DNA from: Herbidospora daliensis
Lineage (GTDB): Bacteria; Actinomycetota; Actinomycetes; Streptosporangiales; Streptosporangiaceae
Length of the DNA stretch: 64,000 nt
Reading direction: 5' to 3'
Assembly (NCBI RefSeq): GCF_001570585.1
Contig: NZ_BBXF01000007.1
Coordinates: forward strand, 201,508-265,507
The notes beneath the pieces were generated by a model. It saw nothing but the letters and a program-made list of their open reading frames with translations. It did no database searches and had not been told where the DNA came from. The translations under genes and the position numbers were made by a program. Below are positions 1-64,000 of the stretch, one piece after another (the stretch's first letter is position 1; each line of letters starts with the position of its first letter).

Positions 1-309
1 CGCAACAACCCAGAACCGCCCCAAAGAGACCAGCCACCCCCGCAAGACCAACCCCGAGACAAGCCCCCCGCCAACCCTGCCCCGACGAATGGACCGACAC
101 GTGGCTCTGGGAGATGTGCCAGGAGGAAGCGCGCAAGCCGGCCTGAAAACCCCGCGCCAACCCATGCGAACGGTCCACAAGGCGCACATGGAACAAGACA
201 CGCCAATCGGTATGTAACGGCTCCTACGACTCGGCCACGACCACACATCCTGCTGTAGTAACGTGCGTCCCTGACCGAGGTCACGAATTCGCAAACGGAG
301 GAGTCGAGC
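1..309. other. Gene-free upstream region
   Basis: No convincing coding sequence is seen. The only clear signal is a strong ribosome binding site, GGAGGAG at 297-303, six bases before the GTG start of the next gene. The first 150 bases are C-rich and could be the tail of a feature that begins outside the window. Confidence 0.5.
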
Positions 310-1365
310 GTGCGATCAGCGGGACTGGTCGCGGCCCTCATGCTGGCGCTCTCAATCGCTGCGCCAGCTCAGGCCGCGCCGGCACGGACCGCGCCGGCGC
401 AGACCACTCCGTCGAAAGACCCGGCCACGCTGACCGAGCTCCGGCGCGACGCCGAAGAGGCGGCCAAGGGGATCGAGGCCGCCACCAAGGCGCTCGTCGC
501 GCGGCAGAAGGAGTTCGACTCCTCCAACAAGCAGCTTGAGGCAAAACTCACCCAGCTTCGCGCCGCCGACCAGGAGCTCGCGAAGATCCGGCAGCCGCTG
601 TCCGACCTGATCGAGGTCATGTACCAGAATCCGGCCAGCCGGAACATGGCCTCCATGCTGACCAGCTCGAACGGCGAGGCGTCGCTGCGGGCGATGAGCG
701 ACGCCAACCAGCTGATCGCGGGGCGCAACATCGTGGTCGTCGACGCGACCCGCCTGTTCCAGGATCGCGAGCAGCTGGCCTCGGAGGCGCAGGAGCTGCG
801 GGCCACCAAGCTCCTCCAAGAAGCCCAGCTGACGTTCGAGATCGACACGCTGCGCAAGCAGTCGCAGAAGACGGTCAAATCCCTTACGTCGGCGCTCGCC
901 AAACTCGGCGTGAAGCGTGGTGGGGGCGCGTGCGACCCGACGAGGGTCGTGCTCGCGGAGGAGTACGCCAACGGCCTGCTGCCCACGAACGTGCTCTGCC
1001 CGCTGCCCTTCAAGGGCGAGGAACTCCGCGCCGACGCGGCGATCGCCTTCGCCGACCTCAACCTGGCGTACAAGAAACGTTTCGGACAGCCCCTCTGCGT
1101 CGTCGACAGCTACCGCAGCCTCCGCGACCAGCAGATCGTCTACTACCAGCGCCCCGGCCTCGCGGCCATCCCCGGCCGCAGCAACCACGGCCTCGGCCTG
1201 GCGATCGACTTCTGCGGCCCGATCCGCGTGTACAAATCCACCGAATTCGTCTGGCTCGAACAGAACGGCAAGAAATTCGGCTGGATCCACCCCGACTGGG
1301 CCTACGTGAGCCCCTTCGAACCCTGGCACTGGGAATACGACCCCAAGATCGGCTCCCTCCTCTAA
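310..1365 (+). CDS. Secreted M15-family D-Ala-D-Ala carboxypeptidase (VanY-like) with coiled coil
   Basis: The 351-residue protein begins at GTG with GGAGGAG six bases upstream. Residues 1-23 form a Sec signal peptide with Ala-x-Ala before the cleavage point. Residues about 40-200 are Glu/Gln/Lys/Leu-rich and should form a coiled coil. The C-terminal third is a peptidase M15B domain: SYRSLRDQ, then SNHGLGLAIDF with the His and Asp zinc ligands, and EPWHWEY with the third His. Members of this family trim the terminal D-Ala from peptidoglycan stem peptides outside the membrane. The coiled coil resembles the regulatory stalks of other cell-wall hydrolases, so it may tether or gate the enzyme; that is inference. 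The gene stands alone and converges on the next one. Confidence 0.88.
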   Translation: MRSAGLVAALMLALSIAAPAQAAPARTAPAQTTPSKDPATLTELRRDAEEAAKGIEAATKALVARQKEFDSSNKQLEAKLTQLRAADQELAKIRQPLSDLIEVMYQNPASRNMASMLTSSNGEASLRAMSDANQLIAGRNIVVVDATRLFQDREQLASEAQELRATKLLQEAQLTFEIDTLRKQSQKTVKSLTSALAKLGVKRGGGACDPTRVVLAEEYANGLLPTNVLCPLPFKGEELRADAAIAFADLNLAYKKRFGQPLCVVDSYRSLRDQQIVYYQRPGLAAIPGRSNHGLGLAIDFCGPIRVYKSTEFVWLEQNGKKFGWIHPDWAYVSPFEPWHWEYDPKIGSLL

Positions 1366-1491
1366 AAAGCAGTCTCCGTTACGGCTCCGCCCACCCCGGC
1401 ACCCCCCGCCGCCGAGACCACGCGCCGCCCCCGGCGCCAACCGGCCGCGCCATCCCCGCCCCGCAACGACTGGAACCGCCCCAAAGACCAC

Positions 1492-2082
1492 CTAACGCGG
1501 ATGGATCGCGATCGACAACCGCGCCCCCGCCTGCGCCCGAGCCAACGAGGCGGCCTGCCCGGTCGTCGTGGCCAACACGAGCAGCCCACCCTCGTCCGAC
1601 TGCGCCTTGGTCAACACGGTCACCCGCTCGGCCGCGGTTTCGGCATGCGTCTCATAAGCGGCCAGAACGTCGATCACATCCCCGGCCGCCACCAACCCGG
1701 CGGCGTCCGCATCCTCAACCCGCACGGGCGTGGCCACCACCCCCCGCGCATCAGATCCGAGCAACCCACCCCCGAGCAACCGAGCATCGGTGAGCACCTC
1801 CCCCCGCCGAGCAGCCCCCGTCAACACCCTCCCGACCACAGCGGACCCGGCCGCCAGATACCCGTCAGGCACAACGGACGCCGGCACCCGAACCGTGGAA
1901 AGATCCCCAGCCGCAAGACGCCCGCCAGAAAGATCACGAGCCGCGACGAGAACCGCCACACCCGACGGAGCCCGTACAGAGACAAGGGCCCCCGCCACCG
2001 CCAGCCCAAGCAGAACAGCCGAGATCAACCGCCGCCGCCGAGCGAGCACACGAGCCCACCGCGCCGGCACCACGACACGCAT
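1492..2082 (-). CDS. SAF-domain membrane-anchored protein (CpaB/RcpC-like)
   Basis: The 196-residue protein starts at ATG 2082, preceded by GGAG in a good position; longer upstream in-frame extensions have no family support. A basic N-terminus (ARRRR) is followed by one membrane helix at about residues 18-35. The rest matches a SAF domain: VLVAARDLSGGRLAAGDL is the usual opening, with the VGRVLTGAARRGEVLT region and a C-terminal part ending in LSIAIHPR. SAF proteins of the CpaB type are found in Flp/tight-adherence pilus assembly, but no pilus genes are nearby, so here only the domain can be named. It is convergent with the M15 peptidase gene. Confidence 0.75.
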   Translation of the reverse strand: MRVVVPARWARVLARRRRLISAVLLGLAVAGALVSVRAPSGVAVLVAARDLSGGRLAAGDLSTVRVPASVVPDGYLAAGSAVVGRVLTGAARRGEVLTDARLLGGGLLGSDARGVVATPVRVEDADAAGLVAAGDVIDVLAAYETHAETAAERVTVLTKAQSDEGGLLVLATTTGQAASLARAQAGARLSIAIHPR

Positions 2083-2231
2083 GACAGAACTCCAGGCGAG
2101 AAAGGGGACGCGGCACCCACCCATCGAGCCCGCACCACAGAACCGAACCGCTCCCACCATGGCCAGAGGAGTGAATCGTTCCAACCGCGGCGAGACGAAC
2201 ACAAAGAACACGGGCAGGCGCAATCACATTG

Positions 2232-2590
2232 GACCCACCCGAGGGACGGCGGCCAACTGATCGATCACCCAAGTTCCGCCCCGAAAGACGTGGCTAGGTC
2301 ATTGATCACGTAAGAACCACCCCCGAGAGGGCTAGGCAAATCATCGATCACGTAGAACTCACTCAGGAGGGCCGCAGCTAAGTCATCGATCCTCTGGACC
2401 CACCCTGGAAGGCGCCGGCCAACTCATGGATAGCGCAAGACCCGCCCGGGAGGGCGGCGGCCAACTCGTCGAGGAACTCCCCCAGGAGAGAGGCAATCAG
2501 GTCGTTGATCCGTAGGACCCGCCTAGGAGGGGCGGCCAAGTCGTCGAGAGGACCCGCATAGGAAGGCGGCAGCCATCGATCACGACAGAC
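2232..2590 (-). repeat. Degenerate tandem repeat, about nine copies of 37-44 bp
   Basis: Read on the minus strand, a unit of the form GATCGATGACTTGGCCGCC followed by CCTCCxGGGxGGGTCCTACGT recurs about nine times. In frame it encodes a peptide like I-D/N-D-L-A-A-x-L-G-G-x-S-Y-V, and a 76-codon open frame covers copies 1-5. A one-base shift near 2395 moves the later copies into another frame that ends at about 2268. It lies directly downstream of the MTA phosphorylase gene. It is either a decayed repeat gene or a non-coding expansion; no start with a ribosome binding site was seen. Confidence 0.7.
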
Positions 2591-2611
2591 CCCTGCCGCC
2601 CACAGCACCGA

Positions 2612-3418
2612 CTACGGAAGTTCGAACGGCAGCTTGATCCCGTCCAGCGCGTTCCCGCAAGCGCAAGCCCGTTCCTCCGGCAACGCCTGCACCACCTGCC
2701 CCACCAGCGACCGCATCCGCTCCACGTTGCGCGCGAAGAACGCCATCACCTCTTCATGGGTGACCCCTTCGCCCGCCTCGACCCCCGCGTCGTGATCGGT
2801 GACAAGCGACATCGACGTATAACAGAGCGCCAACTCCCGAGCCAGCACAGACTCAGGAAACCCCGTCATCCCGACGATCGAGCACCCCATGCTCGCGAAC
2901 CACTTCGACTCGGCCCGGGTCGAGAACCGAGGCCCCTCGATGACGACCAGGGTCCCACCGTCGGACACATCCCAGCCAGCAGCGCCCGCCACGGACACGG
3001 CGGCGGAACGCCCGTCAGGGCAGTAGGGGTCGGCGAACGACACGTGGACGGCGCCGCCCGCGTCGTAAAAAGTCTGGACACGACCGGAGGTGCGGTCGAT
3101 GAGCTGGTCGGGCACGACCAACGCGCCGGGGCCCAGCTCGGCGCGCAGGGAGCCGACGGCGCTGGGGGCCAGCACCTGGCGCACGCCCAGGGAGCGCAGC
3201 GCCCACATGTTGGCCCGGTAGGGGATGCGGTGGGGTGGGAAGCCGTGGTCCCGCCCGTGGCGGGGGATGAAGGCGACGGTGCGGCCGCCGATGCGCCCGA
3301 CCGTCACCTTGTCGCTGGGAGGCCCGTAGGGGGTCGCGACATCGATCTCCTCGGCGTCGTCGAGCAGGGAGTAGAACCCTGAACCGCCGATGACACCGAT
3401 GTCTGCACGATTGACCAT
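2612..3418 (-). CDS. mtnP: S-methyl-5'-thioadenosine phosphorylase / PNP family 2
   Basis: The 268-residue protein is full length for the family. It contains IGVIGGSGFY at the N-terminus (phosphate-binding loop), the PRHGRDHGFPPHRIPYRANMWAL stretch characteristic of MTA phosphorylases, VVIEGPRFSTRAES, and GMTGFPESVLARE with the purine-site Asn/Asp region. The enzyme splits methylthioadenosine (or 6-oxopurine nucleosides) with phosphate for methionine and purine salvage in the cytoplasm. Sequence alone does not settle whether MTA or inosine/guanosine is preferred; GMTGFPE rather than GMTxxPE with a downstream Asp is ambiguous. The gene is followed on the same strand by the degenerate tandem repeat. 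Confidence 0.9.
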   Translation of the reverse strand: MVNRADIGVIGGSGFYSLLDDAEEIDVATPYGPPSDKVTVGRIGGRTVAFIPRHGRDHGFPPHRIPYRANMWALRSLGVRQVLAPSAVGSLRAELGPGALVVPDQLIDRTSGRVQTFYDAGGAVHVSFADPYCPDGRSAAVSVAGAAGWDVSDGGTLVVIEGPRFSTRAESKWFASMGCSIVGMTGFPESVLARELALCYTSMSLVTDHDAGVEAGEGVTHEEVMAFFARNVERMRSLVGQVVQALPEERACACGNALDGIKLPFELP

Positions 3419-3496
3419 GGCGCCGACACTAGCGCCCCCGGCCCCACCCGGTGAGGCCGTCTCCGCCTTCCTGTGGACAACCCACTTCGGCGCTGG

Positions 3497-3787
3497 TCAG
3501 GCCGCCGGCGTGCTCGCGGGAGTGGTGCTGGCCGGGGTGCTCGTCTCGGCCGGCTTGCTCTCGGCAGCAGGCTTGGACGCCGTCGACGAGGTCGTGGACG
3601 ACGACGTCGACGACCGGTTGTCGGTCCGGTAGAAGCCGGAGCCCTTGAACACGATGCCCACCGCGTTGAAGACCTTGCGGAGGCGGCCCTGGCACGCGGG
3701 GCACTCGGTCAGGGCGTCGTCGGTGAACTTCTGGACGACTTCGAGCTGCTCACCACAACTGGTGCAGGCGTACTGATAGGTGGGCAC
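3497..3787 (-). CDS. FmdB-type zinc-ribbon protein
   Basis: The start GTG at 3787 has GAGGAGG seven bases upstream. The 96-residue product opens with PTYQYACTSCGE and continues to ECPACQG, giving two CxxC pairs 23 residues apart: the FmdB/CxxC_CxxC_SSSS putative regulatory zinc ribbon. The segment KVFNAVGIVFKGSGFYRTD is the conserved family core. Residues 62-96 are a low-complexity Ser/Thr/Pro/Ala tail, common in actinomycete members. Its biochemical role is not established. It sits between the antiporter gene and the MTA phosphorylase gene on the same strand, without tight coupling. Confidence 0.85.
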   Translation of the reverse strand: MPTYQYACTSCGEQLEVVQKFTDDALTECPACQGRLRKVFNAVGIVFKGSGFYRTDNRSSTSSSTTSSTASKPAAESKPAETSTPASTTPASTPAA

Positions 3788-3872
3788 GCGGTCCTCCTCG
3801 ACTTGGCACTCGACCCAAGTGACTGCTAAATGATAAGGCAATCGGCAAGCTGCAACGTTGCCGTGGGGGAGT

Positions 3873-5381
3873 TTAGTCCCCTGTCTCCCCATACCAGCCT
3901 GCGAGTTTGCCTCTGCGAGAGACCGCGCGCAGGCGCTTCTCCACGGTGCGGCGCTGGGCCGCGGTGGTCACGACGAGCAGCTGGTCGTCGCGGCGCAGGC
4001 GGGTGCTGCCGTCGGGGACGAACGAGTGGCCGTCTCTGACGACCATGGTGACGGCGGCGTCGGCGGGCAGGCGGAGCTCGAAGACCTCGACGCCGTGGAG
4101 CTTCGACTGGGGCGGGATCCGCACCTGGAGCAGGTCGGCGTTGAGCTCCTCCAGCGGGGCGGCCTCCACGTCGAGGTCGCGGGCCTCGCCGTCGTTCGAC
4201 AGGCCCAGCACACGGGCCAGGAACGGCAGGGTGGGGCCCTGGATCAGGGTGAAGACCACCACGATCACGAAGACCTCGTTGAACAGCGCCTTCGCGCCGG
4301 GCACTCCGGCCGCCCACGGGATGGTGGCCAGGACGATCGGGACCGCGCCGCGCAGGCCGGCCCACGACAGGAAGACCTGTTCTCGCCAGCTGACGTGGTC
4401 GATGCGGGTGAGACGGACCGCCAGAGACGACAGGACCACCGAGATCGGGCGGGCCAGCAGCACCAGCGCCAGGCCGGCGACCAGGCCGGGGATGATCTGG
4501 CTGGGCAGCTCGTCGGGGCTGACCAGCAGGCCGAGGATGACGAACAGGCCGATCTGGGCCAGCCAGGCCGCCCCTTCGGCGAAGCCTCTGGTCGCGGCCC
4601 GGTGGGGGAGGCGGCTGTTGCCGATAATGAGCGCGGCGACGTACACGGAAAGGAAACCCGAGGCGTGGAGCAGGACCGCGCCGCTGTAGGCGATGAAGGC
4701 GACGGCCAAGACCGCGATCGGGTAGAGGCCCGAGGCGGGCAGCGCGACGCGGCGCAGCGCGTAGGCGGCGATGGGGCCGGCGGCGCAGCCGACCGCCGCG
4801 CCCGCGGCCAGTTCCCACAGGGCGGTGCCCAGAACGTTCCACGTGGTGGGCATGGGCGCGCTGACCTGGCTGAGCATCACGACGACGATCACCGTGGGGG
4901 CGTCGTTGAAGCCCGATTCGGCCTCCAGGGTGCCGGCCAGGCGGGGCGGCAGCGGGAGGCGGCGCAGCACGCTGAAGACCGCGGCGGCGTCGGTCGAGGC
5001 GAGGATCGCGCCCAGGAGCATGGCCGTGCGCCAGTCCATGCCGAGGAAGCCGAACACGGCCAGGGCCAGCACGATGATGCTGACCGCGACGCCGAAGGTG
5101 GCCAGCACCAATGCGGTCGGTACGGCCTTGCGCACGTGTTCCCAGTTGGTGGTCAGGCCGCCTTCGGCCAGAATGATCGCGAGGGCGATCAGGCCGATCT
5201 GCTTGGCCAGTTCGGCGTCCTCGAAGTGGATGCCGAGGCCCGACTCGCCGAGGGCGACGCCCAGGGCGAGGTAGAGCAGCAGTGAGGGCAGGCCGGTGCG
5301 GTGGGCGACTCTGACCGAGACCACGGCCGCCAGGACGATCACGGCGGACAGGAGGAGCCATCCGTCGATGTCCAGACGCAC
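3873..5381 (-). CDS. Potassium/proton antiporter, CvrA (CPA1) type with RCK_C domain
   Basis: This 502-residue membrane protein (GTG start) has about 12 hydrophobic helices over residues 8-390. GASLASTDAAAVFSVL-like and ESGFNDAPTVIVV segments carry the paired acidic residues of the CPA Na+/H+ exchanger fold. Residues about 405-490 form a cytoplasmic TrkA-C/RCK_C domain (FELRLPADAAVTMVVRDGHSFVPDGSTRL...DQLLVV), the arrangement of CvrA/NhaP2-type K+/H+ antiporters. The role is export of K+ (possibly Na+) in exchange for protons, with ligand gating through the RCK domain. The family assignment is firm; the transported ion is by analogy. Confidence 0.88.
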   Translation of the reverse strand: MRLDIDGWLLLSAVIVLAAVVSVRVAHRTGLPSLLLYLALGVALGESGLGIHFEDAELAKQIGLIALAIILAEGGLTTNWEHVRKAVPTALVLATFGVAVSIIVLALAVFGFLGMDWRTAMLLGAILASTDAAAVFSVLRRLPLPPRLAGTLEAESGFNDAPTVIVVVMLSQVSAPMPTTWNVLGTALWELAAGAAVGCAAGPIAAYALRRVALPASGLYPIAVLAVAFIAYSGAVLLHASGFLSVYVAALIIGNSRLPHRAATRGFAEGAAWLAQIGLFVILGLLVSPDELPSQIIPGLVAGLALVLLARPISVVLSSLAVRLTRIDHVSWREQVFLSWAGLRGAVPIVLATIPWAAGVPGAKALFNEVFVIVVVFTLIQGPTLPFLARVLGLSNDGEARDLDVEAAPLEELNADLLQVRIPPQSKLHGVEVFELRLPADAAVTMVVRDGHSFVPDGSTRLRRDDQLLVVTTAAQRRTVEKRLRAVSRRGKLAGWYGETGD

Positions 5382-5399
5382 CAGGTCCCCTTTCGTGAT

Positions 5400-5996
5400 T
5401 TATGTAGATTCTTTCACAGGAACAACACGGATCCCGGACGGCAACGCCGCGTACCGCACGCGCTGGTCATGCGGCTCGGCGGGCACGCCCGCACGCAGTT
5501 CCCCCTCGTTGAGGAGGGCCACGGTCGGCACGTTGGGGCCCACTCTCGCCAGGGCTCTGTCGTAGGAGCCGCCGCCTCGCCCGAGGCGTACACCCGAATG
5601 GGGATCGACGGCGAGCGCCGGGACGATCACCAGCGCGGCGGTCCTGATCGTGTCGACGCCGCGCCTGGTGTCGACCGGTTCCATGATCCCGTGGCGGCCC
5701 GGCGCCAGGGTGTCGGGACCGTCGTAGACCGCCCAGTCGAGGTCGTCGTCGTCGCGCAGCACCGGCAGGATCACGGTCGCGCCGTGTTTCCACAGGGCGA
5801 AGACCAGGCCCTCGGTGGACGGTTCCGTTCCGGTCGACCAATAACAGGCGACGAGGCCGGCCATCTGGACCCATGGCTGGTCAAGCAGGGTCTCCCTGAT
5901 CCGGCGAGCGCTCTCACGGCGATCGTCGGCGTCCATGATGGAACGTTCACGCAGAATTTCGCGCCTCAGCTCGAACTTGTCCAAAGAGCCCTCCAC
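5400..5996 (-). CDS. 5-formyltetrahydrofolate cyclo-ligase
   Basis: The 198-residue product has the family length. Key features are the basic N-terminal ELRREILRER, the ACYWSTGTEPSTE region, and PALAVDPHSGVRLGRGGGSYDRAL, the ATP/substrate-binding signature of MTHFS (GxRLGxGGGYYDR). The enzyme uses ATP to turn 5-formyl-THF into 5,10-methenyl-THF, returning stored folate to one-carbon metabolism. The gene is divergent from galU with only 12 bp between the starts, so the two promoters must overlap the opposing coding regions or the 5' ends are leaderless. This divergent pair with galU is common in Actinobacteria. Confidence 0.93.
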   Translation of the reverse strand: MEGSLDKFELRREILRERSIMDADDRRESARRIRETLLDQPWVQMAGLVACYWSTGTEPSTEGLVFALWKHGATVILPVLRDDDDLDWAVYDGPDTLAPGRHGIMEPVDTRRGVDTIRTAALVIVPALAVDPHSGVRLGRGGGSYDRALARVGPNVPTVALLNEGELRAGVPAEPHDQRVRYAALPSGIRVVPVKEST

Positions 5997-6008
5997 TAGC
6001 CTTCATCC

Positions 6009-6900
<892 letters not shown>

Positions 6901-6917
<17 letters not shown>

Positions 6918-8106
6918 CGATCTCAAACCGGTCGATCGGCACCTCGCCGACATCCTGGCGACCGTCCGCCCTCTCGCGCCGCTCGAGCTCGACCTCGAGC
7001 GGGCGCTGGGGGCGGTGCTCGCCGAAGACGTGACCGCGCCGGTCGACCTGCCGCCCTTCGACAACTCGGCGATGGACGGCTACGCGGTCGTCGCCGCCGA
7101 CCTCGCCGGTGCGCCGGTCACGCTGCCGGTGACCGAGGACGTCGCGGCGGGCGACCCGCTGGTCCGCGCGATCGGGCCGGGCCTCACCGCACGGATCATG
7201 ACCGGGGCGCCGCTGCCGGCGGGCGCCGACGCGGTCGTGCCGGTCGAGTACACCGACGGCGGCACCGCCAACGTGGTCATCCACAAGCAGGTCGAGCGCG
7301 GCAACGCGATCCGCAGGGCCGGTGAAGATGTGCGGGTGGGAGACGTGGTCCTGGCCGCGGGCACGCGCATCGGCGCGGCCCAGATCGGCATGCTCGCCGG
7401 CGTGGGGCGGCGGCGCGTGCTGGTCCGGCCGGTGCCCCGGGTGGCCGTGCTCTCGACTGGCGCCGAACTCGCCGAGCCCGGCACCCCGCTCGGCCACGGC
7501 CAGATCTGGGAGTCCAACAGCTTCATGCTGGCCGCCGCGGTCCGCGAGGCCGGCGGCGAGGCGTTCCGCGTGGGCTCGGTGACCGACGACCCGCGTGTCT
7601 TCATGGAGACTCTGGACGCCCAGCTCGTCCGGGCCGACGCGGTGATCACCAGCGGCGGGGTCTCGATGGGCGCCTACGAGCCGGTGAAAGAGGGCCTGAG
7701 CCCGCTCGGCACGGTCAAGTTCGAGAAGGTCGCCATGCAGCCCGGCATGCCCCAGGGGTTCGGCGTGGTCGGCGACGACGAGATCCCGATCTTCACCCTG
7801 CCGGGCAACCCCGTCTCGTCGTATGTCTCCTTCGTCCTGTTCGTGCGCCCGGCCCTGCGCCGGTTGCAGGGCCTGCCCGCCGAGCTGCCCGCCTCGGTGC
7901 GGGCCGTGTGCACCGGCCGGCTGCGCTCGCCGCAGGGCCGCCGCTCCTACCTGCGCGCCGTGCTGGCCGGCGACCGGGTCACCCCCGCGCGCGGCCAGGG
8001 CTCCCACCAGCTCGCCGCGCTGGCCGCCGCCGACGCGCTGATCGTCGTACCCGAAGACGTGACCGAGGTCCCCGAGGGGACGACTGTTGAGGTGATCCCG
8101 CTGTGA
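6901..8106 (+). CDS. moeA: Molybdopterin molybdenumtransferase MoeA
   Basis: The 401-residue protein has all MoeA parts: the N-terminal LPPFDNSAMDGYAV motif, IMTGAPLPAGADAVV, domain III with VLSTGAEL...G and VITSGGVSMGAYE, GNPVSSYVSFVLFV, and a C-terminal domain IV ending TTVEVIPL. It inserts molybdate into adenylylated molybdopterin, the last step of Mo cofactor synthesis. It starts inside galU (17-bp overlap) and its stop overlaps the moaC GTG start (GTGA), so translation is coupled. No moaA, moaD or moaE is in this window. Confidence 0.96.
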
Positions 8107-8570
8107 ATCTCACCCATCTCGACGAATCGGGCCAGGCCCGCATGGTCGACGTGTCAGAAAAACCCGTCTCTGTCCGTACGTCCACCGCCTCCGGTCGTGT
8201 GCTGCTCTCCGAGGAGGCCGTGGCGATCCTGAGGTCGGGCGACACCCCGAAGGGCGACGCGCTCGGGGTGGCCCGGATCGCCGGGATCATGGGCGCCAAG
8301 AAGACCCCCGACCTGATCCCCCTCTGCCACCCCATCGCCCTGCACGGCGTGAAAGTGGAGCTGACGGTGGTCGATTCCGGCGTCGACATCACCGCGTTCG
8401 TGAAAACGGCCGACAAGACGGGCGTCGAGATGGAGGCCCTCACCGCCGTGACCGTGGCCGCCCTCGGCCTGATCGACATGATCAAGGCCGTCGACCCCGC
8501 CGCCGTCATCACCGACGTGCGCGTCGAGGAGAAGACCGGCGGCAAGACCGGCGACTGGCGGCGCCCGTGA
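8103..8570 (+). CDS. moaC: Cyclic pyranopterin monophosphate synthase
   Basis: The 155-residue product begins at GTG 8103, sharing 4 bp with the moeA stop. Diagnostic stretches are MVDVSEKPVSVRTSTASG, TPDLIPLCHPIAL (catalytic region with conserved His), KTGVEMEALTAVTVAALGLIDMIKAVD and the C-terminal EEKTGGKTGDW. It converts the MoaA product into cyclic pyranopterin monophosphate, the first isolable intermediate in molybdenum cofactor synthesis. Its stop overlaps the GTG of mog. Confidence 0.96.
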   Translation: MNLTHLDESGQARMVDVSEKPVSVRTSTASGRVLLSEEAVAILRSGDTPKGDALGVARIAGIMGAKKTPDLIPLCHPIALHGVKVELTVVDSGVDITAFVKTADKTGVEMEALTAVTVAALGLIDMIKAVDPAAVITDVRVEEKTGGKTGDWRRP

Positions 8571-9043
8571 TCCGCGCCCTGGTCATCACCGCCTCCAACC
8601 GCGCCGCCGAGGGGGTGTACGAAGACCGGTCGGGCCGGATCCTCCACACCCTCCTGGAGGAGCACGGCTGCACGGTCGACGGCCCCGTGGTGGTCCACGA
8701 CGGTGAACCGGTGTATGAAGCGTTGGTGAAGGGGCTCGAGTCGGCGTACCACGTCATCGTCACCACCGGGGGAACCGGGCTGACGCCGACCGACCTGACC
8801 CCCGAGATGACCCGGCGCGTGCTCGACCGGGAGATCCCCGGCATCGCCGAGGCGATCAGGCAGGCCAACCGCGAGAAGGTGCCCACCTCGGTGCTCTCGC
8901 GCGGACTGTCGGGCCAGGCGGGCTCGACCCTGGTGGTCAACCTGCCCGGCTCCACCGGCGGCGTACGCGACGGAATGGCCGTCCTCGGCCCCATCCTCGG
9001 CCACGTGGTCGACCAGATCCGCGGCGGTGACCATCGCGTCTGA
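8567..9043 (+). CDS. mog: Molybdopterin adenylyltransferase, MogA/MoaB family
   Basis: The 158-residue protein starts at GTG 8567 with a GTGA overlap with moaC. It carries ITASNRAAEGVYEDRSG at the N-terminus, VIVTTGGTGLTPTDLTPEMT, the MPT-binding TTGGTG loop, and LVVNLPGSTGGVRDGM near the C-terminus. Proteins of this type adenylylate molybdopterin before molybdate insertion by MoeA. MogA and MoaB cannot be told apart by motif alone, but the operon with moeA and moaC supports the cofactor role. Confidence 0.93.
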   Translation: MIRALVITASNRAAEGVYEDRSGRILHTLLEEHGCTVDGPVVVHDGEPVYEALVKGLESAYHVIVTTGGTGLTPTDLTPEMTRRVLDREIPGIAEAIRQANREKVPTSVLSRGLSGQAGSTLVVNLPGSTGGVRDGMAVLGPILGHVVDQIRGGDHRV

Positions 9044-9079
9044 TGGCGCGATTCGGTGAACAAGAGGGATGATTGACAA

Positions 9080-9718
9080 GTGGATCGACTTCGCGGCTGG
9101 CCCGCGACCCTGGCGGAGGGCCCCATCGGCCTCCGGCCGCTCCGGCTCCGCGACGTGCGCGTCTGGCGGGAAACCCGCCTGCGCAACGCCGACTGGCTGC
9201 GCCCCTGGGAACCCAGCAACCCCGAGACGCCCCTGTTCCGCACCGGCCTCAGCCCCTACGTCTCCATGGTCGGCACCCTCCGCCGCGAGGCCAGACAGGG
9301 CCTGGCCCTGCCGTGGGTCGTGACGTACAACGGCGCCTTCGCCGGCCAGCTCACCGTCGGCGCGATCGTCTGGGGCTCGGCCCGCTCCGCCCAGGTCGGC
9401 TACTGGGTCGACGGCGCCCAGGCCGGCAAGGGCATCATCCCCACCGCCCTCGCCATGGCCGTCGACCACTGCTTCTTCACCACCGGCCTCCACCGCCTCG
9501 AAGCCAACATCCGCCCCGAAAACCACGCCAGCCGCCGCGTCGTCGAAAAACTCGGCTTCCGCGAGGAGGGCGTACGCCGACGGCAACTCCACATCGACGG
9601 AGCGTGGCGAGACCACATCTGCTACGCGTTGACCGTGGAAGACGTGCCCAGGGGCCTGCTCGTCCAGTGGCGCCGCGCCCGAGACTCATCGGCCGCACGT
9701 CACGGCGAGTCCCCGTAG
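9080..9718 (+). CDS. rimJ: GNAT N-acetyltransferase, RimJ/RimL type
   Basis: The 212-residue protein starts at GTG 9080, 36 bp after mog. It has the RimJ-type GNAT fold: GPIGLRPLRLRDVRVWRETRLRNADWLRPWEPSNPE, VGYWVDGAQAGKGIIPTALAMAVDHCF (acetyl-CoA pyrophosphate loop; here QAGKGI in place of the usual R/QxxGxG/A), and RLEANIRPENHASRRVVEKLGFREEGVRRRQLHIDGAWRDHICYAL. Family members acetylate protein N-termini, for RimJ that of ribosomal S5. The same position downstream of the moe/moa genes and before sepX is conserved in actinomycetes; the substrate here is not proven. Confidence 0.88.
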   Translation: MDRLRGWPATLAEGPIGLRPLRLRDVRVWRETRLRNADWLRPWEPSNPETPLFRTGLSPYVSMVGTLRREARQGLALPWVVTYNGAFAGQLTVGAIVWGSARSAQVGYWVDGAQAGKGIIPTALAMAVDHCFFTTGLHRLEANIRPENHASRRVVEKLGFREEGVRRRQLHIDGAWRDHICYALTVEDVPRGLLVQWRRARDSSAARHGESP

Positions 9719-9840
9719 GCGACAACAGCTTCGACGATCTCGCGACACACCGGACCGAATGCTCGTCAATCAGTGACACGCCGCCTTACGGTGCGTGACG
9801 TGAGCATGCAGGCGGGCGGAGACCGGGAGGAGAGCAGCCG

Positions 9841-10440
9841 ATGAGCAGCGTCCTCCTATATCTGGCCATCGTCGCAATGTGGCTCGGCGTCCTCGTTCCG
9901 ATGTGGCTACGCCGCGACCGCTATGTCCTAATGGACGAAGACAAGGACAACACCGAGGGCGACACCTTGATCGAAACCCCCGATCAAGCCACCCCCTCAC
10001 CCACGACTGCGGAATCGTCGCAATCACCGGAAGAGGAGGCATCGGTGTCCGACCCCGCGGCCTCCTCCGACCCCCAGTACGCCACCAACCGCCGCAGAGC
10101 CCGCATCCGGGTCCGCCGGCGCCGCACCCTGCTGTGGTGCGTGGCCATGGTGCTCGTCTCCTCCGTGGCCGCCTTCCTCGGCGCGGTGCCGTGGTGGGGC
10201 GTCGTGCCGGCCGCGCTCCTTCTCGGGCTGTACGTGACGTTGCTGCGAGTGGCCTCCAAGCTGGAAGACGAGCAGCAGGACCTGGCGGCCCGCGTACGGG
10301 CCGATCGGATGCGACGGGCGCGGCAGGAAGCCCGGCGGGCCGCCGAGGCGGCTCTGGAGGCCGAGATCATCGAACTGGAGAAGAAGCGCGGGGGCGTGTT
10401 CGACCAGTACGCGGATCACCGGCGAGCGGTGGGGGACTAG
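9841..10440 (+). CDS. sepX: Divisome protein SepX/GlpR
   Basis: The 199-residue membrane protein begins with MSSVLLYLAIVAMWLGVLVPMW, a first membrane helix, followed by an acidic Ser/Thr/Pro/Glu linker (residues 32-75). A basic RRRRARIRVRRRR stretch leads into two further helices at about 90-130, then a C-terminal Arg/Ala/Glu-rich coiled coil. This matches SepX (formerly GlpR), an actinomycete protein linked in Streptomyces to FtsZ-ring stability and sporulation septation. It follows rimJ after a 122-bp gap and precedes tRNA-Ala, the usual context. Functional transfer to this species is inference. Confidence 0.85.
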   Translation: MSSVLLYLAIVAMWLGVLVPMWLRRDRYVLMDEDKDNTEGDTLIETPDQATPSPTTAESSQSPEEEASVSDPAASSDPQYATNRRRARIRVRRRRTLLWCVAMVLVSSVAAFLGAVPWWGVVPAALLLGLYVTLLRVASKLEDEQQDLAARVRADRMRRARQEARRAAEAALEAEIIELEKKRGGVFDQYADHRRAVGD

Positions 10441-10492
10441 GCGTGGATGGCGCGAAGGGGTGCTGGAGTTTGGTAGCCTAGATCTCGTTCAC

Positions 10493-10566
10493 GGGGCTAT
10501 AGCGCAGTCCGGTAGCGCACTTCGTTCGCATCGAAGGGGTCTGGGGTTCAAATCCCCATAGCTCCA
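10493..10566 (+). tRNA. tRNA-Ala (anticodon CGC)
   Basis: A 74-nt cloverleaf folds well. The acceptor stem GGGGCTA pairs with TAGCTCC and includes the G3-U70 wobble that marks alanine tRNAs. The D arm is GCGC/GCGC. The anticodon stem CTTCG/CGAAG closes loop TTCGCAT, giving anticodon CGC at positions 34-36. The T arm is TGGGG-TTCAAAT-CCCCA and the discriminator is A; CCA is not encoded. Its 3' part is duplicated at 22472, making it the attachment target of the integrated elements. Confidence 0.95.
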
Positions 10567-10648
10567 CTCATGAACTTGCAGGTCAGAGGCCAGTTCCGCT
10601 CAGCGGGGCTGGCCTTTTTGATCTTCTGAGTGACAAACTGAGTGACTG
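10525..10648. repeat. Left attachment repeat (attL) of the tandem elements
   Basis: This 124-bp stretch, covering the anticodon arm to the 3' end of tRNA-Ala, the terminator and GAGTGACAAACTGAGTGACTG, recurs at 22472-22595 with only two mismatches. It is the expected duplication made by a tRNA-targeting tyrosine integrase, longer than the usual 40-50 bp core because flanking element sequence is also shared. Confidence 0.85.
10588..10619 (+). terminator. Rho-independent terminator after tRNA-Ala
   Basis: GGCCAG-TTCCGC-TCA-GCGGGG-CTGGCC forms a 12-bp stem (two terminal G-U pairs in the inner part) followed by TTTTT. A copy with a compensating-type loop change lies at 22535-22566. Confidence 0.85.
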
Positions 10649-11371
10649 CGCCCGATCGCGTCCTGAGGGGCCTCAAGGCGCGCTTGCGGCCACCTGTGTA
10701 TCTAGATCGTCCTTTGGCAAATCCTCCAAAGCGCTGCTGGGCTTCACGCCCAGCTGAGGGCGGCGCTGGCCTTCAAGTACGAGAACGCCGTCGCTGACAG
10801 CCGCTCCCTACGTGCGGCGACCCATGCGAGGGACGGGGGTCACGTTCACTTCCTCAACGCGGCCATCGCTGGGACTGTCGATTTTCCTTTATATGCACGA
10901 TCGTCCAAGTTATGTCAACTATGAGAGTTTAATCCGAATTGATGTACTTCCTGTGCTTGCGGCCGATTGATTGATGCCATTGGTGCCAATAAATCCAACG
11001 TAATGGAATTTTTTTGGGGCATGCCTAAATCTATATAGTGACTGACTAATTTCGCGCATTACGCGAGACCCCCTTGTGTTCTGTAGTTTTGGATGGTCGA
11101 AGTGGTTGCTTGTCGCCGTTAAAAAGTGCGATGCCAGTCCATGAATAGATTTATGTCGCGATCAAATCGCGCTTTGGGTCCGCAACTTAACTTCTCCGCA
11201 GATGTTGTCGCTAGTTTTATTTCACGCGCCAGACACTGCTTCCACATTCTTCGTGTGCTTGTAATGGGCTATTAACAAAGAAGGGCTCGAAGTTGCTCGT
11301 CATAGCGGCCGGACCGCGCGCCCGGTCGACTCAGGAGCCTGCCGAGTCAACAGTGAGAGGGGGTGGCGCAA
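10649..11371. other. AT-rich stretch without a convincing gene
   Basis: Base composition drops sharply between about 10890 and 11290 compared with both sides. No open frame with a start and ribosome binding site is seen. On the plus strand an open frame without an initiator covers about 10700-10910 and ends ...SSKLCQL; it may be a gene remnant. The region occupies the same place, between the attachment repeat and the integrase terminator, that holds the two-gene cargo in element 2, so it may be a decayed cargo slot. Confidence 0.5.
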
Positions 11372-11497
11372 ATGGCTGGGCGGCGCAAGAATCGGGGCCC
11401 GTCCGACGCCGGGGAACCGGCTTGGGTGTCGATTCTCGCGAGAGTCGTTGCTGAGACGGTCGGGGCAATCCTCGACCGTCTCATGCGAGGGGGATAA
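11372..11497 (+). CDS. Possible 41-residue small protein
   Basis: An ATG-started frame encodes a 41-residue peptide with a basic N-terminus (MAGRRKNR) and an amphipathic helix-like C-terminal half (VSILARVVAETVGAILDRL) ending MRGG. A purine-rich GAGAGGGGGTGG lies upstream and a perfect 11-bp inverted repeat (GCTGCTAGGAG / CTCCTAGCAGC) follows at about 11509-11542, consistent with a small transcription unit. I recognise no family; the helix could associate with membrane. It may equally be chance. Confidence 0.3.
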   Translation: MAGRRKNRGPSDAGEPAWVSILARVVAETVGAILDRLMRGG

Positions 11498-11681
11498 ATC
11501 GTCGGGCAGCTGCTAGGAGCCATGTAGCCAACTCCTAGCAGCGCCTCTAACGCGCGGGCCTTCGTAGAACGCACCCACGGGCTGCGGAGGCCCGCTACGT
11601 CGAAGGATAGCAACGCACGTCATGATTCCAGGTCGGCTTTGCCTGGCGCAGTGAGATGTGTGTCCAGCTTCACCAAGGTCA

Positions 11682-11714
11682 AAGGCCAGTTCCGTCGACC
11701 GGAACTGGCCTTTT
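11682..11714. terminator. Bidirectional terminator downstream of int (element 1)
   Basis: AAAGGCCAGTTCC-GTCGAC-GGAACTGGCCTTTT is a near-perfect palindrome with A and T runs on both sides, 14 bp after the integrase stop codon. Its stem GGCCAGTTCC shares sequence with the terminator beside tRNA-Ala. Confidence 0.85.
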
Positions 11715-11728
11715 GATTTTCTAAATGG

Positions 11729-12859
11729 TTAAGCCTTGAAGATATCGTCCATGGCCTCAGCGCCCTCCAACAGCATGGGCCGGAGTTGCTTCCTGTAGAC
11801 GAGTTCAGTGACCTTGGTGTTGCTGTGGCCGACCAGGCGCGAGATGTTCTCGATGGGGACGCCGCTGTCCGAGAGCAGGGAGACGAAGCTGTGCCGCATC
11901 TCGCGCGGCGTCCACTCCTTCTCGTTCAGACCGGCCTTCTTGAGGACCTTCCGGAAGGCGCGGCGGACATTGTGTGAGTCGAGTTGAGTGCCGACCGTCG
12001 AGGCGAACACGAGGTCGTTCTCCTGCCACCGCTTCCCGGCAGCCTTGCGGGCGACGGCCTGACGCTCCTGATGGGCCTTCAGCGCCTCAGCGCAGCGCTT
12101 CGGCATGGCCAGCGTGCGCCGGGACATCTGAGTCTTGGTGTCGCCACCGGCCCGCACGGACCGCCACACCATGATGGACGCGGGTTCGCCCTTCAGGGCG
12201 ACGTGCGACCAGGTCAGGGCGCGGAGCTCCTCCGTACGAGCCCCGATCAGCAGAGACAGGACGATGTACGCGTTGAGCAACGTCCCGTCCGCCGCGTCCA
12301 GGACGGCTTCCGCCTGGTTGAAGGTCAGGGACTTGGACGGGCGGCCCGGCCGGCCTTTCGGGATCTCGCACAACAGGACCACGTTGCGCTTCACCTTGTC
12401 GCGGGCCTGGGCGCGGTTGACCGCGCGGAGCAGGATCGAGCGGACCTCACGCAGGGACCGGGTGCTGAGGACCTTCGAGCGGTCGGCCAGCCAGGTGTCA
12501 ACTTCGTCGGCGGAGAGCTCGGCCAGCTTGCGGGCGCCCAGGCAGGCGATCACGTGTTTCTGGCCGAGGATCTTGCACTTCTCGACGGTGGCGGAGTCTC
12601 GGCCGCTGAGGCCGAACAGGAGCCAGTTCTCCACCGCGTTCGCCACGGTGTATCCGGCCGAGGAGACGAGGAGGCCCTCCTCCCAGTCGCGGATGATCTG
12701 CTTCAGGCGTGCCTTCGCTTCGGTCTTCGTCTTGCCGCTGGCCTTCTTGACGATGCGCTTGCCCTTCGGGGTGTAGCCCACCGTGAGGGATGCGATCCAG
12801 CGCTGACGCTCTTCGTCCCAGTGGAGACCGCCGTCTCCCGGGCTACGTCGCTTGGTCAT
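11729..12859 (-). CDS. int: Tyrosine recombinase (AICE integrase), element 1
   Basis: The 376-residue protein has an N-terminal AP2-like arm-binding part (LHWDEERQRWIASLTVGYTPKGKRIVKKASG), a core-binding helical domain and a catalytic domain. Catalytic elements visible are Arg in GARTEELRALTW, RHSFVSLLSDSGVPIENISRLVGHS (His-x-x...and box II) and the nucleophile Tyr in TELVYRKQL. It integrates and, with Xis, excises the element at tRNA-Ala. Its ATG overlaps the xis stop. The copy in element 2 differs at few positions, mainly in the last 15 residues. Confidence 0.95.
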   Translation of the reverse strand: MTKRRSPGDGGLHWDEERQRWIASLTVGYTPKGKRIVKKASGKTKTEAKARLKQIIRDWEEGLLVSSAGYTVANAVENWLLFGLSGRDSATVEKCKILGQKHVIACLGARKLAELSADEVDTWLADRSKVLSTRSLREVRSILLRAVNRAQARDKVKRNVVLLCEIPKGRPGRPSKSLTFNQAEAVLDAADGTLLNAYIVLSLLIGARTEELRALTWSHVALKGEPASIMVWRSVRAGGDTKTQMSRRTLAMPKRCAEALKAHQERQAVARKAAGKRWQENDLVFASTVGTQLDSHNVRRAFRKVLKKAGLNEKEWTPREMRHSFVSLLSDSGVPIENISRLVGHSNTKVTELVYRKQLRPMLLEGAEAMDDIFKA

Positions 12860-13056
12860 CAGGCTCCCGCCTCCCGCTCCAGAAGAGTGATGTAGTCGGC
12901 GATGGCGCTCGCGGGCACCAGCCGGGTCCGGCCCTCCTTGACCGACCGCAGACGGCCGGACCGGATGAGTTCGTAGATCACCGTGCGGCTCAGGCCGAGC
13001 AGGTCCATCGCGGTGGCGACCCGATAGAGGCGGAAGGACGTCAGCTCACTTGCCAT
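12859..13056 (-). CDS. xis: Excisionase, helix-turn-helix MerR/BldC-like
   Basis: Starting at ATG 13056, the 65-residue protein has the compact winged-helix of the excisionase/DNA-binding family: FRLYRVATAMDLLGLSRTVIYELIRSGRLRSVKEGRTRLVPASAIADYITLLE. A longer in-frame version from 13125 would lie inside rep and is not needed. It overlaps rep by 11 bp upstream and int by 3 bp downstream, so rep-xis-int are co-translated, as in pSAM2. The role is to bend attachment DNA and bias Int toward excision. Confidence 0.9.
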   Translation of the reverse strand: MASELTSFRLYRVATAMDLLGLSRTVIYELIRSGRLRSVKEGRTRLVPASAIADYITLLEREAGA

Positions 13057-14413
13057 GGGCGGTCCCCGTTCCCTTGAGCTCGGCGGCCAGGGCGGCTTCA
13101 CCAGGGGTGAGGCCCTGACCGGCATAAGTCCACGAGCCGAGGACGAGCGTCGTCGCCGGGTCGCGGGTGATGCGGATGCGGAAGTCGGTGCGTGCCTGAC
13201 GGAGGCGCGTCAGCGTGGTCGAGTAGCGGCGGCTCTTGGTCGAGAAGTGGCCCCGGAATCCGAGCATGTGAGCCCACTCGCGGAGCCGGAGGTGGGCGTA
13301 CTCGGGATGGGCGATGTGGTTGCCGAGCCGCCAGGCGGTGCGGATCAGTTGGGCGGTGTGGTCGGGCACGCCCTGGGCCTTGAGCCGGGCGATGTCGTGA
13401 GCCCTGACCGGCCGGTCGAGCGTGCCGGAGGTCTCGGCCGACTTGGTGGCGTACTTGGCGACGTATCCGGCGACGGCGCGTTCGGTGATAGCGCCGGAGG
13501 CGGTGATGACGGAGACGTCGATCTGTCGTCCCCAGCGGAGAGGCTTGTCCAGGCCGGGGACGTCGAGGCTGACCGCGAGCGCGGCCGACCGTATTGCGTC
13601 CCCGAGCAGTTCAGCGGTGGCCCACGGCGGCGGTGTGACGAGCCCGGTTGATGAGCGGCCGTCGAGTCGGATGACCGCGTGGAAGTGGACCAGGCCGCGC
13701 GCCTGGTACTCGGCGACCTTGGCGAAGGAGACCCGGGTGGTGGCGTCGAAGGTGGTCCGGGACAGTCCGGCCGTGTTGGCCAGGTGACGGCGCAGGTAGA
13801 TGGTGAAGCGCCGCCAGAGGTCTCCGGCGTGGGCGTTCCACAGGACGTGGCCGGTGTAGTCGTAAGTGCCCGGGTCGATGGCCTGGCCGATACGCGGGTC
13901 GCCGGCCTTGTGCCAGTGGCGGCAGGACGGGCCGGTTCGCCGAGGGTGGCAGACCACGGTCTTGCCGTCCTTGCCGGGACCGCGATGGACCGGGCCGAAG
14001 GACGGCGCGGTGAGCGTGGCCAGCACGCGCGGGTGTGCGCTGACGGTCGAGGGCACGCCCTTGTCCCCGCCGAGGAGTCCGGCGCGGATGAGGTGGAAGG
14101 TGTCGCGGCGGTAGACCTCGGCGCAGGCCGGGCAGCGGGACGCGCGGCGGTTGCCGCACCTCAGCAAGAGATGCCCGTGCGGTTCGGCGCTGGTGTCGTA
14201 CGTGCTGACGATCTGGCCGGTCTGGGTGTCGAGCGTTTCGGTGTGGCCGGTGAGCCGCATCGGCTCGCGGCAGCCGCCCAGTCGTTCGACCTGGTCGAGC
14301 CAGCGGTTCAGGTCGTGGCCGGAGCGGCGGGCCAGGTCGCGGATGACCGGGCCGATGAGGTCGCTCAGCGCGGTCGGCGTCACCTGAGCGACTTCAGGGC
14401 GTGCGAAAGACAA
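13046..14413 (-). CDS. Replication initiator (RepSA-like, HUH endonuclease)
   Basis: A TTG start at 14413 has AGGAG five bases upstream; an in-frame GTG at 14383 (ATG in the element 2 copy) is the alternative. The 455-residue protein contains GLVHFHAVIRLDG, a canonical HUH metal-binding motif, and AVAGYVAKYATKSAE, the YxxK nucleophile motif, in the order used by rolling-circle initiators. A Cys-rich segment (LLLRCGNRRASRCPACAEVYRRDTFH) at about residue 80 forms a zinc ribbon. It nicks its own origin and drives rolling-circle replication of the excised element. Its end overlaps xis. Earlier in-frame codons up to 14710 run through the zinc-finger genes in the wrong frame and are rejected. Confidence 0.88.
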   Translation of the reverse strand: MSFARPEVAQVTPTALSDLIGPVIRDLARRSGHDLNRWLDQVERLGGCREPMRLTGHTETLDTQTGQIVSTYDTSAEPHGHLLLRCGNRRASRCPACAEVYRRDTFHLIRAGLLGGDKGVPSTVSAHPRVLATLTAPSFGPVHRGPGKDGKTVVCHPRRTGPSCRHWHKAGDPRIGQAIDPGTYDYTGHVLWNAHAGDLWRRFTIYLRRHLANTAGLSRTTFDATTRVSFAKVAEYQARGLVHFHAVIRLDGRSSTGLVTPPPWATAELLGDAIRSAALAVSLDVPGLDKPLRWGRQIDVSVITASGAITERAVAGYVAKYATKSAETSGTLDRPVRAHDIARLKAQGVPDHTAQLIRTAWRLGNHIAHPEYAHLRLREWAHMLGFRGHFSTKSRRYSTTLTRLRQARTDFRIRITRDPATTLVLGSWTYAGQGLTPGEAALAAELKGTGTAHGK

Positions 14414-14487
14414 CGGTTCTCCTGGTGAGCTATGAGATGCGGCGCGAGGCGGGAGCTGGCAGGCGTCGACCGCCTCGCGCCGAGAGT

Positions 14488-14604
14488 TCAGATGCCGTGG
14501 TTGTCGATGCCGGTGCCCAGGCAGTCGAGGCAGGTGACGGCCTCGCCCTGGTCGTCGTTGACGAGACCGGTTCCGCCGCAGGTGCAGCAGCGGGAGCGGA
14601 TCAC
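14488..14604 (-). CDS. Tiny CxxCxGxG zinc-finger protein B, element 1
   Basis: The GTG start at 14604 overlaps the stop of the preceding small gene (GTGA). The 38-residue product holds two DnaJ-type knuckles, CCTCGGTGLV and CLDCLGTGID, so it can bind one zinc ion. Both copies of the element keep it intact. Position between traB and rep suggests an AICE backbone role, but the function is not known. Confidence 0.65.
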   Translation of the reverse strand: MIRSRCCTCGGTGLVNDDQGEAVTCLDCLGTGIDNHGI

Positions 14605-14747
14605 AGGATGCCGGTGCCGCTGCAGTCGAGGCAGAGCGCCCAGGTGTCGAACTCGGCGATGGAGCGGCCACGCCTGACGATGACGGTGTCTTCGATCTGG
14701 CCTTCGCCACCGCAGGTCAGGCAGGGGACGGGCTTCTTTCGAGGCAT
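14601..14747 (-). CDS. Tiny CxxCxGxG zinc-finger protein A, element 1
   Basis: The ATG start at 14747 lies just downstream of traB. The 48-residue product begins MPRKKPVPCLTCGGEGQIED and ends LCLDCSGTGIL, two DnaJ-type CxxCxGxG knuckles around a central TVIVRRGRSIAEFDTW segment. The pattern resembles small zinc proteins often found beside rep in AICEs. In element 2 the Gln codon of the first knuckle is a TAG stop. Function unknown. Confidence 0.65.
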   Translation of the reverse strand: MPRKKPVPCLTCGGEGQIEDTVIVRRGRSIAEFDTWALCLDCSGTGIL

Positions 14748-14758
14748 GAGAATCCCTT

Positions 14759-16117
14759 TCAGGCCGCGTAGGCGTTGTACTCGTCGTCGCTGATCGGGAC
14801 GACGTCGGCGGTCGTGATGTCGGCCCAGGTCGGGCGCAGATGGGCGTAGGTCACCGCGGCTTGCTCGGCTTGTTGCTCGCTGACGTACTCGGATCGGGCC
14901 TTGTACCAGCGGCCATCTGCGCCGGTGACGACGGCGAGACCGGGAGTCTCGGCGGGGATGAGCCGGGCGGCGTTGAGCGCGGCCGGGTCCATGTCGCCGA
15001 GTGTCATGTTCGCCGTCTCAGGGTCGTTGACGCGGTGGCAGACGCGGCCGGAGAGCTGGGCGCGGAGCGCGGTGACTCCCGGGCCGAGGTCGGAGCCGAC
15101 CCGCTGGCCGCAGATGACGAGGTAGACGCCGAACGCGCGGCCGAGCTGGGCGATGCGGATGAGGTTGGTCGCCGTCGCGGCGATCTCGTCCTTCTCGGAC
15201 TTGTCGGCCATCAGGAACAGCTCGGCGACCTCGTCGACGAACATGATGACCGGGACGGGTTGGGCGTCCTCGGGAAGCTGCCAGATGTTGCGCACCCGAT
15301 GGTCACGGCAGGTGGACATGCGCCGCTTGATCTCGTCGATGAGCCGGTTCAGGACCGCCGTCATCTGCGCGCGGTCGGTGGCGAGCGCCGTCAGCCGATC
15401 CTCGTACGGGGTGAGCTCGACCCCGCCCTTGAGGTCGCACCCGATGATGGCGAGAGGTTGCGGTGCCAGACCGCAGATGAGCCGGTTGATGAGCGTCGAC
15501 TTGCCTGACTGGGTCGCCCCGGTGATGAGCCAGTGCGGCATGGTGGTGAAGTCGATGACCCAGGGCGCGTTGGTCTCCAGCCGTCCAACACAGACCTTGA
15601 GGAACTGGTCGACGACGGAGGCGCTGACCGAGGTGAGCGGGTCGTACACGGTCGCTTGAAGCTGGACCTTGCCGGGTTTCCAGCGCAGGACCCGGACGGA
15701 GTGCACGCGCCATGCGTGGCCGAGGTGGTCGAGCTTGGCGGTGTAGTGGTCGGGCGTCTGGCCGTCCGGGAGGCGTACCCACAGCTTGAAGCCGTGCCGC
15801 AGTGGCAGGACCAGGCCGAGCCCAGGTGCCTTGTCGACCTGGACGCGGCGTATCCGGCGCTTGTCCTCCCGGCCCTTCGTGAGCAGGTCGAGGGCGGTGA
15901 TGCCGTCGAGCGTCCATCGGATGCGGCGCCGTTTGGTGCTGAGCCCGCACCCGGCCGCGACGTTCCCCCACGTGAGGTAGACCCGCGCGGCCCGCAGGGG
16001 GTAGCCGACGCCGAGCCAGAACGAGGCGGGGTGCAGGTGACGCCAGGTCACCAGCAGCGCGGCGAGGAACGGGAGGACACCCCCGATCGGGGCGAGTGAA
16101 ACCAGCAGGTCGGTCAT
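14759..16117 (-). CDS. TraB/FtsK-SpoIIIE type DNA translocase, element 1
   Basis: The 452-residue protein has one or two N-terminal membrane segments (residues about 5-55), then a RecA-like motor domain: Walker A GATQSGKST near residue 198, a sensor-like DLKGG, Walker B VIMFVDEVAEL near 268, and CGQRVGSD. This is the layout of Streptomyces TraB/TraSA, which alone transfer double-stranded plasmid or AICE DNA between mycelia by binding short repeats in the clt locus. Length is a little below TraB of pSVH1, and no separate gamma winged-helix domain stands out at the C-terminus. The copy in element 2 is frameshifted. Confidence 0.88.
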   Translation of the reverse strand: MTDLLVSLAPIGGVLPFLAALLVTWRHLHPASFWLGVGYPLRAARVYLTWGNVAAGCGLSTKRRRIRWTLDGITALDLLTKGREDKRRIRRVQVDKAPGLGLVLPLRHGFKLWVRLPDGQTPDHYTAKLDHLGHAWRVHSVRVLRWKPGKVQLQATVYDPLTSVSASVVDQFLKVCVGRLETNAPWVIDFTTMPHWLITGATQSGKSTLINRLICGLAPQPLAIIGCDLKGGVELTPYEDRLTALATDRAQMTAVLNRLIDEIKRRMSTCRDHRVRNIWQLPEDAQPVPVIMFVDEVAELFLMADKSEKDEIAATATNLIRIAQLGRAFGVYLVICGQRVGSDLGPGVTALRAQLSGRVCHRVNDPETANMTLGDMDPAALNAARLIPAETPGLAVVTGADGRWYKARSEYVSEQQAEQAAVTYAHLRPTWADITTADVVPISDDEYNAYAA

Positions 16118-16211
16118 ACTTGGTGCCTCTCTTCGGTGAGCGAAGGGAAGGCCCCGGGAGCAGGGGAGCTGGCAGGCTTAGGCCCGCTCCCGGGGCGTAG
16201 ACGTGGCCTGG

Positions 16212-16541
16212 TCAGGCGGCCTTGCCGTTGGCCGGGACGATCGTCTCGGCGCGAAAGCCGAGCCCCGATCGGCCGTTCATCTGCCAAAAGAAGGCGGCTA
16301 GGCCGACCGGCCGGACCTGAACCCCCTCAGGCAGGCTCGGGAAGGTCGCGGACGGGAAGGTCACGACGATCACCGGGTTGCGGCGGTCGTCGTTCGGCTT
16401 GGGCAGCAGCGGGACGGTGTAGAGCTCCCGGCCTTCGGCGTCCCTCTTGATCTCGCCAGTGGCGCGGTCGACGATCTTCGCTTCCGCCTCACCGGCGACG
16501 ACGAAGGACAGGGCCGAGAGGTCCACGGGGATGTTGCGCAT
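16212..16541 (-). CDS. Small conserved AICE protein of unknown function
   Basis: The ATG start at 16541 is nine bases after AGAGG; an in-frame GTG at 16550 would leave no room for a ribosome binding site. The 109-residue protein (IVDRATGEIKRDAEGRELYTVPLL...FPSLPEGVQVRPVGLAAFFWQMNGRSGLGFRAETIVPA) looks like the short beta-rich proteins encoded just upstream of traB in many AICEs. No catalytic motif is seen. It is the first gene after the AGTACTT operator cluster and so probably heads the transfer/replication operon. In element 2 its first 20 or so codons are replaced by foreign sequence. Confidence 0.7.
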   Translation of the reverse strand: MRNIPVDLSALSFVVAGEAEAKIVDRATGEIKRDAEGRELYTVPLLPKPNDDRRNPVIVVTFPSATFPSLPEGVQVRPVGLAAFFWQMNGRSGLGFRAETIVPANGKAA

Positions 16542-16670
16542 GCTGAACACACCTCTTGTCGGTTGGTTGTTGCCGCGATCGGTGGCGGCCTGAGAACGCA
16601 GAAAGCGCCTGTGCTGGTGCTGCGATCCCCCGGTGTAGCAGGGACCTCAGCGCCAACACAGACGCTACCT

Positions 16671-16717
16671 GGTACTTGCAGTATTAGCTAGTACTTCAAG
16701 TACTAGTCCTAGTACTT
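16671..16717. promoter_or_regulatory. AGTACTT operator cluster 1
   Basis: A perfect 19-nt palindrome, CTAGTACTTCAAGTACTAG, lies at 16688-16706, flanked by degenerate boxes GGTACTTGCAGTATT (16671-16685) and CTAGTACTTTT (16707-16717). It sits upstream of the leftward traB/rep operon, right after the stop of the regulator gene. Related boxes occur at 18296-18351. It is a likely binding site for the XRE-TPR regulator or its partner. Confidence 0.6.
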
Positions 16718-16720
16718 TTT

Positions 16721-17923
16721 CTACGCGCCGATCCGATCAGCGAGTTCTCGCAGGTCAGAGGCGGGTGGGTCCTGCATGGTGAGCAGGTCGGACACGAGCT
16801 GACGCGCCATGCGGTGGTTCCGGAGCTGCTCCGGCGTGATCCTCTCCGCGTCCAGGAGTGCGCTCGTGGCCTCGGCGACCTGGCGGCGCTGAGCGTGCGC
16901 GCGGGCCAGGTCGATGTGCAGCCGGGCGCGGCGCTCGCTCGACAGCGTGGACGTGTCGACGGCCGTGCCGACCCGGAGGGCGTGACCGGCGTCGCCGAGC
17001 TCGACCGCCACGGCGACCTCATAGAGGGCGACGTTGGCCGGGCCGAACTCGGTGTTGTAGTCGTTACGCCCTTCGCCGAGCTTCTCGGCGATGCTCCGGG
17101 CGCGGGCGAGGTGCTCGTACGCGGCGTCGGCCTGGTTGACGCGAGAAGCGGCGACGGCGCGTTGCAAGGTGAGGCCGCCCCACAGAGACATGGCTTCGGG
17201 CTTGCCCTGCTCGGCGAGGAACCACAGCGCCTCTGCGGCGGTGCGGGCGGTCTCCTCCGCCTGGTCGAAGTGGCGCGCGCCGAGGAAGACGAAGCCGAGC
17301 CGGAAAGCGCCGGCCCCGACCATCAACGGGTCACCGCCACGCTCGGCCGCGACCATCGCGCGGTCGGCGGCGATCCACGCGGCCTCAGGCTCACCGAGCT
17401 TGGCCAGCGCGGCCGAACACGCCTGATAGAGGGCGGCGAGCATCTCGTACAGCTCCGGGCGGCGCTCTTCCGGAGCCGAGCGGGCCGCGCCTTCCAGTAC
17501 GGGGATGAGACTGCGCAGCAGGTCGCCGAGCTCGACGTACTGGCTCTCGTGGGTGAGGTGCCAAGCCCGCTCGACCTGCGGGCGGATCTCGTTGGCCGGG
17601 GGAACGGGGGCGGCGTGCAGCATCGCCTTGAGGATGTGCGCGCCGGAGAGCACCAGGCGGAGGTTGGCCGAGCCGGGGATCTCCTCGGTGGTGGCCGCGA
17701 CGATGGGGGCTTCGGCGGCGAGCTCCGATAGGGGGACTTCGAGGGTCTCGGCGACCTTCTCCAGGACCGACATGCGGTCGATCTTGCGCACGCCGCGCTC
17801 GACCTGGGAGACCCAGGCGACCGAGCGGCCGACGAGCTGGGCCAGCTCTACTTGGGAGAGACCGCGTCGCTTTCGCTCCTGGGCGATGCGTCGGCCCAAA
17901 GCGCGTTGGTACTCGTCGCTCAT
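16721..17923 (-). CDS. XRE-family regulator with TPR-like C-terminus
   Basis: The 400-residue protein has an N-terminal Cro/C1 helix-turn-helix (LGRRIAQERKRRGLSQVELAQLVGRSVAWVSQVERGVRKID, residues about 8-50) and a long alpha-helical Ala/Glu/Arg-rich C-terminal region of tetratricopeptide type. Such regulators are common in AICEs and can respond to a peptide or small-molecule ligand bound by the TPR solenoid. Its ATG overlaps the stop of the monooxygenase-like gene (ATGA), so the two form an operon. It likely represses the transfer operon through the AGTACTT palindromes that bracket it; that is inference. The gene is entirely missing from element 2. Confidence 0.82.
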   Translation of the reverse strand: MSDEYQRALGRRIAQERKRRGLSQVELAQLVGRSVAWVSQVERGVRKIDRMSVLEKVAETLEVPLSELAAEAPIVAATTEEIPGSANLRLVLSGAHILKAMLHAAPVPPANEIRPQVERAWHLTHESQYVELGDLLRSLIPVLEGAARSAPEERRPELYEMLAALYQACSAALAKLGEPEAAWIAADRAMVAAERGGDPLMVGAGAFRLGFVFLGARHFDQAEETARTAAEALWFLAEQGKPEAMSLWGGLTLQRAVAASRVNQADAAYEHLARARSIAEKLGEGRNDYNTEFGPANVALYEVAVAVELGDAGHALRVGTAVDTSTLSSERRARLHIDLARAHAQRRQVAEATSALLDAERITPEQLRNHRMARQLVSDLLTMQDPPASDLRELADRIGA

Positions 17924-18228
17924 GGGGTCGTGACCTTGCCGACCTGGAGGTCGAGCCAGTCGACTTCCACGCCGGACAGCAGTTCGTCACGGGCGCCGAG
18001 GAACCGCTTCGTGTGCTCCTGCTCCTCGTGAGCGTCGAAGGCGTCGCGGTCGCGGTAGAGCTCGTAGAAGATCCGCAGGAGTGGCTCACCGTCGACCTTG
18101 TGGACGGTGTAGACGAGCGTGCCCGGCTCGTGCGCCTTGATCCCTTCGATGGTCTCGCCGATGAGCTGATCGAACGCGTCGGCGGCGGCCTGGTCCTTGC
18201 AGGTGAAGCGGACTACTAGCCCGAACAT
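17920..18228 (-). CDS. Antibiotic-biosynthesis-monooxygenase (ABM) domain protein
   Basis: The 102-residue protein is a single ABM/YgiN ferredoxin-like fold: MFGLVVRFTCKDQAAADAFDQLIGETIEGIKAHEPGTLVYTVHKV...LLRIFYELYRDRDAFDAHEEQEHTKRFL. Conserved His (HEEQEHT) and Glu residues of the family are present. ABM proteins are small cofactor-independent oxygenases or ligand-binding proteins. Being translationally coupled to the XRE-TPR regulator suggests a sensing rather than metabolic role, which is inference. Upstream lie AGTACTT-type boxes shared with the divergent ATP-binding gene. Confidence 0.8.
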   Translation of the reverse strand: MFGLVVRFTCKDQAAADAFDQLIGETIEGIKAHEPGTLVYTVHKVDGEPLLRIFYELYRDRDAFDAHEEQEHTKRFLGARDELLSGVEVDWLDLQVGKVTTP

Positions 18229-18295
18229 GGCACCTCTCCCCTCGTGGTGGACGTGTCGGAAACGCCACCTCGCATCTGATCAGCACTTATTGTGC

Positions 18296-18351
18296 GGGGC
18301 AAGTACTCGAAGTGGCTTGTACTCTCAATACCATAACAGTACTTTAAGTAC
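18296..18351. promoter_or_regulatory. AGTACTT operator cluster 2, divergent promoter region
   Basis: The divergent region between the ABM gene and the ATP-binding gene holds GCAAGTACTCGAAGT, TTGTACTC, and AGTACTTTAAGTAC at 18338-18351 (near-perfect palindrome). These resemble the boxes at 16671-16717. A common regulator could control both directions here and the transfer operon. Confidence 0.55.
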
Positions 18352-18400
18352 CGATAGCGATCTGACCGCGTTTGGCCTGCGTGATCGTGAGGTGCCCGAG

Positions 18401-18823
18401 ATGAACGCCCCCGCCGTCGAGTGGCGTCAGACCTTCCCCGGAACCGCCCAGCAGGTCGCGCGAGTGCGCCGATTCGTGGCGCTGCACCTGGGGGACCGGC
18501 GCGAGGTCGATACGGCTCAGCTGATCGTTTCGGAGCTGTCGGCGAACGCCGTGAGGCACACGAACAGCGGGGAGCCCGGAGGCCGGTTCTCGGTGACGTT
18601 ACGGGTCGAGGGTGATCAGCTGTGGATGGGGGTTCTCGACGAGGGCGGCCGGGCCGTGCCCGAGGTGTGCAAGGCCGACGAGCGGGCTGAAGGTGGACGA
18701 GGGCTTGACCTCGTTGACCACCTGGCGGAGTCGTGGGGCGTTCACGGGGACGAGCGGAGCCGGACCGTGTGGGCGACGGTTTCGCTGTCGCCCCGGTTGC
18801 CCTGTTCAGGAAGGAGTGCCTGA
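18401..18823 (+). CDS. HATPase_c (anti-sigma/SpoIIAB-like) ATP-binding protein
   Basis: Starting at ATG 18401, the 140-residue protein has the GHKL fold seen in actinomycete serine kinases of the RsbW/SpoIIAB type: FPGTAQQVARVRRFVALHL, LIVSELSANAVRHT (N box with the Mg-binding Asn), VLDEGG (G1 box, DEG) and AEGGRGLDLVDHLAESWGV (G2 box). Such proteins bind ATP and usually phosphorylate or sequester a partner regulator. Its divergence from the ABM/XRE operon over shared AGTACTT boxes places it in the element's control circuit. Its TGA overlaps a CTG that probably starts the next gene. Confidence 0.82.
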   Translation: MNAPAVEWRQTFPGTAQQVARVRRFVALHLGDRREVDTAQLIVSELSANAVRHTNSGEPGGRFSVTLRVEGDQLWMGVLDEGGRAVPEVCKADERAEGGRGLDLVDHLAESWGVHGDERSRTVWATVSLSPRLPCSGRSA

Positions 18824-19071
18824 GCCCGCATCCCGAACGGGCGCAGGAGGATCAGCGGGAGCTGACGTGGCGGGCGCCGGTTGGGGATCGGCCACCACGG
18901 GTGATCGAGTGGACGTGTGACTGTCTGCCGACGGTGTACGAGCTCTGCGAGAGCGGGGGACAGGCGTACTTGCGCCGGACCAGCCGCGGGAAGGTCGAGG
19001 AGACGCCCCGGGTGAACGTGAACGAAGGGCGGGCCATGTGGTCTGACCTGTTGGCGGGGCGTGCTCAGTAG
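18820..19071 (+). CDS. Small conserved AICE protein, probable CTG start
   Basis: No ATG or GTG in frame has a ribosome binding site. CTG at 18820 overlaps the upstream TGA (CTGA) and is preceded by AGGAAGGAG, so I place the start there, giving 83 residues. The product contains RELTWRAPVGDRPPRVIEWTC, CLPTVYELCESGGQAYLRRT and RAMWSDLLAG. It resembles short proteins that follow the ATP-binding gene in other actinomycete elements; function unknown. An in-frame GTG at 18769 inside the previous gene is the alternative. In element 2 only its last part survives. Confidence 0.6.
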   Translation: MSPHPERAQEDQRELTWRAPVGDRPPRVIEWTCDCLPTVYELCESGGQAYLRRTSRGKVEETPRVNVNEGRAMWSDLLAGRAQ

Positions 19072-19271
19072 CTCTGATGCCGGGAGCTGGTTACAACCTT
19101 CTTTACGGGTTCAAGCCGCCGCCCTGCGGGCGTCGGCGGCGCGGGGCGGCCAGGCGCGGCCGGGCATGCGGCCTCTTCGGGCCGACCCGTCCGCGCCACC
19201 TTCCCGCGCCCGATCCAGGGACGGCGGTCTTGACCGCGTAGCCGGGTGAGAACCAGCTTCGGGCGGGAGCT

Positions 19272-19575
19272 ACGGCGGTGCCGGCCACAAGGAGCCAAGG
19301 GCCTTTTCGCCTCCGGCGGGGGAGTCCGGCCCCGAGGTGATCGCGGGTGCAAGACGTGGCAGGTCCGTAGTTGGTGGCGGGGGGATCACCTCGCACACCG
19401 TCGTCCCAGGCAAGCCCAGCAGACCGGAGGCTCCGGCTCAAGCCCGGCTGTGCACGTAGGGCAACCAGCGGGCGAGGAAGGTCACCGGGAGCATGTACAC
19501 GCGAAGCCGAGCTTGCCCCTCCGCCACCGGCCCGCTGCCCCTCCGGGGTGGGACGACGGCGTACGAGGTGATCAG
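19272..19575. repeat. Cargo-boundary repeat, copy A
   Basis: This GC-rich stretch of about 300 bp recurs at 31711-32018 with roughly nine of ten bases alike by eye. Three decamers are conserved in both copies: CGAGGTGATC at 19333-19342, its inverse GATCACCTCG at 19384-19393, and CGAGGTGATC at 19564-19573. No good open frame with a start is conserved. It directly precedes the Septu cargo. It may be a protein-binding locus (for instance a transfer or recombination site) or a structured RNA. Confidence 0.7.
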
Positions 19576-19760
19576 TTGATGCGGAAAGGTTTGCTTCTAG
19601 CTCCTGCTGATACATAGCGTTAGCACCGCTAGTCTCGCAACAGTTGGTTCTCATCTACCGGCTCGCCTCTGGCAGGCGAGGCAAGATCCGAGAGCTAGAT
19701 TAGCGTCGGATAATGCATCACAAAAACTAATGACCAGGAGCAGGGAGCCGGGCGGCTGAG

Positions 19761-21107
19761 ATGCTTATCAGCGAGATAGTGATCGAGAACATTAAGGGAT
19801 TCGGAGCAAAAGAAGCCGGTGTAGCGCTCGACTTCGTACGGGAAGATGGAAGTCTACCCAGATGGGTTGTAGTCGCAGGCCGGAACGGGGCGGGTAAGTC
19901 GTCCTTTCTTCAGTCGATTGCGCTGGCTATTGCAGGACCATCCGCTGCAAGAACCCTTCGTGAGACATTCGCAGATTGGATTCGAGAGGACGTCGACGAA
20001 GCCTACGTGAAGACACGTCTGCGATTTTCTGACTTTGATGCCTTTGCTCCTGGGCGAGTTCCGAAGTTTGAGCCATGGTCGGGCTTGAAGTGGATTCGTC
20101 AAGAGGAAGGTCCGGAACCGTCTATCGAAAAGACAAGAGACAAGGTACGCGAGAATTGGGATCCGGTGCGGGGTCCATGGTCGGCCAATCCGCAGGGATG
20201 GTTTCTAGCAGGTTACGGACCATTTCGACGTCTCTCGCTAGCTCCAACCGAAGCGCAGCGACTGATGATGACTCCAGGTAGACCTTCCAGCCTGGCGAGC
20301 CTCTTTAGAGAAGAAGCGTCTCTCTCTGAGTCTGTTCTGTGGCTTCAACAACTCTATCTCCGAAGGCTTGAGGGCTCTGAAGACGCCGACCGTGTAGAGA
20401 AAGCCGTACTGAAGCTCTTGGGGGATGGGCTACTGCCAGAGGGCATGACAGTAAAGCGGGTAACTTCGGATGGCTTGTGGATTACCACTCCGGACGGTAT
20501 AGAGCTTCCTCTTCGGTCGCTAAGTGACGGATATCGAACAGTTGCTGCACTGGTTCTCGACTTGGTGAAGCAGCTATACGCCGCATTTGGTGATCTCAAA
20601 GAAATAGGTGGGGAAAAGATTGCGTTTGGCCATTCGGGTGTCGTTCTTATTGATGAGATTGATGTTCATCTCCATGTTTCCTGGCAGCAGAGGATTGGCT
20701 TCTGGCTAAAAGAGCACTTTCCTAACCTGCAATTCATTGTTAGTACGCACAGCCCTTTCATTTGTCAGGCTGCCGATGATAAGGGCCTAGTTCGCCTTTC
20801 CGCTCCCGGTGAAGGAGAGGGGGCAAGAATCGTGGAAGGAGAGTTGTTTAATCGAGTCGTAAATGGCACGGCGGATGACGCGGTTCTGACTGATCTGTTC
20901 GGTTTGGAAACCCCTTATTCGCGGCCTACGCTTGAGCTGCGAAACGAGGCGGCAAGCCTAGAGATGAAGGCGGCCTCTGAACATATCTCTGTTAGCGAGC
21001 AGGCTCGACTCAAGGAGATAAAATCCAGGCTGCCGCGGACTCCGTCGAAGGATGTAGCGGATGCTATCCAGCAGTTGACGCTAAGTTTCGACGATGCAGA
21101 AGATTGA
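19761..21107 (+). CDS. ptuA: Septu-type defence ATPase (PtuA-like)
   Basis: The 448-residue AAA/ABC-type ATPase has Walker A AGRNGAGKSS near residue 40, a signature-like LRSLSDGYRT near 258, Walker B GVVLIDEIDVHLH near 293 and the H-switch STHSPF near 331. The order and length match the AAA_21/AAA_23 ATPases of Septu. The next gene is an HNH nuclease that overlaps it by 14 bp, as in ptuA-ptuB pairs. Known Septu systems restrict phage, with PtuA sensing nucleotide or phage state and unleashing PtuB. Codon use is visibly less GC-rich than the element backbone, showing separate acquisition. No reverse transcriptase is nearby, so this is stand-alone Septu rather than the retron-linked form. Confidence 0.82.
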   Translation: MLISEIVIENIKGFGAKEAGVALDFVREDGSLPRWVVVAGRNGAGKSSFLQSIALAIAGPSAARTLRETFADWIREDVDEAYVKTRLRFSDFDAFAPGRVPKFEPWSGLKWIRQEEGPEPSIEKTRDKVRENWDPVRGPWSANPQGWFLAGYGPFRRLSLAPTEAQRLMMTPGRPSSLASLFREEASLSESVLWLQQLYLRRLEGSEDADRVEKAVLKLLGDGLLPEGMTVKRVTSDGLWITTPDGIELPLRSLSDGYRTVAALVLDLVKQLYAAFGDLKEIGGEKIAFGHSGVVLIDEIDVHLHVSWQQRIGFWLKEHFPNLQFIVSTHSPFICQAADDKGLVRLSAPGEGEGARIVEGELFNRVVNGTADDAVLTDLFGLETPYSRPTLELRNEAASLEMKAASEHISVSEQARLKEIKSRLPRTPSKDVADAIQQLTLSFDDAED

Positions 21108-21813
21108 GAGGCTCCCGCTCGGCAAGTTGGAGCAGAAGAAGCTTGATGATCTTTCCTTGGAAGTTGCACGCTCCAAGGATCCGAAAGCTACGGCGACGAA
21201 GCTTTGGGAGAAGCTGGATCGAAGACTAAAAAGTGAAGTTCAGGCTGTCCTTGCCCGGATGAGCTCAGGGCTTGAGCGATGCATGTACTGCGAAGATAGC
21301 CAGGGGACTGACATTGAACATTTTCGACCCAAGTCTGCATATCCAGATCATGCTTTTTCTTGGCTGAACTACCTACTGGCCTGCACGCGTTGTAACAGCA
21401 ACCATAAACGTACTTTGTTTCCGTTGGGCTCTGATGGTGATGCTCTTCTAATTGATCCCACGGTAGACGACCCTTCGGCTCACTTGCAGTTGACCCCAAC
21501 TACTGGTCTCTATGTAGGTATAGATGCGAAGGGCGATGCAACTATCGGCGTCTGTGGATTGAATCGGGACGTATGTGCAAGCGGAAGATCGAATGCATGG
21601 ACGGCGATCGAATACCTGATCCCTTCGTATGTTAAAGCTCTGGAGAGCGGCTACTCAGATAAGGCATTCAAGATTCTTAAGGTGTTGCGCGAGTACCCTT
21701 TTCAGTCGGTCAGAGTGGCAATGGTAAAGGTCTTTTCGGAAGCGCAAGATCCTGGGCTGCTGCTTTCTGCTGAAGTTATTTCGGCGTTCAGGGAATACCC
21801 GGAACTGAAATAA
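21094..21813 (+). CDS. ptuB: Septu-type HNH endonuclease (PtuB-like)
   Basis: The 239-residue protein starts at ATG 21094 inside ptuA. The HNH/zinc centre is CMYCEDSQGTDIEHFRPKS (Cys63, Cys66, catalytic His75) and CTRCNSNHK (Cys97, Cys100, Asn101, His104). The DIEHFRPKS core is the usual PtuB form. The remaining C-terminal 120 residues are helical. It is the nuclease effector expected to cut DNA when released by the ATPase. Low GC and overlapping translation tie it to ptuA. Confidence 0.84.
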   Translation: MQKIERLPLGKLEQKKLDDLSLEVARSKDPKATATKLWEKLDRRLKSEVQAVLARMSSGLERCMYCEDSQGTDIEHFRPKSAYPDHAFSWLNYLLACTRCNSNHKRTLFPLGSDGDALLIDPTVDDPSAHLQLTPTTGLYVGIDAKGDATIGVCGLNRDVCASGRSNAWTAIEYLIPSYVKALESGYSDKAFKILKVLREYPFQSVRVAMVKVFSEAQDPGLLLSAEVISAFREYPELK

Positions 21814-21859
21814 TCTGCGCGCCCTGCCGGCGTGGTGGACTGCTCATGCGGTGCAGGCC

Positions 21860-22087
21860 TCATAGCCACTCTTGTACGAAGTCATCGTCATAGTCCTCAT
21901 CTCCATTCATCATGAGGATTGCGCGACCCTGGTTGATGAGACCTTCAGAGTCAGGTATGGCGCAATTCGCGCAGACTTCGCAACCATAGTTGTAGTCATA
22001 GTCGAGTTCTCCATTGAACGCTGACTTGTAGTCGGCTCGCGCTTCCGAGACGTCGAAGCTCTCTTCGCATCTGACACATGTCGCCAT
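21860..22087 (-). CDS. Small acidic zinc-binding protein next to Septu
   Basis: ATG 22087 starts a 75-residue protein with two CxxC pairs (ATCVRCEESFD and CEVCANCAI; a CxxCxxC cluster in the second) and a very acidic C-terminus (MNGDEDYDDDFVQEWL). The pattern suggests a single zinc ribbon. It converges on ptuB with 46 bp between the stops. I recognise no named family. It may be an accessory of the defence cargo or an independent passenger. Confidence 0.55.
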   Translation of the reverse strand: MATCVRCEESFDVSEARADYKSAFNGELDYDYNYGCEVCANCAIPDSEGLINQGRAILMMNGDEDYDDDFVQEWL

Positions 22088-22214
22088 GCCGATACGGTAC
22101 AAGCTTTGGCCTCTCACAGTGAGCTATAAAGCCAGCTGCACCTCTGCTGCTTGAGTACAGATCCCTGCCGCAGGTTCTACGCGGGCGGGTTGGTGAAGCG
22201 CGGTCCCGACATCT

Positions 22215-22310
22215 AAAAATGACCAATGACTCAGTGGGCGGGTTTGCTAGGTCGGCCTGTCGGTCGCTTGCCAGAGCGACTCAGGCTCGATGGGTTGAGG
22301 CGTCCATCGC
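22215..22310 (-). pseudogene. Remnant of GIY-YIG gene N-terminus, element 1
   Basis: ATGGACGCCTCAACCCATCGAGCCTGAG aligns in stretches under 20 bases with the start of the GIY-YIG gene of element 2 (MDTSALIEPEKLW), but a shift near 22295 breaks the frame and only about 25 codons of similarity remain. The right-end sequence that follows (22311-22470) is also shared with element 2. It marks the ancestral right end of this element family. Confidence 0.5.
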
Positions 22311-22471
22311 CCCTCGGGTCCGCGTCGATGGCGGAACGCTAAGGCATGCAGGGTGAGTGACAAACTGAGTGACAACGGGTGCGTACACCGGCGGACGCTG
22401 CCGATCATCGATGGACCGAATCACCAGGTCAACGGCCCAACAGGCTGGATAGAGCAGGCTGGGCAAGTGGC

Positions 22472-22595
22472 TTCGCATCGAAGGGGTCTGGGGTTCAAAT
22501 CCCCATAGCTCCACTCATGAACCTGCAGGTCAGAGGCCAGTTCCGCTTAGCGGGGCTGGCCTTTTTGATCTTCTGAGTGACAAACTGAGTGACTG
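22472..22595. repeat. Central attachment repeat between elements 1 and 2
   Basis: Copy of 10525-10648 with two mismatches, containing the 3' part of tRNA-Ala (from the anticodon loop on), the terminator (22535-22566) and the GAGTGAC motifs. The 5' part of the tRNA is absent, so no functional tRNA is made here. The upstream 22355-22471 shows the element's own right end. Confidence 0.85.
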
Positions 22596-23203
22596 TCCTC
22601 GACGATCCGAGATCATGTATGCCGACGTGGATGGCGGCTGGCTCGCCGAGAGCGGCATCCAACGGCGTGCGCCAATGAGGAGCACAACGTAGGTAAGCCT
22701 GCAGAGTGCTACAAGGCTGCGGTTACCAGGGATCACGCCGGATATGAGGTGATTACCCCACTGCGCAGATCAGGTGTTAAGCATGCTGCTGAGGTTCAAG
22801 CCGCAGTCTCACCGTGGCGAACGCTGTAGCCAGGACCCATCACTCCTCTGGTGCCGAAGCTCTGAGCGTTGCAACCGAGTTGTGGTTCACCGTCTTGACT
22901 GTGGTCGCTGGCATAGCCGCCTGGCCGTATGGCTGCAGAGCCCCATGTCTTGCATTCTCGGAAGGAACTGAGTCCGCATGGGTAGTCCCTACCAGCAAGG
23001 TCGGAGCATGTCCGCAAAGCATGGCAGCTGAAGCCTGCACACCCGCTGAGCTGGAGAAACGGGGCTATCTAGCGTCGGTGCCTATAAACGTGAAGGCACC
23101 ACTTCTGCGCTGGAGCGATGGCCTGCGACATTCCAGTCAACAGAGGACATGTTTTGGCTCGCAGGCCTGCTAACGAGGGGCTAATCAGGACTACGATGCC
23201 ACA
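22596..23203. other. Gene-poor stretch before the cargo operon
   Basis: Open frames exist on both strands but none has a ribosome binding site, family resemblance or consistent codon bias. The plus-strand frame 22814-23173 includes a hydrophobic run (ELWFTVLTVVAGIAAWPYG) that could be a remnant of a small membrane protein. I see nothing I can name. Confidence 0.4.
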
Positions 23204-24136
23204 ATGACCGACGATCGTGACCGCATGCTGCCTGCCGAGGATAGCGAAGGCGGGGATCTTGACGAGTTCCGAGCTCTCGTAAAGGCGGCGTTTGAGCAAG
23301 CGCTCAGCAGTGGGAAGTCGACCTGGGAGGAAATGACTTCGGCTGTCCTGAAAAATCGGTTGCTCAATCTTACGCAAGGGCAGTTCACGGAGAGTCGTTA
23401 CGGATCTCCGAACTTTATCCATCTTGTGCATAAAGTCCCGGATCTCCTTAGCGTTACTAGCAGCAAGCCGCCATTCAATCTGAGGATCAACTCTGCCGCC
23501 GTAAGCTCAAAAGAAATTAAGGTCGATCAGGGGATACCCCCCCTTGTTAGCGCAGGAACGTTCGCTCCACTAACGGAGAAGGATTGGCGCAAGGCGCGAA
23601 TTAGAGATGATTTGTGGCGTGCGGTTCTGGACTATGCGAGCGGAGAGACTTACGTACTGGATATTGAAAGCGGCCATGCTCGGCCGGGGACATCGAACGA
23701 CTCGAATCTTCCGCTCGCCCCAACAGTTTCCAGCGACGCCGTTGCGTCGTGGAGGAATGAGTTTATCGAGTCGCTCGCGCTACCAGTAGCGGAAAAGTTT
23801 GCTGAAGAGCTACGGGTATGGAAGGCAGGTAAAGGGCGCCAGTCTGACCTTCCTCATAGTGTCCGCGGGCTTTGGTCGGGATTCATAAAGAAAAAAGTAA
23901 GCGGCATATTGTTTGAGTGGTTTGACAGGCTGGGCGAGTCGCCGCCCAAGGACCTGATTCAGACGCCAAATAGCCGAGTTGTCCCGCCTGCTGAAGCAAT
24001 TCAAGAAGTTGTTCATACGAGACAGTTGAGAGATTATATAATCCGCGCCATTCGGGTAATGACCTATGAAGAGCTCGTCCAGGTTACGCTGCCGGCGTCA
24101 GTCATGCTTCGCGCTTCAGATCAGGAGAGTCGGTAG
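23204..24136 (+). CDS. Cargo protein A with LOTUS/OST-HTH-like N-terminus, unknown function
   Basis: The 310-residue protein starts at ATG 23204. Residues about 20-98 resemble an OST-HTH/LOTUS winged helix, an RNA-binding fold: helices around FRALVKAAFEQAL and WEEMTSAVLKNRLLN, then the typical YGSPNFIHLVHKVPDLLSV. The middle (residues 115-170) has WRKARIRDDLWRAVLDYASGETYVLDIESG, and the C-terminal half is helical and basic with LRDYIIRAIRVMTYEEL. No nuclease motif was found. GC content is low, and the next gene follows after 2 bp, so the pair forms an operon with protein B. It lies in the cargo slot between the attachment repeat and int. LOTUS assignment is tentative. Confidence 0.7.
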   Translation: MTDDRDRMLPAEDSEGGDLDEFRALVKAAFEQALSSGKSTWEEMTSAVLKNRLLNLTQGQFTESRYGSPNFIHLVHKVPDLLSVTSSKPPFNLRINSAAVSSKEIKVDQGIPPLVSAGTFAPLTEKDWRKARIRDDLWRAVLDYASGETYVLDIESGHARPGTSNDSNLPLAPTVSSDAVASWRNEFIESLALPVAEKFAEELRVWKAGKGRQSDLPHSVRGLWSGFIKKKVSGILFEWFDRLGESPPKDLIQTPNSRVVPPAEAIQEVVHTRQLRDYIIRAIRVMTYEELVQVTLPASVMLRASDQESR

Positions 24137-24138
24137 GG

Positions 24139-25038
24139 GTGGCCGAAGTCTCGGAGGCGGAAGTAAGCGTTCCGAAGGGTCTGGGGCCAGGTGATACTCC
24201 TAGCTCCCTTACGTGGCCTCGCAGCCTTTGGCTCGTACTGCCAGCGAATCCCAGCAAGACACAGCTCGAGACGATAAAGAAATTTCGCGCACAGTTTGGT
24301 AATGAGAAGGAGATCTCGGTATCAGAAGTTCGGATTGAGGAAAGAAGGGGCGCTGGGGGTATGGTTTTCCCGCTTATCTCTGCGCAGGATATTTCTGGCC
24401 TTTATCGTCGAGCTCATCGGGCTCGGACGGTAGTGATTGCGTTCGGCAGCGCAAAAATTCTCCTGGATGGTAGGGAGTTGCCCAGCAACAAGGGCTGCAT
24501 GTCTTTGGAAAAATTCATTAGATACAAGTGCTTCTATGTATTGATCAGTAGGCTGGAAGAGGTTGAAAAGGGCTGGGCGAAGGCCCTGGATTGGATGAAT
24601 GAGCGTCACTGTGAGGGCCCGAATGACCCGCGCTGTTTTCCTGTTGCAGCATTTGATGCCCAGGGCGAATGTTCATTAGACAGTGCAGCGGGGCGCCAGG
24701 AGTTCATTGCGCTGCATAAAGAGACAAAGTCGAGCAAGCATCTCACGGATGCATGCGGCCGTACTTGGCAGCGAGGGCCAGATCATTCGCGTGATCTAAT
24801 TCAAGTTGCGGGGACGACTCTGCCGATTGGATTCCATTGGGACGTTCAGGCGGCGCGCAATAGCACTATCGCAACGGGTTGGGAGGTGTGGCATCTGCCG
24901 AAAGGTGGCTACACAAATATTCACCCAGATGCTATGGTGCGGGGCGGTCATGCTACTAAGAAATACCCGTCTTCCGCTGGCTCGAGTAAGCCGAAGACGC
25001 CAAAAGCGGCTCGTAGCCAGGCGCGTCGAAAAAAGTGA
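24139..25038 (+). CDS. Cargo protein B, unknown function, partner of protein A
   Basis: The GTG start lies two bases after the stop of gene A, with AGGAG about 12 bases upstream, so translation is coupled. The 299-residue product has an N-terminal alpha/beta part (LWLVLPANPSKTQLETIKKFRAQFG, VVIAFGSAKILLDG), a central segment rich in Asp, Cys and His (CEGPNDPRCFPVAAFDAQGECSLDS), and a C-terminal GFHWDVQ...WEVWHLPKGGYTNIHPDAMVRGG with conserved-looking His, Trp and Asp that could be an active or metal site. A Lys/Arg-rich tail ends the protein. I recognise no family. A strong terminator follows. Confidence 0.68.
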   Translation: MAEVSEAEVSVPKGLGPGDTPSSLTWPRSLWLVLPANPSKTQLETIKKFRAQFGNEKEISVSEVRIEERRGAGGMVFPLISAQDISGLYRRAHRARTVVIAFGSAKILLDGRELPSNKGCMSLEKFIRYKCFYVLISRLEEVEKGWAKALDWMNERHCEGPNDPRCFPVAAFDAQGECSLDSAAGRQEFIALHKETKSSKHLTDACGRTWQRGPDHSRDLIQVAGTTLPIGFHWDVQAARNSTIATGWEVWHLPKGGYTNIHPDAMVRGGHATKKYPSSAGSSKPKTPKAARSQARRKK

Positions 25039-25044
25039 TAAAAA

Positions 25045-25070
25045 AAATGCCCCGCATGGCGGGGCATTTC
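25045..25070 (+). terminator. Terminator of the cargo A-B operon
   Basis: AATGCCCCGC-ATG-GCGGGGCATT makes a strong hairpin seven bases after the gene B stop, in an A-rich context on the 5' side and TTTC on the 3' side. Confidence 0.75.
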
Positions 25071-25472
25071 ATCGGGGCTTAATCTCAAGAACTTGCGCGA
25101 CAGTACGATGCAGATCGCCCATTAAAACTTCAAAGTCTGTGGCATTCAGCGTGTAACGCCGAACGCGATAGCGTAGTCTTAGCCCGATGGAGCTCTGCGT
25201 ACCGTCACTACGTTTCTTTGAGACTGGCTCTCAGTAGTAGCTACCACTGAAGGCCTGTCCACGGAGTGTTGCCACCCGGCAGACAACCTCAAGGTATCAC
25301 ACGGTCATCGTTCTGACAGGTCAGGCCATGTCTTGCTTCAGCAGGGCTGCTCTTCCCAGGTCGCCGTGATTGTCTGACACTCGCAACGTCGCAGTCCTAC
25401 AGCTATCTACTAGCTAGTGACCAGTTCCGCTGGACGGAACTGGTCTTTTCGACCTTCCGAGCTCTAACTAGG
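25071..25472. other. Gene-free stretch with int terminator, element 2
   Basis: No gene is seen. The only defined element is the hairpin GACCAGTTCCG-CTGGA-CGGAACTGGTC with TTTT at 25419-25449, the counterpart of the terminator after int in element 1. Confidence 0.6.
25419..25449. terminator. Terminator downstream of int (element 2)
   Basis: The 11-bp stem GACCAGTTCCG/CGGAACTGGTC with a 5-base loop is followed by TTTT on the plus strand. The stem sequence differs from element 1 by paired changes (GGCC to GACC and GGTC), keeping the structure. Confidence 0.75.
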
Positions 25473-26606
25473 TCACTCCGACGCGAAGATGCTGTCCATG
25501 GCTTCAGCATCCTCTATGAGCATCGGGCGAAGCTGCTTCCTGTAGACGAGCTCGGTGACCTTGCTGTTGCTGTGGCCGACTAGGCGCGAGATGTTCTCGA
25601 TGGGGACGCCGCTGTCCGAGAGCAGGGAGACGAAGCTGTGCCGCATCTCGCGCGGCGTCCACTCCTTCTCGTTCAGACCGGCCTTCTTGAGGACCTTCCG
25701 GAAGGCGCGGCGGACGTTGTGTGAGTCGAGTTGAGTGCCGACAGTGGAGGCGAACACGAGGTCGTTGTCCTGCCACCGCTTCCCGGCAGCCTTGCGGGCG
25801 ACGGCTTGGCGTTCGTTATGGGCCTTGAGGGCCTCGGCGCAGCGCTTCGGCATGGCGAGCGTGCGCCGGGACATCTGAGTCTTGGTGTCGCCACCGGCCC
25901 GGACGGACCGCCAGACCATGATGGACGCGGGTTCGCCATCAAGGTCGACGTGCGACCAGGTCAGGGCGCGGAGCTCTTCGGTACGAGCTCCGATCAGCAG
26001 CGACAGGACGATGTACGCGTTGAGCAACGTCCCGTCCGCCGCGTCCAGGACGGCTTCCGCCTGGTTGAAGGTCAGGGACTTGGACGGGCGGCCCGGCCGG
26101 CCTTTCGGGATCTCGCACAACAGAACCACGTTGCGCTTCACCTTGTCGCGGGCCTGGGCGCGGTTGACCGCGCGGAGCAGGATCGAGCGGACCTCACGCA
26201 GAGACCGGGTGCTGAGGACCTTCGAGCGGTCGGCCAGCCAGGTGTCAACTTCGTCGGCGGAGAGCTCGGCCAGCTTGCGGGCGCCCAAGCATGCGATCAC
26301 GTGTTTCTGGCCAAGGATTTTGCACTTCTCGACGGTGGCGGCGTCCCGGCCGCTGAGGCCGAACAGGAGCCAGTTCTCCACCGCGTTCGCCACGGTGTAT
26401 CCGGCCGAGGAGACGAGGAGGCCCTCCTCCCAGTCGCGGATGATCTGCTTCAGGCGTGCCTTCGCTTCGGTCTTCGTCTTGCCGCTGGCCTTCTTGACGA
26501 TGCGCTTGCCCTTCGGGGTGTAGCCCACCGTGAGGGACGCGATCCAGCGCTGACGCTCTTCGTCCCAATGGAGACCGCCGTCTCCTGGGCTACGTCGCTT
26601 GGTCAT
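25473..26606 (-). CDS. int: Tyrosine recombinase (AICE integrase), element 2
   Basis: The 377-residue protein is nearly identical to the element 1 integrase and keeps the catalytic Arg (GARTEELRALTW), RHSFVSLL, GHS and the Tyr in TELVYRKQL. Differences cluster at the C-terminus (LIEDAEAMDSIFASE) and a few scattered codons. Two active, near-identical integrases on neighbouring elements could act on each other's attachment sites, so the array may excise as one unit or separately. Its ATG overlaps the xis stop. Confidence 0.94.
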   Translation of the reverse strand: MTKRRSPGDGGLHWDEERQRWIASLTVGYTPKGKRIVKKASGKTKTEAKARLKQIIRDWEEGLLVSSAGYTVANAVENWLLFGLSGRDAATVEKCKILGQKHVIACLGARKLAELSADEVDTWLADRSKVLSTRSLREVRSILLRAVNRAQARDKVKRNVVLLCEIPKGRPGRPSKSLTFNQAEAVLDAADGTLLNAYIVLSLLIGARTEELRALTWSHVDLDGEPASIMVWRSVRAGGDTKTQMSRRTLAMPKRCAEALKAHNERQAVARKAAGKRWQDNDLVFASTVGTQLDSHNVRRAFRKVLKKAGLNEKEWTPREMRHSFVSLLSDSGVPIENISRLVGHSNSKVTELVYRKQLRPMLIEDAEAMDSIFASE

Positions 26607-26803
26607 CAGGCTCCCGCCTCCCGTTCCAGAAGAGTGATGTAGTCGGCGATGGCGCTCGCGGGCACCAGCCGGGTCCGACCCTCCTTGACCGACCGCAGAC
26701 GGCCGGACCGGATGAGTTCGTAGATCACCGTGCGGCTCAGGCCGAGCAGTTCCATCGCGGTGGCGACCCGGTAGAGGCGGAAGGACGTCAGCTCACTTGC
26801 CAT
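26606..26803 (-). CDS. xis: Excisionase, element 2
   Basis: The 65-residue protein starts at ATG 26803 and differs from its element 1 twin by one residue in the helix-turn-helix (MELLGLSRT for MDLLGLSRT). Overlaps with rep upstream and int downstream are kept. It is intact although rep, with which it is translationally coupled, is frameshifted, so its expression may be reduced. Confidence 0.9.
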   Translation of the reverse strand: MASELTSFRLYRVATAMELLGLSRTVIYELIRSGRLRSVKEGRTRLVPASAIADYITLLEREAGA

Positions 26804-28165
26804 GGGCGGTCCCCGTTCCCTTGAGCTCGGCGGCCAGGGCGGCTTCACCAGCCGTGAGGCCCTGACCGGCGTAGGTCCACGAGCCGAGGACGAGCGTCGT
26901 CGCCGGGTCGCGGGTGATGCGGATTCGGAAGTCGGCGCGCGCCTGCCGGAGGCGCGTCAGCGTGGTCGAGTAGCAGCGGCTCTTGGTCGAGAAGTGGCCC
27001 CGGAAGCCGAGCATGTGAGCCCACTCACGGAGCCGGAGGTGGGCGTACTCGGGATGGGCGAGGTGGTTGCCGAGCCGCCAGGCGGTGCGGATCAGTTGGG
27101 CGGTGTGGTCGGGCACACCTTGGGCCTTGAGCCGGGCGATGTCGTGAGCCCTGACTGGCCGGTCGAGGGTGCCGGAGGTCTCGGCCGACTTGGTGGCGTA
27201 CTTGGCGACGTATCCGCGACCGCGCGTTCGGTGATGGAGCCGGAGGTGTCGGCGGTGATGACCGAGACGTCGATCTGTCGGCCCCAGCGAAGCGGCTCGT
27301 CCTGGCCGGGGACGTCGAGGCTGACCGCGAGCGCGGCCGACTGGACCGCTTCCCTGAGCAGTTCCGCCGTGGCCCATGGCGGCGGTGTGACGAGCCCGTT
27401 TGATGAGCGGCCGTCGAGTCGGATGACCGCGTGGAAGTGGACCAGGCCGCGCGCCTGGTACTCGGCGACTTTGGCGAAAGAGACGCGAGTGGTGGCGTCG
27501 AAGGCGGTCCTGGACAGACCGGCGGCGTTGGCCAGGTGACGACGCAGATAGATGGTGAAGCGCCGCCAGAGGTCTCCGGCGTGGGCGTTCCACAGGACGT
27601 GGCCGGTGTAGTCGTAGGTGGTCGAGTCGATGGCCTGACCGACGAGTGGGTTGCCGGCCTTGTGCCACCGACGGCAGGCCGGGCCGGTTCGCCGAGGGTG
27701 GCAGACCACGGTCTTGCCGTCCTTGCCGGGACCTCGATGGACCGGGCCGAAGGACGGCGCGGTGAGCGTGGCCAGCACACGCGGGTGTGCGCTGACCGTC
27801 GCGGGGACACCCTTGTCTCCGCCGAGGAGACCGGCCCGGATGAGATGGAAGGTGTCGCGGCGGTAGACCTCGGCGCACGCCGGGCAGCGGGACGCGCGGC
27901 GGTTGCCGCACCTCAGCAAGAGGTGTCCGTGCGGTTCGGCACTGGTGTTGTACGTGGCGACGATCTGGCCCGTCTGAGTGTCGAGCGTTTCGGTGTGGCC
28001 GGTAAGCCGCATCGGTTCCCGGCAGCCGCCCAGCCGCTCGACCTGTTCGAGCCAGCGGTTCAGGTCGTGGCCGGAGCGGCGGGCCAAGTCGCGGATGACC
28101 GGGCCGATGAGGTCGCTCAGCGCGGTCGGCGTCATCTGAGCGACTTCAGGGCGTGCGAAAGACAA
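26793..28165 (-). pseudogene. Frameshifted replication initiator, element 2
   Basis: The gene begins at TTG 28165 (AGGAG upstream) or ATG 28135 and is closely similar to the element 1 rep. Near 27215 one base is missing (ATCCGCGACCGCGCG against ATCCGGCGACGGCGCG), shifting the frame. The HUH motif HFHAVI lies before the shift and the YVAKYATK nucleophile motif after it, so neither fragment can nick DNA alone. The downstream frame stays open to the normal stop at 26793. A sequencing error cannot be excluded, but other lesions in this element support real decay. Confidence 0.82.
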
Positions 28166-28239
28166 CGGTTCTCCTGGTGAGCTATGAGATGCGGCGCGAG
28201 GCGGGAGCTGGCAGGCGTCGACCGCCTCGCGCCGAGAGT

Positions 28240-28356
28240 TCAGATGCCGTGGTTGTCCATGCCGGTGCCCAGGCAGTCGAGGCAGGTGACGGCCTCGCCT
28301 TGGTCGTCGTTGACGAGACCGGTTCCACCACAGGTGCAGCAGCGGGAGCGGATCAC
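28240..28356 (-). CDS. Tiny CxxCxGxG zinc-finger protein B, element 2
   Basis: A 38-residue product from GTG 28356, differing from the element 1 copy at one residue (GTGMDNHGI for GTGIDNHGI); both zinc knuckles are intact. It overlaps the stop of the broken gene A. Confidence 0.6.
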   Translation of the reverse strand: MIRSRCCTCGGTGLVNDDQGEAVTCLDCLGTGMDNHGI

Positions 28357-28502
28357 AGGATGCCGGTGCCACTGCAGTCGAGGCAGAACGCCCAGGTGTC
28401 GAACTCGGCGATGGTCCGGCCACGCCTGACGATGACGGTGTCTTCGATCTAGCCCTCGCCACCGCAGGTGAGGCAGGGGACGGGCTTCTTCTTCCGAGGC
28501 AT
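28353..28502 (-). pseudogene. Tiny zinc-finger protein A with premature stop, element 2
   Basis: From ATG 28502 the product reads MPRKKKPVPCLTCGGEG and then TAG at 28449-28451, where element 1 has CAG (Gln). Beyond the stop the frame continues IEDTVIVRRGR...CLDCSGTGIL to the normal end. One Lys codon is also inserted near the start. The stop removes the second zinc knuckle. Confidence 0.75.
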
Positions 28503-28514
28503 GTGAGTCCCCTT

Positions 28515-29871
28515 TCAGGCCGCGTAGGCGTCGTACTCGTCGTCGCCGATCGGGACGACGTCGGCGGTCGTGATGTCGGCCCAGGTCGGGCGCAGATGGG
28601 CGTAGGTCACCGCGGCTTGCTCCGCCTGTTGTTCGGTGACGTACTCGGATCGGGCCTTGTACCAACGGCCGTCCGCACCGGTGACGACGGCCAGGCCGGG
28701 CGTCTCGGCGGGGATGAGCCGGGCGGCGTTGAGTGCGGCCGGGTCCATGTCGCCGAGCGTCATGTTCGCCGTCTCGGGGTCGTTGACGCGGTGGCAGACC
28801 CGGCCGGAGAGCTGGGCGCGGAGCGCGGTGACTCCGGGGCCGAGGTCGGAGCCGACGCGCTGGCCGCAGATGACGAGGTAGACGCCGAACGCGCGGCCGA
28901 GCTGGGCGATGCGGATGAGGTTGGTCGCCGTCGCGGCGATCTCGTCTTTCTCCGACTTGTCGGCCATCAGGAACAGCTCGGCGACCTCGTCGACGAACAT
29001 GATGACCGGGACGGGTTGGGCGCTCTCGGGAAGCTGCCAGATGTTGCGCACCCGGTTGTCACGGCAGGTCGCCATGCGCCGCTTGATCTCGTCGATGAGC
29101 CGGTTCAGGACCGCTGTCATCTGCGCGCGGTCGGTGGCGAGCGCCGTCAGACGGTCCTCGTACGGGGTGAGCTCGACCCCGCCCTTGAGGTCGCACCCGA
29201 TGATGGCGAGAGGTTGCGGTGCCAGACCGCAGATGAGCCGGTTGATGAGCGTCGACTTGCCTGACTGCGTTGCCCCCGTGATGAGCCAGTGCGGCATGGT
29301 GGTGAAGTCGATGACCCAGGGCGCGTTGGTTTCCAGGCGTCCGACACAGACTTTGAGGAACTGGTCGACGACGGAGGCGCTGACCGAGGTAAGCGGGTCG
29401 TACACGGTCGCCTGAAGCTGGACCTTGCCAGGCTTCCAGCGCAGCACCCGGACGGAATGCACGCCATGCGTGGCCGAGGTGGTCGAGCTTGGCGGTGTAG
29501 TGGTCGGGCGTCTGGCCGTCCGGGAGGCGTACCCACAGCTTGAAGCCGTGTCGAAGCGGCAGCACCAGCCCGAGCCCGGGTGCCTTGTCGATCTGGACAC
29601 GGCGTAGTCGGCGCTTGTCCTCCCGCCCTTTCGTGAGGAGGTCGAGGGCGGTGACGCCGTCGAGCGTCCATCGGATGCGGCGCCGTTTGGTGCTGAGCCC
29701 GCACCCGGCCGCGACGTTCCCCCACGTGAGGTAGACCCGCGCGGCCCGCAGGGGGTAGCCGACGCCGAGCCAGAACGAGGCGGGGTGCAGGTGACGCCAG
29801 GTCACCAGCAGCGCGGCGAGGAACGCGAGGACACCCCCGATCGGGGCGAGTGAAACCAGCAGGTCGGTCAT
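28515..29871 (-). pseudogene. Frameshifted TraB/FtsK translocase, element 2
   Basis: The N-terminal part from ATG 29871 follows the element 1 protein (MTDLLVSLAPIGGVLAFLAALL...) to about 29462, where two bases are missing in the run encoding HAWRVHSV (GAATGCACGCCATGCG against GAGTGCACGCGCCATGCG). The remaining frame to 28515 still encodes the complete motor domain with Walker A GATQSGKST and FVDEVAEL. The membrane part and the motor are thus separated. The motor fragment has no clear start of its own. Confidence 0.82.
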
Positions 29872-29968
29872 ACTTGGTGCCTCTCTTCGGTGAGCGAAGG
29901 GAAGGCCCCGGGAGCAGGGGAGCTGGCAGGCTTAGACCCGCTCCCGGGGTGTTGACGTGGCCTGTTGT

Positions 29969-30334
29969 TCAGGCGGCCTTGCCGTTGGCCGGGACGATCG
30001 TTTCGGCCCGAAAGCCGAGCCCCGACCGGCCGTTCATCTGCCAGAAGAAGGCGGCCAGGCCGACCGGCCGGACCTGCACACCCTCGGGCAGGCTCGGGAA
30101 GGTCGCGGACGGGAAGGTCACGACGATCACCGGGTTGCGGCGGTCGTCGTTCGGCTTGGGCAGCAGCGGGACGGTGTAGAGCTCCCGGCCCTCGGCGTCC
30201 CTCTTGATCTCGCCAGTGGCGCGGTCGACGATCTTCGAGCTCTGCGAGAGCGGGGGACAGGCGTACTTGCGCCGGACCAGCCGCGGGAAGGTCGAGGAGA
30301 CACCCCGGGTGAACGTGAACGAGGGGCGGGCCAT
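29969..30334 (-). pseudogene. Chimeric open frame at a deletion junction
   Basis: Codons 1-33 from ATG 30334 (MARPSFTFTRGVSSTFPRL...CPPLSQSS) are the antisense of the small AICE gene seen at 18820-19071. From residue 34 (KIVDRATGEIKRDAEGRELYT) the frame is the conserved AICE protein found at 16212-16541. The junction at about 30236-30239 joins positions equivalent to 16480 and 18941 of element 1, sharing only CG. The fusion is open by chance for 121 codons; the original start and promoter are lost. Confidence 0.8.
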
Positions 30335-30367
30335 GTGGTCTGACCTGTTGGCGGGGCGTGCTCAGTA
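30239..30367 (+). pseudogene. 3' remnant of small AICE gene, element 2
   Basis: The plus strand from the deletion junction encodes ELCESGGQAYLRRTSRGKVEETPRVNVNEGRAMWSDLLAGRAQ, in pieces of under 20 residues identical to the C-terminal half of the 18820-19071 product. The first half and the upstream ATP-binding gene are deleted. Confidence 0.75.
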
Positions 30368-30624
30368 GCTCCGATGCCGCAAGCTGGTTACAACCTTCTT
30401 TACGGGTTTTTTTCGAGGTCTCGGTCTGATTTCCAACCTGTGCAGACGGTACTAGCACCGACCGAAGGCCACGAACGGCGGTGGCGAAGATGCCTCGATC
30501 TCGTAGTTAGAAGACGCTAGCGTTGCCGTTGCCTCAAGTAGTGGGAAGACAGCTCCTACCTAAAAGCGTAAGATGAGAATTGCGGGTATCAATCATTGGT
30601 CGACTTTGCGAAATAGAGGATTAG

Positions 30625-31593
30625 ATGCGCAGGCCTGATGGACATCGCATTGAAAGGCAGGGTGTGGCTTACTGTCAGTCTTTTTTTGACGTAGATCTCG
30701 GGTGGATTTTCCGTGAACAGACTATCGGCGACTATGGCATTGATGCCCAGGTCGAGATTGTCGATGACGATAGAGTTGAGGGCAAGCTTATTGCCGTCCA
30801 GATAAAATCTGGAGATAGTTATTTCCGAGAAAAGAGTGATGGTGGATGGACCTTTCGCCCCAAGGGTGAACATGTTCGATACTGGCTCGCACATGCGCTT
30901 CCTGTAATCATCGTGATTTTCGATCCAAAATCAAATAAGGCTTATTGGCAGTCAGTCTCAAAACACACTCTCTCTCGAAGTGGCAAGGATGGATGGAAGC
31001 TGCACATACCTTCGCTCCAAGAGTTGTCAGTTTCGTCAGCTAGACCCCTGTCGAAATTAGCCGAAGGGGACCCATATGTGCTTAGGTTGCGTAGCCTGCA
31101 GCTAGCTCATCCCTGGATCGAGATGCTCTCTAGGGGATCCCGACTCTTCGTTGAATATGACGACTGGGTTAATAAGACGTCAGGGCGTGGGACTGTCACG
31201 ATTTTTGCCGAAGGGAAGGATGGTGAGGACGTAGAGCTCGGTAGCTGGGCATTCATCGCTGGATTACATGAAGAACGAACTCACGATTTTTTTGCCTGGG
31301 CCGAACTCAATATTGACACCGACTACTACTATGAGCATGACTATGCCCAGTTCGAGTTGGAGTGCGGCATCTGGGATGGCGAAGATGGGAAGTACCATAT
31401 TTTTGAAGATTTCCGCGAGTGGCGCAAAGACTATTTTGGGCCTGGGATTCGCCCTTACTCCAATACCGCCGGGGAGGTTGCTCATTATCGACTGGAGCTA
31501 ACGCTTAATGATCTTGGTGAGTCCTTCCTCGTCGTGAACGAATTTCTAATGAAAGATGCAGTTGAACTTCTTGTGAGGGAAGAGGGTGATTGA
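30625..31593 (+). CDS. DUF4365 domain protein (predicted PD-(D/E)xK nuclease-like), cargo
   Basis: The 322-residue protein begins RRPDGHRIERQGVAYCQSFF, then FREQTIGDYGIDAQVEI and KLIAVQIKSG: Glu31, Asp40 and Gln59-x-Lys61 in the spacing of the DUF4365 restriction-endonuclease-like fold. RYWLAHALPVIIVIFDP and YWQSVSKHTL continue the same domain. The C-terminal half (residues about 170-322) is acidic and aromatic (FAWAELNIDTDYYYEHDYAQFELECGIWDGEDG) and is not recognised. DUF4365 proteins recur in defence islands, often as single genes. Low GC and its place between backbone remnant and the cargo-boundary repeat mark it as cargo. Whether it cuts DNA is untested. Confidence 0.72.
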   Translation: MRRPDGHRIERQGVAYCQSFFDVDLGWIFREQTIGDYGIDAQVEIVDDDRVEGKLIAVQIKSGDSYFREKSDGGWTFRPKGEHVRYWLAHALPVIIVIFDPKSNKAYWQSVSKHTLSRSGKDGWKLHIPSLQELSVSSARPLSKLAEGDPYVLRLRSLQLAHPWIEMLSRGSRLFVEYDDWVNKTSGRGTVTIFAEGKDGEDVELGSWAFIAGLHEERTHDFFAWAELNIDTDYYYEHDYAQFELECGIWDGEDGKYHIFEDFREWRKDYFGPGIRPYSNTAGEVAHYRLELTLNDLGESFLVVNEFLMKDAVELLVREEGD

Positions 31594-31710
31594 GTTCTGC
31601 TGGTTTCCCGGCAGCTCATCTCCTGCTTTGAGTTGGCGCCAGTAAGCGCTGGTCAGATGCCAAATCAATCTTGGGACGGCGCGGCTGCGGGTTGATCCCC
31701 GCGCCGAAAT

Positions 31711-32018
31711 GACGGTGGTGCCGGCCACAACAGATCAGAAGCTTTTGCCTCCGGCGAGGGGATTCCGGCCCCGAGGTGATCGGGCTCGTAAGACCTGGCG
31801 GGTTCGTAGTTGGTGGTGGGGGGATCACCTCGCAGGCCGTCGTCCCAGGTAAGCCCAGCAGACCGGGGGCTCCGGCTCAAGCCCGGCTGTGCAGGTAGGG
31901 CAACCACTGGGCGAGGAAGGTCACCGGGAGCATGTACACGCGAAGCCGAGCTTGCCCCTCCGCCACCGGCCCGCTGCCCCTCCGGGGTGGGACAACGGCG
32001 TACGAGGTGATCAGGTTG
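31711..32018. repeat. Cargo-boundary repeat, copy B
   Basis: Counterpart of 19272-19575. The three decamers are kept at 31772-31781 (CGAGGTGATC), 31823-31832 (GATCACCTCG) and 32003-32012 (CGAGGTGATC). It lies between the DUF4365 gene and the membrane-anchored cargo gene, so cargo has been gained on both sides of it. Confidence 0.7.
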
Positions 32019-32190
32019 GATGCTGAGCTTGTGCCGCCTTACAGTCCTGGAGCAAAATCAAAACTGTGGTTGATTCCGTGAATGAGTGGACGGCATCCTG
32101 ATGGATTGAAAAGCAGGCATTGGAATAATGCATTGAGTTCAGAATGCTTGTTGAGGTAAACTGCTTTGGTTTGAGAATTGGGAGTTGCGA

Positions 32191-32781
32191 GTGAATGTAA
32201 GTGAGATCATAGCCATCTACGCTGCCGTCGTCGCAACTATCGCAGTGGTTGTTCCATTTTTGCTGCTTAGAATTTCTCGCAAACAAAGAATGGAGTTAGA
32301 CATAGTTCCTACTAGGGTTGGTTCACGTGATGGTGGAACGCTCCGCATGATTACTCTTGAGGCTAGGAATCGCGGGGATCATCCCGTGAGGGTAGTTTCG
32401 GCATATATATCGGCGGGAACGGTTGACTTCGATTTCCATCCAGGCGAAATTAGGGTTGAACTGGTGTCCGGAGAGTCGTTGTTTGGATTCAAAATCCAAG
32501 AGCCCACAGGTGTGACACCTACGGGTGTTCCTTTACCTGAGATAATTCTGCCGCGGGATGCGGGTAGTCGCGTTGTCACAACTCGAATAATTGAGGCGGC
32601 CCAAATGGCGGTTGCGCGATCATCAATGGAAAATCTGGATGAATCACGCAAGCAGGACTTCAATCGCCGACTCTCCGAAGCATTCGATGGTGATATTCGA
32701 GGAGGTATCGAGATTTCCACGGGCGAGTTCTTTAGGCGTGAGCTTGGCGCATTTGATTGGCTCTCGTTTAAGAAGAAATAG
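32191..32781 (+). CDS. Membrane-anchored cargo protein of unknown function
   Basis: GTG 32191 has GGAG six bases upstream and gives 196 residues. Residues 4-26 (SEIIAIYAAVVATIAVVVPFLLL) form one membrane helix, followed by a basic RISRKQR stop-transfer, so the rest is probably cytoplasmic. The soluble part is beta-rich (LDIVPTRVGSRDGG, LRMITLEARNRGDHPVRVVSAYISAG), a form seen in uncharacterised single-helix proteins. The C-terminal 60 residues are helical. No catalytic motif is seen. AT-rich codon use marks it as a passenger; a membrane effector of a defence system is possible but unsupported by a partner gene. Confidence 0.65.
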   Translation: MNVSEIIAIYAAVVATIAVVVPFLLLRISRKQRMELDIVPTRVGSRDGGTLRMITLEARNRGDHPVRVVSAYISAGTVDFDFHPGEIRVELVSGESLFGFKIQEPTGVTPTGVPLPEIILPRDAGSRVVTTRIIEAAQMAVARSSMENLDESRKQDFNRRLSEAFDGDIRGGIEISTGEFFRRELGAFDWLSFKKK

Positions 32782-32918
32782 TTCGCCAAATCCGTTTTAT
32801 GTTTAGGGTGTATCTTGTAAGGAAACAGGGGTGATTGAAGTCTTGCTGAGCATCGCTGGATTCAACGCACGATAAAATTCGGGGCGAGCGACGCTGTCCC
32901 GTGGCAACGCGTGCTTGG

Positions 32919-33462
32919 CTACAAGATTGGAAGCTTTCGGGCGAGAGTCCTTGCGCGCGCTCGAACGTCGCTCAAGTAACGGTGGAAGCTGTTGTTCCGG
33001 TTCTGGTCAAGGTTGAGCGGAAGATCTATCCGAGCGATCAGCGGCGGACTCGGCGAGCCAAGGTTCTGGATGCTGAATCCATGACACATGGGCATGATCG
33101 CCCATCCAAGTCGACAGTAGCTCTTCTCCGGCTGGGCCAAAGGTCAGCCGCCGGCCGCTGCCCACGCGACGCAGTTCGAGCCCGAGCAAGCAGCCCAGTG
33201 TGAGCCGCAGAGTGGAGCTTTCAGCGTTGCCCCTGTAGTGGTACTGGATCCTCTTGCGTAGGTTCCGCTTGCTTGTGCGCGTCGTCATCCGACGAGGAGC
33301 AATGCCGACATAGAGCAGGGTGTCAGTCGGCAACTGGGGATCAGGCGACTCGGTAAAGTGCCACCCGTAGACGCCGGAGGCCGCAGGGACTGGGCTGGGG
33401 TTTGTTAGCACTTCGGCCCTTCGCCACAACTTCTCAGGCTCAATGAGGGCTGAGGTGTCCAT
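32919..33462 (-). pseudogene. GIY-YIG nuclease-family gene with frameshift
   Basis: From ATG 33462 the frame reads MDTSALIEPEKLWRRAEVL, then the GIY-YIG core GVYGWHF...LLYVGIAPRR...LRKRIQYHYRGNAESSTLR. Near 33052 the frame shifts: frame one ends ...EPWLAESAADRSDRSSAQP while the continuation PPLIARIDLPLNLDQNRNN...ARKLPIL is in the next frame and ends at 32919. Joined, the two parts give a protein of about 180 residues with the expected C-terminal NLDQN segment. The gene sits at the conserved right end of the element family; element 1 keeps only a remnant. Function would be DNA cleavage or repair. Confidence 0.75.
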
Positions 33463-33511
33463 CGCATCTCCTCGCGTTCCGGGCCGATGGAGAGGCTAGG
33501 CCATGAGGGGT

Positions 33512-33627
33512 GAGTGACAAACTGAGTGACAACGGGGACGCACACGGATGGACGCCGCAGATCATCGACGGACTATAACCGCAGTTCAACGGCCTGGAAG
33601 GCCGGACGGTGCAAGGTGCTCAAGTGG
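33512..33627. repeat. Right-end sequence of element 2, diverged
   Basis: GAGTGACAAACTGAGTGACAACGGG and the following 90 bases align with 22355-22470 at the right end of element 1, ending CAAGTGG. In element 1 the tRNA fragment CTTCGCATCG follows directly; here ATTCCTCGTTTACTCC follows, so the tRNA-derived core is lost. Confidence 0.7.
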
Positions 33628-33835
33628 ATTCCTCGTTTACTCCGGGGGGCGACCCCCGGACCCCCGGTACGAGAGGGCTGTCGCCCCCTCGCGCTCCCCC
33701 TGGTCCGCTTACGCGGCCCTGGCGTCGCTGTCGCTCCGGGGTCGCTTTGCTCCCTGGCGAAGGGCTCCGCCCCTCGCGCTCCCTGGACAGGCCTCGCTTC
33801 GCTCGGGTGGAACTCGCTTCGCTCGTATAGCCAGA
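33628..33835. repeat. Intergenic repeat C, copy 1
   Basis: CTCGTTTACTCCGGGGGGCGACCCCCGG and the following 170 bases recur at 36131-36325. The first part is a strong inverted repeat (CCGGGGG/CCCCCGG), and GCTTCGCTCG motifs end it. Similar sequences are frequent between actinomycete genes and produce spurious open frames on both strands; I annotate none. It interrupts the attachment region, since TTGATCTTCTGAGTGACTAACTGAG at 33871-33895 resumes the repeat seen at 10619. Confidence 0.65.
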
Positions 33836-34067
33836 CTCCGAACAGCATCCCAAGAGTGCGGTTTGCCGTATTGATCTTCTGAGTGACTAACTGAGTGACA
33901 TCGGTCAGTTCGACTGGGGGCGCGCTGCCCGTATCCGGCCTGACATGGAACGTGTCCTCGTGACCCAGCCGCTCGGTCTTCAGCGCTCAATCCGGTGCGG
34001 GCACCCTGAACCTTCGAGGGGACCGGCAGGTATACGGCGCATACAGGCACCTGCCAGGGTGGATTCC

Positions 34068-34673
34068 ATGACCATGGTGACGCCCGAGATGATCGACCAC
34101 TACACCGAGCTCTCCGAGCGACTGAAGGAGGTCAATTCGTACATCTGCAATTCCATGGGGTGGATCGTTCTGCGTGGCCGGGACACTTCGTTGAGCGTTG
34201 AGGACGTGGTCCGCCGCTTAGGCGTCGACCCCGGCCTCACCAGGGTCCAACCGCTCCTGAAGAACGGCGAAGGTGCTGTCGCCGAGCAGGTGGGCACTGA
34301 CGTGATCGTCGCCCTGGCTAACGTCTTCGTCCCCGCCTCCGCGATGCCGGCCCTTTCCCAGAACGCTGAGGTGTGGGGGTTCTGGTACCTGGTCAATAAC
34401 ACCAACAGCCTGTTCTACGCCGCCGACGGCCACCTCGTGACCGAGGTTGATGTCTGGAGCCCTTACCCGGACGAACGCGTGGGCACCGATCCGCACGCGC
34501 TCGACGCCGTACTGCACGAGCTCCAGGCCCGGTCGGAGGCTGAGCACGCTGGCGAAGACGCCCCGGACTGCATCGACATGGCGTTCGCCACGGTGGAGGC
34601 GCTGACGGGGGCGCGGCTCACGGCCGAACATTTCACCCGGCCGTTGCCATGGTTCCTCCCCCGGCTGACCTGA
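34068..34673 (+). CDS. DUF6461-like protein of unknown function
   Basis: The 201-residue protein starts at ATG 34068 after GGGTGGA. Visible features are MGWIVLRGRDTSLSVEDVVRRLGVDPG near the N-terminus, GFWYLVNNTNSLFYAADGHLVTEVDVWSPYPDERVGTDPHAL in the middle, and ATVEALTGARLTAEHF near the end. This arrangement resembles DUF6461, a family frequent in actinomycetes and sometimes associated with toxin-immunity style clusters. No toxin gene is adjacent. It is GC-rich, unlike the cargo of elements 1 and 2, and lies in the debris of an older integration. Confidence 0.6.
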   Translation: MTMVTPEMIDHYTELSERLKEVNSYICNSMGWIVLRGRDTSLSVEDVVRRLGVDPGLTRVQPLLKNGEGAVAEQVGTDVIVALANVFVPASAMPALSQNAEVWGFWYLVNNTNSLFYAADGHLVTEVDVWSPYPDERVGTDPHALDAVLHELQARSEAEHAGEDAPDCIDMAFATVEALTGARLTAEHFTRPLPWFLPRLT

Positions 34674-34718
34674 ACTCCCGCAACACCGGTGGGTGGGGAG
34701 CGCGATCCGAATGGTAGA

Positions 34719-35085
34719 TCACCGGGCGTCCGGACGGCGGTTCCACCATGGCCGCTGCAAGGCGTCGGTCACCAGGTAGGTGCGTAGATGGTCGGCAGTG
34801 GCCCAGCCGATCACCCGGCGTGAGGCCAGGTCGATGACTGCGGCCAGATACAGCTAGCCCTCATCGGTGGCGATGTAAGTGATGTCCCCGCACCAGCGGG
34901 TGCCGATCGCCGAAGGGCCGGGCTGGAATTCCACGGCCGATCAGGTCGGGCCGTTTCCCGGTGTCCGGGTCGGGATCGTGGTGACCTGACGGCGGCGCCG
35001 GTGCCGGCTCTGTAACCCCAACAGGCGCATCAGCCGGGCCGCCCACCGACGACCGCATTTCCAGTTGCGCAGAAGTGGCTCAAGG
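34719..35085 (-). pseudogene. IS3-family transposase (OrfB) fragment
   Basis: Minus-strand pieces match the IS3 integrase region: KCGRRWAARLMRLLGLQ, QPGPSAIGTRWCGDITYIATDEG, then a TAG stop at about 34855, then LYLAAVIDLASRRVIGWATADHLRTYL. The first and second pieces are in different frames. DITYI with the first catalytic Asp and AVIDLASRRVIGW with the second Asp region are recognisable. The fragment lacks both ends of an insertion sequence and the final DDE Glu. Confidence 0.8.
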
Positions 35086-35086
35086 T

Positions 35087-35170
35087 GAGTGACCAATTGA
35101 GTGACAACGGGGGCGAACTCCCGGGAACATCGTCGAACCGCGAGACACCTTAGGGCCAGCTCAACGGCCC
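35087..35170. repeat. Third attachment-end remnant
   Basis: GAGTGACCAATTGAGTGACAACGGG, followed by CAGCTCAACGGCC near 35158, corresponds to the right ends at 22355 and 33512. It implies that a third related element once ended here. Confidence 0.6.
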
Positions 35171-35180
35171 CACAGCGCAT

Positions 35181-35373
35181 GTGTTTACCGGCACCACGCT
35201 CCTGGAGCGGGCCCACGCCGCCAGAGCCATCAGGCGCGACCTCGGCGTCGCCGACCTGGTGCCGCTCATGTGTGGCATGGCCCACGCCATGACCGTCCAC
35301 GGCGGCGATCTCGCATCCGGATCGAGACCGGCCACCGCTACCGGCGGCCCTGCTCGAAGGCATGAATACCTGA
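35181..35373 (+). pseudogene. TetR regulator C-terminal fragment
   Basis: The frame TTLLERAHAARAIRRDLGVADLVPLMCGMAHAMTVHGG resembles the ligand-domain end of TetR-family regulators, and a shift then gives RIETGHRYRR before a stop. No DNA-binding domain remains. It is truncated at its 5' side by the attachment remnant. Confidence 0.5.
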
Positions 35374-35514
35374 CCATCTGGTCTTGACTTAATTGGTTTT
35401 GTATGGTCATCGGCCATTGTTACCAATATACGGGAAATGTACTCGCCGCTTCTAGGCTCAGAGGGAGTTAGCTGCCCCGGGCGAATGCCGGGGCCGCGGA
35501 AAGGTGACGACCCG

Positions 35515-35994
35515 ATGAGAAGAAACACGCAGAGAATGGTCGCGGCGGCGGCAACGGTCATGGCGGTCATGGCCTTGATGACGCCGCCCGCATCCGCCGC
35601 CGCGACGAAGCGCTGGCAGGGGTACTGGGGCTACTGCCTGACGATGACGAGCAACAGCGCCAACGCCCAAGCCAAGACGGGAAGCTGCACCTCGGGATGG
35701 AACATTTGGAAAAACGATACGAATCACAACAAGGCCACCATCACAAACATCTACACCAACCTCTGCCTGACGATCGCCGGGGGCAGCAAGACGTCCGGTG
35801 CGCAGGGCGTCCAGTATCACTGTGACAAGGACCCCTCGCGTTACTGGAAACTCGTCAACGTGAGCAGCAAGAAATGGAGATTTCAGAACCTGAACTCCGG
35901 CTACTGCCTCATTTCCGGGCCTGCATCCGGCAGCATCACCCAACAGGCGCCGTGCACCAGCCCCGCCGCGGTGTGGACCGAGATCTCCGCCTGA
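35515..35994 (+). CDS. Secreted ricin-type beta-trefoil lectin
   Basis: The ATG at 35515 follows GGAAAGGTGA; the upstream in-frame ATG at 35437 is rejected because it would precede the signal peptide with unrelated sequence. Residues 1-31 form a Sec signal peptide (basic MRRNTQRM, hydrophobic AAAATVMAVMALM, PPASAAA). The mature 128 residues make one ricin-B domain with three subdomains, each with CLTI/CLIS-type and W motifs (WNIWKND, SRYWKL, AVWTEIS) and paired cysteines. It probably binds sugar polymers outside the cell; no catalytic domain is attached. The preceding 100 bases are AT-rich and probably contain the promoter. Confidence 0.82.
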   Translation: MRRNTQRMVAAAATVMAVMALMTPPASAAATKRWQGYWGYCLTMTSNSANAQAKTGSCTSGWNIWKNDTNHNKATITNIYTNLCLTIAGGSKTSGAQGVQYHCDKDPSRYWKLVNVSSKKWRFQNLNSGYCLISGPASGSITQQAPCTSPAAVWTEISA

Positions 35995-36130
35995 CGCGCA
36001 GAATGGCCGGCCCGGATGGATTCCGGACCGGCCATTCGCTCACGGCGTTCGGCGCGGTCACCCCGTCGAGGATGGCCACCGCGTCGGAGCCCGTGGTTGA
36101 CGCCCCTTCAGGGCGGCTGCCACGAGCCGT

Positions 36131-36325
36131 TCCTCGTTTACTCCGGGGGCGACCCCCGGACCCGCTATACGAGAGGGCTGTCGCCCCGTCGCGCTCCCAC
36201 TGGTCCGCTTACGCGGCCCAACATCGCTGTCGGCTCCGAGTCGTTCTTGCTCCTTGCGAAGGGCTTCGCCCTCGCGCTCCCTGGAAGAACTCGCTTCGCT
36301 CGGATCGTGCTCGCTTCGTTCGACT
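36131..36325. repeat. Intergenic repeat C, copy 2
   Basis: Second copy of 33628-33835, beginning TCCTCGTTTACTCCGGGGGC and containing ACGAGAGGGCTGTCGCCCC and TGGTCCGCTTACGCGGCC in common. Its last 60 bases are more diverged. Confidence 0.65.
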
Positions 36326-36674
36326 CTCTTTCTGCGCGGCTGACGGATGACCGAGTAAGGCCGATGACGATCTTGCTGTCCTCATCTCTCTGATCCCGGG
36401 AGCCAATTCGGGAGCCGATGTTTTGACGATTGCTCGCTCAACGCGACTTCCGCGAGACTTCAGGCCACCTCAGATTGGCTGGTTGGCCTTGACTGGATGA
36501 AGTGCGCTGGAGACAGTCCCCTCGCGAGCAGGGACTACAAGTCCCTTGTCGTTGATGCGGAGATCGACCTTCGAGGCCTCCGGGCCTGAGGGAGGTCGCC
36601 CTGTTGCGCGAACCAGGTAGGACATCACTCCGTCGCTATTGGACGGCCCTTGATTGCGGCGAGTCCCGGGGCGG
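36326..36674. other. Gene-poor stretch
   Basis: No confident gene. A minus-strand frame of 51 codons, 36470-36625 (MSYLVRATGRPPSGPEASKVDLRINDKGLVV...), has sensible composition but no recognised family; it could be a fragment of a lost gene. Confidence 0.4.
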
Positions 36675-37181
36675 TCAGTAGCCGGGCTGCCCACCGGCGG
36701 CCAGCCGGGCTGCTGCCTCGACAGGAGTGTCGTCATAGCCTGGCCGGGCCACGAGTACCGATTGGAAGAAGTGCCCCTGCGTCTCATCTGGATCGTCATC
36801 GGCCTCGAACGGTCGCCAGAGTGCGAGGTATGACTCTCGTGCCGTGAACCCGTCGTCGTCTTCGTTCGATGTGAGGTCGACGTACCTTTCGAGCCGCTTC
36901 ACAACTTCCAGCGCGGGCAAGCCGAAGATGTCGATGTCGCGGTAACGCACCACGTCGCGCTCGTGAGGGCGCCACACCTCGATCGCATTGACCTGGTTCC
37001 GTGTCAGCCCCACGCCGAAGCCCACGCTGAATCCAAGACCGCTTGGTAGGTGAAGCGCCAGTTCGCCGTAAGCGGTCGGTGTCAGCGGGCCGAACGTTTC
37101 GAGCGCTGCTCGAGCCTCGTCCGGCGTCATCCCGAGCCGCAGCGGACCCACCCCGTGAGGAGGGTCGAGCACCAATTCCAT
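36675..37181 (-). CDS. Conserved hypothetical protein, 168 residues
   Basis: The protein begins MELVLDPPHGVGPLRLGMTPDEARAALETFGPL, a pattern found in small actinomycete proteins with the GVGPLRLGMTxxE motif, and continues with a beta-rich middle (GFSVGFGVGLTRNQVNAIEVWRP) and DIDIFGLPALEVVKRLERY. The motif GPLRLGM followed by EA helix is common in proteins of toxin-immunity neighbourhoods, but no partner is seen here. Soluble, without signal peptide. Function unknown. Confidence 0.65.
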   Translation of the reverse strand: MELVLDPPHGVGPLRLGMTPDEARAALETFGPLTPTAYGELALHLPSGLGFSVGFGVGLTRNQVNAIEVWRPHERDVVRYRDIDIFGLPALEVVKRLERYVDLTSNEDDDGFTARESYLALWRPFEADDDPDETQGHFFQSVLVARPGYDDTPVEAAARLAAGGQPGY

Positions 37182-37394
37182 AGGTTGATCATTGCAGGGT
37201 GCCTTCGTGGGACGGGTTCTGGCCGGGCTCTGAGGGTTCTGACGTGAATAGGCGCTTGGCGGTTTCGACCACGACAGCTGGCCCGACGCATACCCGGCGT
37301 CTGACCCAGTTGGCTTTGAAGAAACCTTGATGCAGCGTGAGTGGTCACCGGGAGACGTCGGCCGGGCATCAGGTTGCGCCGCTCGGTCAACCCG

Positions 37395-38228
37395 TCAGCG
37401 AAAAGCCGCCGCGTTGCGGTTCGCCCAGTCGGCGAAGGTGGCCGGCGTGCGGCCGAGGATCTTCTCGACGTCTGGGCTGATCCTCTGCTCCTGGACGGTC
37501 GGCGTGCCGAGAATGTCGAGTGTGGTCTCCACCACCTGGGCCGGCATGAACCCGAGCATCTGGGCGTAAGCCTCCTCCCTCGTCTGCTCCCTGAACGTGA
37601 CGGGCTCGCCGATGGCCTCCGCGATGGCCGTCGCGCGCTGACGTGGCGTCGTCAACGCAGGGCCGGTGAGTTCGTAGATCGCTTTCTCGTGTCCCGGCTG
37701 GGTCAAGGTGGCCGCGGCCACGGCCGCGATGTCGTCGGGGTCGATGATCGGAAGGCCGACTTCGCCGAACGGAGCCGCGATCGTGCGGGCCGCCGTCACG
37801 GATGGCGCCCACGCGAAGGCGTTGGAGGCGAAGCCGCCGGGCCGCAGGAACGTCCAGTCGGTGCCGGAAGCCATGACGGCCTGTTCGAAGGCGGCCAGGG
37901 CCAGCCCGTGTGACGGAGAGTCCGCCCGGGTCGCCACTCCCTGCGACGAGAGCAGGACGATCTTTCCGGCGTCCGCCCAAGCACCCACGACCTGGGAAGC
38001 GTCCCCGGCCATCATCAGTTCTCCTCCGACCAGCAGAAAGACCGCGTCCACCTCGGAGGAAAGGTCGGCAGTGGGCTGGGAAAGGTCGGTCGCGAGCGCG
38101 CGGACGCCGACCGGCACGTCCGCCCCCGTGATGCGGCGGGCGACGGCGGTCACCTGGTGTCCCTGTTCGGCGAGGAGGCGGACCAGCGTGCGGCCGACGT
38201 TGCCGGTGGCGCCTGTGACGACGATCAT
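37395..38228 (-). CDS. NmrA-like NAD(P)H-binding oxidoreductase
   Basis: ATG 38228 gives 277 residues starting MIVVTGATGNVGRTLVRLLAEQGHQVTAVARR, the Rossmann dinucleotide motif GxTGxxG of atypical SDRs. Further landmarks are DAVFLLVGG, IVLLSSQGV and the WTFLRPGGFASNAF substrate-site segment typical of NmrA/QOR2-type proteins. The catalytic Tyr-x-x-x-Lys of classical SDRs is absent, as usual in this group. It may reduce quinones or act as a redox sensor. It is divergent from a TetR gene across 77 bp with paired palindromes, so it is the likely target of that repressor. Confidence 0.85.
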   Translation of the reverse strand: MIVVTGATGNVGRTLVRLLAEQGHQVTAVARRITGADVPVGVRALATDLSQPTADLSSEVDAVFLLVGGELMMAGDASQVVGAWADAGKIVLLSSQGVATRADSPSHGLALAAFEQAVMASGTDWTFLRPGGFASNAFAWAPSVTAARTIAAPFGEVGLPIIDPDDIAAVAAATLTQPGHEKAIYELTGPALTTPRQRATAIAEAIGEPVTFREQTREEAYAQMLGFMPAQVVETTLDILGTPTVQEQRISPDVEKILGRTPATFADWANRNAAAFR

Positions 38229-38241
38229 GTGATCTCCATAT

Positions 38242-38316
38242 AAGTTAGTTGACTGACTCACTTCAGAGAGAACGTAGCACGGATCGATCACCTAAAGTTA
38301 GTCAGGTGACTGACTT
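38242..38316. promoter_or_regulatory. Divergent promoter with two TetR-type palindromes
   Basis: Two related 22-nt sites occur: 38242-38263 (AAGTTAGTTGACTGACTCACTT split as needed) and 38295-38316, where AAGTTAGTCA and TGACTGACTT face each other across GG with one mismatch. The second overlaps the tetR start codon, the first lies just upstream of the oxidoreductase start. This is the arrangement expected for autoregulation and repression of the divergent gene. Confidence 0.7.
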
Positions 38317-38890
38317 GAAAGATTCCGCCCGAGCCCGCACGGCCAGCGCCAAGCGCCAGCGGCTGATGAGGGCGGCCGCCGAAGTCATGCACCGGCAGGG
38401 AGCCGAGCGCACCACCATCGCCGACATCGCCCGTGCGGCCGAGGTGCCCGTCGGCAACGTCTACTACTACTTCAAGACCAAGGACGAGCTCGTCGTCGCC
38501 GCCCTCTCGGAGCACACGCACCAACTCGACCTGCTCACCGGCGAGCTCGACCGGCTCCCCGACCCTCGCGAACGCCTCAAGGGACTGATCGGCGCCTGGG
38601 TGGCCCAGCGTGACCTCGCCGCCCGTTACGGGTGCCCGACCGGCACGCTCGCCGTCGAGCTGGACAAAGGCCAAGGCGGCTTGGACGTCGAAGCGGGCAA
38701 GGTCATCCGCCTGCTGCTCACCTGGGCCGAGGCACAGTTCCGCGAGCTGAACCTCCCGCAGCCCGACGGCCTCGCGCTCACCCTCGTGGGCGCCTACCAG
38801 GGCATGTCTCTGCTGGCCAACGCCCTACGCGATCCCGGGATCATGGAACGCGAGGGCGCTCGCCTGCTCGCCTGGATCGACTCCCTCTGA
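38306..38890 (+). CDS. TetR-family repressor
   Basis: GTG 38306 is chosen because the family N-terminus follows at once; the longer reading from ATG 38249 would run through both palindromes. The 194-residue protein has the TetR helix-turn-helix (RLMRAAAEVMHRQGAERTTIADIARAAEVPVGNVYYYFKTKDELV, residues about 17-62) and a C-terminal ligand domain of the TetR_C_11/YcdC-like kind. It probably represses itself and the divergent NmrA-like gene through the two 22-nt sites. The inducer is unknown; with a redox partner gene a quinone or electrophile is plausible. Confidence 0.88.
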   Translation: MTDLKDSARARTASAKRQRLMRAAAEVMHRQGAERTTIADIARAAEVPVGNVYYYFKTKDELVVAALSEHTHQLDLLTGELDRLPDPRERLKGLIGAWVAQRDLAARYGCPTGTLAVELDKGQGGLDVEAGKVIRLLLTWAEAQFRELNLPQPDGLALTLVGAYQGMSLLANALRDPGIMEREGARLLAWIDSL

Positions 38891-38895
38891 GGCGG

Positions 38896-40662
38896 TCACT
38901 TCATTCGGAACACCGGTCCGCGTGGACGGAAGGGGAGTGACGCCCCTTCAGGGATCAGGTACGCGTGCTCTCGCCGCACCCGCAACACGTCACACCACCC
39001 GTCGGTGATGATCAAGATCGGGCCGGCGCGAGGGAAGTCGTCGGCCTTCTCCAGCAGGTTCACCCCGGGCTGCAGCACCGTTCCGCCGCGGCCGCGCACG
39101 CGGACCTTTGCGGCGATCGTCTCGACCGGCAGATATCCGGCGTCATAGGCTGCCGCGTCGCAGAACACCACCCGCGCATGCGGTACGTCTCTCGCCATTG
39201 CATACGACGCGATCGCGCCCAGGGCCTTGCCCAGGAGGCGGACGTCCATCGAGCCCGACGTGTCCAGGACCACGCCGAACGTCGCGTGCCGCACCACCTC
39301 CTCCGGGAGGATCCAGCCGGGGCGGGGGATGTCGGGGCTGGACGACTGGCGGCGTGACGCGCGGGCGTAGGTGCGTTTGCGGGTGGGGCTGGGCACGTGT
39401 TCGTCGAACCAGCGGGCCAGTTGGGCGTCCCAGGGCAGTGGGGGCTGGTCGAGGGCGCGGATCTCCTGTTCCAGGCCGCTCGGCAGGTGGCCGCGGCCGG
39501 ACGACAGGTGGTATTCGAGGCCGTTGGCCAGGGCGCTGCGGTAGTAGGCGTCGAGGTCGGCGTAGCGGCCGGGGGTGGCGGGTTCGTTCAGGAGGTCACC
39601 CAGGCCCTTGCCGCGGAGGGTGGCCAGTCGTCGCATTCGGCGCAGGTCGGTGCTGATGCGGTCGTACACCTCTTCGCTGGAAAGGCCCCTCAGGTCTGGG
39701 TCGTAGAGGAGTCCTTCGGGCATTTCGCCGACGTTCATCTCGACGAGCCAGCCGTTGACGACGTAGTCGCAGGCCACGTTCCACAGGTAGGGGTCGCGGC
39801 CGCCCACCCGGTCGCCGTGGCGGAGGGCGGCGTGGAGCATCTCGTGGGCCAGCACGAAACGCCACTCTTCCGTGGGCAGGTCGCGGAGGGGGTTGATGTA
39901 GATCTCGCCCGCTTCGGCGCTGACGGCGGCGATCGCGATGTCCCAGCCTCGGGCCACGTCGGCGTCCGCGACGATCTTCAGGCCGGCTGCCAGAGCGCCT
40001 AGCAGCGGATAGGACGATACGAACCAGCCCAGAGCCAGTTCCCACGGCGGTTTGCGGCGCAGCGGGTCGCCGCCGGAGGCGACCGTCACGGCCGCCGTCG
40101 CCGCCGAGGAGACGCCGACCGCCAGCTCGGCGGGGTATTTGTACCACTCGGCTTCCCGTTCGGTGGCGACGATGAAGTCGGGGTGCGCGTGGGGGGTGTG
40201 CTCGACCGGCACGCCGGGCTGCCAGCGGCGGGCGAGGGTCGCCTCGTCTTCGACGGGGAGTTCCGGCAGTGGACGGGGTGGGCGGCCGATGCCGACCGAG
40301 CCGAGGAAACGGTCGACGGCCACGCAGCAGGCCGCCTGGTAGTGGACCTTCGGGGCGCGTCGCCTGTCGCGGCCCGAGGGGCGGTCGAGGTCGCCGGGTT
40401 CGGCGGTGCTCGGGTCGAGGTGGCCGAAGCCGGCGTGCAGGAACAGGTGGGCGAAGACCCAGGCCCAGAGGTCGGATTCGGCGCGGATGCGTGGATTGAA
40501 GCGGATCCGGTCAGGCAGGATGTCGGCCCAGACGTCGTTGGGCAGGTCTTCGTCGTCGATCAGGTCGAAGTGCATGGTGCGGAACAGCGGGTGTTGCGCG
40601 ACTTCGTGCCAGCCCTGATAGACGGCGATGCGCCACGGGTTGGGTTTGCGCTGCTTGGCCAT
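38896..40662 (-). CDS. VWA-domain protein with DUF2201 metallopeptidase-like region
   Basis: The 588-residue protein starts at ATG 40662, overlapping the MoxR-type gene stop (ATGA). A zinc-protease-like motif HEMLHAALRHGDR (HExxH) lies at about residue 273, with a preceding FVLA, as in the DUF2201 N-terminal putative metallopeptidase domain. The C-terminal 130 residues are a von Willebrand A-like domain with the MIDAS motif DTSGSMD near 468 and IITDGW. Such proteins pair with a MoxR AAA ATPase and are thought to act as metal-dependent chaperones or maturation factors. Tight coupling with the upstream ATPase supports that. The target is unknown. Long reading through the upstream gene in another frame is an artefact. 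Confidence 0.85.
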   Translation of the reverse strand: MAKQRKPNPWRIAVYQGWHEVAQHPLFRTMHFDLIDDEDLPNDVWADILPDRIRFNPRIRAESDLWAWVFAHLFLHAGFGHLDPSTAEPGDLDRPSGRDRRRAPKVHYQAACCVAVDRFLGSVGIGRPPRPLPELPVEDEATLARRWQPGVPVEHTPHAHPDFIVATEREAEWYKYPAELAVGVSSAATAAVTVASGGDPLRRKPPWELALGWFVSSYPLLGALAAGLKIVADADVARGWDIAIAAVSAEAGEIYINPLRDLPTEEWRFVLAHEMLHAALRHGDRVGGRDPYLWNVACDYVVNGWLVEMNVGEMPEGLLYDPDLRGLSSEEVYDRISTDLRRMRRLATLRGKGLGDLLNEPATPGRYADLDAYYRSALANGLEYHLSSGRGHLPSGLEQEIRALDQPPLPWDAQLARWFDEHVPSPTRKRTYARASRRQSSSPDIPRPGWILPEEVVRHATFGVVLDTSGSMDVRLLGKALGAIASYAMARDVPHARVVFCDAAAYDAGYLPVETIAAKVRVRGRGGTVLQPGVNLLEKADDFPRAGPILIITDGWCDVLRVRREHAYLIPEGASLPFRPRGPVFRMK

Positions 40663-41723
40663 CACGCCCGCGCCGCCGCCAGGCGAGGCAGGTCGCGGCC
40701 GACCTCGATGAGGAACCACGACGGCAGCACCGGCACGCCGTTGTCGTCGGTCGCGATGACCAGCTGGGCGCATTCGAGGCTGACCTCGGCCAGTTCGATC
40801 AGCAGGGCCTTGGCCCGGAACGCCAGCTTCTGCAGGGCGGGGGAGGCGTGCTTCTTGGACGCCGGCAGGTCTTTCGCCAGCCGGGCCCGGAACGCCTCCG
40901 ACAGGAAGAACAGCAGGTCGCGGTCTTGCGGATCGCGCGGCCAGGCCACCTCGCCCTTGAGCACGGCGTCGAGGTCGAAGGCGTGCCTGACCGTCTTCAC
41001 ATAGGCGCGGAACGCCGACGCGTGCACCGGAGACAGGATCCCGTGCGCGAGCACGGCGAGCGTGTCGCCGTCGACGGTCTCGCCGTAGGCGTGCAGCGCG
41101 TCGGACAACATGTGCCACCCCCGGGGCGTGGAGAACGCCTCCTCCGTCTTCGGCGGCGGGCTCCACAGGTGATCCGGCCGCTGTACGAGATGGTCGACGA
41201 CCCACCGGTGCACCCCGTTGGCCGAGGCCCAGGCGAGCCAGTCGTCGACCGAAGCCCGCAGGTGCAGGTGGATCATCCGGTTGATCAGGGCCGACGGCAT
41301 CGGCCGGGCGAGCGCGTTGTCGGTGGCCCGGTTGCCCGCGCCGATGACGACCGACCCCTTGGGCAGTTCGTAGGTGCCGATCCGCCGGTCGAGGATGAGC
41401 GAGTAGAACGCCTTCTGCACCTCGGCCGAGGATGCGTTGAGTTCGTCGAGGAACAGGCAGTAGGGCTCGTCGCGGGCGATCGACTCGGGCGGCGCGAACC
41501 GGCTGCGGTCGCCGACGATCTGCGGCACGCCGATGAGGTCTTCGGGCGCGAGCTGGGTGCCGAGCAGCGTCACGCACTCGAGCCCCAGCGACTCGGCGAA
41601 CGCCCTGACCAGCGAACTCTTCCCAATGCCGGGAGCACCCCAGAGGAAGACGGGACGCACCAGGGCGACGTTGAGCAACACCTCGGGAAGCGCGGCCGGC
41701 GTGACGGTGACGGTGGCCTGCAT
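40662..41723 (-). CDS. MoxR-type AAA+ ATPase
   Basis: The 353-residue protein has Walker A GAPGIGKSS near residue 31, Walker B CLFLDELNAS near 88 and sensor-1 VIGAGN near 126, then an Arg-finger region (ALINRMIHL). This is the MoxR/RavA AAA_5 layout. MoxR ATPases act with VWA partners to remodel or insert cofactors into other proteins; here the partner is the adjacent VWA-metallopeptidase gene, coupled by ATGA. Start ATG 41723 is the only good choice. No third operon member is evident. Confidence 0.88.
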   Translation of the reverse strand: MQATVTVTPAALPEVLLNVALVRPVFLWGAPGIGKSSLVRAFAESLGLECVTLLGTQLAPEDLIGVPQIVGDRSRFAPPESIARDEPYCLFLDELNASSAEVQKAFYSLILDRRIGTYELPKGSVVIGAGNRATDNALARPMPSALINRMIHLHLRASVDDWLAWASANGVHRWVVDHLVQRPDHLWSPPPKTEEAFSTPRGWHMLSDALHAYGETVDGDTLAVLAHGILSPVHASAFRAYVKTVRHAFDLDAVLKGEVAWPRDPQDRDLLFFLSEAFRARLAKDLPASKKHASPALQKLAFRAKALLIELAEVSLECAQLVIATDDNGVPVLPSWFLIEVGRDLPRLAAARA

Positions 41724-42030
41724 ATGTACCAGCTTCTCGAATCACCACATCTCCGGCCATCGGTTTTATGAGCCGGACGAGCGGCAGACCCGAGGGTCCG
41801 GCCCCGAATCACTACGAGGCCGGTCCTCGGATCGTCCAAGGATCCGGCCCCGGAATCATTCCGAGGCCGGTCCTCAGGCTGTCCGCCGTCCCCTTTCGGG
41901 CGGGTCACCTGAACCGGTAGCCGGACCGTGCCGCACCGCTCCGCTGGTCGGTGAAGGCGGCGACAAGCCCGTCGTGGCCGCGCCCGCCATCCAGGTGTCA
42001 CTTGGTGCGGTCGGCCCCTTGTCGCCCGGA
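41724..42030. other. Gene-free stretch with a short tandem repeat
   Basis: Two copies of a unit of about 37 bp, GGTCCGGCCCCGAATCACTA with CGAGGCCGGTCCTCGG at 41794-41830 and a diverged form at 41840-41877, lie head to tail. Each unit contains a GGCCGG-type inverted repeat and could be a terminator or attenuator. Nothing coding is seen. Confidence 0.5.
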
Positions 42031-42090
42031 TCAGCAACAGTTGCTGCCACCCTCGGTGCCGACGATGCGGCCTATCCAGTCGACGCAGCG
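42031..42090 (-). pseudogene. C-terminal fragment of a spore-associated-protein-like gene
   Basis: The minus strand encodes ADRCVDWIGRIVGTEGGSNCC before a TGA, clearly related to the end of the intact neighbour (GRCVDWMGRISGTEGGKRGTNCG). Nothing of the rest of the gene remains in frame. Confidence 0.65.
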
Positions 42091-42128
42091 GTCCGCTGCT
42101 GGTTCGGTCGCCCTTGTGGTTGCCCGGG

Positions 42129-42541
42129 TCAGCCGCAGTTGGTGCCGCGTTTGCCGCCCTCCGTGCCGGAGATGCGGCCCATCCAGTCGACGCAGCGGCC
42201 CGCCGCCGAGATGTAGATCGGGCCCGCGTAGGAGGTGTACTTGCCGCCCTCGTACAGCGGCCAGTGGGTGCCGACCGGGTTGAGGGCCAGACCGGCCTCG
42301 ACCAGGACCCGGGTGCCGACGCTGTTCCGTTTGGCGACGACGCAGTTCTTGCCCGTCGAGGAGTTGTAGGTCAGGAAGACGGTGCCCTTGGTGCCGATCG
42401 GGGCGGAGTTGACGACGCCGTAGCCGGCGCCGCACTCACCGCCGTAGGACGCGGCCATGGCCGGCTGGGCCGAGGTGAGTGTCGCGGCGAGCACGGCGGT
42501 GGCGCACGCGGTGGTGACGGTGGCCTTCGTGACGAGTTTCA
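42129..42541 (-). CDS. Spore-associated-protein-A-like secreted protein
   Basis: The 137-residue protein has a clear Sec signal peptide (MKLVTKATVTTACATAVLAATL, then AQPAMAA). The mature part has Cys in GECGAGYGVV, KNCVVA, GRCVDWMG and TNCG, allowing two disulphides, with GTVFLTYNSSTGKNCVV and KYTSYAGPIYISAAGRCVDW characteristic of the small secreted proteins related to Streptomyces spore-associated protein A. Function is unknown; they are exported and found with spores or mycelium. A degenerate paralogue lies upstream and a fragment downstream, showing tandem duplication. Confidence 0.78.
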
Positions 42542-42582
42542 TTGGTCCCCTTCCAATGCCTTCGAGAACGGATGCTGCGACG

Positions 42583-42955
42583 TCAGCCGCAGTTGGTGCG
42601 GTCGCGGCCCACTGTGAGTGCCGAACGTGCCGCCCCAGTCGACGCAGGAGCCCGGTGCCGACAGGTGGACGGGGCCCGCGTAGGTGGTGAAGGTGCCGCT
42701 GTCTTCGAACCAGGTGGTCGTGCCCGAGCGGCGGATGCGGGCCTCCACGAAGGTGGCGGCGCCCGGCGTCTGCCGCAGGGTGACGACGCGGTTCTTCTTG
42801 GTCGAGGCGTTGTAGGTCAGGTAGACCGTGCCTCGGCCGTCGGGGAAGACACACACTTAGCCGGAGCCGCGCTGGTCGCCGTAGAGCATGGCGGCTGCCA
42901 CGACCGTGGCGGCGTCGGTGAGTCCCAGCGCGGCGGCCTTCCTCAGGATGCGCAC
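42583..42955 (-). pseudogene. Degenerate paralogue of the spore-associated-protein-like gene
   Basis: A signal-peptide-like start from GTG 42955 (VRILRKAAALGLTDAATVVAAAMLYGDQRGSG) meets a TAA at 42857-42859. The same frame then resumes with FPDGRGTVYLTYNASTKKNRVVTLRQ...TFTTYAGPVHLSAPGSCVDWGG. Near 42605 a shift is needed to reach the family ending GRDRTNCG and TGA at 42583. Two lesions make it a pseudogene. The first Cys pair is also missing. Confidence 0.75.
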
Positions 42956-43077
42956 GACAGAGATCCCTTTCGCTGTGAGAGGTCGGTGCGCTTCACGCTG
43001 GCACGGGTTTTCGTCCAACCGGTAGCGATCTCCGTCCGGCATTTGTCCGGTGGACATTGGACAAATGAAACCGCAGG

Positions 43078-43998
43078 TCAGCTCACTCGGACGTCCAGGA
43101 AGATCGGGCGTTTGTCGGGGAACAGGAGGCGGCCCTCTGCGTCGACCATCTTCCAGAAGATCTTGCAGGCGCCGGAGGTCGCGGGCGCCTCGACCGTCAC
43201 CCGGACGTCGACCGAGCTGCCCGGCGGGGTGTGGGGGATCTCGACCCTTCTGGGGGCGGCGCAGAGGGTGTCGTTCACTCGCATGAGGAAACGCCCGGCC
43301 CATGCGACCTTGCCGGCGTTCCTGATCCGCCACACCTTCTCGAACGCCTCGCCCTTTCCGACCAGGGTGCCGTCGGGGATCGTGACGTCGGCCTCGAAGA
43401 CCGACTCGTCGAGGGGGACGGGGGTCAGCATGGAGGTCTCCGGCGACCCGCCGTCGAACAGGACCACCCCGGCACTGACGACGGCGAACACCGCGACGAC
43501 GGCGGCGAGAACCTTCGGTCGGAACCGCGCAGCCGCTCGCGAGCCCGACGACACCGGCCCAGGAAAGGTGACGATGAGCCCTTCCGCTGGAGGTGGGGTG
43601 ATGCCCGGCGAAACACCCGACTCCGTCGAGGACGGTGTCGGGGCCGCAGATGACAGGGCGATGCCTTCGGGAAGCACCTCCGTCAGGGCCTTCGTCCGGG
43701 TCCAGTCGGATCGCCACTCCCGTTCGGCCGCTGCCGGATCCTGGCCCAGCCGCCCGACCGCCAGCACCCGGACGAACTCCCACGTCACCCCCCAGCTCGG
43801 CAACACCCGCCCCTGAGCCGCGGCCGCCAGCGACGACTTCGACGCCGCGGCGCCCTGGGCGCACATCTCCGCGAACGAAGGGTCGCCGGCCGCGATCTTG
43901 AGTTGCCACAGCCGGTCGGCGAACGCTTCGACCGGGCCCGCGGCCGGATCGGGGCGGTTGGGTCTGCGGCCGCGCCGGTCTCCCCGTGCGTCTCTCAA
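43078..43998 (-). CDS. Membrane protein with NBR1-like Ig domain and N-terminal helical domain
   Basis: I place the start at TTG 43998, seven bases after GGGGGG; GTG 44043 is an alternative. Residues about 20-115 (FADRLWQLKIAAGDPSFAEMCAQG...SKSSLAAAAQGRVLPSWGVTWEFVRVL) resemble the helix-turn-helix-like domain seen at the start of many actinomycete signalling proteins. One membrane helix follows at about 190-212 (VLAAVVAVFAVVSAGVVLF). The C-terminal 100 residues match an NBR1/Ig-like domain: VWRIRNAGKVAWAGRFLMRVN, PPGSSVDVRVTVEAPATSGACKIFWKMVDAEGRLLFPDKRPIFLDV. That domain would be outside the membrane, probably binding protein or wall material. Function unknown. Confidence 0.72.
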   Translation of the reverse strand: MRDARGDRRGRRPNRPDPAAGPVEAFADRLWQLKIAAGDPSFAEMCAQGAAASKSSLAAAAQGRVLPSWGVTWEFVRVLAVGRLGQDPAAAEREWRSDWTRTKALTEVLPEGIALSSAAPTPSSTESGVSPGITPPPAEGLIVTFPGPVSSGSRAAARFRPKVLAAVVAVFAVVSAGVVLFDGGSPETSMLTPVPLDESVFEADVTIPDGTLVGKGEAFEKVWRIRNAGKVAWAGRFLMRVNDTLCAAPRRVEIPHTPPGSSVDVRVTVEAPATSGACKIFWKMVDAEGRLLFPDKRPIFLDVRVS

Positions 43999-44167
43999 CT
44001 GGCCCCCCGGATCTTCGGCTCGGCCGCCGACACTACACAACACCGAACTTGACCCGCCCCAGTAAAGAGGCGACCTGTGGAAATCGGTGACCGTCGGGTT
44101 CTTATGCTGCAATGGTGACTATCCGTGATCAGATTCATCACTCTGCGCAGCGACGGGGCGGGGTTCG

Positions 44168-45238
44168 GTGAACGCCCGGTTGAGGCTGGCCGCGTCGATC
44201 ACCCCGGCCGTCGCCGTGCTGGCGCTCGTGATCGTCTGGGGGCGGGGGCTGCCCGTGGCCGTCGAGGTCGTGGTGGTGTTGTTGCTGGCCGGGTGTGTGC
44301 TGGCGGCCGTCCATCACGCCGAGGTGGTGGCGCATCGGGTGGGGGAGCCGTTCGGGTCGTTGATCCTCGCCGTCGCGGTCACCGTCATCGAGGTCGGGCT
44401 GATCGTCACGCTGATGCTCTCGGGCGGGCCGGGGGTCGCCACGTTGGCGCGCGACACCGTCTTCGCCGCGGTGATGATCACCTGTAACGGCATCGTGGGG
44501 TTGTCGTTGCTGGTCTCGGCGCTGAAGCGGGGGACCGCGCCGTTCAATCCCGAAGGGACCGGGGCGGCGCTGGCCACCGTCATCACGCTGGCGACGTTGT
44601 CGCTGGTGTTGCCGACGTTCACGACCAGCAACCCGGGGCCCGAGTTCTCGGGGCCGCAGCTCGTCTTCGCCGCCGTGGTGTCGTTCGGGCTGTACGTCCT
44701 GTTCGTGTTCGTGCAGAGCGTGCGGCACCGGGACTACTTCGTGCCCGAGGGAGACGACGCTCCGCACTCCTGGGTGCCTTCTCACCGGGCCGCGCTGGTC
44801 AGTCTCGGGCTGCTGGTGCTGGCGCTGGTCGCCGTCGTGGGGCTGGCGAAGGTCGAGTCGAAGAGCATCGAGGACGCCGTCGCCTTCGCCGGGCTGCCGC
44901 CATCGGTGGTGGGCGTCGTCATCGCGCTGCTGGTGCTGCTGCCCGAGACCCTCGCCGCCGCCCGGAACGCGCGGCGCGACCGCACCCAGATCAGCTTCAA
45001 CCTGGCGCTCGGGTCGGCCATGGCCAGCATCGGGCTGACCATCCCGACCATCGCGGTGGCGTCGATCTGGCTCTCGGGGCCGCTCATGCTGGGGCTGGGG
45101 GCGGTGCACATCGTGCTGCTGATGCTCACGGCCGTCGTCGGCACGCTGACCGTGTTGCTGGGGCGGGCGACGTTGTTGCAGGCCGGAGTGCATCTCGCGC
45201 TGTGCGGGAGCTACCTGTTCCTGGCCGCGGTGCCCTGA
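44168..45238 (+). CDS. Ca2+/H+ antiporter, ChaA type
   Basis: The 356-residue membrane protein (GTG start) has about eleven helices. The diagnostic repeat motifs are VGEPFGSLILAVAVTVIEVGLI in the first half and PPSVVGVVIALLVLLPETLAAARNA in the second, each supplying the acidic residue (Glu) of the CaCA alpha repeats. The acidic loop between halves is short (VPEGDD). Members export Ca2+ (and sometimes Na+ or K+) in exchange for protons, aiding alkaline or calcium tolerance. It is convergent with the beta-propeller gene, 4 bp apart. Confidence 0.88.
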   Translation: MNARLRLAASITPAVAVLALVIVWGRGLPVAVEVVVVLLLAGCVLAAVHHAEVVAHRVGEPFGSLILAVAVTVIEVGLIVTLMLSGGPGVATLARDTVFAAVMITCNGIVGLSLLVSALKRGTAPFNPEGTGAALATVITLATLSLVLPTFTTSNPGPEFSGPQLVFAAVVSFGLYVLFVFVQSVRHRDYFVPEGDDAPHSWVPSHRAALVSLGLLVLALVAVVGLAKVESKSIEDAVAFAGLPPSVVGVVIALLVLLPETLAAARNARRDRTQISFNLALGSAMASIGLTIPTIAVASIWLSGPLMLGLGAVHIVLLMLTAVVGTLTVLLGRATLLQAGVHLALCGSYLFLAAVP

Positions 45239-45242
45239 GCGG

Positions 45243-46316
45243 TCAGCGCAGGGCGTCCATGTCGATGACGGTGATCGTGTCGCCGTCGCGGTAGTAGGTC
45301 GCCTTGTCGCCGAGCACCAGGCTCGGGTGGCCGCCGCCCGGGCCGTAGCCCAGGAGGATGTGGCCGGCCCGGCCGCTGGCCAGGTCGTAGAGGGCCGAGC
45401 CGGGCGCGCCGTAGGGGTCGGGCTGGATGAGGTGGACGACGTGCCCGCCCCACAACCGGGCCGAGGGCCGCCCGGGGAAGGGGCGGGCGGCGGTGCCGTC
45501 GCGCCGCCACGCCTCCACCAGGTCGGCGCACCATTCGGGGCCGCAGCCGAACCAGGTCTGCCGGCCTTCCGGCATGGGCTTCCGCGACCGGGTGCCGTCG
45601 CGGAGGTTGAGCAGCTCCTCGCGTCCCCGGCTCGCCCACGGCCACTCCATCAGGACGTATCCCGTCGAACCCGGCACCTCGCTGACCGCGCCCCCGGTCA
45701 GCGGGATCTGCCTGACGGCCGCGTCGACCGTCGACCAGACCACCATGCCGTTGGCGACGCCGAGGCCGGTGAGCGACGACGGCGACGGCTCCAGGGTGGT
45801 CAGCCGCAGGGGATCGCCGCCGGTCAGCGGCACCGACCAGAGCGCTCCCGCGCTCCACCAGACGGCGTGGCCGTTGCCCGCGATGAGATTCGTCGTGTAC
45901 GCGTTCACAGTCGCCAGCACGCTGAAGGTCCGGCGGGCCAGGTCGTACAGGAGGATCGACTGCTGCTCGCCCTTGCCGACGACGAGGTCGCCGACCACGT
46001 CGGCGGGGGTGAACGCGACCCCGCCCGGCCCTTGCGCCGGAACCTGGTGCACGGCCCTTGGCCACACCCGCTCGATGGGGGCGACCGGCGGGGCGGCGTA
46101 CGGGCCGGTGAATTGTGGGCGGTCGGCGAGGCCGCGTACCGCCAGCATGATGCCGCTCGCCACGACGACGAGGGAGACCGCGACGGCGAGCGGCGCGAGC
46201 CAGCGCGACGAGGCCGGGCGGTGCGGCGGCGGCACGGGGTGGGTGAGGCCGTCGTCGGCGACGGTGGCGGCCTTCGCGGTGAAGGCGTCCTTCAGCAGCT
46301 TCTCGATGTCGCTCAT
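45243..46316 (-). CDS. Membrane-anchored beta-propeller-like protein, sigma-factor partner
   Basis: The 357-residue protein begins MSDIEKLLKDAFTAKAATV, then one membrane helix at about 38-62 (WLAPLAVAVSLVVVASGIMLAV), and an extracellular part with repeated beta-strand motifs such as GNGHAVWWSAGALWSVPLTGGDPLRL and GMVVWSTVDAAVRQIPLTGGAV, typical of TolB/WD-like propellers. Its ATG overlaps the stop of a SigE-family sigma factor gene, a very common actinomycete pairing in which such proteins may act as anti-sigma or output proteins. No classical zinc anti-sigma motif is present in the short cytoplasmic N-terminus. Confidence 0.75.
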   Translation of the reverse strand: MSDIEKLLKDAFTAKAATVADDGLTHPVPPPHRPASSRWLAPLAVAVSLVVVASGIMLAVRGLADRPQFTGPYAAPPVAPIERVWPRAVHQVPAQGPGGVAFTPADVVGDLVVGKGEQQSILLYDLARRTFSVLATVNAYTTNLIAGNGHAVWWSAGALWSVPLTGGDPLRLTTLEPSPSSLTGLGVANGMVVWSTVDAAVRQIPLTGGAVSEVPGSTGYVLMEWPWASRGREELLNLRDGTRSRKPMPEGRQTWFGCGPEWCADLVEAWRRDGTAARPFPGRPSARLWGGHVVHLIQPDPYGAPGSALYDLASGRAGHILLGYGPGGGHPSLVLGDKATYYRDGDTITVIDMDALR

Positions 46317-46810
46317 CCCGACGCCCTCAGCTCTCGTTCGAGGCGGTGCAGCGCCCGCATGACAGTCGAGCGGACCGTGCTCTGGCGCAGGCCGGTCACG
46401 TCCGCGATCTCGGCGTCGGACAGGTCGAGGTAGTAGCGCAGCACCAGCGTCTCCCGCTGCCGCGCGGGCAGCCGGGTCACCGCGGTCAGCACCTCCTGGC
46501 GGGTCTCGCCCAGCAGCGCCGCCGCCTCGGCCGACTCCGCCGGGACCAGCGCCGGGGGCGGTTTGTGCAGGGCCACCCTGCGGCGGCGTAACGCCGAACG
46601 TGCCCCGTTGAGCACGCTCGACCGGACATAGGCCAGGGTCAGCACGCCCGGGCGACGGCCGTGGAGGCGGGCGAAGACGTCTTGGACGATGTCTTCCGCG
46701 GTCTCCCGGTCGCCCACGAGCAGCAGCGCCAGCCGGATGAGTTCGAGCCGGTTCTCGCGATAGAGGGTGACCAGAACATCGCCCGACTCCTGGAGCATGT
46801 CACCCGTCAT
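46313..46810 (-). CDS. SigE-family ECF RNA polymerase sigma factor
   Basis: The start is placed at ATG 46810 (MTGDMLQESGD), though ATG 46798 is possible. Sigma region 2 reads LYRENRLELIRLALLLVGDRETAEDIVQDVFARLHGR and region 4 AVTRLPARQRETLVLRYYLDLSDAEIADVTGLRQSTVRSTVMRALHRLERELR. Length (165 residues) and motifs match the actinobacterial SigE/SCO4117-type ECF group. It directs RNA polymerase to a regulon unknown here. Coupling with the membrane propeller protein suggests that the latter controls it or reports on the envelope. Confidence 0.9.
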   Translation of the reverse strand: MTGDMLQESGDVLVTLYRENRLELIRLALLLVGDRETAEDIVQDVFARLHGRRPGVLTLAYVRSSVLNGARSALRRRRVALHKPPPALVPAESAEAAALLGETRQEVLTAVTRLPARQRETLVLRYYLDLSDAEIADVTGLRQSTVRSTVMRALHRLERELRASG

Positions 46811-46863
46811 GTCTATAGAACGCCCGACCCCCCGCATCCGCTGCGCGAGGCCGGGCACCTAAT

Positions 46864-48192
46864 TCAGCCGAGCCCCGCGTATCGCCGGGGCCGCAGGGCC
46901 TGGGTGCGCAGCGCCGACAGAGCCGCCGCCTGGCCGACCGGGGTGAGCTGCCAGGTCGAGCGCCAGTCGCACGACACGCGCAGGTCGAGCGCGTCGAGGC
47001 GGCGCTGGAACTCGCCCATCGGGCCGCCCAGGTCGCGGGCGCTCACCTGCGCGCCGGCGGCCGAGCGCCAGCCCTCGCCGTTGACCACCTCGGCGACGCG
47101 TTCGCACAGATCTGGATAGTTGTACGCCGCCCCGTCGGCCAGCAGCATCAGCGCCGACTCGCGGATGGACACCTCGAAGTCGTGTTCGCCCTTGGCCGGG
47201 GTCAGCAGGGTCGCCGTGACGGCCGTCCAGAGAACATCGGGGTTGTCGGCCAGCTTGCGGCCGGCCGAGGTCAGCACGAGTTTGCGGCCGGTGCGCCGGA
47301 CCGCCTTCAGCTCGCCCATCATGATCTCGCGCAGCATCGTCAGGGTCGGCACGTCGGCCTCGCCCCTGACCGTTCCCGACGTCAGCGTGTCCCAGCCGAA
47401 CAGCTCGACCGACTCGACCACCAGGGCGCGGGCGACGTTGAACTTCTGGGTCAGCGGCACCCCGCCGGTCTCGGCCCAGTCGAGCAGCCACCACAACGAG
47501 GCCAGATGGGGCTCGTCGGGTGGCGTGACGGGCGCGTGGAGCCGCACCTCGAACGGCTGGGCCAGCTCCCGCCGGGGCCGGCCGCGGCCGAGCACCCACC
47601 GGTTGAGGCGTTCGCCGTGGACGCGGTGGAGCCAGCAGTCGCCGCCGAGCTCGGGGCGCGGGCTGGTCAGCCACCGCCGGGTGAGGTCGAGGCGGCCCTT
47701 CAGGAACGCCTTCGCGCCGGGCTGCGGCAGCTCGCCCGACACCAGGGCCAGTTCGAGGGCGGCCGCGCAGGCCACGTGGGCGCCCAGTTCCTCCGGACCC
47801 ATGATGGAGCTCCAACTGAGCTCCGGGACGTCGGGAGGAAGGACTCCGGTCGCCTCCACGGCGTCCTGGTAGGCGGCGGTGCCGGCCTCCTCGCCCTCAC
47901 GGGCGTAGACGCGCAGGATGCGGGTGGTCGTCGGCGAGTCGCAGAGGGCGGCATAACGCTCCATGCCGCCCAGCTCGAACAGGCGCCCGAGGGCGCGGGC
48001 GATCCCGTGGCGGTCGCCCGTCACCTTGATCGGAAGGGCGTACCAGAGGAACTCGCAGACGTCGAGCTGGCTGATCGTCTCAAGGGCCTCGCCGCCGGTG
48101 AGCCACTCCACGGCGACACGAGCCGAGTCGGCGACATCCGGCTCGGCTCGCTCCAGCTCGGCGAGGAGGGCCGCCACGTCAGGTGCGGGCAT
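46864..48192 (-). CDS. Conserved hypothetical protein, 442 residues
   Basis: ATG 48192 is chosen because the preceding 45 in-frame codons are low in structure and include the likely promoter. The protein is alpha-helical, without signal peptide or membrane helices, and ends with a winged-helix-like stretch (EFQRRLDALDLRVSCDWRSTWQLTPVGQAAALSALRTQAL). LREIMMGELKAVRRTGRKLVLTSAGRKLADNPDVLW also resembles a winged helix. The whole resembles plant-like/actinobacterial proteins that carry two such modules and of unknown role. It is independent of its neighbours. Confidence 0.6.
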   Translation of the reverse strand: MPAPDVAALLAELERAEPDVADSARVAVEWLTGGEALETISQLDVCEFLWYALPIKVTGDRHGIARALGRLFELGGMERYAALCDSPTTTRILRVYAREGEEAGTAAYQDAVEATGVLPPDVPELSWSSIMGPEELGAHVACAAALELALVSGELPQPGAKAFLKGRLDLTRRWLTSPRPELGGDCWLHRVHGERLNRWVLGRGRPRRELAQPFEVRLHAPVTPPDEPHLASLWWLLDWAETGGVPLTQKFNVARALVVESVELFGWDTLTSGTVRGEADVPTLTMLREIMMGELKAVRRTGRKLVLTSAGRKLADNPDVLWTAVTATLLTPAKGEHDFEVSIRESALMLLADGAAYNYPDLCERVAEVVNGEGWRSAAGAQVSARDLGGPMGEFQRRLDALDLRVSCDWRSTWQLTPVGQAAALSALRTQALRPRRYAGLG

Positions 48193-48292
48193 GACCCGCA
48201 GTCTGCCGTATGGCACCCACCGTTGACGACGACCGAGAGACACTCGGGACCACCCCCCTAGTGACTCACGATACGGACCGCCCCGCCAGAGG

Positions 48293-49897
48293 TCAGATCC
48301 AGCCCTTCTTGAAGAGCATCCGGTCATACCAGTCCTGGTACGGCAGGAGTTCCGCCGACAACACCGGATAGAGCCACCAGAAGTTCAGCAACGACAGCAG
48401 GGCGAACACGCCGACGGCGATCGCTCCGGCGCGTCGCCGCTGCAGCGGAGCTTCGGCCGGGCCGATGAGCAGGCCCGCCGCCAGCACGATGGCCAAGATC
48501 ATGAACGGCACCATCGGGATGGCGTAGAAGAGGAACATCGTGCGGTTGTCGGCCCAGGCGAAGTAGAACCAGGGCAACCAGCCCGCCGCGTAGCCCAGCA
48601 GAACCGCCCCGGCCCGCCAGTCGCGGGTGGCGACGTACCAGGCGATCATGGCGATGAGGGCGGCGAGACCGGCGTACCAGATGATCGGGGTGCCGGTGCC
48701 GAGCACGGCCCACGAGCAGCTGTCGGTGCCGCAGCCCGAGGGCGACTCGTAGAAGAACGCCACCGGGCGGGTGAGCAGCGGCCACTGCCACGGTTGCGAC
48801 TGGTAGGGGTGGGTGGTCTCCAGGCCGGTGTGGAACGACAGGATCTGGGTCTGGTAGTCGATCCACGACCGCATCGAGCTGAACACGAAGTTCTGCCAGC
48901 CGCCCGAGGTGGCCTCGGCCCAGTTGCGGCCGTAGCCGCGGTCACCCGCGAACCAGCCGACGAACGAGACGACGTACACGACCAGGGACAGGATCGCCAC
49001 CCACACGAAGGCGAGCGGCACGTCGAGCTTCAGCGTCGCCAGCAGCGGGCGGCGCAGCCCGACCGCGCGGCGCGCGCCCAGGTCCCACAGGACGGTCATG
49101 ATCCCGAAGGCGGCGATGAACAGGATGCCGGTCCACTTGGTCGCCAGCGCGGCGCCCAGGCACAACCCGGCGGCCAGCCGCCACGGGCGCAGGCCCAACT
49201 TGGGGCCCAGGTCGCTGATGGGGGAGTTCTCGTACCAGTCGGCCAGCCGTTCGCGGGACTTGTCGCGGTCGACGACCAGGCAGGCGAACCCGGCCAGCAG
49301 CCAGAACATCAGGAAGATGTCGAGCAGCGCGGTGCGCGACAGGACGAAGTGGAGGCCGTCGACCGCGAGCAGGAAGCCGGCCAGGCAGCCCAGCACGGTC
49401 GAGCGGGTCATCCGGCGGGCCAGCCGGGCCAGCAGGAAGATCGAGATCGTGCCGACCAGCGCGGCGGCGAACCGCCAGCCGAACGGGTTCAGCCCGAAGA
49501 TCCACTCGCCGAGGCCGATCATCCACTTGCCGAGCGGCGGGTGGACGACGTAGGAGCCGCAGTCGACGACGTTCTGACAGACCTTGAAGATGTTGTCGTC
49601 GCCGCGCAACATCGCCTGGTTGGCGGCGTCGCCGTCGAGGAACTGGGTCTCCACGCCGTATTTCAGCGTCGACCAGGCGTCTTTGGCGTAGTAGGTCTCG
49701 TCGAAGACCACCGCCTTGGGCACCTCGAGGCGGTCGAACCGCAGGAACCCGCCGAACAGGGCGATGAGCGCGGGGCCGAGCCAGGCCCACAACCCGTCAC
49801 CCGGCATCGGCGGCAGCAGCCGCTCGCGTACCGAGAGCACGCGCTCCTCCGGGTCGGGCTGTTCGGGCGCCTTGTCAGCGAAATCTGTCACGGCCAC
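48293..49897 (-). CDS. pmt: Dolichyl/polyprenyl-phosphate-mannose-protein mannosyltransferase
   Basis: The 534-residue polytopic protein has the GT39 signature FDETYYAKDAWSTLKYG (catalytic Asp-Glu in the first extracytoplasmic loop), HPPLGKWMIGLGEWIFG, and about 11 membrane helices; the C-terminal PMT_4TMC part includes FYAIPMVPFMILAIVLAAG. It moves mannose from polyprenyl-phosphate-mannose to Ser/Thr of secreted proteins, as Pmt does in Streptomyces and mycobacteria. It is divergent from rsmI, a conserved pairing. The polyprenol-phosphate glycosyltransferase at 52478 could supply its donor. Confidence 0.9.
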   Translation of the reverse strand: MAVTDFADKAPEQPDPEERVLSVRERLLPPMPGDGLWAWLGPALIALFGGFLRFDRLEVPKAVVFDETYYAKDAWSTLKYGVETQFLDGDAANQAMLRGDDNIFKVCQNVVDCGSYVVHPPLGKWMIGLGEWIFGLNPFGWRFAAALVGTISIFLLARLARRMTRSTVLGCLAGFLLAVDGLHFVLSRTALLDIFLMFWLLAGFACLVVDRDKSRERLADWYENSPISDLGPKLGLRPWRLAAGLCLGAALATKWTGILFIAAFGIMTVLWDLGARRAVGLRRPLLATLKLDVPLAFVWVAILSLVVYVVSFVGWFAGDRGYGRNWAEATSGGWQNFVFSSMRSWIDYQTQILSFHTGLETTHPYQSQPWQWPLLTRPVAFFYESPSGCGTDSCSWAVLGTGTPIIWYAGLAALIAMIAWYVATRDWRAGAVLLGYAAGWLPWFYFAWADNRTMFLFYAIPMVPFMILAIVLAAGLLIGPAEAPLQRRRAGAIAVGVFALLSLLNFWWLYPVLSAELLPYQDWYDRMLFKKGWI

Positions 49898-50046
49898 GGC
49901 GACACACTACTGGCGACACGCCGTCACGAACACGACGTACACCCCGATTCCTGACGCAGCGGCGCGGCCGCAGCGTCGGACCTGAGCGCGAGGACCGCCG
50001 CGCCGGAGGCGCGGCCATCACCCGGTGAAGCTTTCATACTTGAGTG

Positions 50047-50874
50047 GTGACGGACTACGGGACCCTCGTGCTGGCCGGCGCCCCCATCGGGCAGCCGGGC
50101 GACGCCTCGCCGCGGTTGCGGGCCGCCCTGGAGAGCGCCGACGTGATCGCCGCCGAGGACACCCGGCGGTTGCGCCGCCTGGCCACCGACCTCCAGGCGG
50201 AGATCACCGGGCGGATCGTCTCCTACTACGACCAGAACGAGGCCGCCCGCGCCCGGGAGCTGCTCGGCCACCTGCTCGACGGGCAGAAGGTGCTGGTCAT
50301 CACCGACGCGGGCATGCCGGGCGTGTCCGACCCCGGTTACCGGCTGACCCGGCTCGCGGTCGACGCGGGCGTGCGGGTGACGGCGCTGGCCGGGCCTTCG
50401 GCGGTGACCACGGCGCTCGCGGTCTCGGGGCTGCCCAGCGACCGCTTCTGCTTCGAGGGTTTCCCGCCCCGCAAACCCGGCGACCGGGGCCGGCGGCTGG
50501 AGAAGCTCGCCGACGAGGAGCGCACGATGGTGTTCTTCGAGGCGCCCCACCGGCTGGAGGCCTCACTGCTGGCGATGGCCGAGGCGTTCGGCGCCGGCCG
50601 GGAGGCCGCCGTGTGCCGCGAGCTCACCAAGACCTATGAAGAGGTGCGGCGCGGCACCCTGGCCGAGCTGGCCGCCTGGGCGCCCGAGGCCAAGGGCGAG
50701 ATCACGATCGTGGTGGCCGGCGCGGCGCCCCGGGAGGTCTCGGTGGACGACCTGCTCGGCGAGGTCGCCCGGCTGGAGGCGACCGGGGTCACCCGGAAGC
50801 AGGCCATCGCCGACGTGGCCCGCGACGCGGGGGTCTCGAAGCGCGACCTCTACAACGCGGTGCACGCGGGCTAG
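50047..50874 (+). CDS. rsmI: 16S rRNA 2'-O-ribose C1402 methyltransferase
   Basis: Two tandem GTG codons (50044 and 50047) are possible starts; I use the second. The 275-residue protein has GTLVLAGAPIGQPGDASPRL, AAEDTRRLRRLA, SYYDQNEAARA, VITDAGMPGVSDPGYRL (SAM site), GPSAVTTALAVSGLPSDRFCFEGFPP and the C-terminal KRDLYNAVHAG. This is the tetrapyrrole-methylase fold enzyme RsmI, which methylates the ribose of C1402 in the decoding centre. It is divergent from pmt, and its end overlaps the next, convergent, gene by 4 bp. Confidence 0.93.
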   Translation: MTDYGTLVLAGAPIGQPGDASPRLRAALESADVIAAEDTRRLRRLATDLQAEITGRIVSYYDQNEAARARELLGHLLDGQKVLVITDAGMPGVSDPGYRLTRLAVDAGVRVTALAGPSAVTTALAVSGLPSDRFCFEGFPPRKPGDRGRRLEKLADEERTMVFFEAPHRLEASLLAMAEAFGAGREAAVCRELTKTYEEVRRGTLAELAAWAPEAKGEITIVVAGAAPREVSVDDLLGEVARLEATGVTRKQAIADVARDAGVSKRDLYNAVHAG

Positions 50875-52364
50875 GACACGACCGGTTCGGCCGCCAGCGG
50901 CTCTTCGGCGCGTTTCCTGGTGAAGCGCACCTGCCGCAGCGCGATGGCCGCCGCCAGGCAGGCGAGCGGCACGGCCGGGAGCAGGTAGCGGTAGTCGAAC
51001 TCGGCGGTGGCCGCCGGGGCCAGCACCAGGCCGGCCGCCCCGAGGAACGGCAGCAGCACCGGGCCGCCCAGCGTGCGCCAGCGCTGGACCACGCCGACCA
51101 GCCCGGCCAGCAGCAGCAGGCCCAGGACCGTGCCCGGGAGCCGCACCACCGACTGGTAGCTCATCATGAACGTCGAGAACGGGGCGACCTTGACGGTGGC
51201 CGCCTCGCCGTTCTCGTAGCGGGTGGCGTCGCCGTTGGTGGTGCCCCGGTAGGAGCTCCACTGGGGGAGCTTCGTGGTGGTGTTGTTGCTGAACTCGTAG
51301 AGGCCGAAGGTCTTGTTGTCGGGGAAGACCGGGCGGCCCCACTGGAAGGCGCGGAAGAAGTCCTTGGCGACGGCGGCCAGGTAGTCGAGCGGCTGGGCCA
51401 TGATCGCGCGTTTGGCGAACTCGCTGGCGATCTGGTTGGTCTCGGCGTCGAACTTGCGGCCCGCGCCGAAGACGTGGAGCTGGTTCTCGTTGTCCCACCA
51501 CAGATAGGCCTGGGCCGACTTCTCGCGCTCGGCCACCGGCGTGTTGATGCAGAGCAGCGCCAGATCGAGGTCGTCGCGCGGGTCGAGGCCCATCTTGTCG
51601 CAGTCGGCGAACAGGGCGGTGCGCATGTAGAGGATCACGCCGTCGCTCTGGGTCATCGCGAAAGGGCCGTTGACCGCCTTGAACCAGCCCATGTAGCCGA
51701 TGACCGGGATCACGCAGGCCACCAGCATCGCCACGATGGGCTTCCAGCCGACCCGCTTGATCAGCATGAACGCCACCACGAGCGCCAGGATCGGCAGCCC
51801 GATGCTGCGGGTCAGCGCGGTCAGCGCGAGCAGCCCGCCGACGGCCGCGCCGACCTTCCAGGTCATCGACCGGTGCCAGAGCACCAGCACGATCACCCCG
51901 GTGACCAGCAGGGTGAACATCGCGTCGCTCATGATCAGCTGCTCGAGCTGGATCTGGTAGGCGTCGAACAGCACCGGGACGGTGGCCAGAGTGGCGGCCC
52001 ACCCGGCCATGGCGAACCTTTTGACCAGCAACGCGTAGATCAGCCCGGCCGTGGCCAGGCCCATCAGGTGTTGCGTGAGGACAACGAGGCTGAAGCTGTG
52101 AAAGGGTCGCAGGAGCAGCATCCAGAAGGCGTAGCCATCCGGTCTGATCGGGTGGGGCCTCGGGTGGAGCGCGACCGAAACGTAGTCGTAGGAGTCGTTG
52201 AACCACATCGCCGGGCCGAAGCCGAGCATCGTGACGAGCCGCAGCAGCGCGCCGACCGCGAGCGCGGCGGCGAACCAGCGATGATTGCGCAGCGTGACGA
52301 CGAGACGCTCCTTCCAGGTGACCTGGGGGGCGCCTGTGACGGCGGGTTCCGCGACCGCGACCAT
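50871..52364 (-). CDS. Polytopic membrane glycosyltransferase (GT39/ArnT-like)
   Basis: The 497-residue protein has about twelve helices. After the first helix the loop MWFNDSYDYVSVALHPRPHPIRPDGYAFW holds an Asp-x-Tyr-Asp in the place of the GT-C catalytic acid. Helices such as LTRSIGLPILALVVAFMLI follow, and a soluble segment in the last third precedes three final helices and a cytoplasmic tail. This is the general layout of GT-C enzymes using polyprenyl-phosphate sugars (ArnT, PMT-like). The substrate is not known. It is divergent from the polyprenol-phosphate glycosyltransferase gene, which may make its donor. Confidence 0.75.
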   Translation of the reverse strand: MVAVAEPAVTGAPQVTWKERLVVTLRNHRWFAAALAVGALLRLVTMLGFGPAMWFNDSYDYVSVALHPRPHPIRPDGYAFWMLLLRPFHSFSLVVLTQHLMGLATAGLIYALLVKRFAMAGWAATLATVPVLFDAYQIQLEQLIMSDAMFTLLVTGVIVLVLWHRSMTWKVGAAVGGLLALTALTRSIGLPILALVVAFMLIKRVGWKPIVAMLVACVIPVIGYMGWFKAVNGPFAMTQSDGVILYMRTALFADCDKMGLDPRDDLDLALLCINTPVAEREKSAQAYLWWDNENQLHVFGAGRKFDAETNQIASEFAKRAIMAQPLDYLAAVAKDFFRAFQWGRPVFPDNKTFGLYEFSNNTTTKLPQWSSYRGTTNGDATRYENGEAATVKVAPFSTFMMSYQSVVRLPGTVLGLLLLAGLVGVVQRWRTLGGPVLLPFLGAAGLVLAPAATAEFDYRYLLPAVPLACLAAAIALRQVRFTRKRAEEPLAAEPVVS

Positions 52365-52477
52365 GGTTACAGAATGCCAGGGGTTTTCGGGACTTGACCC
52401 GCCCCCCTTGGGGCAGACGGCATCATGGTCTGATTACTGACCGGCGATCACAGGTGTAAACGGCAGGGGTAACGAAC

Positions 52478-53695
52478 GTGGAACTGACAGTGGTCATGCC
52501 GTGCCTCAACGAGGCGGAGACCGTGGAGGTGTGCGTAACGAAGGCCCTGGCCTGCATGCGCGAGAACGGGATCGACGGCGAGGTGGTGATCGCCGACAAC
52601 GGCAGCACCGACGGCTCGCAGCAGCTCGCCCGTGACGCCGGCGCCCGGGTCGTGCACATCGACCAGAAGGGGTACGGCAACGCCCTCATCGGCGGCATCC
52701 GCGCCGCCCGCGGCAAGTACGTGATCATGGGCGACGCCGACGACTCCTACGACTTCACCAACCTGATGCCGTTCGTGGAGGAGCTGCGCAAGGGCGGCGA
52801 GCTCGTCATGGGCAACCGCTTCAGGGGCGGCATCGCCCCCGGCGCCATGCCCCCGCTGCACCGTTACCTGGGCAACCCGGTCCTGTCGTTCGTGGGCCGC
52901 CTGTTCTTCCCGAGCGCGATCCAGGACTTCCACTGCGGCCTGCGCGGCTTCCGCCGTGACTCGATCCTCAAGCTGGGCCTGCAGACCGGCGGCATGGAGT
53001 TCGCCTCCGAGATGGTGGTGAAGGCCACCCTCCAGGGCCTCGACGTGCGCGAGGTGCCGACCACGCTGGCCCCCGACGGCCGCTCCCGCCCGCCGCACCT
53101 GCGGTCGTGGCGCGACGGCTGGCGCCACCTGCGCTTCCTGCTGCTCTACAGCCCCCGCTGGTTGTTCTTCATCCCGGGCCTGGCCCTGATGATCTTCGGT
53201 TTGATCGTCGGTACGGCGCTGACCTTCGGCCCCGTCTACATCGGCCAGCTCGCCTTCGACGTCGACACCCTCGTGGGCGCCTCGGCGATGGTGGTGATCG
53301 GCTTCCAGGCGGTGCTGTTCGCCCTGTTCACCAAGGTGTACGCCGCCGAAGAGGGCTTCCTGCCCGAGTCGCCGCGGATCAGGAAACTGATCGACATCGT
53401 CACCCTCGAACGCGGCCTCATCATCGGCGGCCTGCTCGCCCTCGCCGGTCTGCTGGGCCTGGTGGCCTCGCTGGCCCACTGGGGCGGCAAGGGCTTCGGC
53501 GAGCTGATCCCGGCCGAGTCGCTGCGTCTGGTCGTGCCGTCGGCGACCGCCTTCATCATGAGCTTCCAGACCATCTTCGCCTCGCTCTTCATCTCGATCC
53601 TGGGCATCCGCCGCTCGCGCGAGACCCCGGCCGACATCGCCGCCTCGGCCGCCGAGGAGGCCGCGGAGGCGGTCAACAAGCAGCCGACGCTCTGA
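52478..53695 (+). CDS. Polyprenol-phosphate glycosyltransferase, GT2 family
   Basis: GTG start; 405 residues. Residues 1-230 form a GT-A domain of the DPM1/GtrB type: VVMPCLNEAETV, VVIADNGSTDGS, IGGIRAARGKYVIMGDADDSYDF (DAD metal motif), NRFRGGI and DFHCGLRGFRR. Four or so membrane helices follow (LFFIPGLALMIFGLIVG, TLVGASAMVVIGFQAVLFAL, and two more), as in GtrB-like enzymes. It attaches a sugar, probably mannose or glucose, to polyprenyl phosphate at the inner membrane face. The neighbouring membrane transferases may use the product. The tail is Ala/Glu-rich. Confidence 0.85.
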   Translation: MELTVVMPCLNEAETVEVCVTKALACMRENGIDGEVVIADNGSTDGSQQLARDAGARVVHIDQKGYGNALIGGIRAARGKYVIMGDADDSYDFTNLMPFVEELRKGGELVMGNRFRGGIAPGAMPPLHRYLGNPVLSFVGRLFFPSAIQDFHCGLRGFRRDSILKLGLQTGGMEFASEMVVKATLQGLDVREVPTTLAPDGRSRPPHLRSWRDGWRHLRFLLLYSPRWLFFIPGLALMIFGLIVGTALTFGPVYIGQLAFDVDTLVGASAMVVIGFQAVLFALFTKVYAAEEGFLPESPRIRKLIDIVTLERGLIIGGLLALAGLLGLVASLAHWGGKGFGELIPAESLRLVVPSATAFIMSFQTIFASLFISILGIRRSRETPADIAASAAEEAAEAVNKQPTL

Positions 53696-53827
53696 CCGCA
53701 CGACCCTCCTGCCGCACGTCACCGGCCTCTTCCCCGATCGCCCGATCGCGGAGGAGGCCGTTTTCGTGCGGGCGCAGGGCGGGAATAAGGCTCCGATCCG
53801 GTGGTCGGATGCCTCTAGGCTTGAGGC

Positions 53828-55609
53828 ATGTCTCAGCACATCTTGACCGCCGTCGCGTGGCCCTATGCCAACGGGCCTCGCCACATCGGGCACGTCTCCG
53901 GGTTCGGCGTGCCGTCCGACGTCTTCAGCCGCTACCAGCGGATGGCGGGCAACAAGGTGCTGATGGTCTCCGGCACCGACGAGCACGGCACGCCGATCCA
54001 GGTCCAGGCCGACAAGGAAGGCGTCTCCGCCCGGGAGCTCGCCGACCGCTACAACCGGGTCATCGCCGAAGACCTGACGGCCCTCGGTCTCTCCTACGAC
54101 CTGTTCACCCGCACGACCACGCTCAACCACTACGCCGTCGCCCAGGAGATCTTCCTCGGGCTGCACAAGAACGGCTACATCTTCCCCAAGACCACGATGG
54201 GCGCGGTCTCCCCGTCCACCGGGCGCACCCTGCCCGACCGCTACATCGAGGGCACCTGCCCGATCTGCGGCTACGACGGGGCGCGTGGCGACCAGTGCGA
54301 CAACTGCGGCAACCAGCTCGACCCGATCGACCTGATCAACCCCAAGTCGAAGATCAACGGCGAGACGCCGAAGTTCATCGAGACCGAGCACTTCATGCTC
54401 GACCTGCCGGCCTTCGCCGACGCGCTCGGCACCTGGCTCCAGGGCAAGCAGGGCGAGTGGCGGCCCAACGTGCTGAAGTTCTCGCTCAACCTGCTGGGCG
54501 ACCTCCAGCCGAGGGCGATCAGCCGTGACCTCGACTGGGGGGTGCCGATCCCGCTCGACGGGTGGAGCGACCGCAACGACAAGCGGCTCTACGTCTGGTT
54601 CGACGCGGTCATCGGCTACCTGAGCGCCTCGGTCGAGTGGGCCCGCCGGTCGGGCGACCCCGACGCGTGGCGCGCCTGGTGGCAGAACCCCGACGCCCGG
54701 GGTTACTACTTCATGGGCAAGGACAACATCGTCTTCCACTCCGAGATCTGGCCGGCGATGCTGCTCGGCTACAACGGAGAGGGCGCCCGGGGCGGCGCGG
54801 CCGGGTCGCTGGGGCGGCTCGACCTGCCCTCCGAGGTGGTGTCGAGCGAGTTCCTGACCATGGAGGGGCGCAAGTTCTCCTCCTCGCGGTCGGTCGTGAT
54901 CTACGTCCGCGACTTCCTGGAGCGCTACTCGGCCGACGCGCTGCGCTACTACATCGCGGTCGCCGGGCCCGAGAACCAGGACACCGACTTCACCTGGTCC
55001 GAATTCCTCAACCGCAACAACGGCGAGCTCGTCGCGGCGTGGGGCAACCTGGTCAACCGGTCGATCTCGATGGCGTCCAAGAACTTCGGCAAGATCCCCG
55101 ACGCGGTCGACCTGACCGACGCCGACCGGGCGCTGCTCGAGCGGTCGAAGTCGGCCTTCCCTGCGGTCGGGGCGGAGCTGGGGCGGTCGCGGTTCAAGAA
55201 CGCGGTCACCGAGGCGTTCGACGTGGTGCGCGACGCCAACCGCTACCTGGCCGAGCAGGAGCCCTGGAAGATCAAGGACGACCCGGTCCGCCAGGGCAGC
55301 ATCCTCCACGTGGCGCTCCAGGTGGTCGACGACGCCAAGACGCTGCTCACGCCGTTCCTGCCGAACTCGTCCAACAAGATCCACGAGATGCTCGGCGGGC
55401 AGGGCGTCTGGTCCGGCATGCCGGAGATCCGCGAGGTCGACGAGCAGGGCGGGCGCTCCTACCCGGTGATCACCGGTGACTACAACGGCGCGGCGAAGTG
55501 GGAGCACACGCCGATCCAGTCGGGCACCCCGCTGGCCCCGCCGAAGCCGCTGTTCGCCAAGCTCGACGCGAAGATCGTCGACGAAGAACTGGCCAGACTG
55601 GAAAGCTGA
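53828..55609 (+). CDS. metG: Methionyl-tRNA synthetase
   Basis: The 593-residue class I synthetase has [14 protein letters not shown] (HIGH-type motif), the zinc knuckle [18 protein letters not shown] (four Cys), KFSSSR as the KMSKS loop near residue 345, and an anticodon-binding helical domain ([17 protein letters not shown]). No C-terminal tRNA-binding EMAP domain is present, so it is the shorter form. It charges tRNA-Met for initiation and elongation. It heads the run metG-tatD-rpf, and its stop overlaps the tatD start by one base. Confidence 0.96.
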
Positions 55610-56457
55610 TGTCCGTTCCGCTCCCCGAGGCGCTCGGCGCCGAGGTGTTCGACAGTCACTGCCACCTCGACATCATGGTCGGGGAGCGCAAGGCGTCGTC
55701 CGGCGATCCCGTCGCCCTGGCCGCCCAGGCGGCCGGGGCGAGCGTCGAGCGCATCCTCGACGAAGCCAAATCGGTCGGGGTGACGCGCCTGGTCACGATC
55801 GGCTACGACCTGCGCTCCTCCGAGTGGGGCGCCGAGATCGCCCGTGACCACGAGGGCGTCTACGCCGGCGTGGCGATCCACCCCAACGAGGCTCACGCGG
55901 CGACCCCCGAGGTGCTCGACCGGATCGAGGCGCTGGCGCGGCTCGATCACGTGCGGGCCGTGGGCGAGACCGGGCTCGACTTCTACCGCGACTGGGCTTC
56001 CAAAGACGACCAGCACGCCTCGTTCCGGGCGCACATCGAGATCGCCAAGCGCACCGGGAAGGCGCTGGTGATCCACGACCGCGACGCCCACGACGCGGTC
56101 CTCGACGTGCTCGACGAGGTGGGCGCGCCCGACGTGGTCGTCTTCCACAGCTACTCGGGCGACGCCGAGATGGCCGAGCGCTGCGTCGCGGCGGGCTACT
56201 ACCTGTCGTTCTCGGGCCCGGTCACCTACAAGAACGCCGCCTACCTGCGGGAGGCCGCGAAGGTCGCCCCGGCCGAGCTGATCCTGGTCGAGACCGACGC
56301 GCCCTATCTGCCGCCGACGCCCCACCGCGGCAAGCCCAACGCGCCCTACCTGATCCCGCTGACGCTGCGCTGCATCGCGGAGGTGAAGGGCACGACGCCG
56401 GAGGCGCTCGCGGAGATCATCAATGTGAACGGTCCGCGCGTTTTCGGTGATTGGTAA
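55609..56457 (+). CDS. tatD: TatD-family metal-dependent hydrolase
   Basis: ATG 55609 overlaps the metG stop (TGATG). The 282-residue TIM-barrel has FDSHCHLDIM (metal-binding HxH), AIHPNEAH, AVGETGLDFYRDW (Glu ligand), LVIHDRDAHD, VVFHSYSG and ETDAPYLPP with the last Asp ligand. TatD proteins are 3'-5' deoxyribonucleases/ deoxyribonuclease-like hydrolases linked to DNA repair or quality control. The order metG-tatD before an rpf gene is standard in Actinobacteria. Confidence 0.92.
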   Translation: MSVPLPEALGAEVFDSHCHLDIMVGERKASSGDPVALAAQAAGASVERILDEAKSVGVTRLVTIGYDLRSSEWGAEIARDHEGVYAGVAIHPNEAHAATPEVLDRIEALARLDHVRAVGETGLDFYRDWASKDDQHASFRAHIEIAKRTGKALVIHDRDAHDAVLDVLDEVGAPDVVVFHSYSGDAEMAERCVAAGYYLSFSGPVTYKNAAYLREAAKVAPAELILVETDAPYLPPTPHRGKPNAPYLIPLTLRCIAEVKGTTPEALAEIINVNGPRVFGDW

Positions 56458-56512
56458 TGGGATGTCACGGTACGGTGTGAGTTGACCATGGCGCTTCCGG
56501 AAGGACGCATCC

Positions 56513-57460
56513 GTGTATTCCCCGACATTGGAGAGCCCCGCGCATGACACGGGCGGCCAATTGTCGGGCTGGGAACATCCGGTCGAGAAACCCGCTGAGG
56601 CGCCGTCACGGTTGAGGGCGCTGGTCCGCCCGTGGCTGGCCGTGGTGTGCGCCGCCGCGCTGGGGGCCTCGGTCGGCCTGGTCACCGGGGTCGGGCTGGC
56701 CCGCGAGATCACCCTCGACGTCGACGGCAAGCTCACCACCCACCGGTCGTTCGCGGCCGACGTCAACGGCGTGCTGAAGGCCGCCGGGGTGCCCTACGAG
56801 GAGGGCGACATGGTCTCGCCCCCGCCGTCGGCCGAGATCGGCGACGACATGACGATCGTGGTCAGGCACGCCCGGCCGCTGACGCTCACCCTCGACGGGA
56901 CCTCCAGCACCCATCTGACCACGGCTCTCAACGTCCAGGACGCGCTCGAAGAGCTCAAGATGAACCCCAACAAGCTGCAGTTGTCGACGACCAGACTGCG
57001 GCAGATCCCGGTCGAGGGGTTCCAGCTGAACGCGCGGTCGCACCGCAAGGTGACGATCGTGGCCGGCAGCATGCGCATCGAGACCACGACGATCGGCCGG
57101 ACCGTCGCGGAGGTCCTGAAAGAGGCGAGCGTCGAGCTCGGCGAGGGCGACAAGGTGTCGCCCGGCCTGTCGACCTTCCCGCCCGAAGACACGGTGATCC
57201 GGGTGACCCCCGGCCTGCCGCCCCACACGATCCCCATCTCGCCCGACGTGGCCGCGCTGAACTGGGAGGCCCTGGCGCGGTGTGTGTCGGGTCCGGGCGG
57301 GCTCTACGGGTTCGGGCTGAAGATGTGGCGCGCGGTCGGCGGGGAGAAGCGGCCGGCCGACTGGCCCGAGGCCGAGCAGACCTACCGGGCCCAGCTGCTC
57401 TACCAGCGGCTGGCCGGCGACTGGAAACGCGCCTGGCCGGAGTGCGGCGACCGCCTCTGA
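56513..57460 (+). CDS. RpfB-like protein with degenerate catalytic domain
   Basis: GTG 56513 has GGAAGGA eight bases upstream. The 315-residue protein has an N-terminal membrane anchor (residues about 39-62, VVCAAALGASVGLVTGVGLA) and three DUF348 repeats (ITLDVDGKLTTHRSFAADVNGVLKAAGV; LTLTLDGTSSTHLTTALNVQDALEEL; VTIVAGSMRIETTTIGRTVAEVLKEA). No G5 domain follows, unlike RpfB. The C-terminal 75 residues retain the Rpf frame (NWEALARC...YGFGLKMWRAVGG...AWPECG) but the catalytic Glu of CESGGNW is Val258 (GTG), and the NTGNGYYGGLQF loop is shortened. It occupies the rpfB locus but is probably not an active transglycosylase. Confidence 0.8.
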   Translation: MYSPTLESPAHDTGGQLSGWEHPVEKPAEAPSRLRALVRPWLAVVCAAALGASVGLVTGVGLAREITLDVDGKLTTHRSFAADVNGVLKAAGVPYEEGDMVSPPPSAEIGDDMTIVVRHARPLTLTLDGTSSTHLTTALNVQDALEELKMNPNKLQLSTTRLRQIPVEGFQLNARSHRKVTIVAGSMRIETTTIGRTVAEVLKEASVELGEGDKVSPGLSTFPPEDTVIRVTPGLPPHTIPISPDVAALNWEALARCVSGPGGLYGFGLKMWRAVGGEKRPADWPEAEQTYRAQLLYQRLAGDWKRAWPECGDRL

Positions 57461-57464
57461 GCCG

Positions 57465-58637
57465 CTAGTCGACGGCATGGCCGTAGTCGACCGAGCCGGT
57501 CGGCGCGGGGGTCGCCGCCGAGGTGAAGACCGCCCCGACGCCGTTCCGGTCGGGTGCGCCGATCAGCAGCCCAGAGGGCCCGTCGGCCGCCAGCGACCAG
57601 CCGTAGCGCTGGCCCGGCTGGGGCGGGACCGGCAGCGCGGTCACCCGTCCGTCGACCGTGCTGGTGTGTACGCCGCCCGTCGCCCCCTTCGTGTAGGGGT
57701 GGCCCATGGCGAGCCTGCCGTCGCCGGTGAACGCCAGGGCCCAGCCGAGACCGGTCGTGCCCGGCACGGTGATGGCCCTGACGGGTTCGAGGTCGGCCCA
57801 GAGCTGCACCATCCCGGCGTCGCGCGGCCCGGCGAGAGGCGCGCCCGCGGCCAGGTAGGAGACGCCGCCGATCCGGGCGGTGGCCAGCGTCCAGCCGAAG
57901 CGGTTGCCCGCCTCCTCCGCCACCTCCGTGGTCGCCTGCCCGAGGTCCCACTTCTTGCTCTTGTACGGCGCCCCCGCCAGCACGTCCTGGACGACGACCA
58001 CCGTCCCGGCGTCGACGATGCCGCTGGCGACCTGCCGGCCGGTGCCGTCGTTGTCCTCGTAGGGCACGCCGACGGCCAGGTCGGGCCGGTCGGGGTCGCC
58101 GTGGAAGGTCAGCGACCAGCCCCACATGTCGCCGACCTCGCCGTTGCCGATCATGCCTTCGGACTCCTGGTTCAGCCGCACCCTCCCTTGGGGGGAGAGC
58201 AGGTGGACGGCCCCGGCGTCGGTCAGCGGGTCGTCGGAGTGCGGTTCGCCGACGGCCAGCACCGCGCCGCCCGGCAGGTCGGCCGCCGCGAGCGACCAGC
58301 CGAAGTGGGCGTCCTTCTCCGGGTCCGGCGCGGTCAAGGTCCGCACGCCGCCCGCGCCGAACACGTAGACCGCGCCCTCGTCGCGGGCTCCCGCGTAGGG
58401 GGCGCCGACGACGACGTCGAGACAGCGGTCGCCGTCGACGTGGGCGGTGGCCACGGCCCAGCCGAAGCCGGTGTTGGCCTCGCCGCCGGGAGCTTTCAAG
58501 GTCTGGCCGCCGAAGGTGACGGTCTCGGCGAAGGGGTCGCCCACGGCGTGGCCCGTGTCGGCGCAGGGCGCGGCGGCGGCCGTACCGGAAGGAAGGAAGG
58601 CCGCGCCGAGCAGCAGGGCGGCGAGCAGCCGGGTCAC
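57465..58637 (-). CDS. Secreted FG-GAP (integrin alpha-like) repeat protein
   Basis: GTG 58637 overlaps the kinase stop (GTGA). The 390-residue protein has a signal peptide (TRLLAALLLGAAFLPSGTAAAA) and about six FG-GAP blades, each with GFGWAVATAHVDGDRCLDVVVGAPYAG-like or FGWSLAAADLPGGAVLAVGEP-like sequence, several with the D-x-D calcium loop. It should fold as a seven-bladed propeller on the cell exterior or be released. Such proteins in actinomycetes lack a proven role. Its translation coupling to a receptor-type kinase suggests that the two work together. Confidence 0.82.
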   Translation of the reverse strand: MTRLLAALLLGAAFLPSGTAAAAPCADTGHAVGDPFAETVTFGGQTLKAPGGEANTGFGWAVATAHVDGDRCLDVVVGAPYAGARDEGAVYVFGAGGVRTLTAPDPEKDAHFGWSLAAADLPGGAVLAVGEPHSDDPLTDAGAVHLLSPQGRVRLNQESEGMIGNGEVGDMWGWSLTFHGDPDRPDLAVGVPYEDNDGTGRQVASGIVDAGTVVVVQDVLAGAPYKSKKWDLGQATTEVAEEAGNRFGWTLATARIGGVSYLAAGAPLAGPRDAGMVQLWADLEPVRAITVPGTTGLGWALAFTGDGRLAMGHPYTKGATGGVHTSTVDGRVTALPVPPQPGQRYGWSLAADGPSGLLIGAPDRNGVGAVFTSAATPAPTGSVDYGHAVD

Positions 58638-60121
58638 AGGGCCACCTCCAGGCCGCCGCCGAACTGGAGCCGGGCGGGGACGCGGTCGTCGGGGAGGTCG
58701 AACACGAGCATGCCGTCGGAGCGGCCGCCGGGCCGCAGCCCGCTCGGCAGCGGAGTGGAGAGGCGATGGGCCTGGTAGGCGGTGCCGGTGTCGTCGAGCA
58801 GCACGGGCGTGGCGGCGATCGAGACGAGCTCGCCGCCGGTGTTGACCATGCTCCACGGGATCACGCAGAACTCCCCCTGCGTCGCCGCGACCCCTTCGAA
58901 GTCGGCCAGCCCGCAGCGCGGGTCTTTGGTGACGACCAGGTCGACGCCGAACCCGGCCCCGACGGTGATCCGCCGGCCGACGTCGCCGTCGGCGGCCTCC
59001 TGCGCGGCGATCTGCACGGCGGTACGCGGCTCGTTGTCACCCGACACGACCAGCACCCCGACGCTCACGACGAACGCGACGAAGATCACGATGGCCCCGA
59101 TGAGCCAGCGGTCGGTCCGCGACCGCGGTGGCTTGATCGGTGGACCTTCGGTGGTGTCGGCCTCGTTCGCGGTGACGACGGTGACGGGGGCCGCCTCCTC
59201 CACGGGTTCGGGGAAGGACGCCTGGAGGGTGCGGTTGAGCTCCTCCACCGGCATCAGCGGCTCGGCCTGCCGGACCTCCGGGTCGCGCGCGGAGACCGCC
59301 GGCAGCGCGCCGCCGACCAGGGCGATCAGCAGATCCTGCGCGGTCGGGCGGCGGGTCGGGTCGGGGTCGGTGGCGAGGCGGACCAGCTCGTTCAGCGGCT
59401 CGGGGAGCGCGCCCAGGTCGGGGCGGCTGTTCAGGACGCGGGCCGCCAGCGTCACCATGTTGCCCTGGCCGTAGGGGTGGCGGCCGGTGCCGGCGTACGC
59501 CACCAGGCAGCCCCAGGCGAAGACGTCGGTCCACGGGCTGACCGGCTCGCCGCGCACCTGCTCGGGCGCCCACCAGCCGGGGCTGCCGAGGAGCTCCCCG
59601 GCCTGGGTGAAGTCGTGGGAGGCGTCGAGCGCGCGGGCGATGCCGAAGTCGATCACGCGCGGGCCCGACAACGACAGGATCACGTTGGCCGGCTTCAGGT
59701 CGCGGTGGACCAGCCCCGCCACGTGGATGGCCGCCAGGGCCGCCGCCACGCCCAGGGCCACGCCGTGGAGCGGTCCCGGTTCGAGCGGGCCCTCCTGGGC
59801 GATCTGCCGGTTGAGCGGGGTGCCGGCGATGTACTCGGTCACCATGTAGGGCCGCCCGTCGGGGGTGTTGCCGTTGTCGAGCACCTGCGCGGTGCAGAAC
59901 GAGGCGACCTTGCGGGCGTTCTCGACCTCGCCGTGGAAACGCGCCGCGAAGGCGTCGTCGGCGAGCTGGGAGCGGACCACTTTGAGCGCGACCAGGCGGC
60001 CTTCGGTGACGGCCAGGTAGACCGTGCCCATGCCGCCCTCACCCAGGCGGCCCAGAAGCCGGTAGGTCCCGATCGTGGCGGGATCGTCGGGGCGGAGCGG
60101 CTCGGCGCCGGTCGGTTCCAT
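58634..60121 (-). CDS. Receptor-type serine/threonine protein kinase
   Basis: The 495-residue protein opens with a Hanks-type kinase domain (residues about 17-270): YRLLGRLGEGGMGTVYLAV (Gly loop), VALKVVR (Lys), HRDLKPANVILS (catalytic loop Asp) and VIDFGIARAL (DFG). A Pro/Glu-rich linker is followed by one membrane helix at about 342-364 (WLIGAIVIFVAFVVSVGVLVV). The outer domain of about 130 residues has two Cys in CGLADFEGVAATQGEFCVIPWSMVNTGGE and no PASTA repeat; it resembles the DUF4352-like beta domains. It probably senses an external cue and phosphorylates unknown targets. The downstream FG-GAP gene is coupled. The pair interrupts the usual rpf-rsmA order. Confidence 0.9.
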   Translation of the reverse strand: MEPTGAEPLRPDDPATIGTYRLLGRLGEGGMGTVYLAVTEGRLVALKVVRSQLADDAFAARFHGEVENARKVASFCTAQVLDNGNTPDGRPYMVTEYIAGTPLNRQIAQEGPLEPGPLHGVALGVAAALAAIHVAGLVHRDLKPANVILSLSGPRVIDFGIARALDASHDFTQAGELLGSPGWWAPEQVRGEPVSPWTDVFAWGCLVAYAGTGRHPYGQGNMVTLAARVLNSRPDLGALPEPLNELVRLATDPDPTRRPTAQDLLIALVGGALPAVSARDPEVRQAEPLMPVEELNRTLQASFPEPVEEAAPVTVVTANEADTTEGPPIKPPRSRTDRWLIGAIVIFVAFVVSVGVLVVSGDNEPRTAVQIAAQEAADGDVGRRITVGAGFGVDLVVTKDPRCGLADFEGVAATQGEFCVIPWSMVNTGGELVSIAATPVLLDDTGTAYQAHRLSTPLPSGLRPGGRSDGMLVFDLPDDRVPARLQFGGGLEVAL

Positions 60122-60242
60122 CTGAGGGCTCTCCTAGGGCCTGTGCGCGTTCATGGGGGATTCGGGGCAATCGCCAGCATGGATTGCCCGCGGGGGTCGC
60201 GAACAGGTAATTCGACGCGTTCGCATGCCCGACACTGGTTGC

Positions 60243-61085
60243 ATGAGTCTGCTCGGGCCCGTCGAGGTGCGCACGCTAGCCGAGAAGTTGAACATCCGGC
60301 CCACCAAGAAGCTCGGGCAGAACTTCGTGATCGACGGCGGCACCGTCCGCAAGATCGTCAGAGTCGCCGAGGTGACGGCCGACGACGTCGTCATCGAGGT
60401 CGGTCCGGGGCTCGGGTCGCTGACCCTGGCGCTGTTGTCGGAGGTCGCCGAGGTCGTCGCGGTCGAGATCGATCCGGTGCTGGCGCGCCAGCTCCCCGAG
60501 ACGGTCATGGTCATGCTTCCTGATTACGCCGACCGACTGCGGGTCGTCCAGGCCGACGCCTTGCGCATCGTTCCGGATGACCTGCCGAGCCGGCCGACCG
60601 CGCTGGTCGCCAACCTGCCCTACAACGTGTCGGTCCCGGTCGTGCTGCACCTGCTGCAGATCCTGCCCGAGCTGCGCCGCGGCCTGGTCATGGTGCAGTC
60701 GGAGGTCGCCGACCGGCTGGCCGCCCGCCCCGGCTCCCGCGTCTACGGCGTGCCGTCGGTCAAGGCCGCCTGGTACGCCGACGTCCGCCGCGCGGGCCCG
60801 GTCGGCCGCAACGTCTTCTGGCCGGCCCCCAACGTCGACTCCGGCCTGGTCTCTCTTGTCCGTCGTGAGCCCCCGGCGACCACCGCCACCAGGGAGGAGG
60901 TGTTCGCCGCGATCGACGCGGCGTTCGCCCAGCGGCGCAAGACCCTGCGCGCCGCCCTGGCGGGCTGGGCGGGCTCCCCGGCGCTGGCCGAGGAGGCGCT
61001 GGTGAAGGCGGGCGTCGACCCGCAGGCCCGGGGCGAACAGCTCGACGTGGCCGACTTCGCCCGGATCGCCGAACACCGCCGCTAG
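60243..61085 (+). CDS. rsmA: 16S rRNA dimethyladenosine transferase
   Basis: ATG 60243 gives 280 residues. Motifs: [40 protein letters not shown] (SAM motif I), [25 protein letters not shown] (NLPY catalytic motif) and [13 protein letters not shown]. The enzyme adds two methyl groups to each of two adjacent adenines near the 3' end of 16S rRNA, in a late step of small-subunit assembly. It is followed 12 bp later by ispE, the usual order. Confidence 0.95.
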
Positions 61086-61096
61086 GCTCCCGTCAC

Positions 61097-61963
61097 GTGA
61101 TTACCGTGCGTGTGCCCGCCAAGGTCAATCTTCAGCTCTCCGTCGGCCCGCTCCGCGACGACGGCTTCCACGACCTCGTCAACGTCTTCCAGGCCGTGTC
61201 CCTGTTCGACGAGGTGACCGCGTCGGAGTCAGACCGGGTCGAGGTCGTCTGCGACCACGCCGACGTGCCGCTCGGGGCCGACAACCTGGCCGCCAGGGCC
61301 GCCCACGCGCTCGCGCCCGGCCGGGGCGTCCGGCTGGAGATCAAGAAGACCATCCCGGTCGCCGGCGGCATGGCCGGGGGCAGCGCCGACGCCGCCGCCG
61401 CGCTCGTCGCGTGCGACGCCCTGTGGAACCTCGGCAAGACCCGCGAGGAGCTGATGGAGATCGGCGGCACGCTCGGCAGCGACGTGCCGTTCGCGCTGCT
61501 CGGCGGCACCGCCGTCGGCACCGGCAAGGGCGAGGTCCTGACGCCGATGGAGGTCTCGGGCGACTTCCACTGGGTGTTCGCGCTGGCCGACGGCGGCCTG
61601 TCGACGCCGCAGGTCTACGGCGAGTGCGACCGCATCAGGGAGGCCACCGGCGACCACGCCGCCTGGCCGGTGCTGAGCGACCCACTGGCCAGGGCGCTGG
61701 CAGAGGGCGACGCCGCCGCGCTCGGGGCCGCGCTCGTCAACGACCTGCAGCCCGCCGCCATCATGCTGCGCCGCTCCCTCCACCGCACCCTCGACGAAGG
61801 GCGCGCGCTCGGCGCGCTCGGCGCGCTCGTGTCGGGCTCCGGGCCGACCTGCGCGTTCCTGGCCGCCGACGAGATGCACGCCCGCGAACTCGCCGTCTCG
61901 CTCACCAGCTGCCGTGAGGCCGTCGTGGCCTCCGGACCCGTGCCGGGAGCCGCGATCGTCTAG
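61097..61963 (+). CDS. ispE: 4-diphosphocytidyl-2-C-methyl-D-erythritol kinase
   Basis: The 288-residue GHMP kinase begins at GTG 61097 with VRVPAKVNLQLSVGPLRDDGFHDLVNVFQAVSL, the IspE substrate-binding opening. The ATP loop is IPVAGGMAGGSADAAAALVA (GHMP motif 2) and LGSDVPFALLGGTAVGTGKGE carries the catalytic Asp. The C-terminal VSGSGPTCAFL is motif 3. It phosphorylates CDP-methylerythritol in the MEP isoprenoid pathway. It sits between rsmA and the ABC-F gene, probably in one operon. Confidence 0.95.
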   Translation: MITVRVPAKVNLQLSVGPLRDDGFHDLVNVFQAVSLFDEVTASESDRVEVVCDHADVPLGADNLAARAAHALAPGRGVRLEIKKTIPVAGGMAGGSADAAAALVACDALWNLGKTREELMEIGGTLGSDVPFALLGGTAVGTGKGEVLTPMEVSGDFHWVFALADGGLSTPQVYGECDRIREATGDHAAWPVLSDPLARALAEGDAAALGAALVNDLQPAAIMLRRSLHRTLDEGRALGALGALVSGSGPTCAFLAADEMHARELAVSLTSCREAVVASGPVPGAAIV

Positions 61964-61979
61964 ATAGGCTTGGCGGGCG

Positions 61980-63770
61980 ATGAATCTGGTCAATCTCGAA
62001 TCCGTCTCCCATGCCTTCGGCCCGAAGGCGCTGCTCACCGGGGTGTCGCTCGGGGTCGAAGCGGGCGAGCGCATCGGTGTCGTCGGGCGCAACGGTGGCG
62101 GCAAGACCACCCTCGTCTCGATCATCGCCGGTGAGCTCACCCCCGACAGCGGGCGGGTGACCCACACGCGCAACCTGCGCGTCGGGGTGCTCGCCCAGCG
62201 CGACCTCTTCGATCCCGACGCGCCGATCCGCGACATCGTGCTCGGCCAGCAGGCCGACCACGAATGGGCCGGCGACGCCCAGGTCCGCGAGATCCTCGCC
62301 AACCTGCTCGGCGACCTCGACCTGTCGGCCCACGCGGGCGCCCTGTCCGGCGGCGAACGCCGCCGCACGGCGCTGGCGAAGCTGCTCATCGGCGACCACG
62401 ACCTGATCGTGCTCGACGAGCCCACCAACCATCTCGACATCGAGGCCATCGCCTGGCTCGCCGGCCACCTGTCGGCGCGCAAGTCGGCCCTCCTCGTCGT
62501 CACCCACGACCGCTGGTTCCTCGACGCCGTCTCGACCCGCACCTGGGAGGTCGTCGACGGTTCCGTCGAACGCTACGAGGGCGGCTACGCCGCGTTCGTG
62601 CTGGCCAAGGCCGAACGGGCGCGCATCGCCCAGGCGGCAGAAGACCGGCGGCAGAACCTCATGCGGAAGGAGATCGCCTGGTTGCGGCGCGGCCCGCCCG
62701 CCCGCACGTCCAAGCCGAAGTTCCGCATCAACGCCGCCGAGGCGCTCATCGCCGACGTGCCGCCGGCCCGCGAGACCGTCGAACTGCTCAGGTTCGCGAC
62801 CGCGCGCCTCGGCAAGACCGTGTACGACCTGGAGAACGTCACCCTCCACGCCGGTGGCCCGAACACGGGCCCGCTCGTGCTCGACCACTGCACCTGGCAG
62901 TTCGGCCCCGGCGACCGCATCGGCCTGATCGGCGTCAACGGCTCGGGCAAGTCGACCGTGCTGCGCCTGCTGTCCGGCACCGTCACCCCCGACGAGGGGA
63001 AACTGGTCCAGGGCCGGACCGTCAAGCTGGCCCACCTGTCGCAGGAGCTCGCCGAGCTCGACCCGACCCGGCGCGTGCTGGAGACGGTCGAGGAGATCCG
63101 CAAGTACATCACCGTCGGCAAGAAGGAATGGACCGCCTCCCAGCTGCTCGAACGCCTCGGCTTCAAGGGCGAGGCGCAGTGGAAGGTCGTCGGCGACCTG
63201 TCGGGCGGCGAGCGGCGGCGGCTCCAACTGCTGCGGCTCATCATGGACGAACCCAACGTCCTGCTGCTCGACGAGCCGACCAACGACCTCGACATCGAGA
63301 CGCTGACCGAGCTCGAAGACCTGCTCGACGGCTGGCCCGGCACCCTCGTCGTGGTCAGCCACGACCGCTACTTCCTGGAGCGGGTCTCCGACCGCACGGT
63401 CGCGCTGCTGGGCGACGGCCGGTTGTCGATGCTGCCTGGCGGGGTCGACGAATACCTGGAGCGCCGCGCCGCCGGAACCGCCGTGTCGGCCCGTGCGGCC
63501 GCAGCGGAGCCCGTGACGGTCGTCGCCGAGGCCGCAGAGAAGAAGGTCTCCCAGAAGGAGCTGCGGGAGCTCCAGAAGGAGCTGAGCCGGCTGGAGCGGC
63601 AGGTCGACAAGCTGTCGGAGCGTGAGGCCAAGGTGCACGCCCAGATGGCCGAGGCGGCCAGCGACTTCGAGAAGCTCGGCAAGCTCGACGCCGAGCTGCG
63701 CGACCTCGGGGCCCAGAAGGAGGCCGCCGAGCTCGAGTGGATGGAGCTCGCGGAGCGCATCGGCGAGTAG
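61980..63770 (+). CDS. ABC-F family ATPase (Uup-like)
   Basis: The 596-residue soluble protein has two ABC domains and no membrane helices. NBD1: GRNGGGKTT, LSGGERRRTALA, LIVLDEPTNHLD. NBD2: GVNGSGKST, LSGGERRRLQLL, VLLLDEPTNDLD. A P-site-tRNA-interaction-like linker separates them (AQAAEDRRQNLMRKEIAWLRRGPPARTSKPKFR), and the C-terminus has a charged coiled coil (QKELRELQKELSRLERQVDKLSEREAKV) as in Uup. ABC-F proteins bind ribosomes and relieve stalling; some give antibiotic resistance. The location after ispE is conserved in Actinobacteria and favours a housekeeping role. Confidence 0.9.
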   Translation: MNLVNLESVSHAFGPKALLTGVSLGVEAGERIGVVGRNGGGKTTLVSIIAGELTPDSGRVTHTRNLRVGVLAQRDLFDPDAPIRDIVLGQQADHEWAGDAQVREILANLLGDLDLSAHAGALSGGERRRTALAKLLIGDHDLIVLDEPTNHLDIEAIAWLAGHLSARKSALLVVTHDRWFLDAVSTRTWEVVDGSVERYEGGYAAFVLAKAERARIAQAAEDRRQNLMRKEIAWLRRGPPARTSKPKFRINAAEALIADVPPARETVELLRFATARLGKTVYDLENVTLHAGGPNTGPLVLDHCTWQFGPGDRIGLIGVNGSGKSTVLRLLSGTVTPDEGKLVQGRTVKLAHLSQELAELDPTRRVLETVEEIRKYITVGKKEWTASQLLERLGFKGEAQWKVVGDLSGGERRRLQLLRLIMDEPNVLLLDEPTNDLDIETLTELEDLLDGWPGTLVVVSHDRYFLERVSDRTVALLGDGRLSMLPGGVDEYLERRAAGTAVSARAAAAEPVTVVAEAAEKKVSQKELRELQKELSRLERQVDKLSEREAKVHAQMAEAASDFEKLGKLDAELRDLGAQKEAAELEWMELAERIGE

Positions 63771-63792
63771 TCCAGGTCTTCCATACAAATGA

Positions 63793-63828
63793 GAAGGAGC
63801 CCGGTTGGCCGACCGGGCTCCTTCTTTT
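63793..63828. terminator. Strong bidirectional terminator
   Basis: GAAGGAGCCCGGT-TGGCCG-ACCGGGCTCCTTC makes a perfect 13-bp stem followed by TTTT, with AAATGA on the 5' side. It ends the rsmA-ispE-ABC-F operon and serves the convergent gene as well. Confidence 0.92.
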
Positions 63829-63887
63829 AGCTTCAGATGACTTGGGGCACCTTCCGAGTCATCTCAGCACTACGCGTTGGTGGCAGA

Positions 63888-64000
63888 TCAGACGATCTTG
63901 CCGGACCAGAGAGCCGCCGCCACCTTGTAGACGCCGTAGGTCTCACCGTCGAAGTACGGCGAAACCGAGGTGTCGTAACGGTTGTTCTTGTCGGTGTCAG
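63888..64000 (-). CDS. 3' end of a gene of unknown function (partial)
   Basis: The minus strand is open from the window edge to TGA at 63888-63890. The 37 visible codons read DTDKNNRYDTSVSPYFDGETY and GVYKVAAALWSGKIV. GC-rich third positions and the convergent terminator support a real gene. I do not recognise the family; the rest lies outside the window. Confidence 0.6.
   Translation of the reverse strand, partial: DTDKNNRYDTSVSPYFDGETYGVYKVAAALWSGKIV

What the first reader, a model, noticed from the sequence alone, without database searches (positions are those of the whole stretch)
23204..25038. Unrecognised two-gene cargo operon, candidate new defence system
Two coupled genes (stop to start 2 bp, shared terminator) sit in the cargo slot of an AICE whose sister element carries Septu. 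Protein A has a LOTUS/OST-HTH-like N-terminus, suggesting RNA binding; protein B has a distinctive GFHWDVQ...NIHPDAMVRGG end with possible metal or catalytic residues and a basic tail. Neither fits a family I know. Seen: operon, low GC, location. Inference: anti-phage or anti-plasmid function.
Basis: partly seen in the sequence, partly recalled or inferred. Interest (0 to 1): 0.8.

Follow-up and report, generated by a model that had tools for sequence, protein, structure and literature searches.

The report
Mobile gene pair with structured RNA
A rare pair of unknown bacterial genes, carried on mobile elements that insert at tRNA genes, appears to come with an undescribed folded RNA encoded head-on against it, so the three may work together as one RNA-protein module, possibly for defence against phages or rival elements.

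Summary
Genes A (23204-24136) and B (24139-25038) form a low-GC operon between an att site and the integrase of an AICE; the tandem sister AICE carries Septu. No library searched explains A or B; A's N-terminus is a divergent, sub-threshold LOTUS/OST-HTH domain. Relatives are rare: 3 of 295 genomes of another actinomycete genus have both genes, adjacent and in the same order, near tRNA-like att sequence. B's GFHWDV...NI[HY]PD...R motif is conserved in all four.

The new result is a third part. In the three relatives a gapless 180-nt non-coding block follows B. It is more conserved than the genes and folds on the strand opposite to A-B, with 8 pairs changed on both sides. In the window the same place and strand (about 25287-25040) folds unusually well (z -4.9) with the same layout, and ends in a terminator whose T-run is on that strand. 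Its homology to the relatives' RNA rests on position, strand and shape; sequence and covariance-model searches do not show it.

Best reading: a mobile RNA-protein module (LOTUS-like protein, effector candidate, RNA). A defence function is plausible and untested.

The parts
23204..24136 (+). Gene A, 310 aa: divergent LOTUS/OST-HTH-like N-terminus (about residues 25-88) and an unknown C-terminal part
24139..25038 (+). Gene B, 299 aa: unknown fold; conserved C-terminal motif GFHWDV...EVW.LP...Y.NIHPD...R.G; effector candidate
25040..25287 (-). Predicted structured RNA convergent to A-B: hairpin 1 (25285-25256), hairpin 2 (25255-25226), long arm (25225-25081), terminator hairpin; ends predicted, not mapped
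   Evidence: counterpart block in relatives
25044..25070 (-). Terminator-like hairpin with an 8-T run on the minus strand, placed between B and the RNA gene
22472..22602 (+). att copy (tRNA-Ala 3' end and flank) at the left end of element 2, which carries A-B
25473..26606 (-). Tyrosine integrase of element 2; context, not part of the module

Best explanation
A, B and the convergent RNA are one mobile three-part unit carried as cargo by AICE-like elements. SHOWN by computation: the operon; co-occurrence and same order in 4 loci; purifying selection; nearby tRNA-like att sequence; a covarying structured RNA downstream of B in three loci; a stable RNA fold in the same place and strand in the window. 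INFERRED: A's LOTUS domain binds the RNA; A, B and the RNA form a ribonucleoprotein; B, with its conserved His/Trp/Asp/Arg C-terminal motif, is the effector (perhaps a nuclease) that the A-RNA complex holds inactive or aims. Phage infection, or entry of a competing element, disturbs the RNA or the complex and frees B, which arrests or kills the cell or attacks the invader.
For: Pair always together in the loci found (window). Conserved DNA between L120 and L121 runs from about 47 bp upstream of A to the far end of the RNA block, with little beyond. RNA block: 163, 143 and 146 of 180 identical without gaps, against 77%, 67% and 66% for the aligned segment as a whole; 8 of 61 pairs changed on both sides, 0 of 500 shuffles as high. 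Window counterpart z -4.88 on the minus strand, -0.63 on the plus strand. RNA model hits only the two A-B genomes among 81. LOTUS-like domain in A, a domain class predicted to bind RNA (PMC2848206, passages). Conflict context: Septu in the sister element and a DUF4365/DREN-like ORF in the same element.
Against: No activity has been tested. No fold for B. LOTUS match stays under Pfam's cut-off in all four A proteins. The covariance model does not recover the window RNA above chance: 10.6 bits, rank 4 in 15.1 kb, and better but non-significant hits elsewhere in the genome. Only four loci, three of them from one genus. No consensus promoter for the RNA.
Confidence: 0.4

Rival explanations
1. An addiction or element-maintenance module (toxin-antitoxin-like, RNA-regulated): A or B is toxic and the RNA or the partner neutralises it, so that the element is kept. 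Protection from phage is incidental or absent.
For: Compact unit of two genes and an RNA on mobile elements with little else conserved; RNA-controlled toxins are known (type III toxin-antitoxin systems; recalled).
Against: No match of A or B to a toxin or antitoxin family over cut-off; the RNA is a single, non-repetitive structure on the opposite strand, unlike type III antitoxins (recalled).
Confidence: 0.25
2. An element-housekeeping module: an RNA-protein regulator of AICE excision, replication or transfer.
For: A-B sits between att and integrase in the window; in L121 it lies in an att-bounded stretch with an integrase.
Against: The sister AICE, with int, rep and tra segments over 90% identical, has no second copy: one match in the whole genome. 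The unit sits with different elements at different tRNA-like sites.
Confidence: 0.15
3. The conserved block is a DNA site (recombination or transfer origin) rather than an RNA, and the window fold is coincidence.
For: Inverted repeats also serve as DNA sites; the window stretch has no sequence match to the other three; single folds of L120 differ little between strands (z -2.54 and -1.93).
Against: In the consensus fold 7 one-sided changes keep pairs on one strand, while the other strand has none and more broken pairs. The window strands differ strongly. The T-run lies on the RNA strand (relatives by eye). The block is tied to A-B although the elements use different tRNA-like sites.
Confidence: 0.15

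Closest known systems
Bacterial NYN/DUF88 proteins with OST-HTH (LOTUS) domains
   Same: A's N-terminus aligns with their LOTUS domain (profile probability 65.6).
   Different: A has no NYN/DUF88 match and a fixed partner gene; PMC2848206 (passages) reports the DUF88 fusion for almost all bacterial versions and no conserved neighbourhood links to known RNA-processing systems.
Retrons and other RNA-containing defence systems
   Same: A mobile unit of proteins plus a dedicated structured RNA (analogy, recalled).
   Different: No reverse transcriptase or other known partner among A and B; the RNA is convergent to the operon.
Type III toxin-antitoxin systems (ToxIN type)
   Same: An RNA beside a possible toxin gene (analogy, recalled).
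   Different: No toxin family match, no RNA repeats, opposite strand, two proteins.
Septu (PtuA/PtuB)
   Same: Two-gene cargo of the same element type, in the same tandem array.
   Different: A and B match no PtuA or PtuB model.

Membership tests
OST-HTH/LOTUS domain (PF12872) | Pfam gathering score 23.8 bits | tested here: not met
   Best is 22.7 bits (relative L116 fragment); window 14.8 whole and 17.5 as fragment; L114 whole protein gives no match
OST-HTH/LOTUS domain (PF12872) | Profile similarity to accepted LOTUS domains | tested here: met
   hhalign probability 65.6, P 5.8e-5 against 9 NYN-LOTUS proteins; A C-terminus and both halves of B 0.1-0.6. Moderate, not decisive
OST-HTH/LOTUS domain (PF12872) | Binds RNA | not testable with these tools
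   Prediction for the domain class only (PMC2848206, passages)
Bacterial NYN-LOTUS RNases | DUF88/NYN nuclease domain in the same protein | tested here: not met
   No NYN/DUF88 match in A or its homologues
Known defence systems in PADLOC-DB 2.0.0 | Match to a system's protein models | tested here: not met
   0 of 8 A/B proteins
Retron | Reverse transcriptase gene in the unit | tested here: not met
   A and B have no reverse transcriptase match
Type III toxin-antitoxin | ToxN-type toxin gene | tested here: not met
   No toxin model matched over cut-off
Anti-phage defence system | Protection against phage when present | not testable with these tools
   Needs plating assays
AICE (the carrier element) | Tyrosine integrase, RepSA-type initiator, FtsK/Tra protein, att repeat at a tRNA | tested here: met

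The most novel reading that the evidence does not exclude
A new class of mobile bacterial immunity: a LOTUS-domain protein bound to a dedicated structured RNA controls a previously unknown effector (B). It would connect the LOTUS domain of animal germ-granule proteins to a prokaryotic RNA-protein conflict system that uses no reverse transcriptase, CRISPR or known guide machinery.
Probability: 0.3. Interest if true: 0.9.

Novelty: categorically new. Interest (0 to 1): 0.75.

Why it matters
If true, a rare actinomycete cargo module brings its own RNA together with a LOTUS-type protein, a combination that matches no system in the libraries searched here. It would make the role of bacterial LOTUS domains outside NYN nucleases testable, and add an RNA-protein defence or addiction system whose second protein has no recognised family. 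The whole unit is about 2.1 kb and could be moved into laboratory strains as one fragment.

Tried and rejected
Close-relative and pattern searches gave no homologue in viral contigs, genome contigs (80 stretches returned, probably a capped list, none a homologue by script), plasmids or phages. Weak hits H1, H2 and H10 were looked at and rejected: no matching ORF, a different ORF, and a conjugation gene cluster. A had weak hits in 38 of 395 non-own phylum genomes at E up to 1; three of these loci were read and were chance; the rest were not read.

Ntox17 as B's C-terminal toxin domain: a lead from one Pfam match (E 0.11) and from recall. It vanished with other boundaries and in the three homologues. 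Comparison with family members was not possible: none in 197 and 14 genomes, and the 14 control genomes did not ring either.

Structure: B alone pLDDT 33.8 and A's N-terminus alone 48.4, too poor for a fold search, so none was run. An ORF on the RNA strand was considered and rejected: differences are even over three phases, and the window reading frames do not resemble the relatives' by eye. The covariance model does not recover the window RNA above chance.

Full report
1. The observation. Two adjacent ORFs lie at 23204-24136 (A, 310 aa) and 24139-25038 (B, 299 aa, GTG start), 2 bp apart. GC is 0.53-0.56, against 0.65-0.70 in the neighbouring AICE core. They lie in element 2 of a tandem AICE pair at a tRNA-Ala gene (10493-10567). 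A 131-nt stretch with the tRNA 3' end and its flank occurs at 10525-10655 and, 96% identical, at 22472-22602; long segments of the two element cores are 91-96% identical. Integrase 25473-26606, RepSA 27092-28462 and FtsK 28515-29600 are confirmed by Pfam. The sister element's cargo is Septu, PtuA and PtuB at 19761-21813.

2. No known family. A and B have no match over cut-off in Pfam, NCBIfam, PADLOC or PHROGs and no PDB sequence match better than E 0.2. A has a sub-threshold OST-HTH match: 14.8 bits whole and 17.5 as N-terminal fragment, cut-off 23.8.

3. Relatives. B was absent from the other 59 of 60 relatives and 340 of 341 family genomes; A from the other 393 of 394 class genomes and, at E 0.001, from the other 395 of 396 phylum genomes. 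These sets overlap. In each, both genes are present, adjacent, in the same order and strand. Window A is 34-39% and window B 27-30% identical to them. Between L120 and L121 dN/dS is about 0.15 (A) and 0.07 (B); for most other pairs dS is saturated. GC3 of A and B is 0.53-0.61 in all four loci, while 18 of 19 neighbouring ORFs of 260 aa or more in L120-L122 have GC3 of 0.73-0.94. A profile search with B in 179 genomes of the same genus found two of the same genomes and no new one. Enrichment in defence islands was not tested.

4. Mobility. L121 has a tRNA-Arg (8976-9051), an integrase beside it (9107-10336), A-B at 11933-13641, and copies of the tRNA 3' end at 15537 and 17953. In L120 two copies of a tRNA-Ser-like 3' end stand at 9600 and 11731, the second about 450 bp before A. 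In L122, which ends at a contig end, a single tRNA-Gly-like 3' end stands at about 10050, some 650 bp beyond B; repeats were not searched there. The last two are read by eye: ARAGORN calls neither, and its one call in L122, at 5289, is elsewhere. The pair therefore appears to ride on different elements at four tRNA-like sites.

5. Protein A is LOTUS-like. The N-terminal fragments of the three homologues give OST-HTH as their only Pfam match, 14.5, 16.7 and 22.7 bits; as whole proteins two of three do so. A profile of the four A N-termini aligned to 9 NYN-LOTUS proteins from relatives (a tenth, L135, was dropped) with probability 65.6, P 5.8e-5; the C-terminal part of A and both halves of B gave 0.1-0.6. 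PMC2848206 (passages) reports that almost all bacterial OST-HTH domains are fused to DUF88/NYN nucleases and that those genes show no conserved neighbourhood links to known RNA-processing systems. A has no NYN match, and has a fixed partner.

6. E-V-W-x-L-P ... Y-x-N-I-[HY]-P-D ... R-x-G, with further invariant residues such as D204, R208, W210, H216 and D219. No fold could be assigned; the single-sequence model is unusable.

7. The third part. DNA conserved between L120 and L121 runs from about 47 bp upstream of A to about 245 bp beyond B; the only other matches are a 32-nt inverted match in the terminator and a 37-nt match further on. Its last 180 nt (L120 14018-14197, L121 13713-13892, L122 10664-10485) align without a gap, 163, 143 and 146 of 180 identical, more than the aligned segment as a whole (77%, 67% and 66%). 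The differences fall evenly over three phases, unlike those in A and B. On the strand opposite A-B the consensus fold has 61 pairs, 7 with compensatory, 7 with one-sided and 4 with broken changes; on the A-B strand 55 pairs, 7, 0 and 6. The counting tool gives 97.8% of cells paired and 8 pairs changed on both sides, in five of eight helices; no shuffle of 500 reached these values, while 36 of 500 reached the number of pair types; slid versions pair 28-46% of cells. The structure was derived from these same three sequences, which favours it. No Rfam family matches the block. The RNA model matches 2 of 81 genomes, once each, at A-B; both sequences are in the model, and no further copy was found.

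8. The window RNA. The same place and strand in the window (25300-25069, minus) folds at -92.3 kcal/mol, z -4.88, 0 of 200 shuffles; the plus strand gives z -0.63, 57 of 200. For the relative L120 the contrast is smaller: -2.54 and -1.93. In a scan of 31 positions on both strands with 40 shuffles each, 25100-25299 minus (z -3.88) is exceeded only by 25400-25599 minus (z -5.99), which holds the hairpin at the end of int. The layout is that of the relatives: hairpin 1 with a 4-base loop (GCAA here and in L120, GUGA in L121, another in L122), hairpin 2 directly after it, a long arm, then the terminator hairpin. The terminator's T-run is on this strand in the window (0.6 such sites expected by shuffling) and, by eye, in the three relatives, though the scan calls none in L121.

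9. Against the window RNA. No sequence-level homology can be shown. The covariance model's hit at 25284-25200 scores 10.6 bits and ranks fourth in 15.1 kb; the best hits in the whole genome lie elsewhere and are not significant. A shape filter (two small hairpins, then a long arm) is met by the three relatives and by the window when the 5' end is set at 25287 or 25284, but by only 2 of 30 end choices in the scan around the locus; 4 of 1594 other segments of the window meet it. No consensus sigma-70 promoter was found. I put the odds that the window holds a functional counterpart of the relatives' RNA at about 0.75 (judgement).

10. Mechanism. The most economical reading is a ribonucleoprotein module: A binds the RNA through its LOTUS domain, and B is the effector that the complex controls. 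Mobile position, rarity, low GC, Septu in the sister element and, in the same element, an ORF at 30625-31593 similar to DREN-APAZ and DUF4365 proteins (PDB phmmer E 4.8e-10 and 1.3e-7) favour a role in conflict between phages, elements and host. None of this tests defence. An addiction module, an element-regulatory module and a DNA-level reading of the block are kept as rivals.

11. Literature. Ten searches were made. Those on OST-HTH or LOTUS with bacterial, defence, anti-phage or Streptomyces terms, on AICE or integrative-element defence cargo (108, 112), on a two-gene anti-phage RNA-protein system (134) and on candidate structured RNAs (141) listed no title or abstract that describes this pair or RNA; the papers were seen as listings only, and one search showed 10 of 27 papers. 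The library holds open-licence PMC papers only. PMC11706625 (passages) describes another nuclease gene family found in AICEs and near defence systems, so defence-linked cargo on AICEs is not itself new. PMC3482391 and PMC12288458 were seen as passages on Ntox17. PMC3710099 was looked up and its main text as held has no OST-HTH.

Noticed in passing
window 30625-31593 (+): A low-GC ORF at the other end of element 2 matches DREN-APAZ and DUF4365-domain proteins of the PDB over residues 23-115 (E 4.8e-10 and 1.3e-7): a second candidate conflict gene on the element that carries A-B.
   Followed up: partly
window 10493-33900: Tandem AICE pair at tRNA-Ala with near-identical cores and different cargo (Septu against A-B); further att-like repeats near 33506, 33855 and 35081.
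   Followed up: partly
L120 9600-11778: A 2.1-kb island between two tRNA-Ser-like repeats with a formylglycine/sulfatase-modifying-factor-like protein, and a Prim-Pol protein just before it.
   Followed up: no
L121 15537-18823: A third tRNA-Arg 3'-end copy at 17953, with small genes that look by eye like PIN-type toxin-antitoxin pairs around it.
   Followed up: no
window 25400-25599 (-): Very stable minus-strand fold (z -5.99), at the 3' end of integrase 2; a similar hairpin stands at the end of integrase 1 by eye. Probably the integrase terminator.
   Followed up: no
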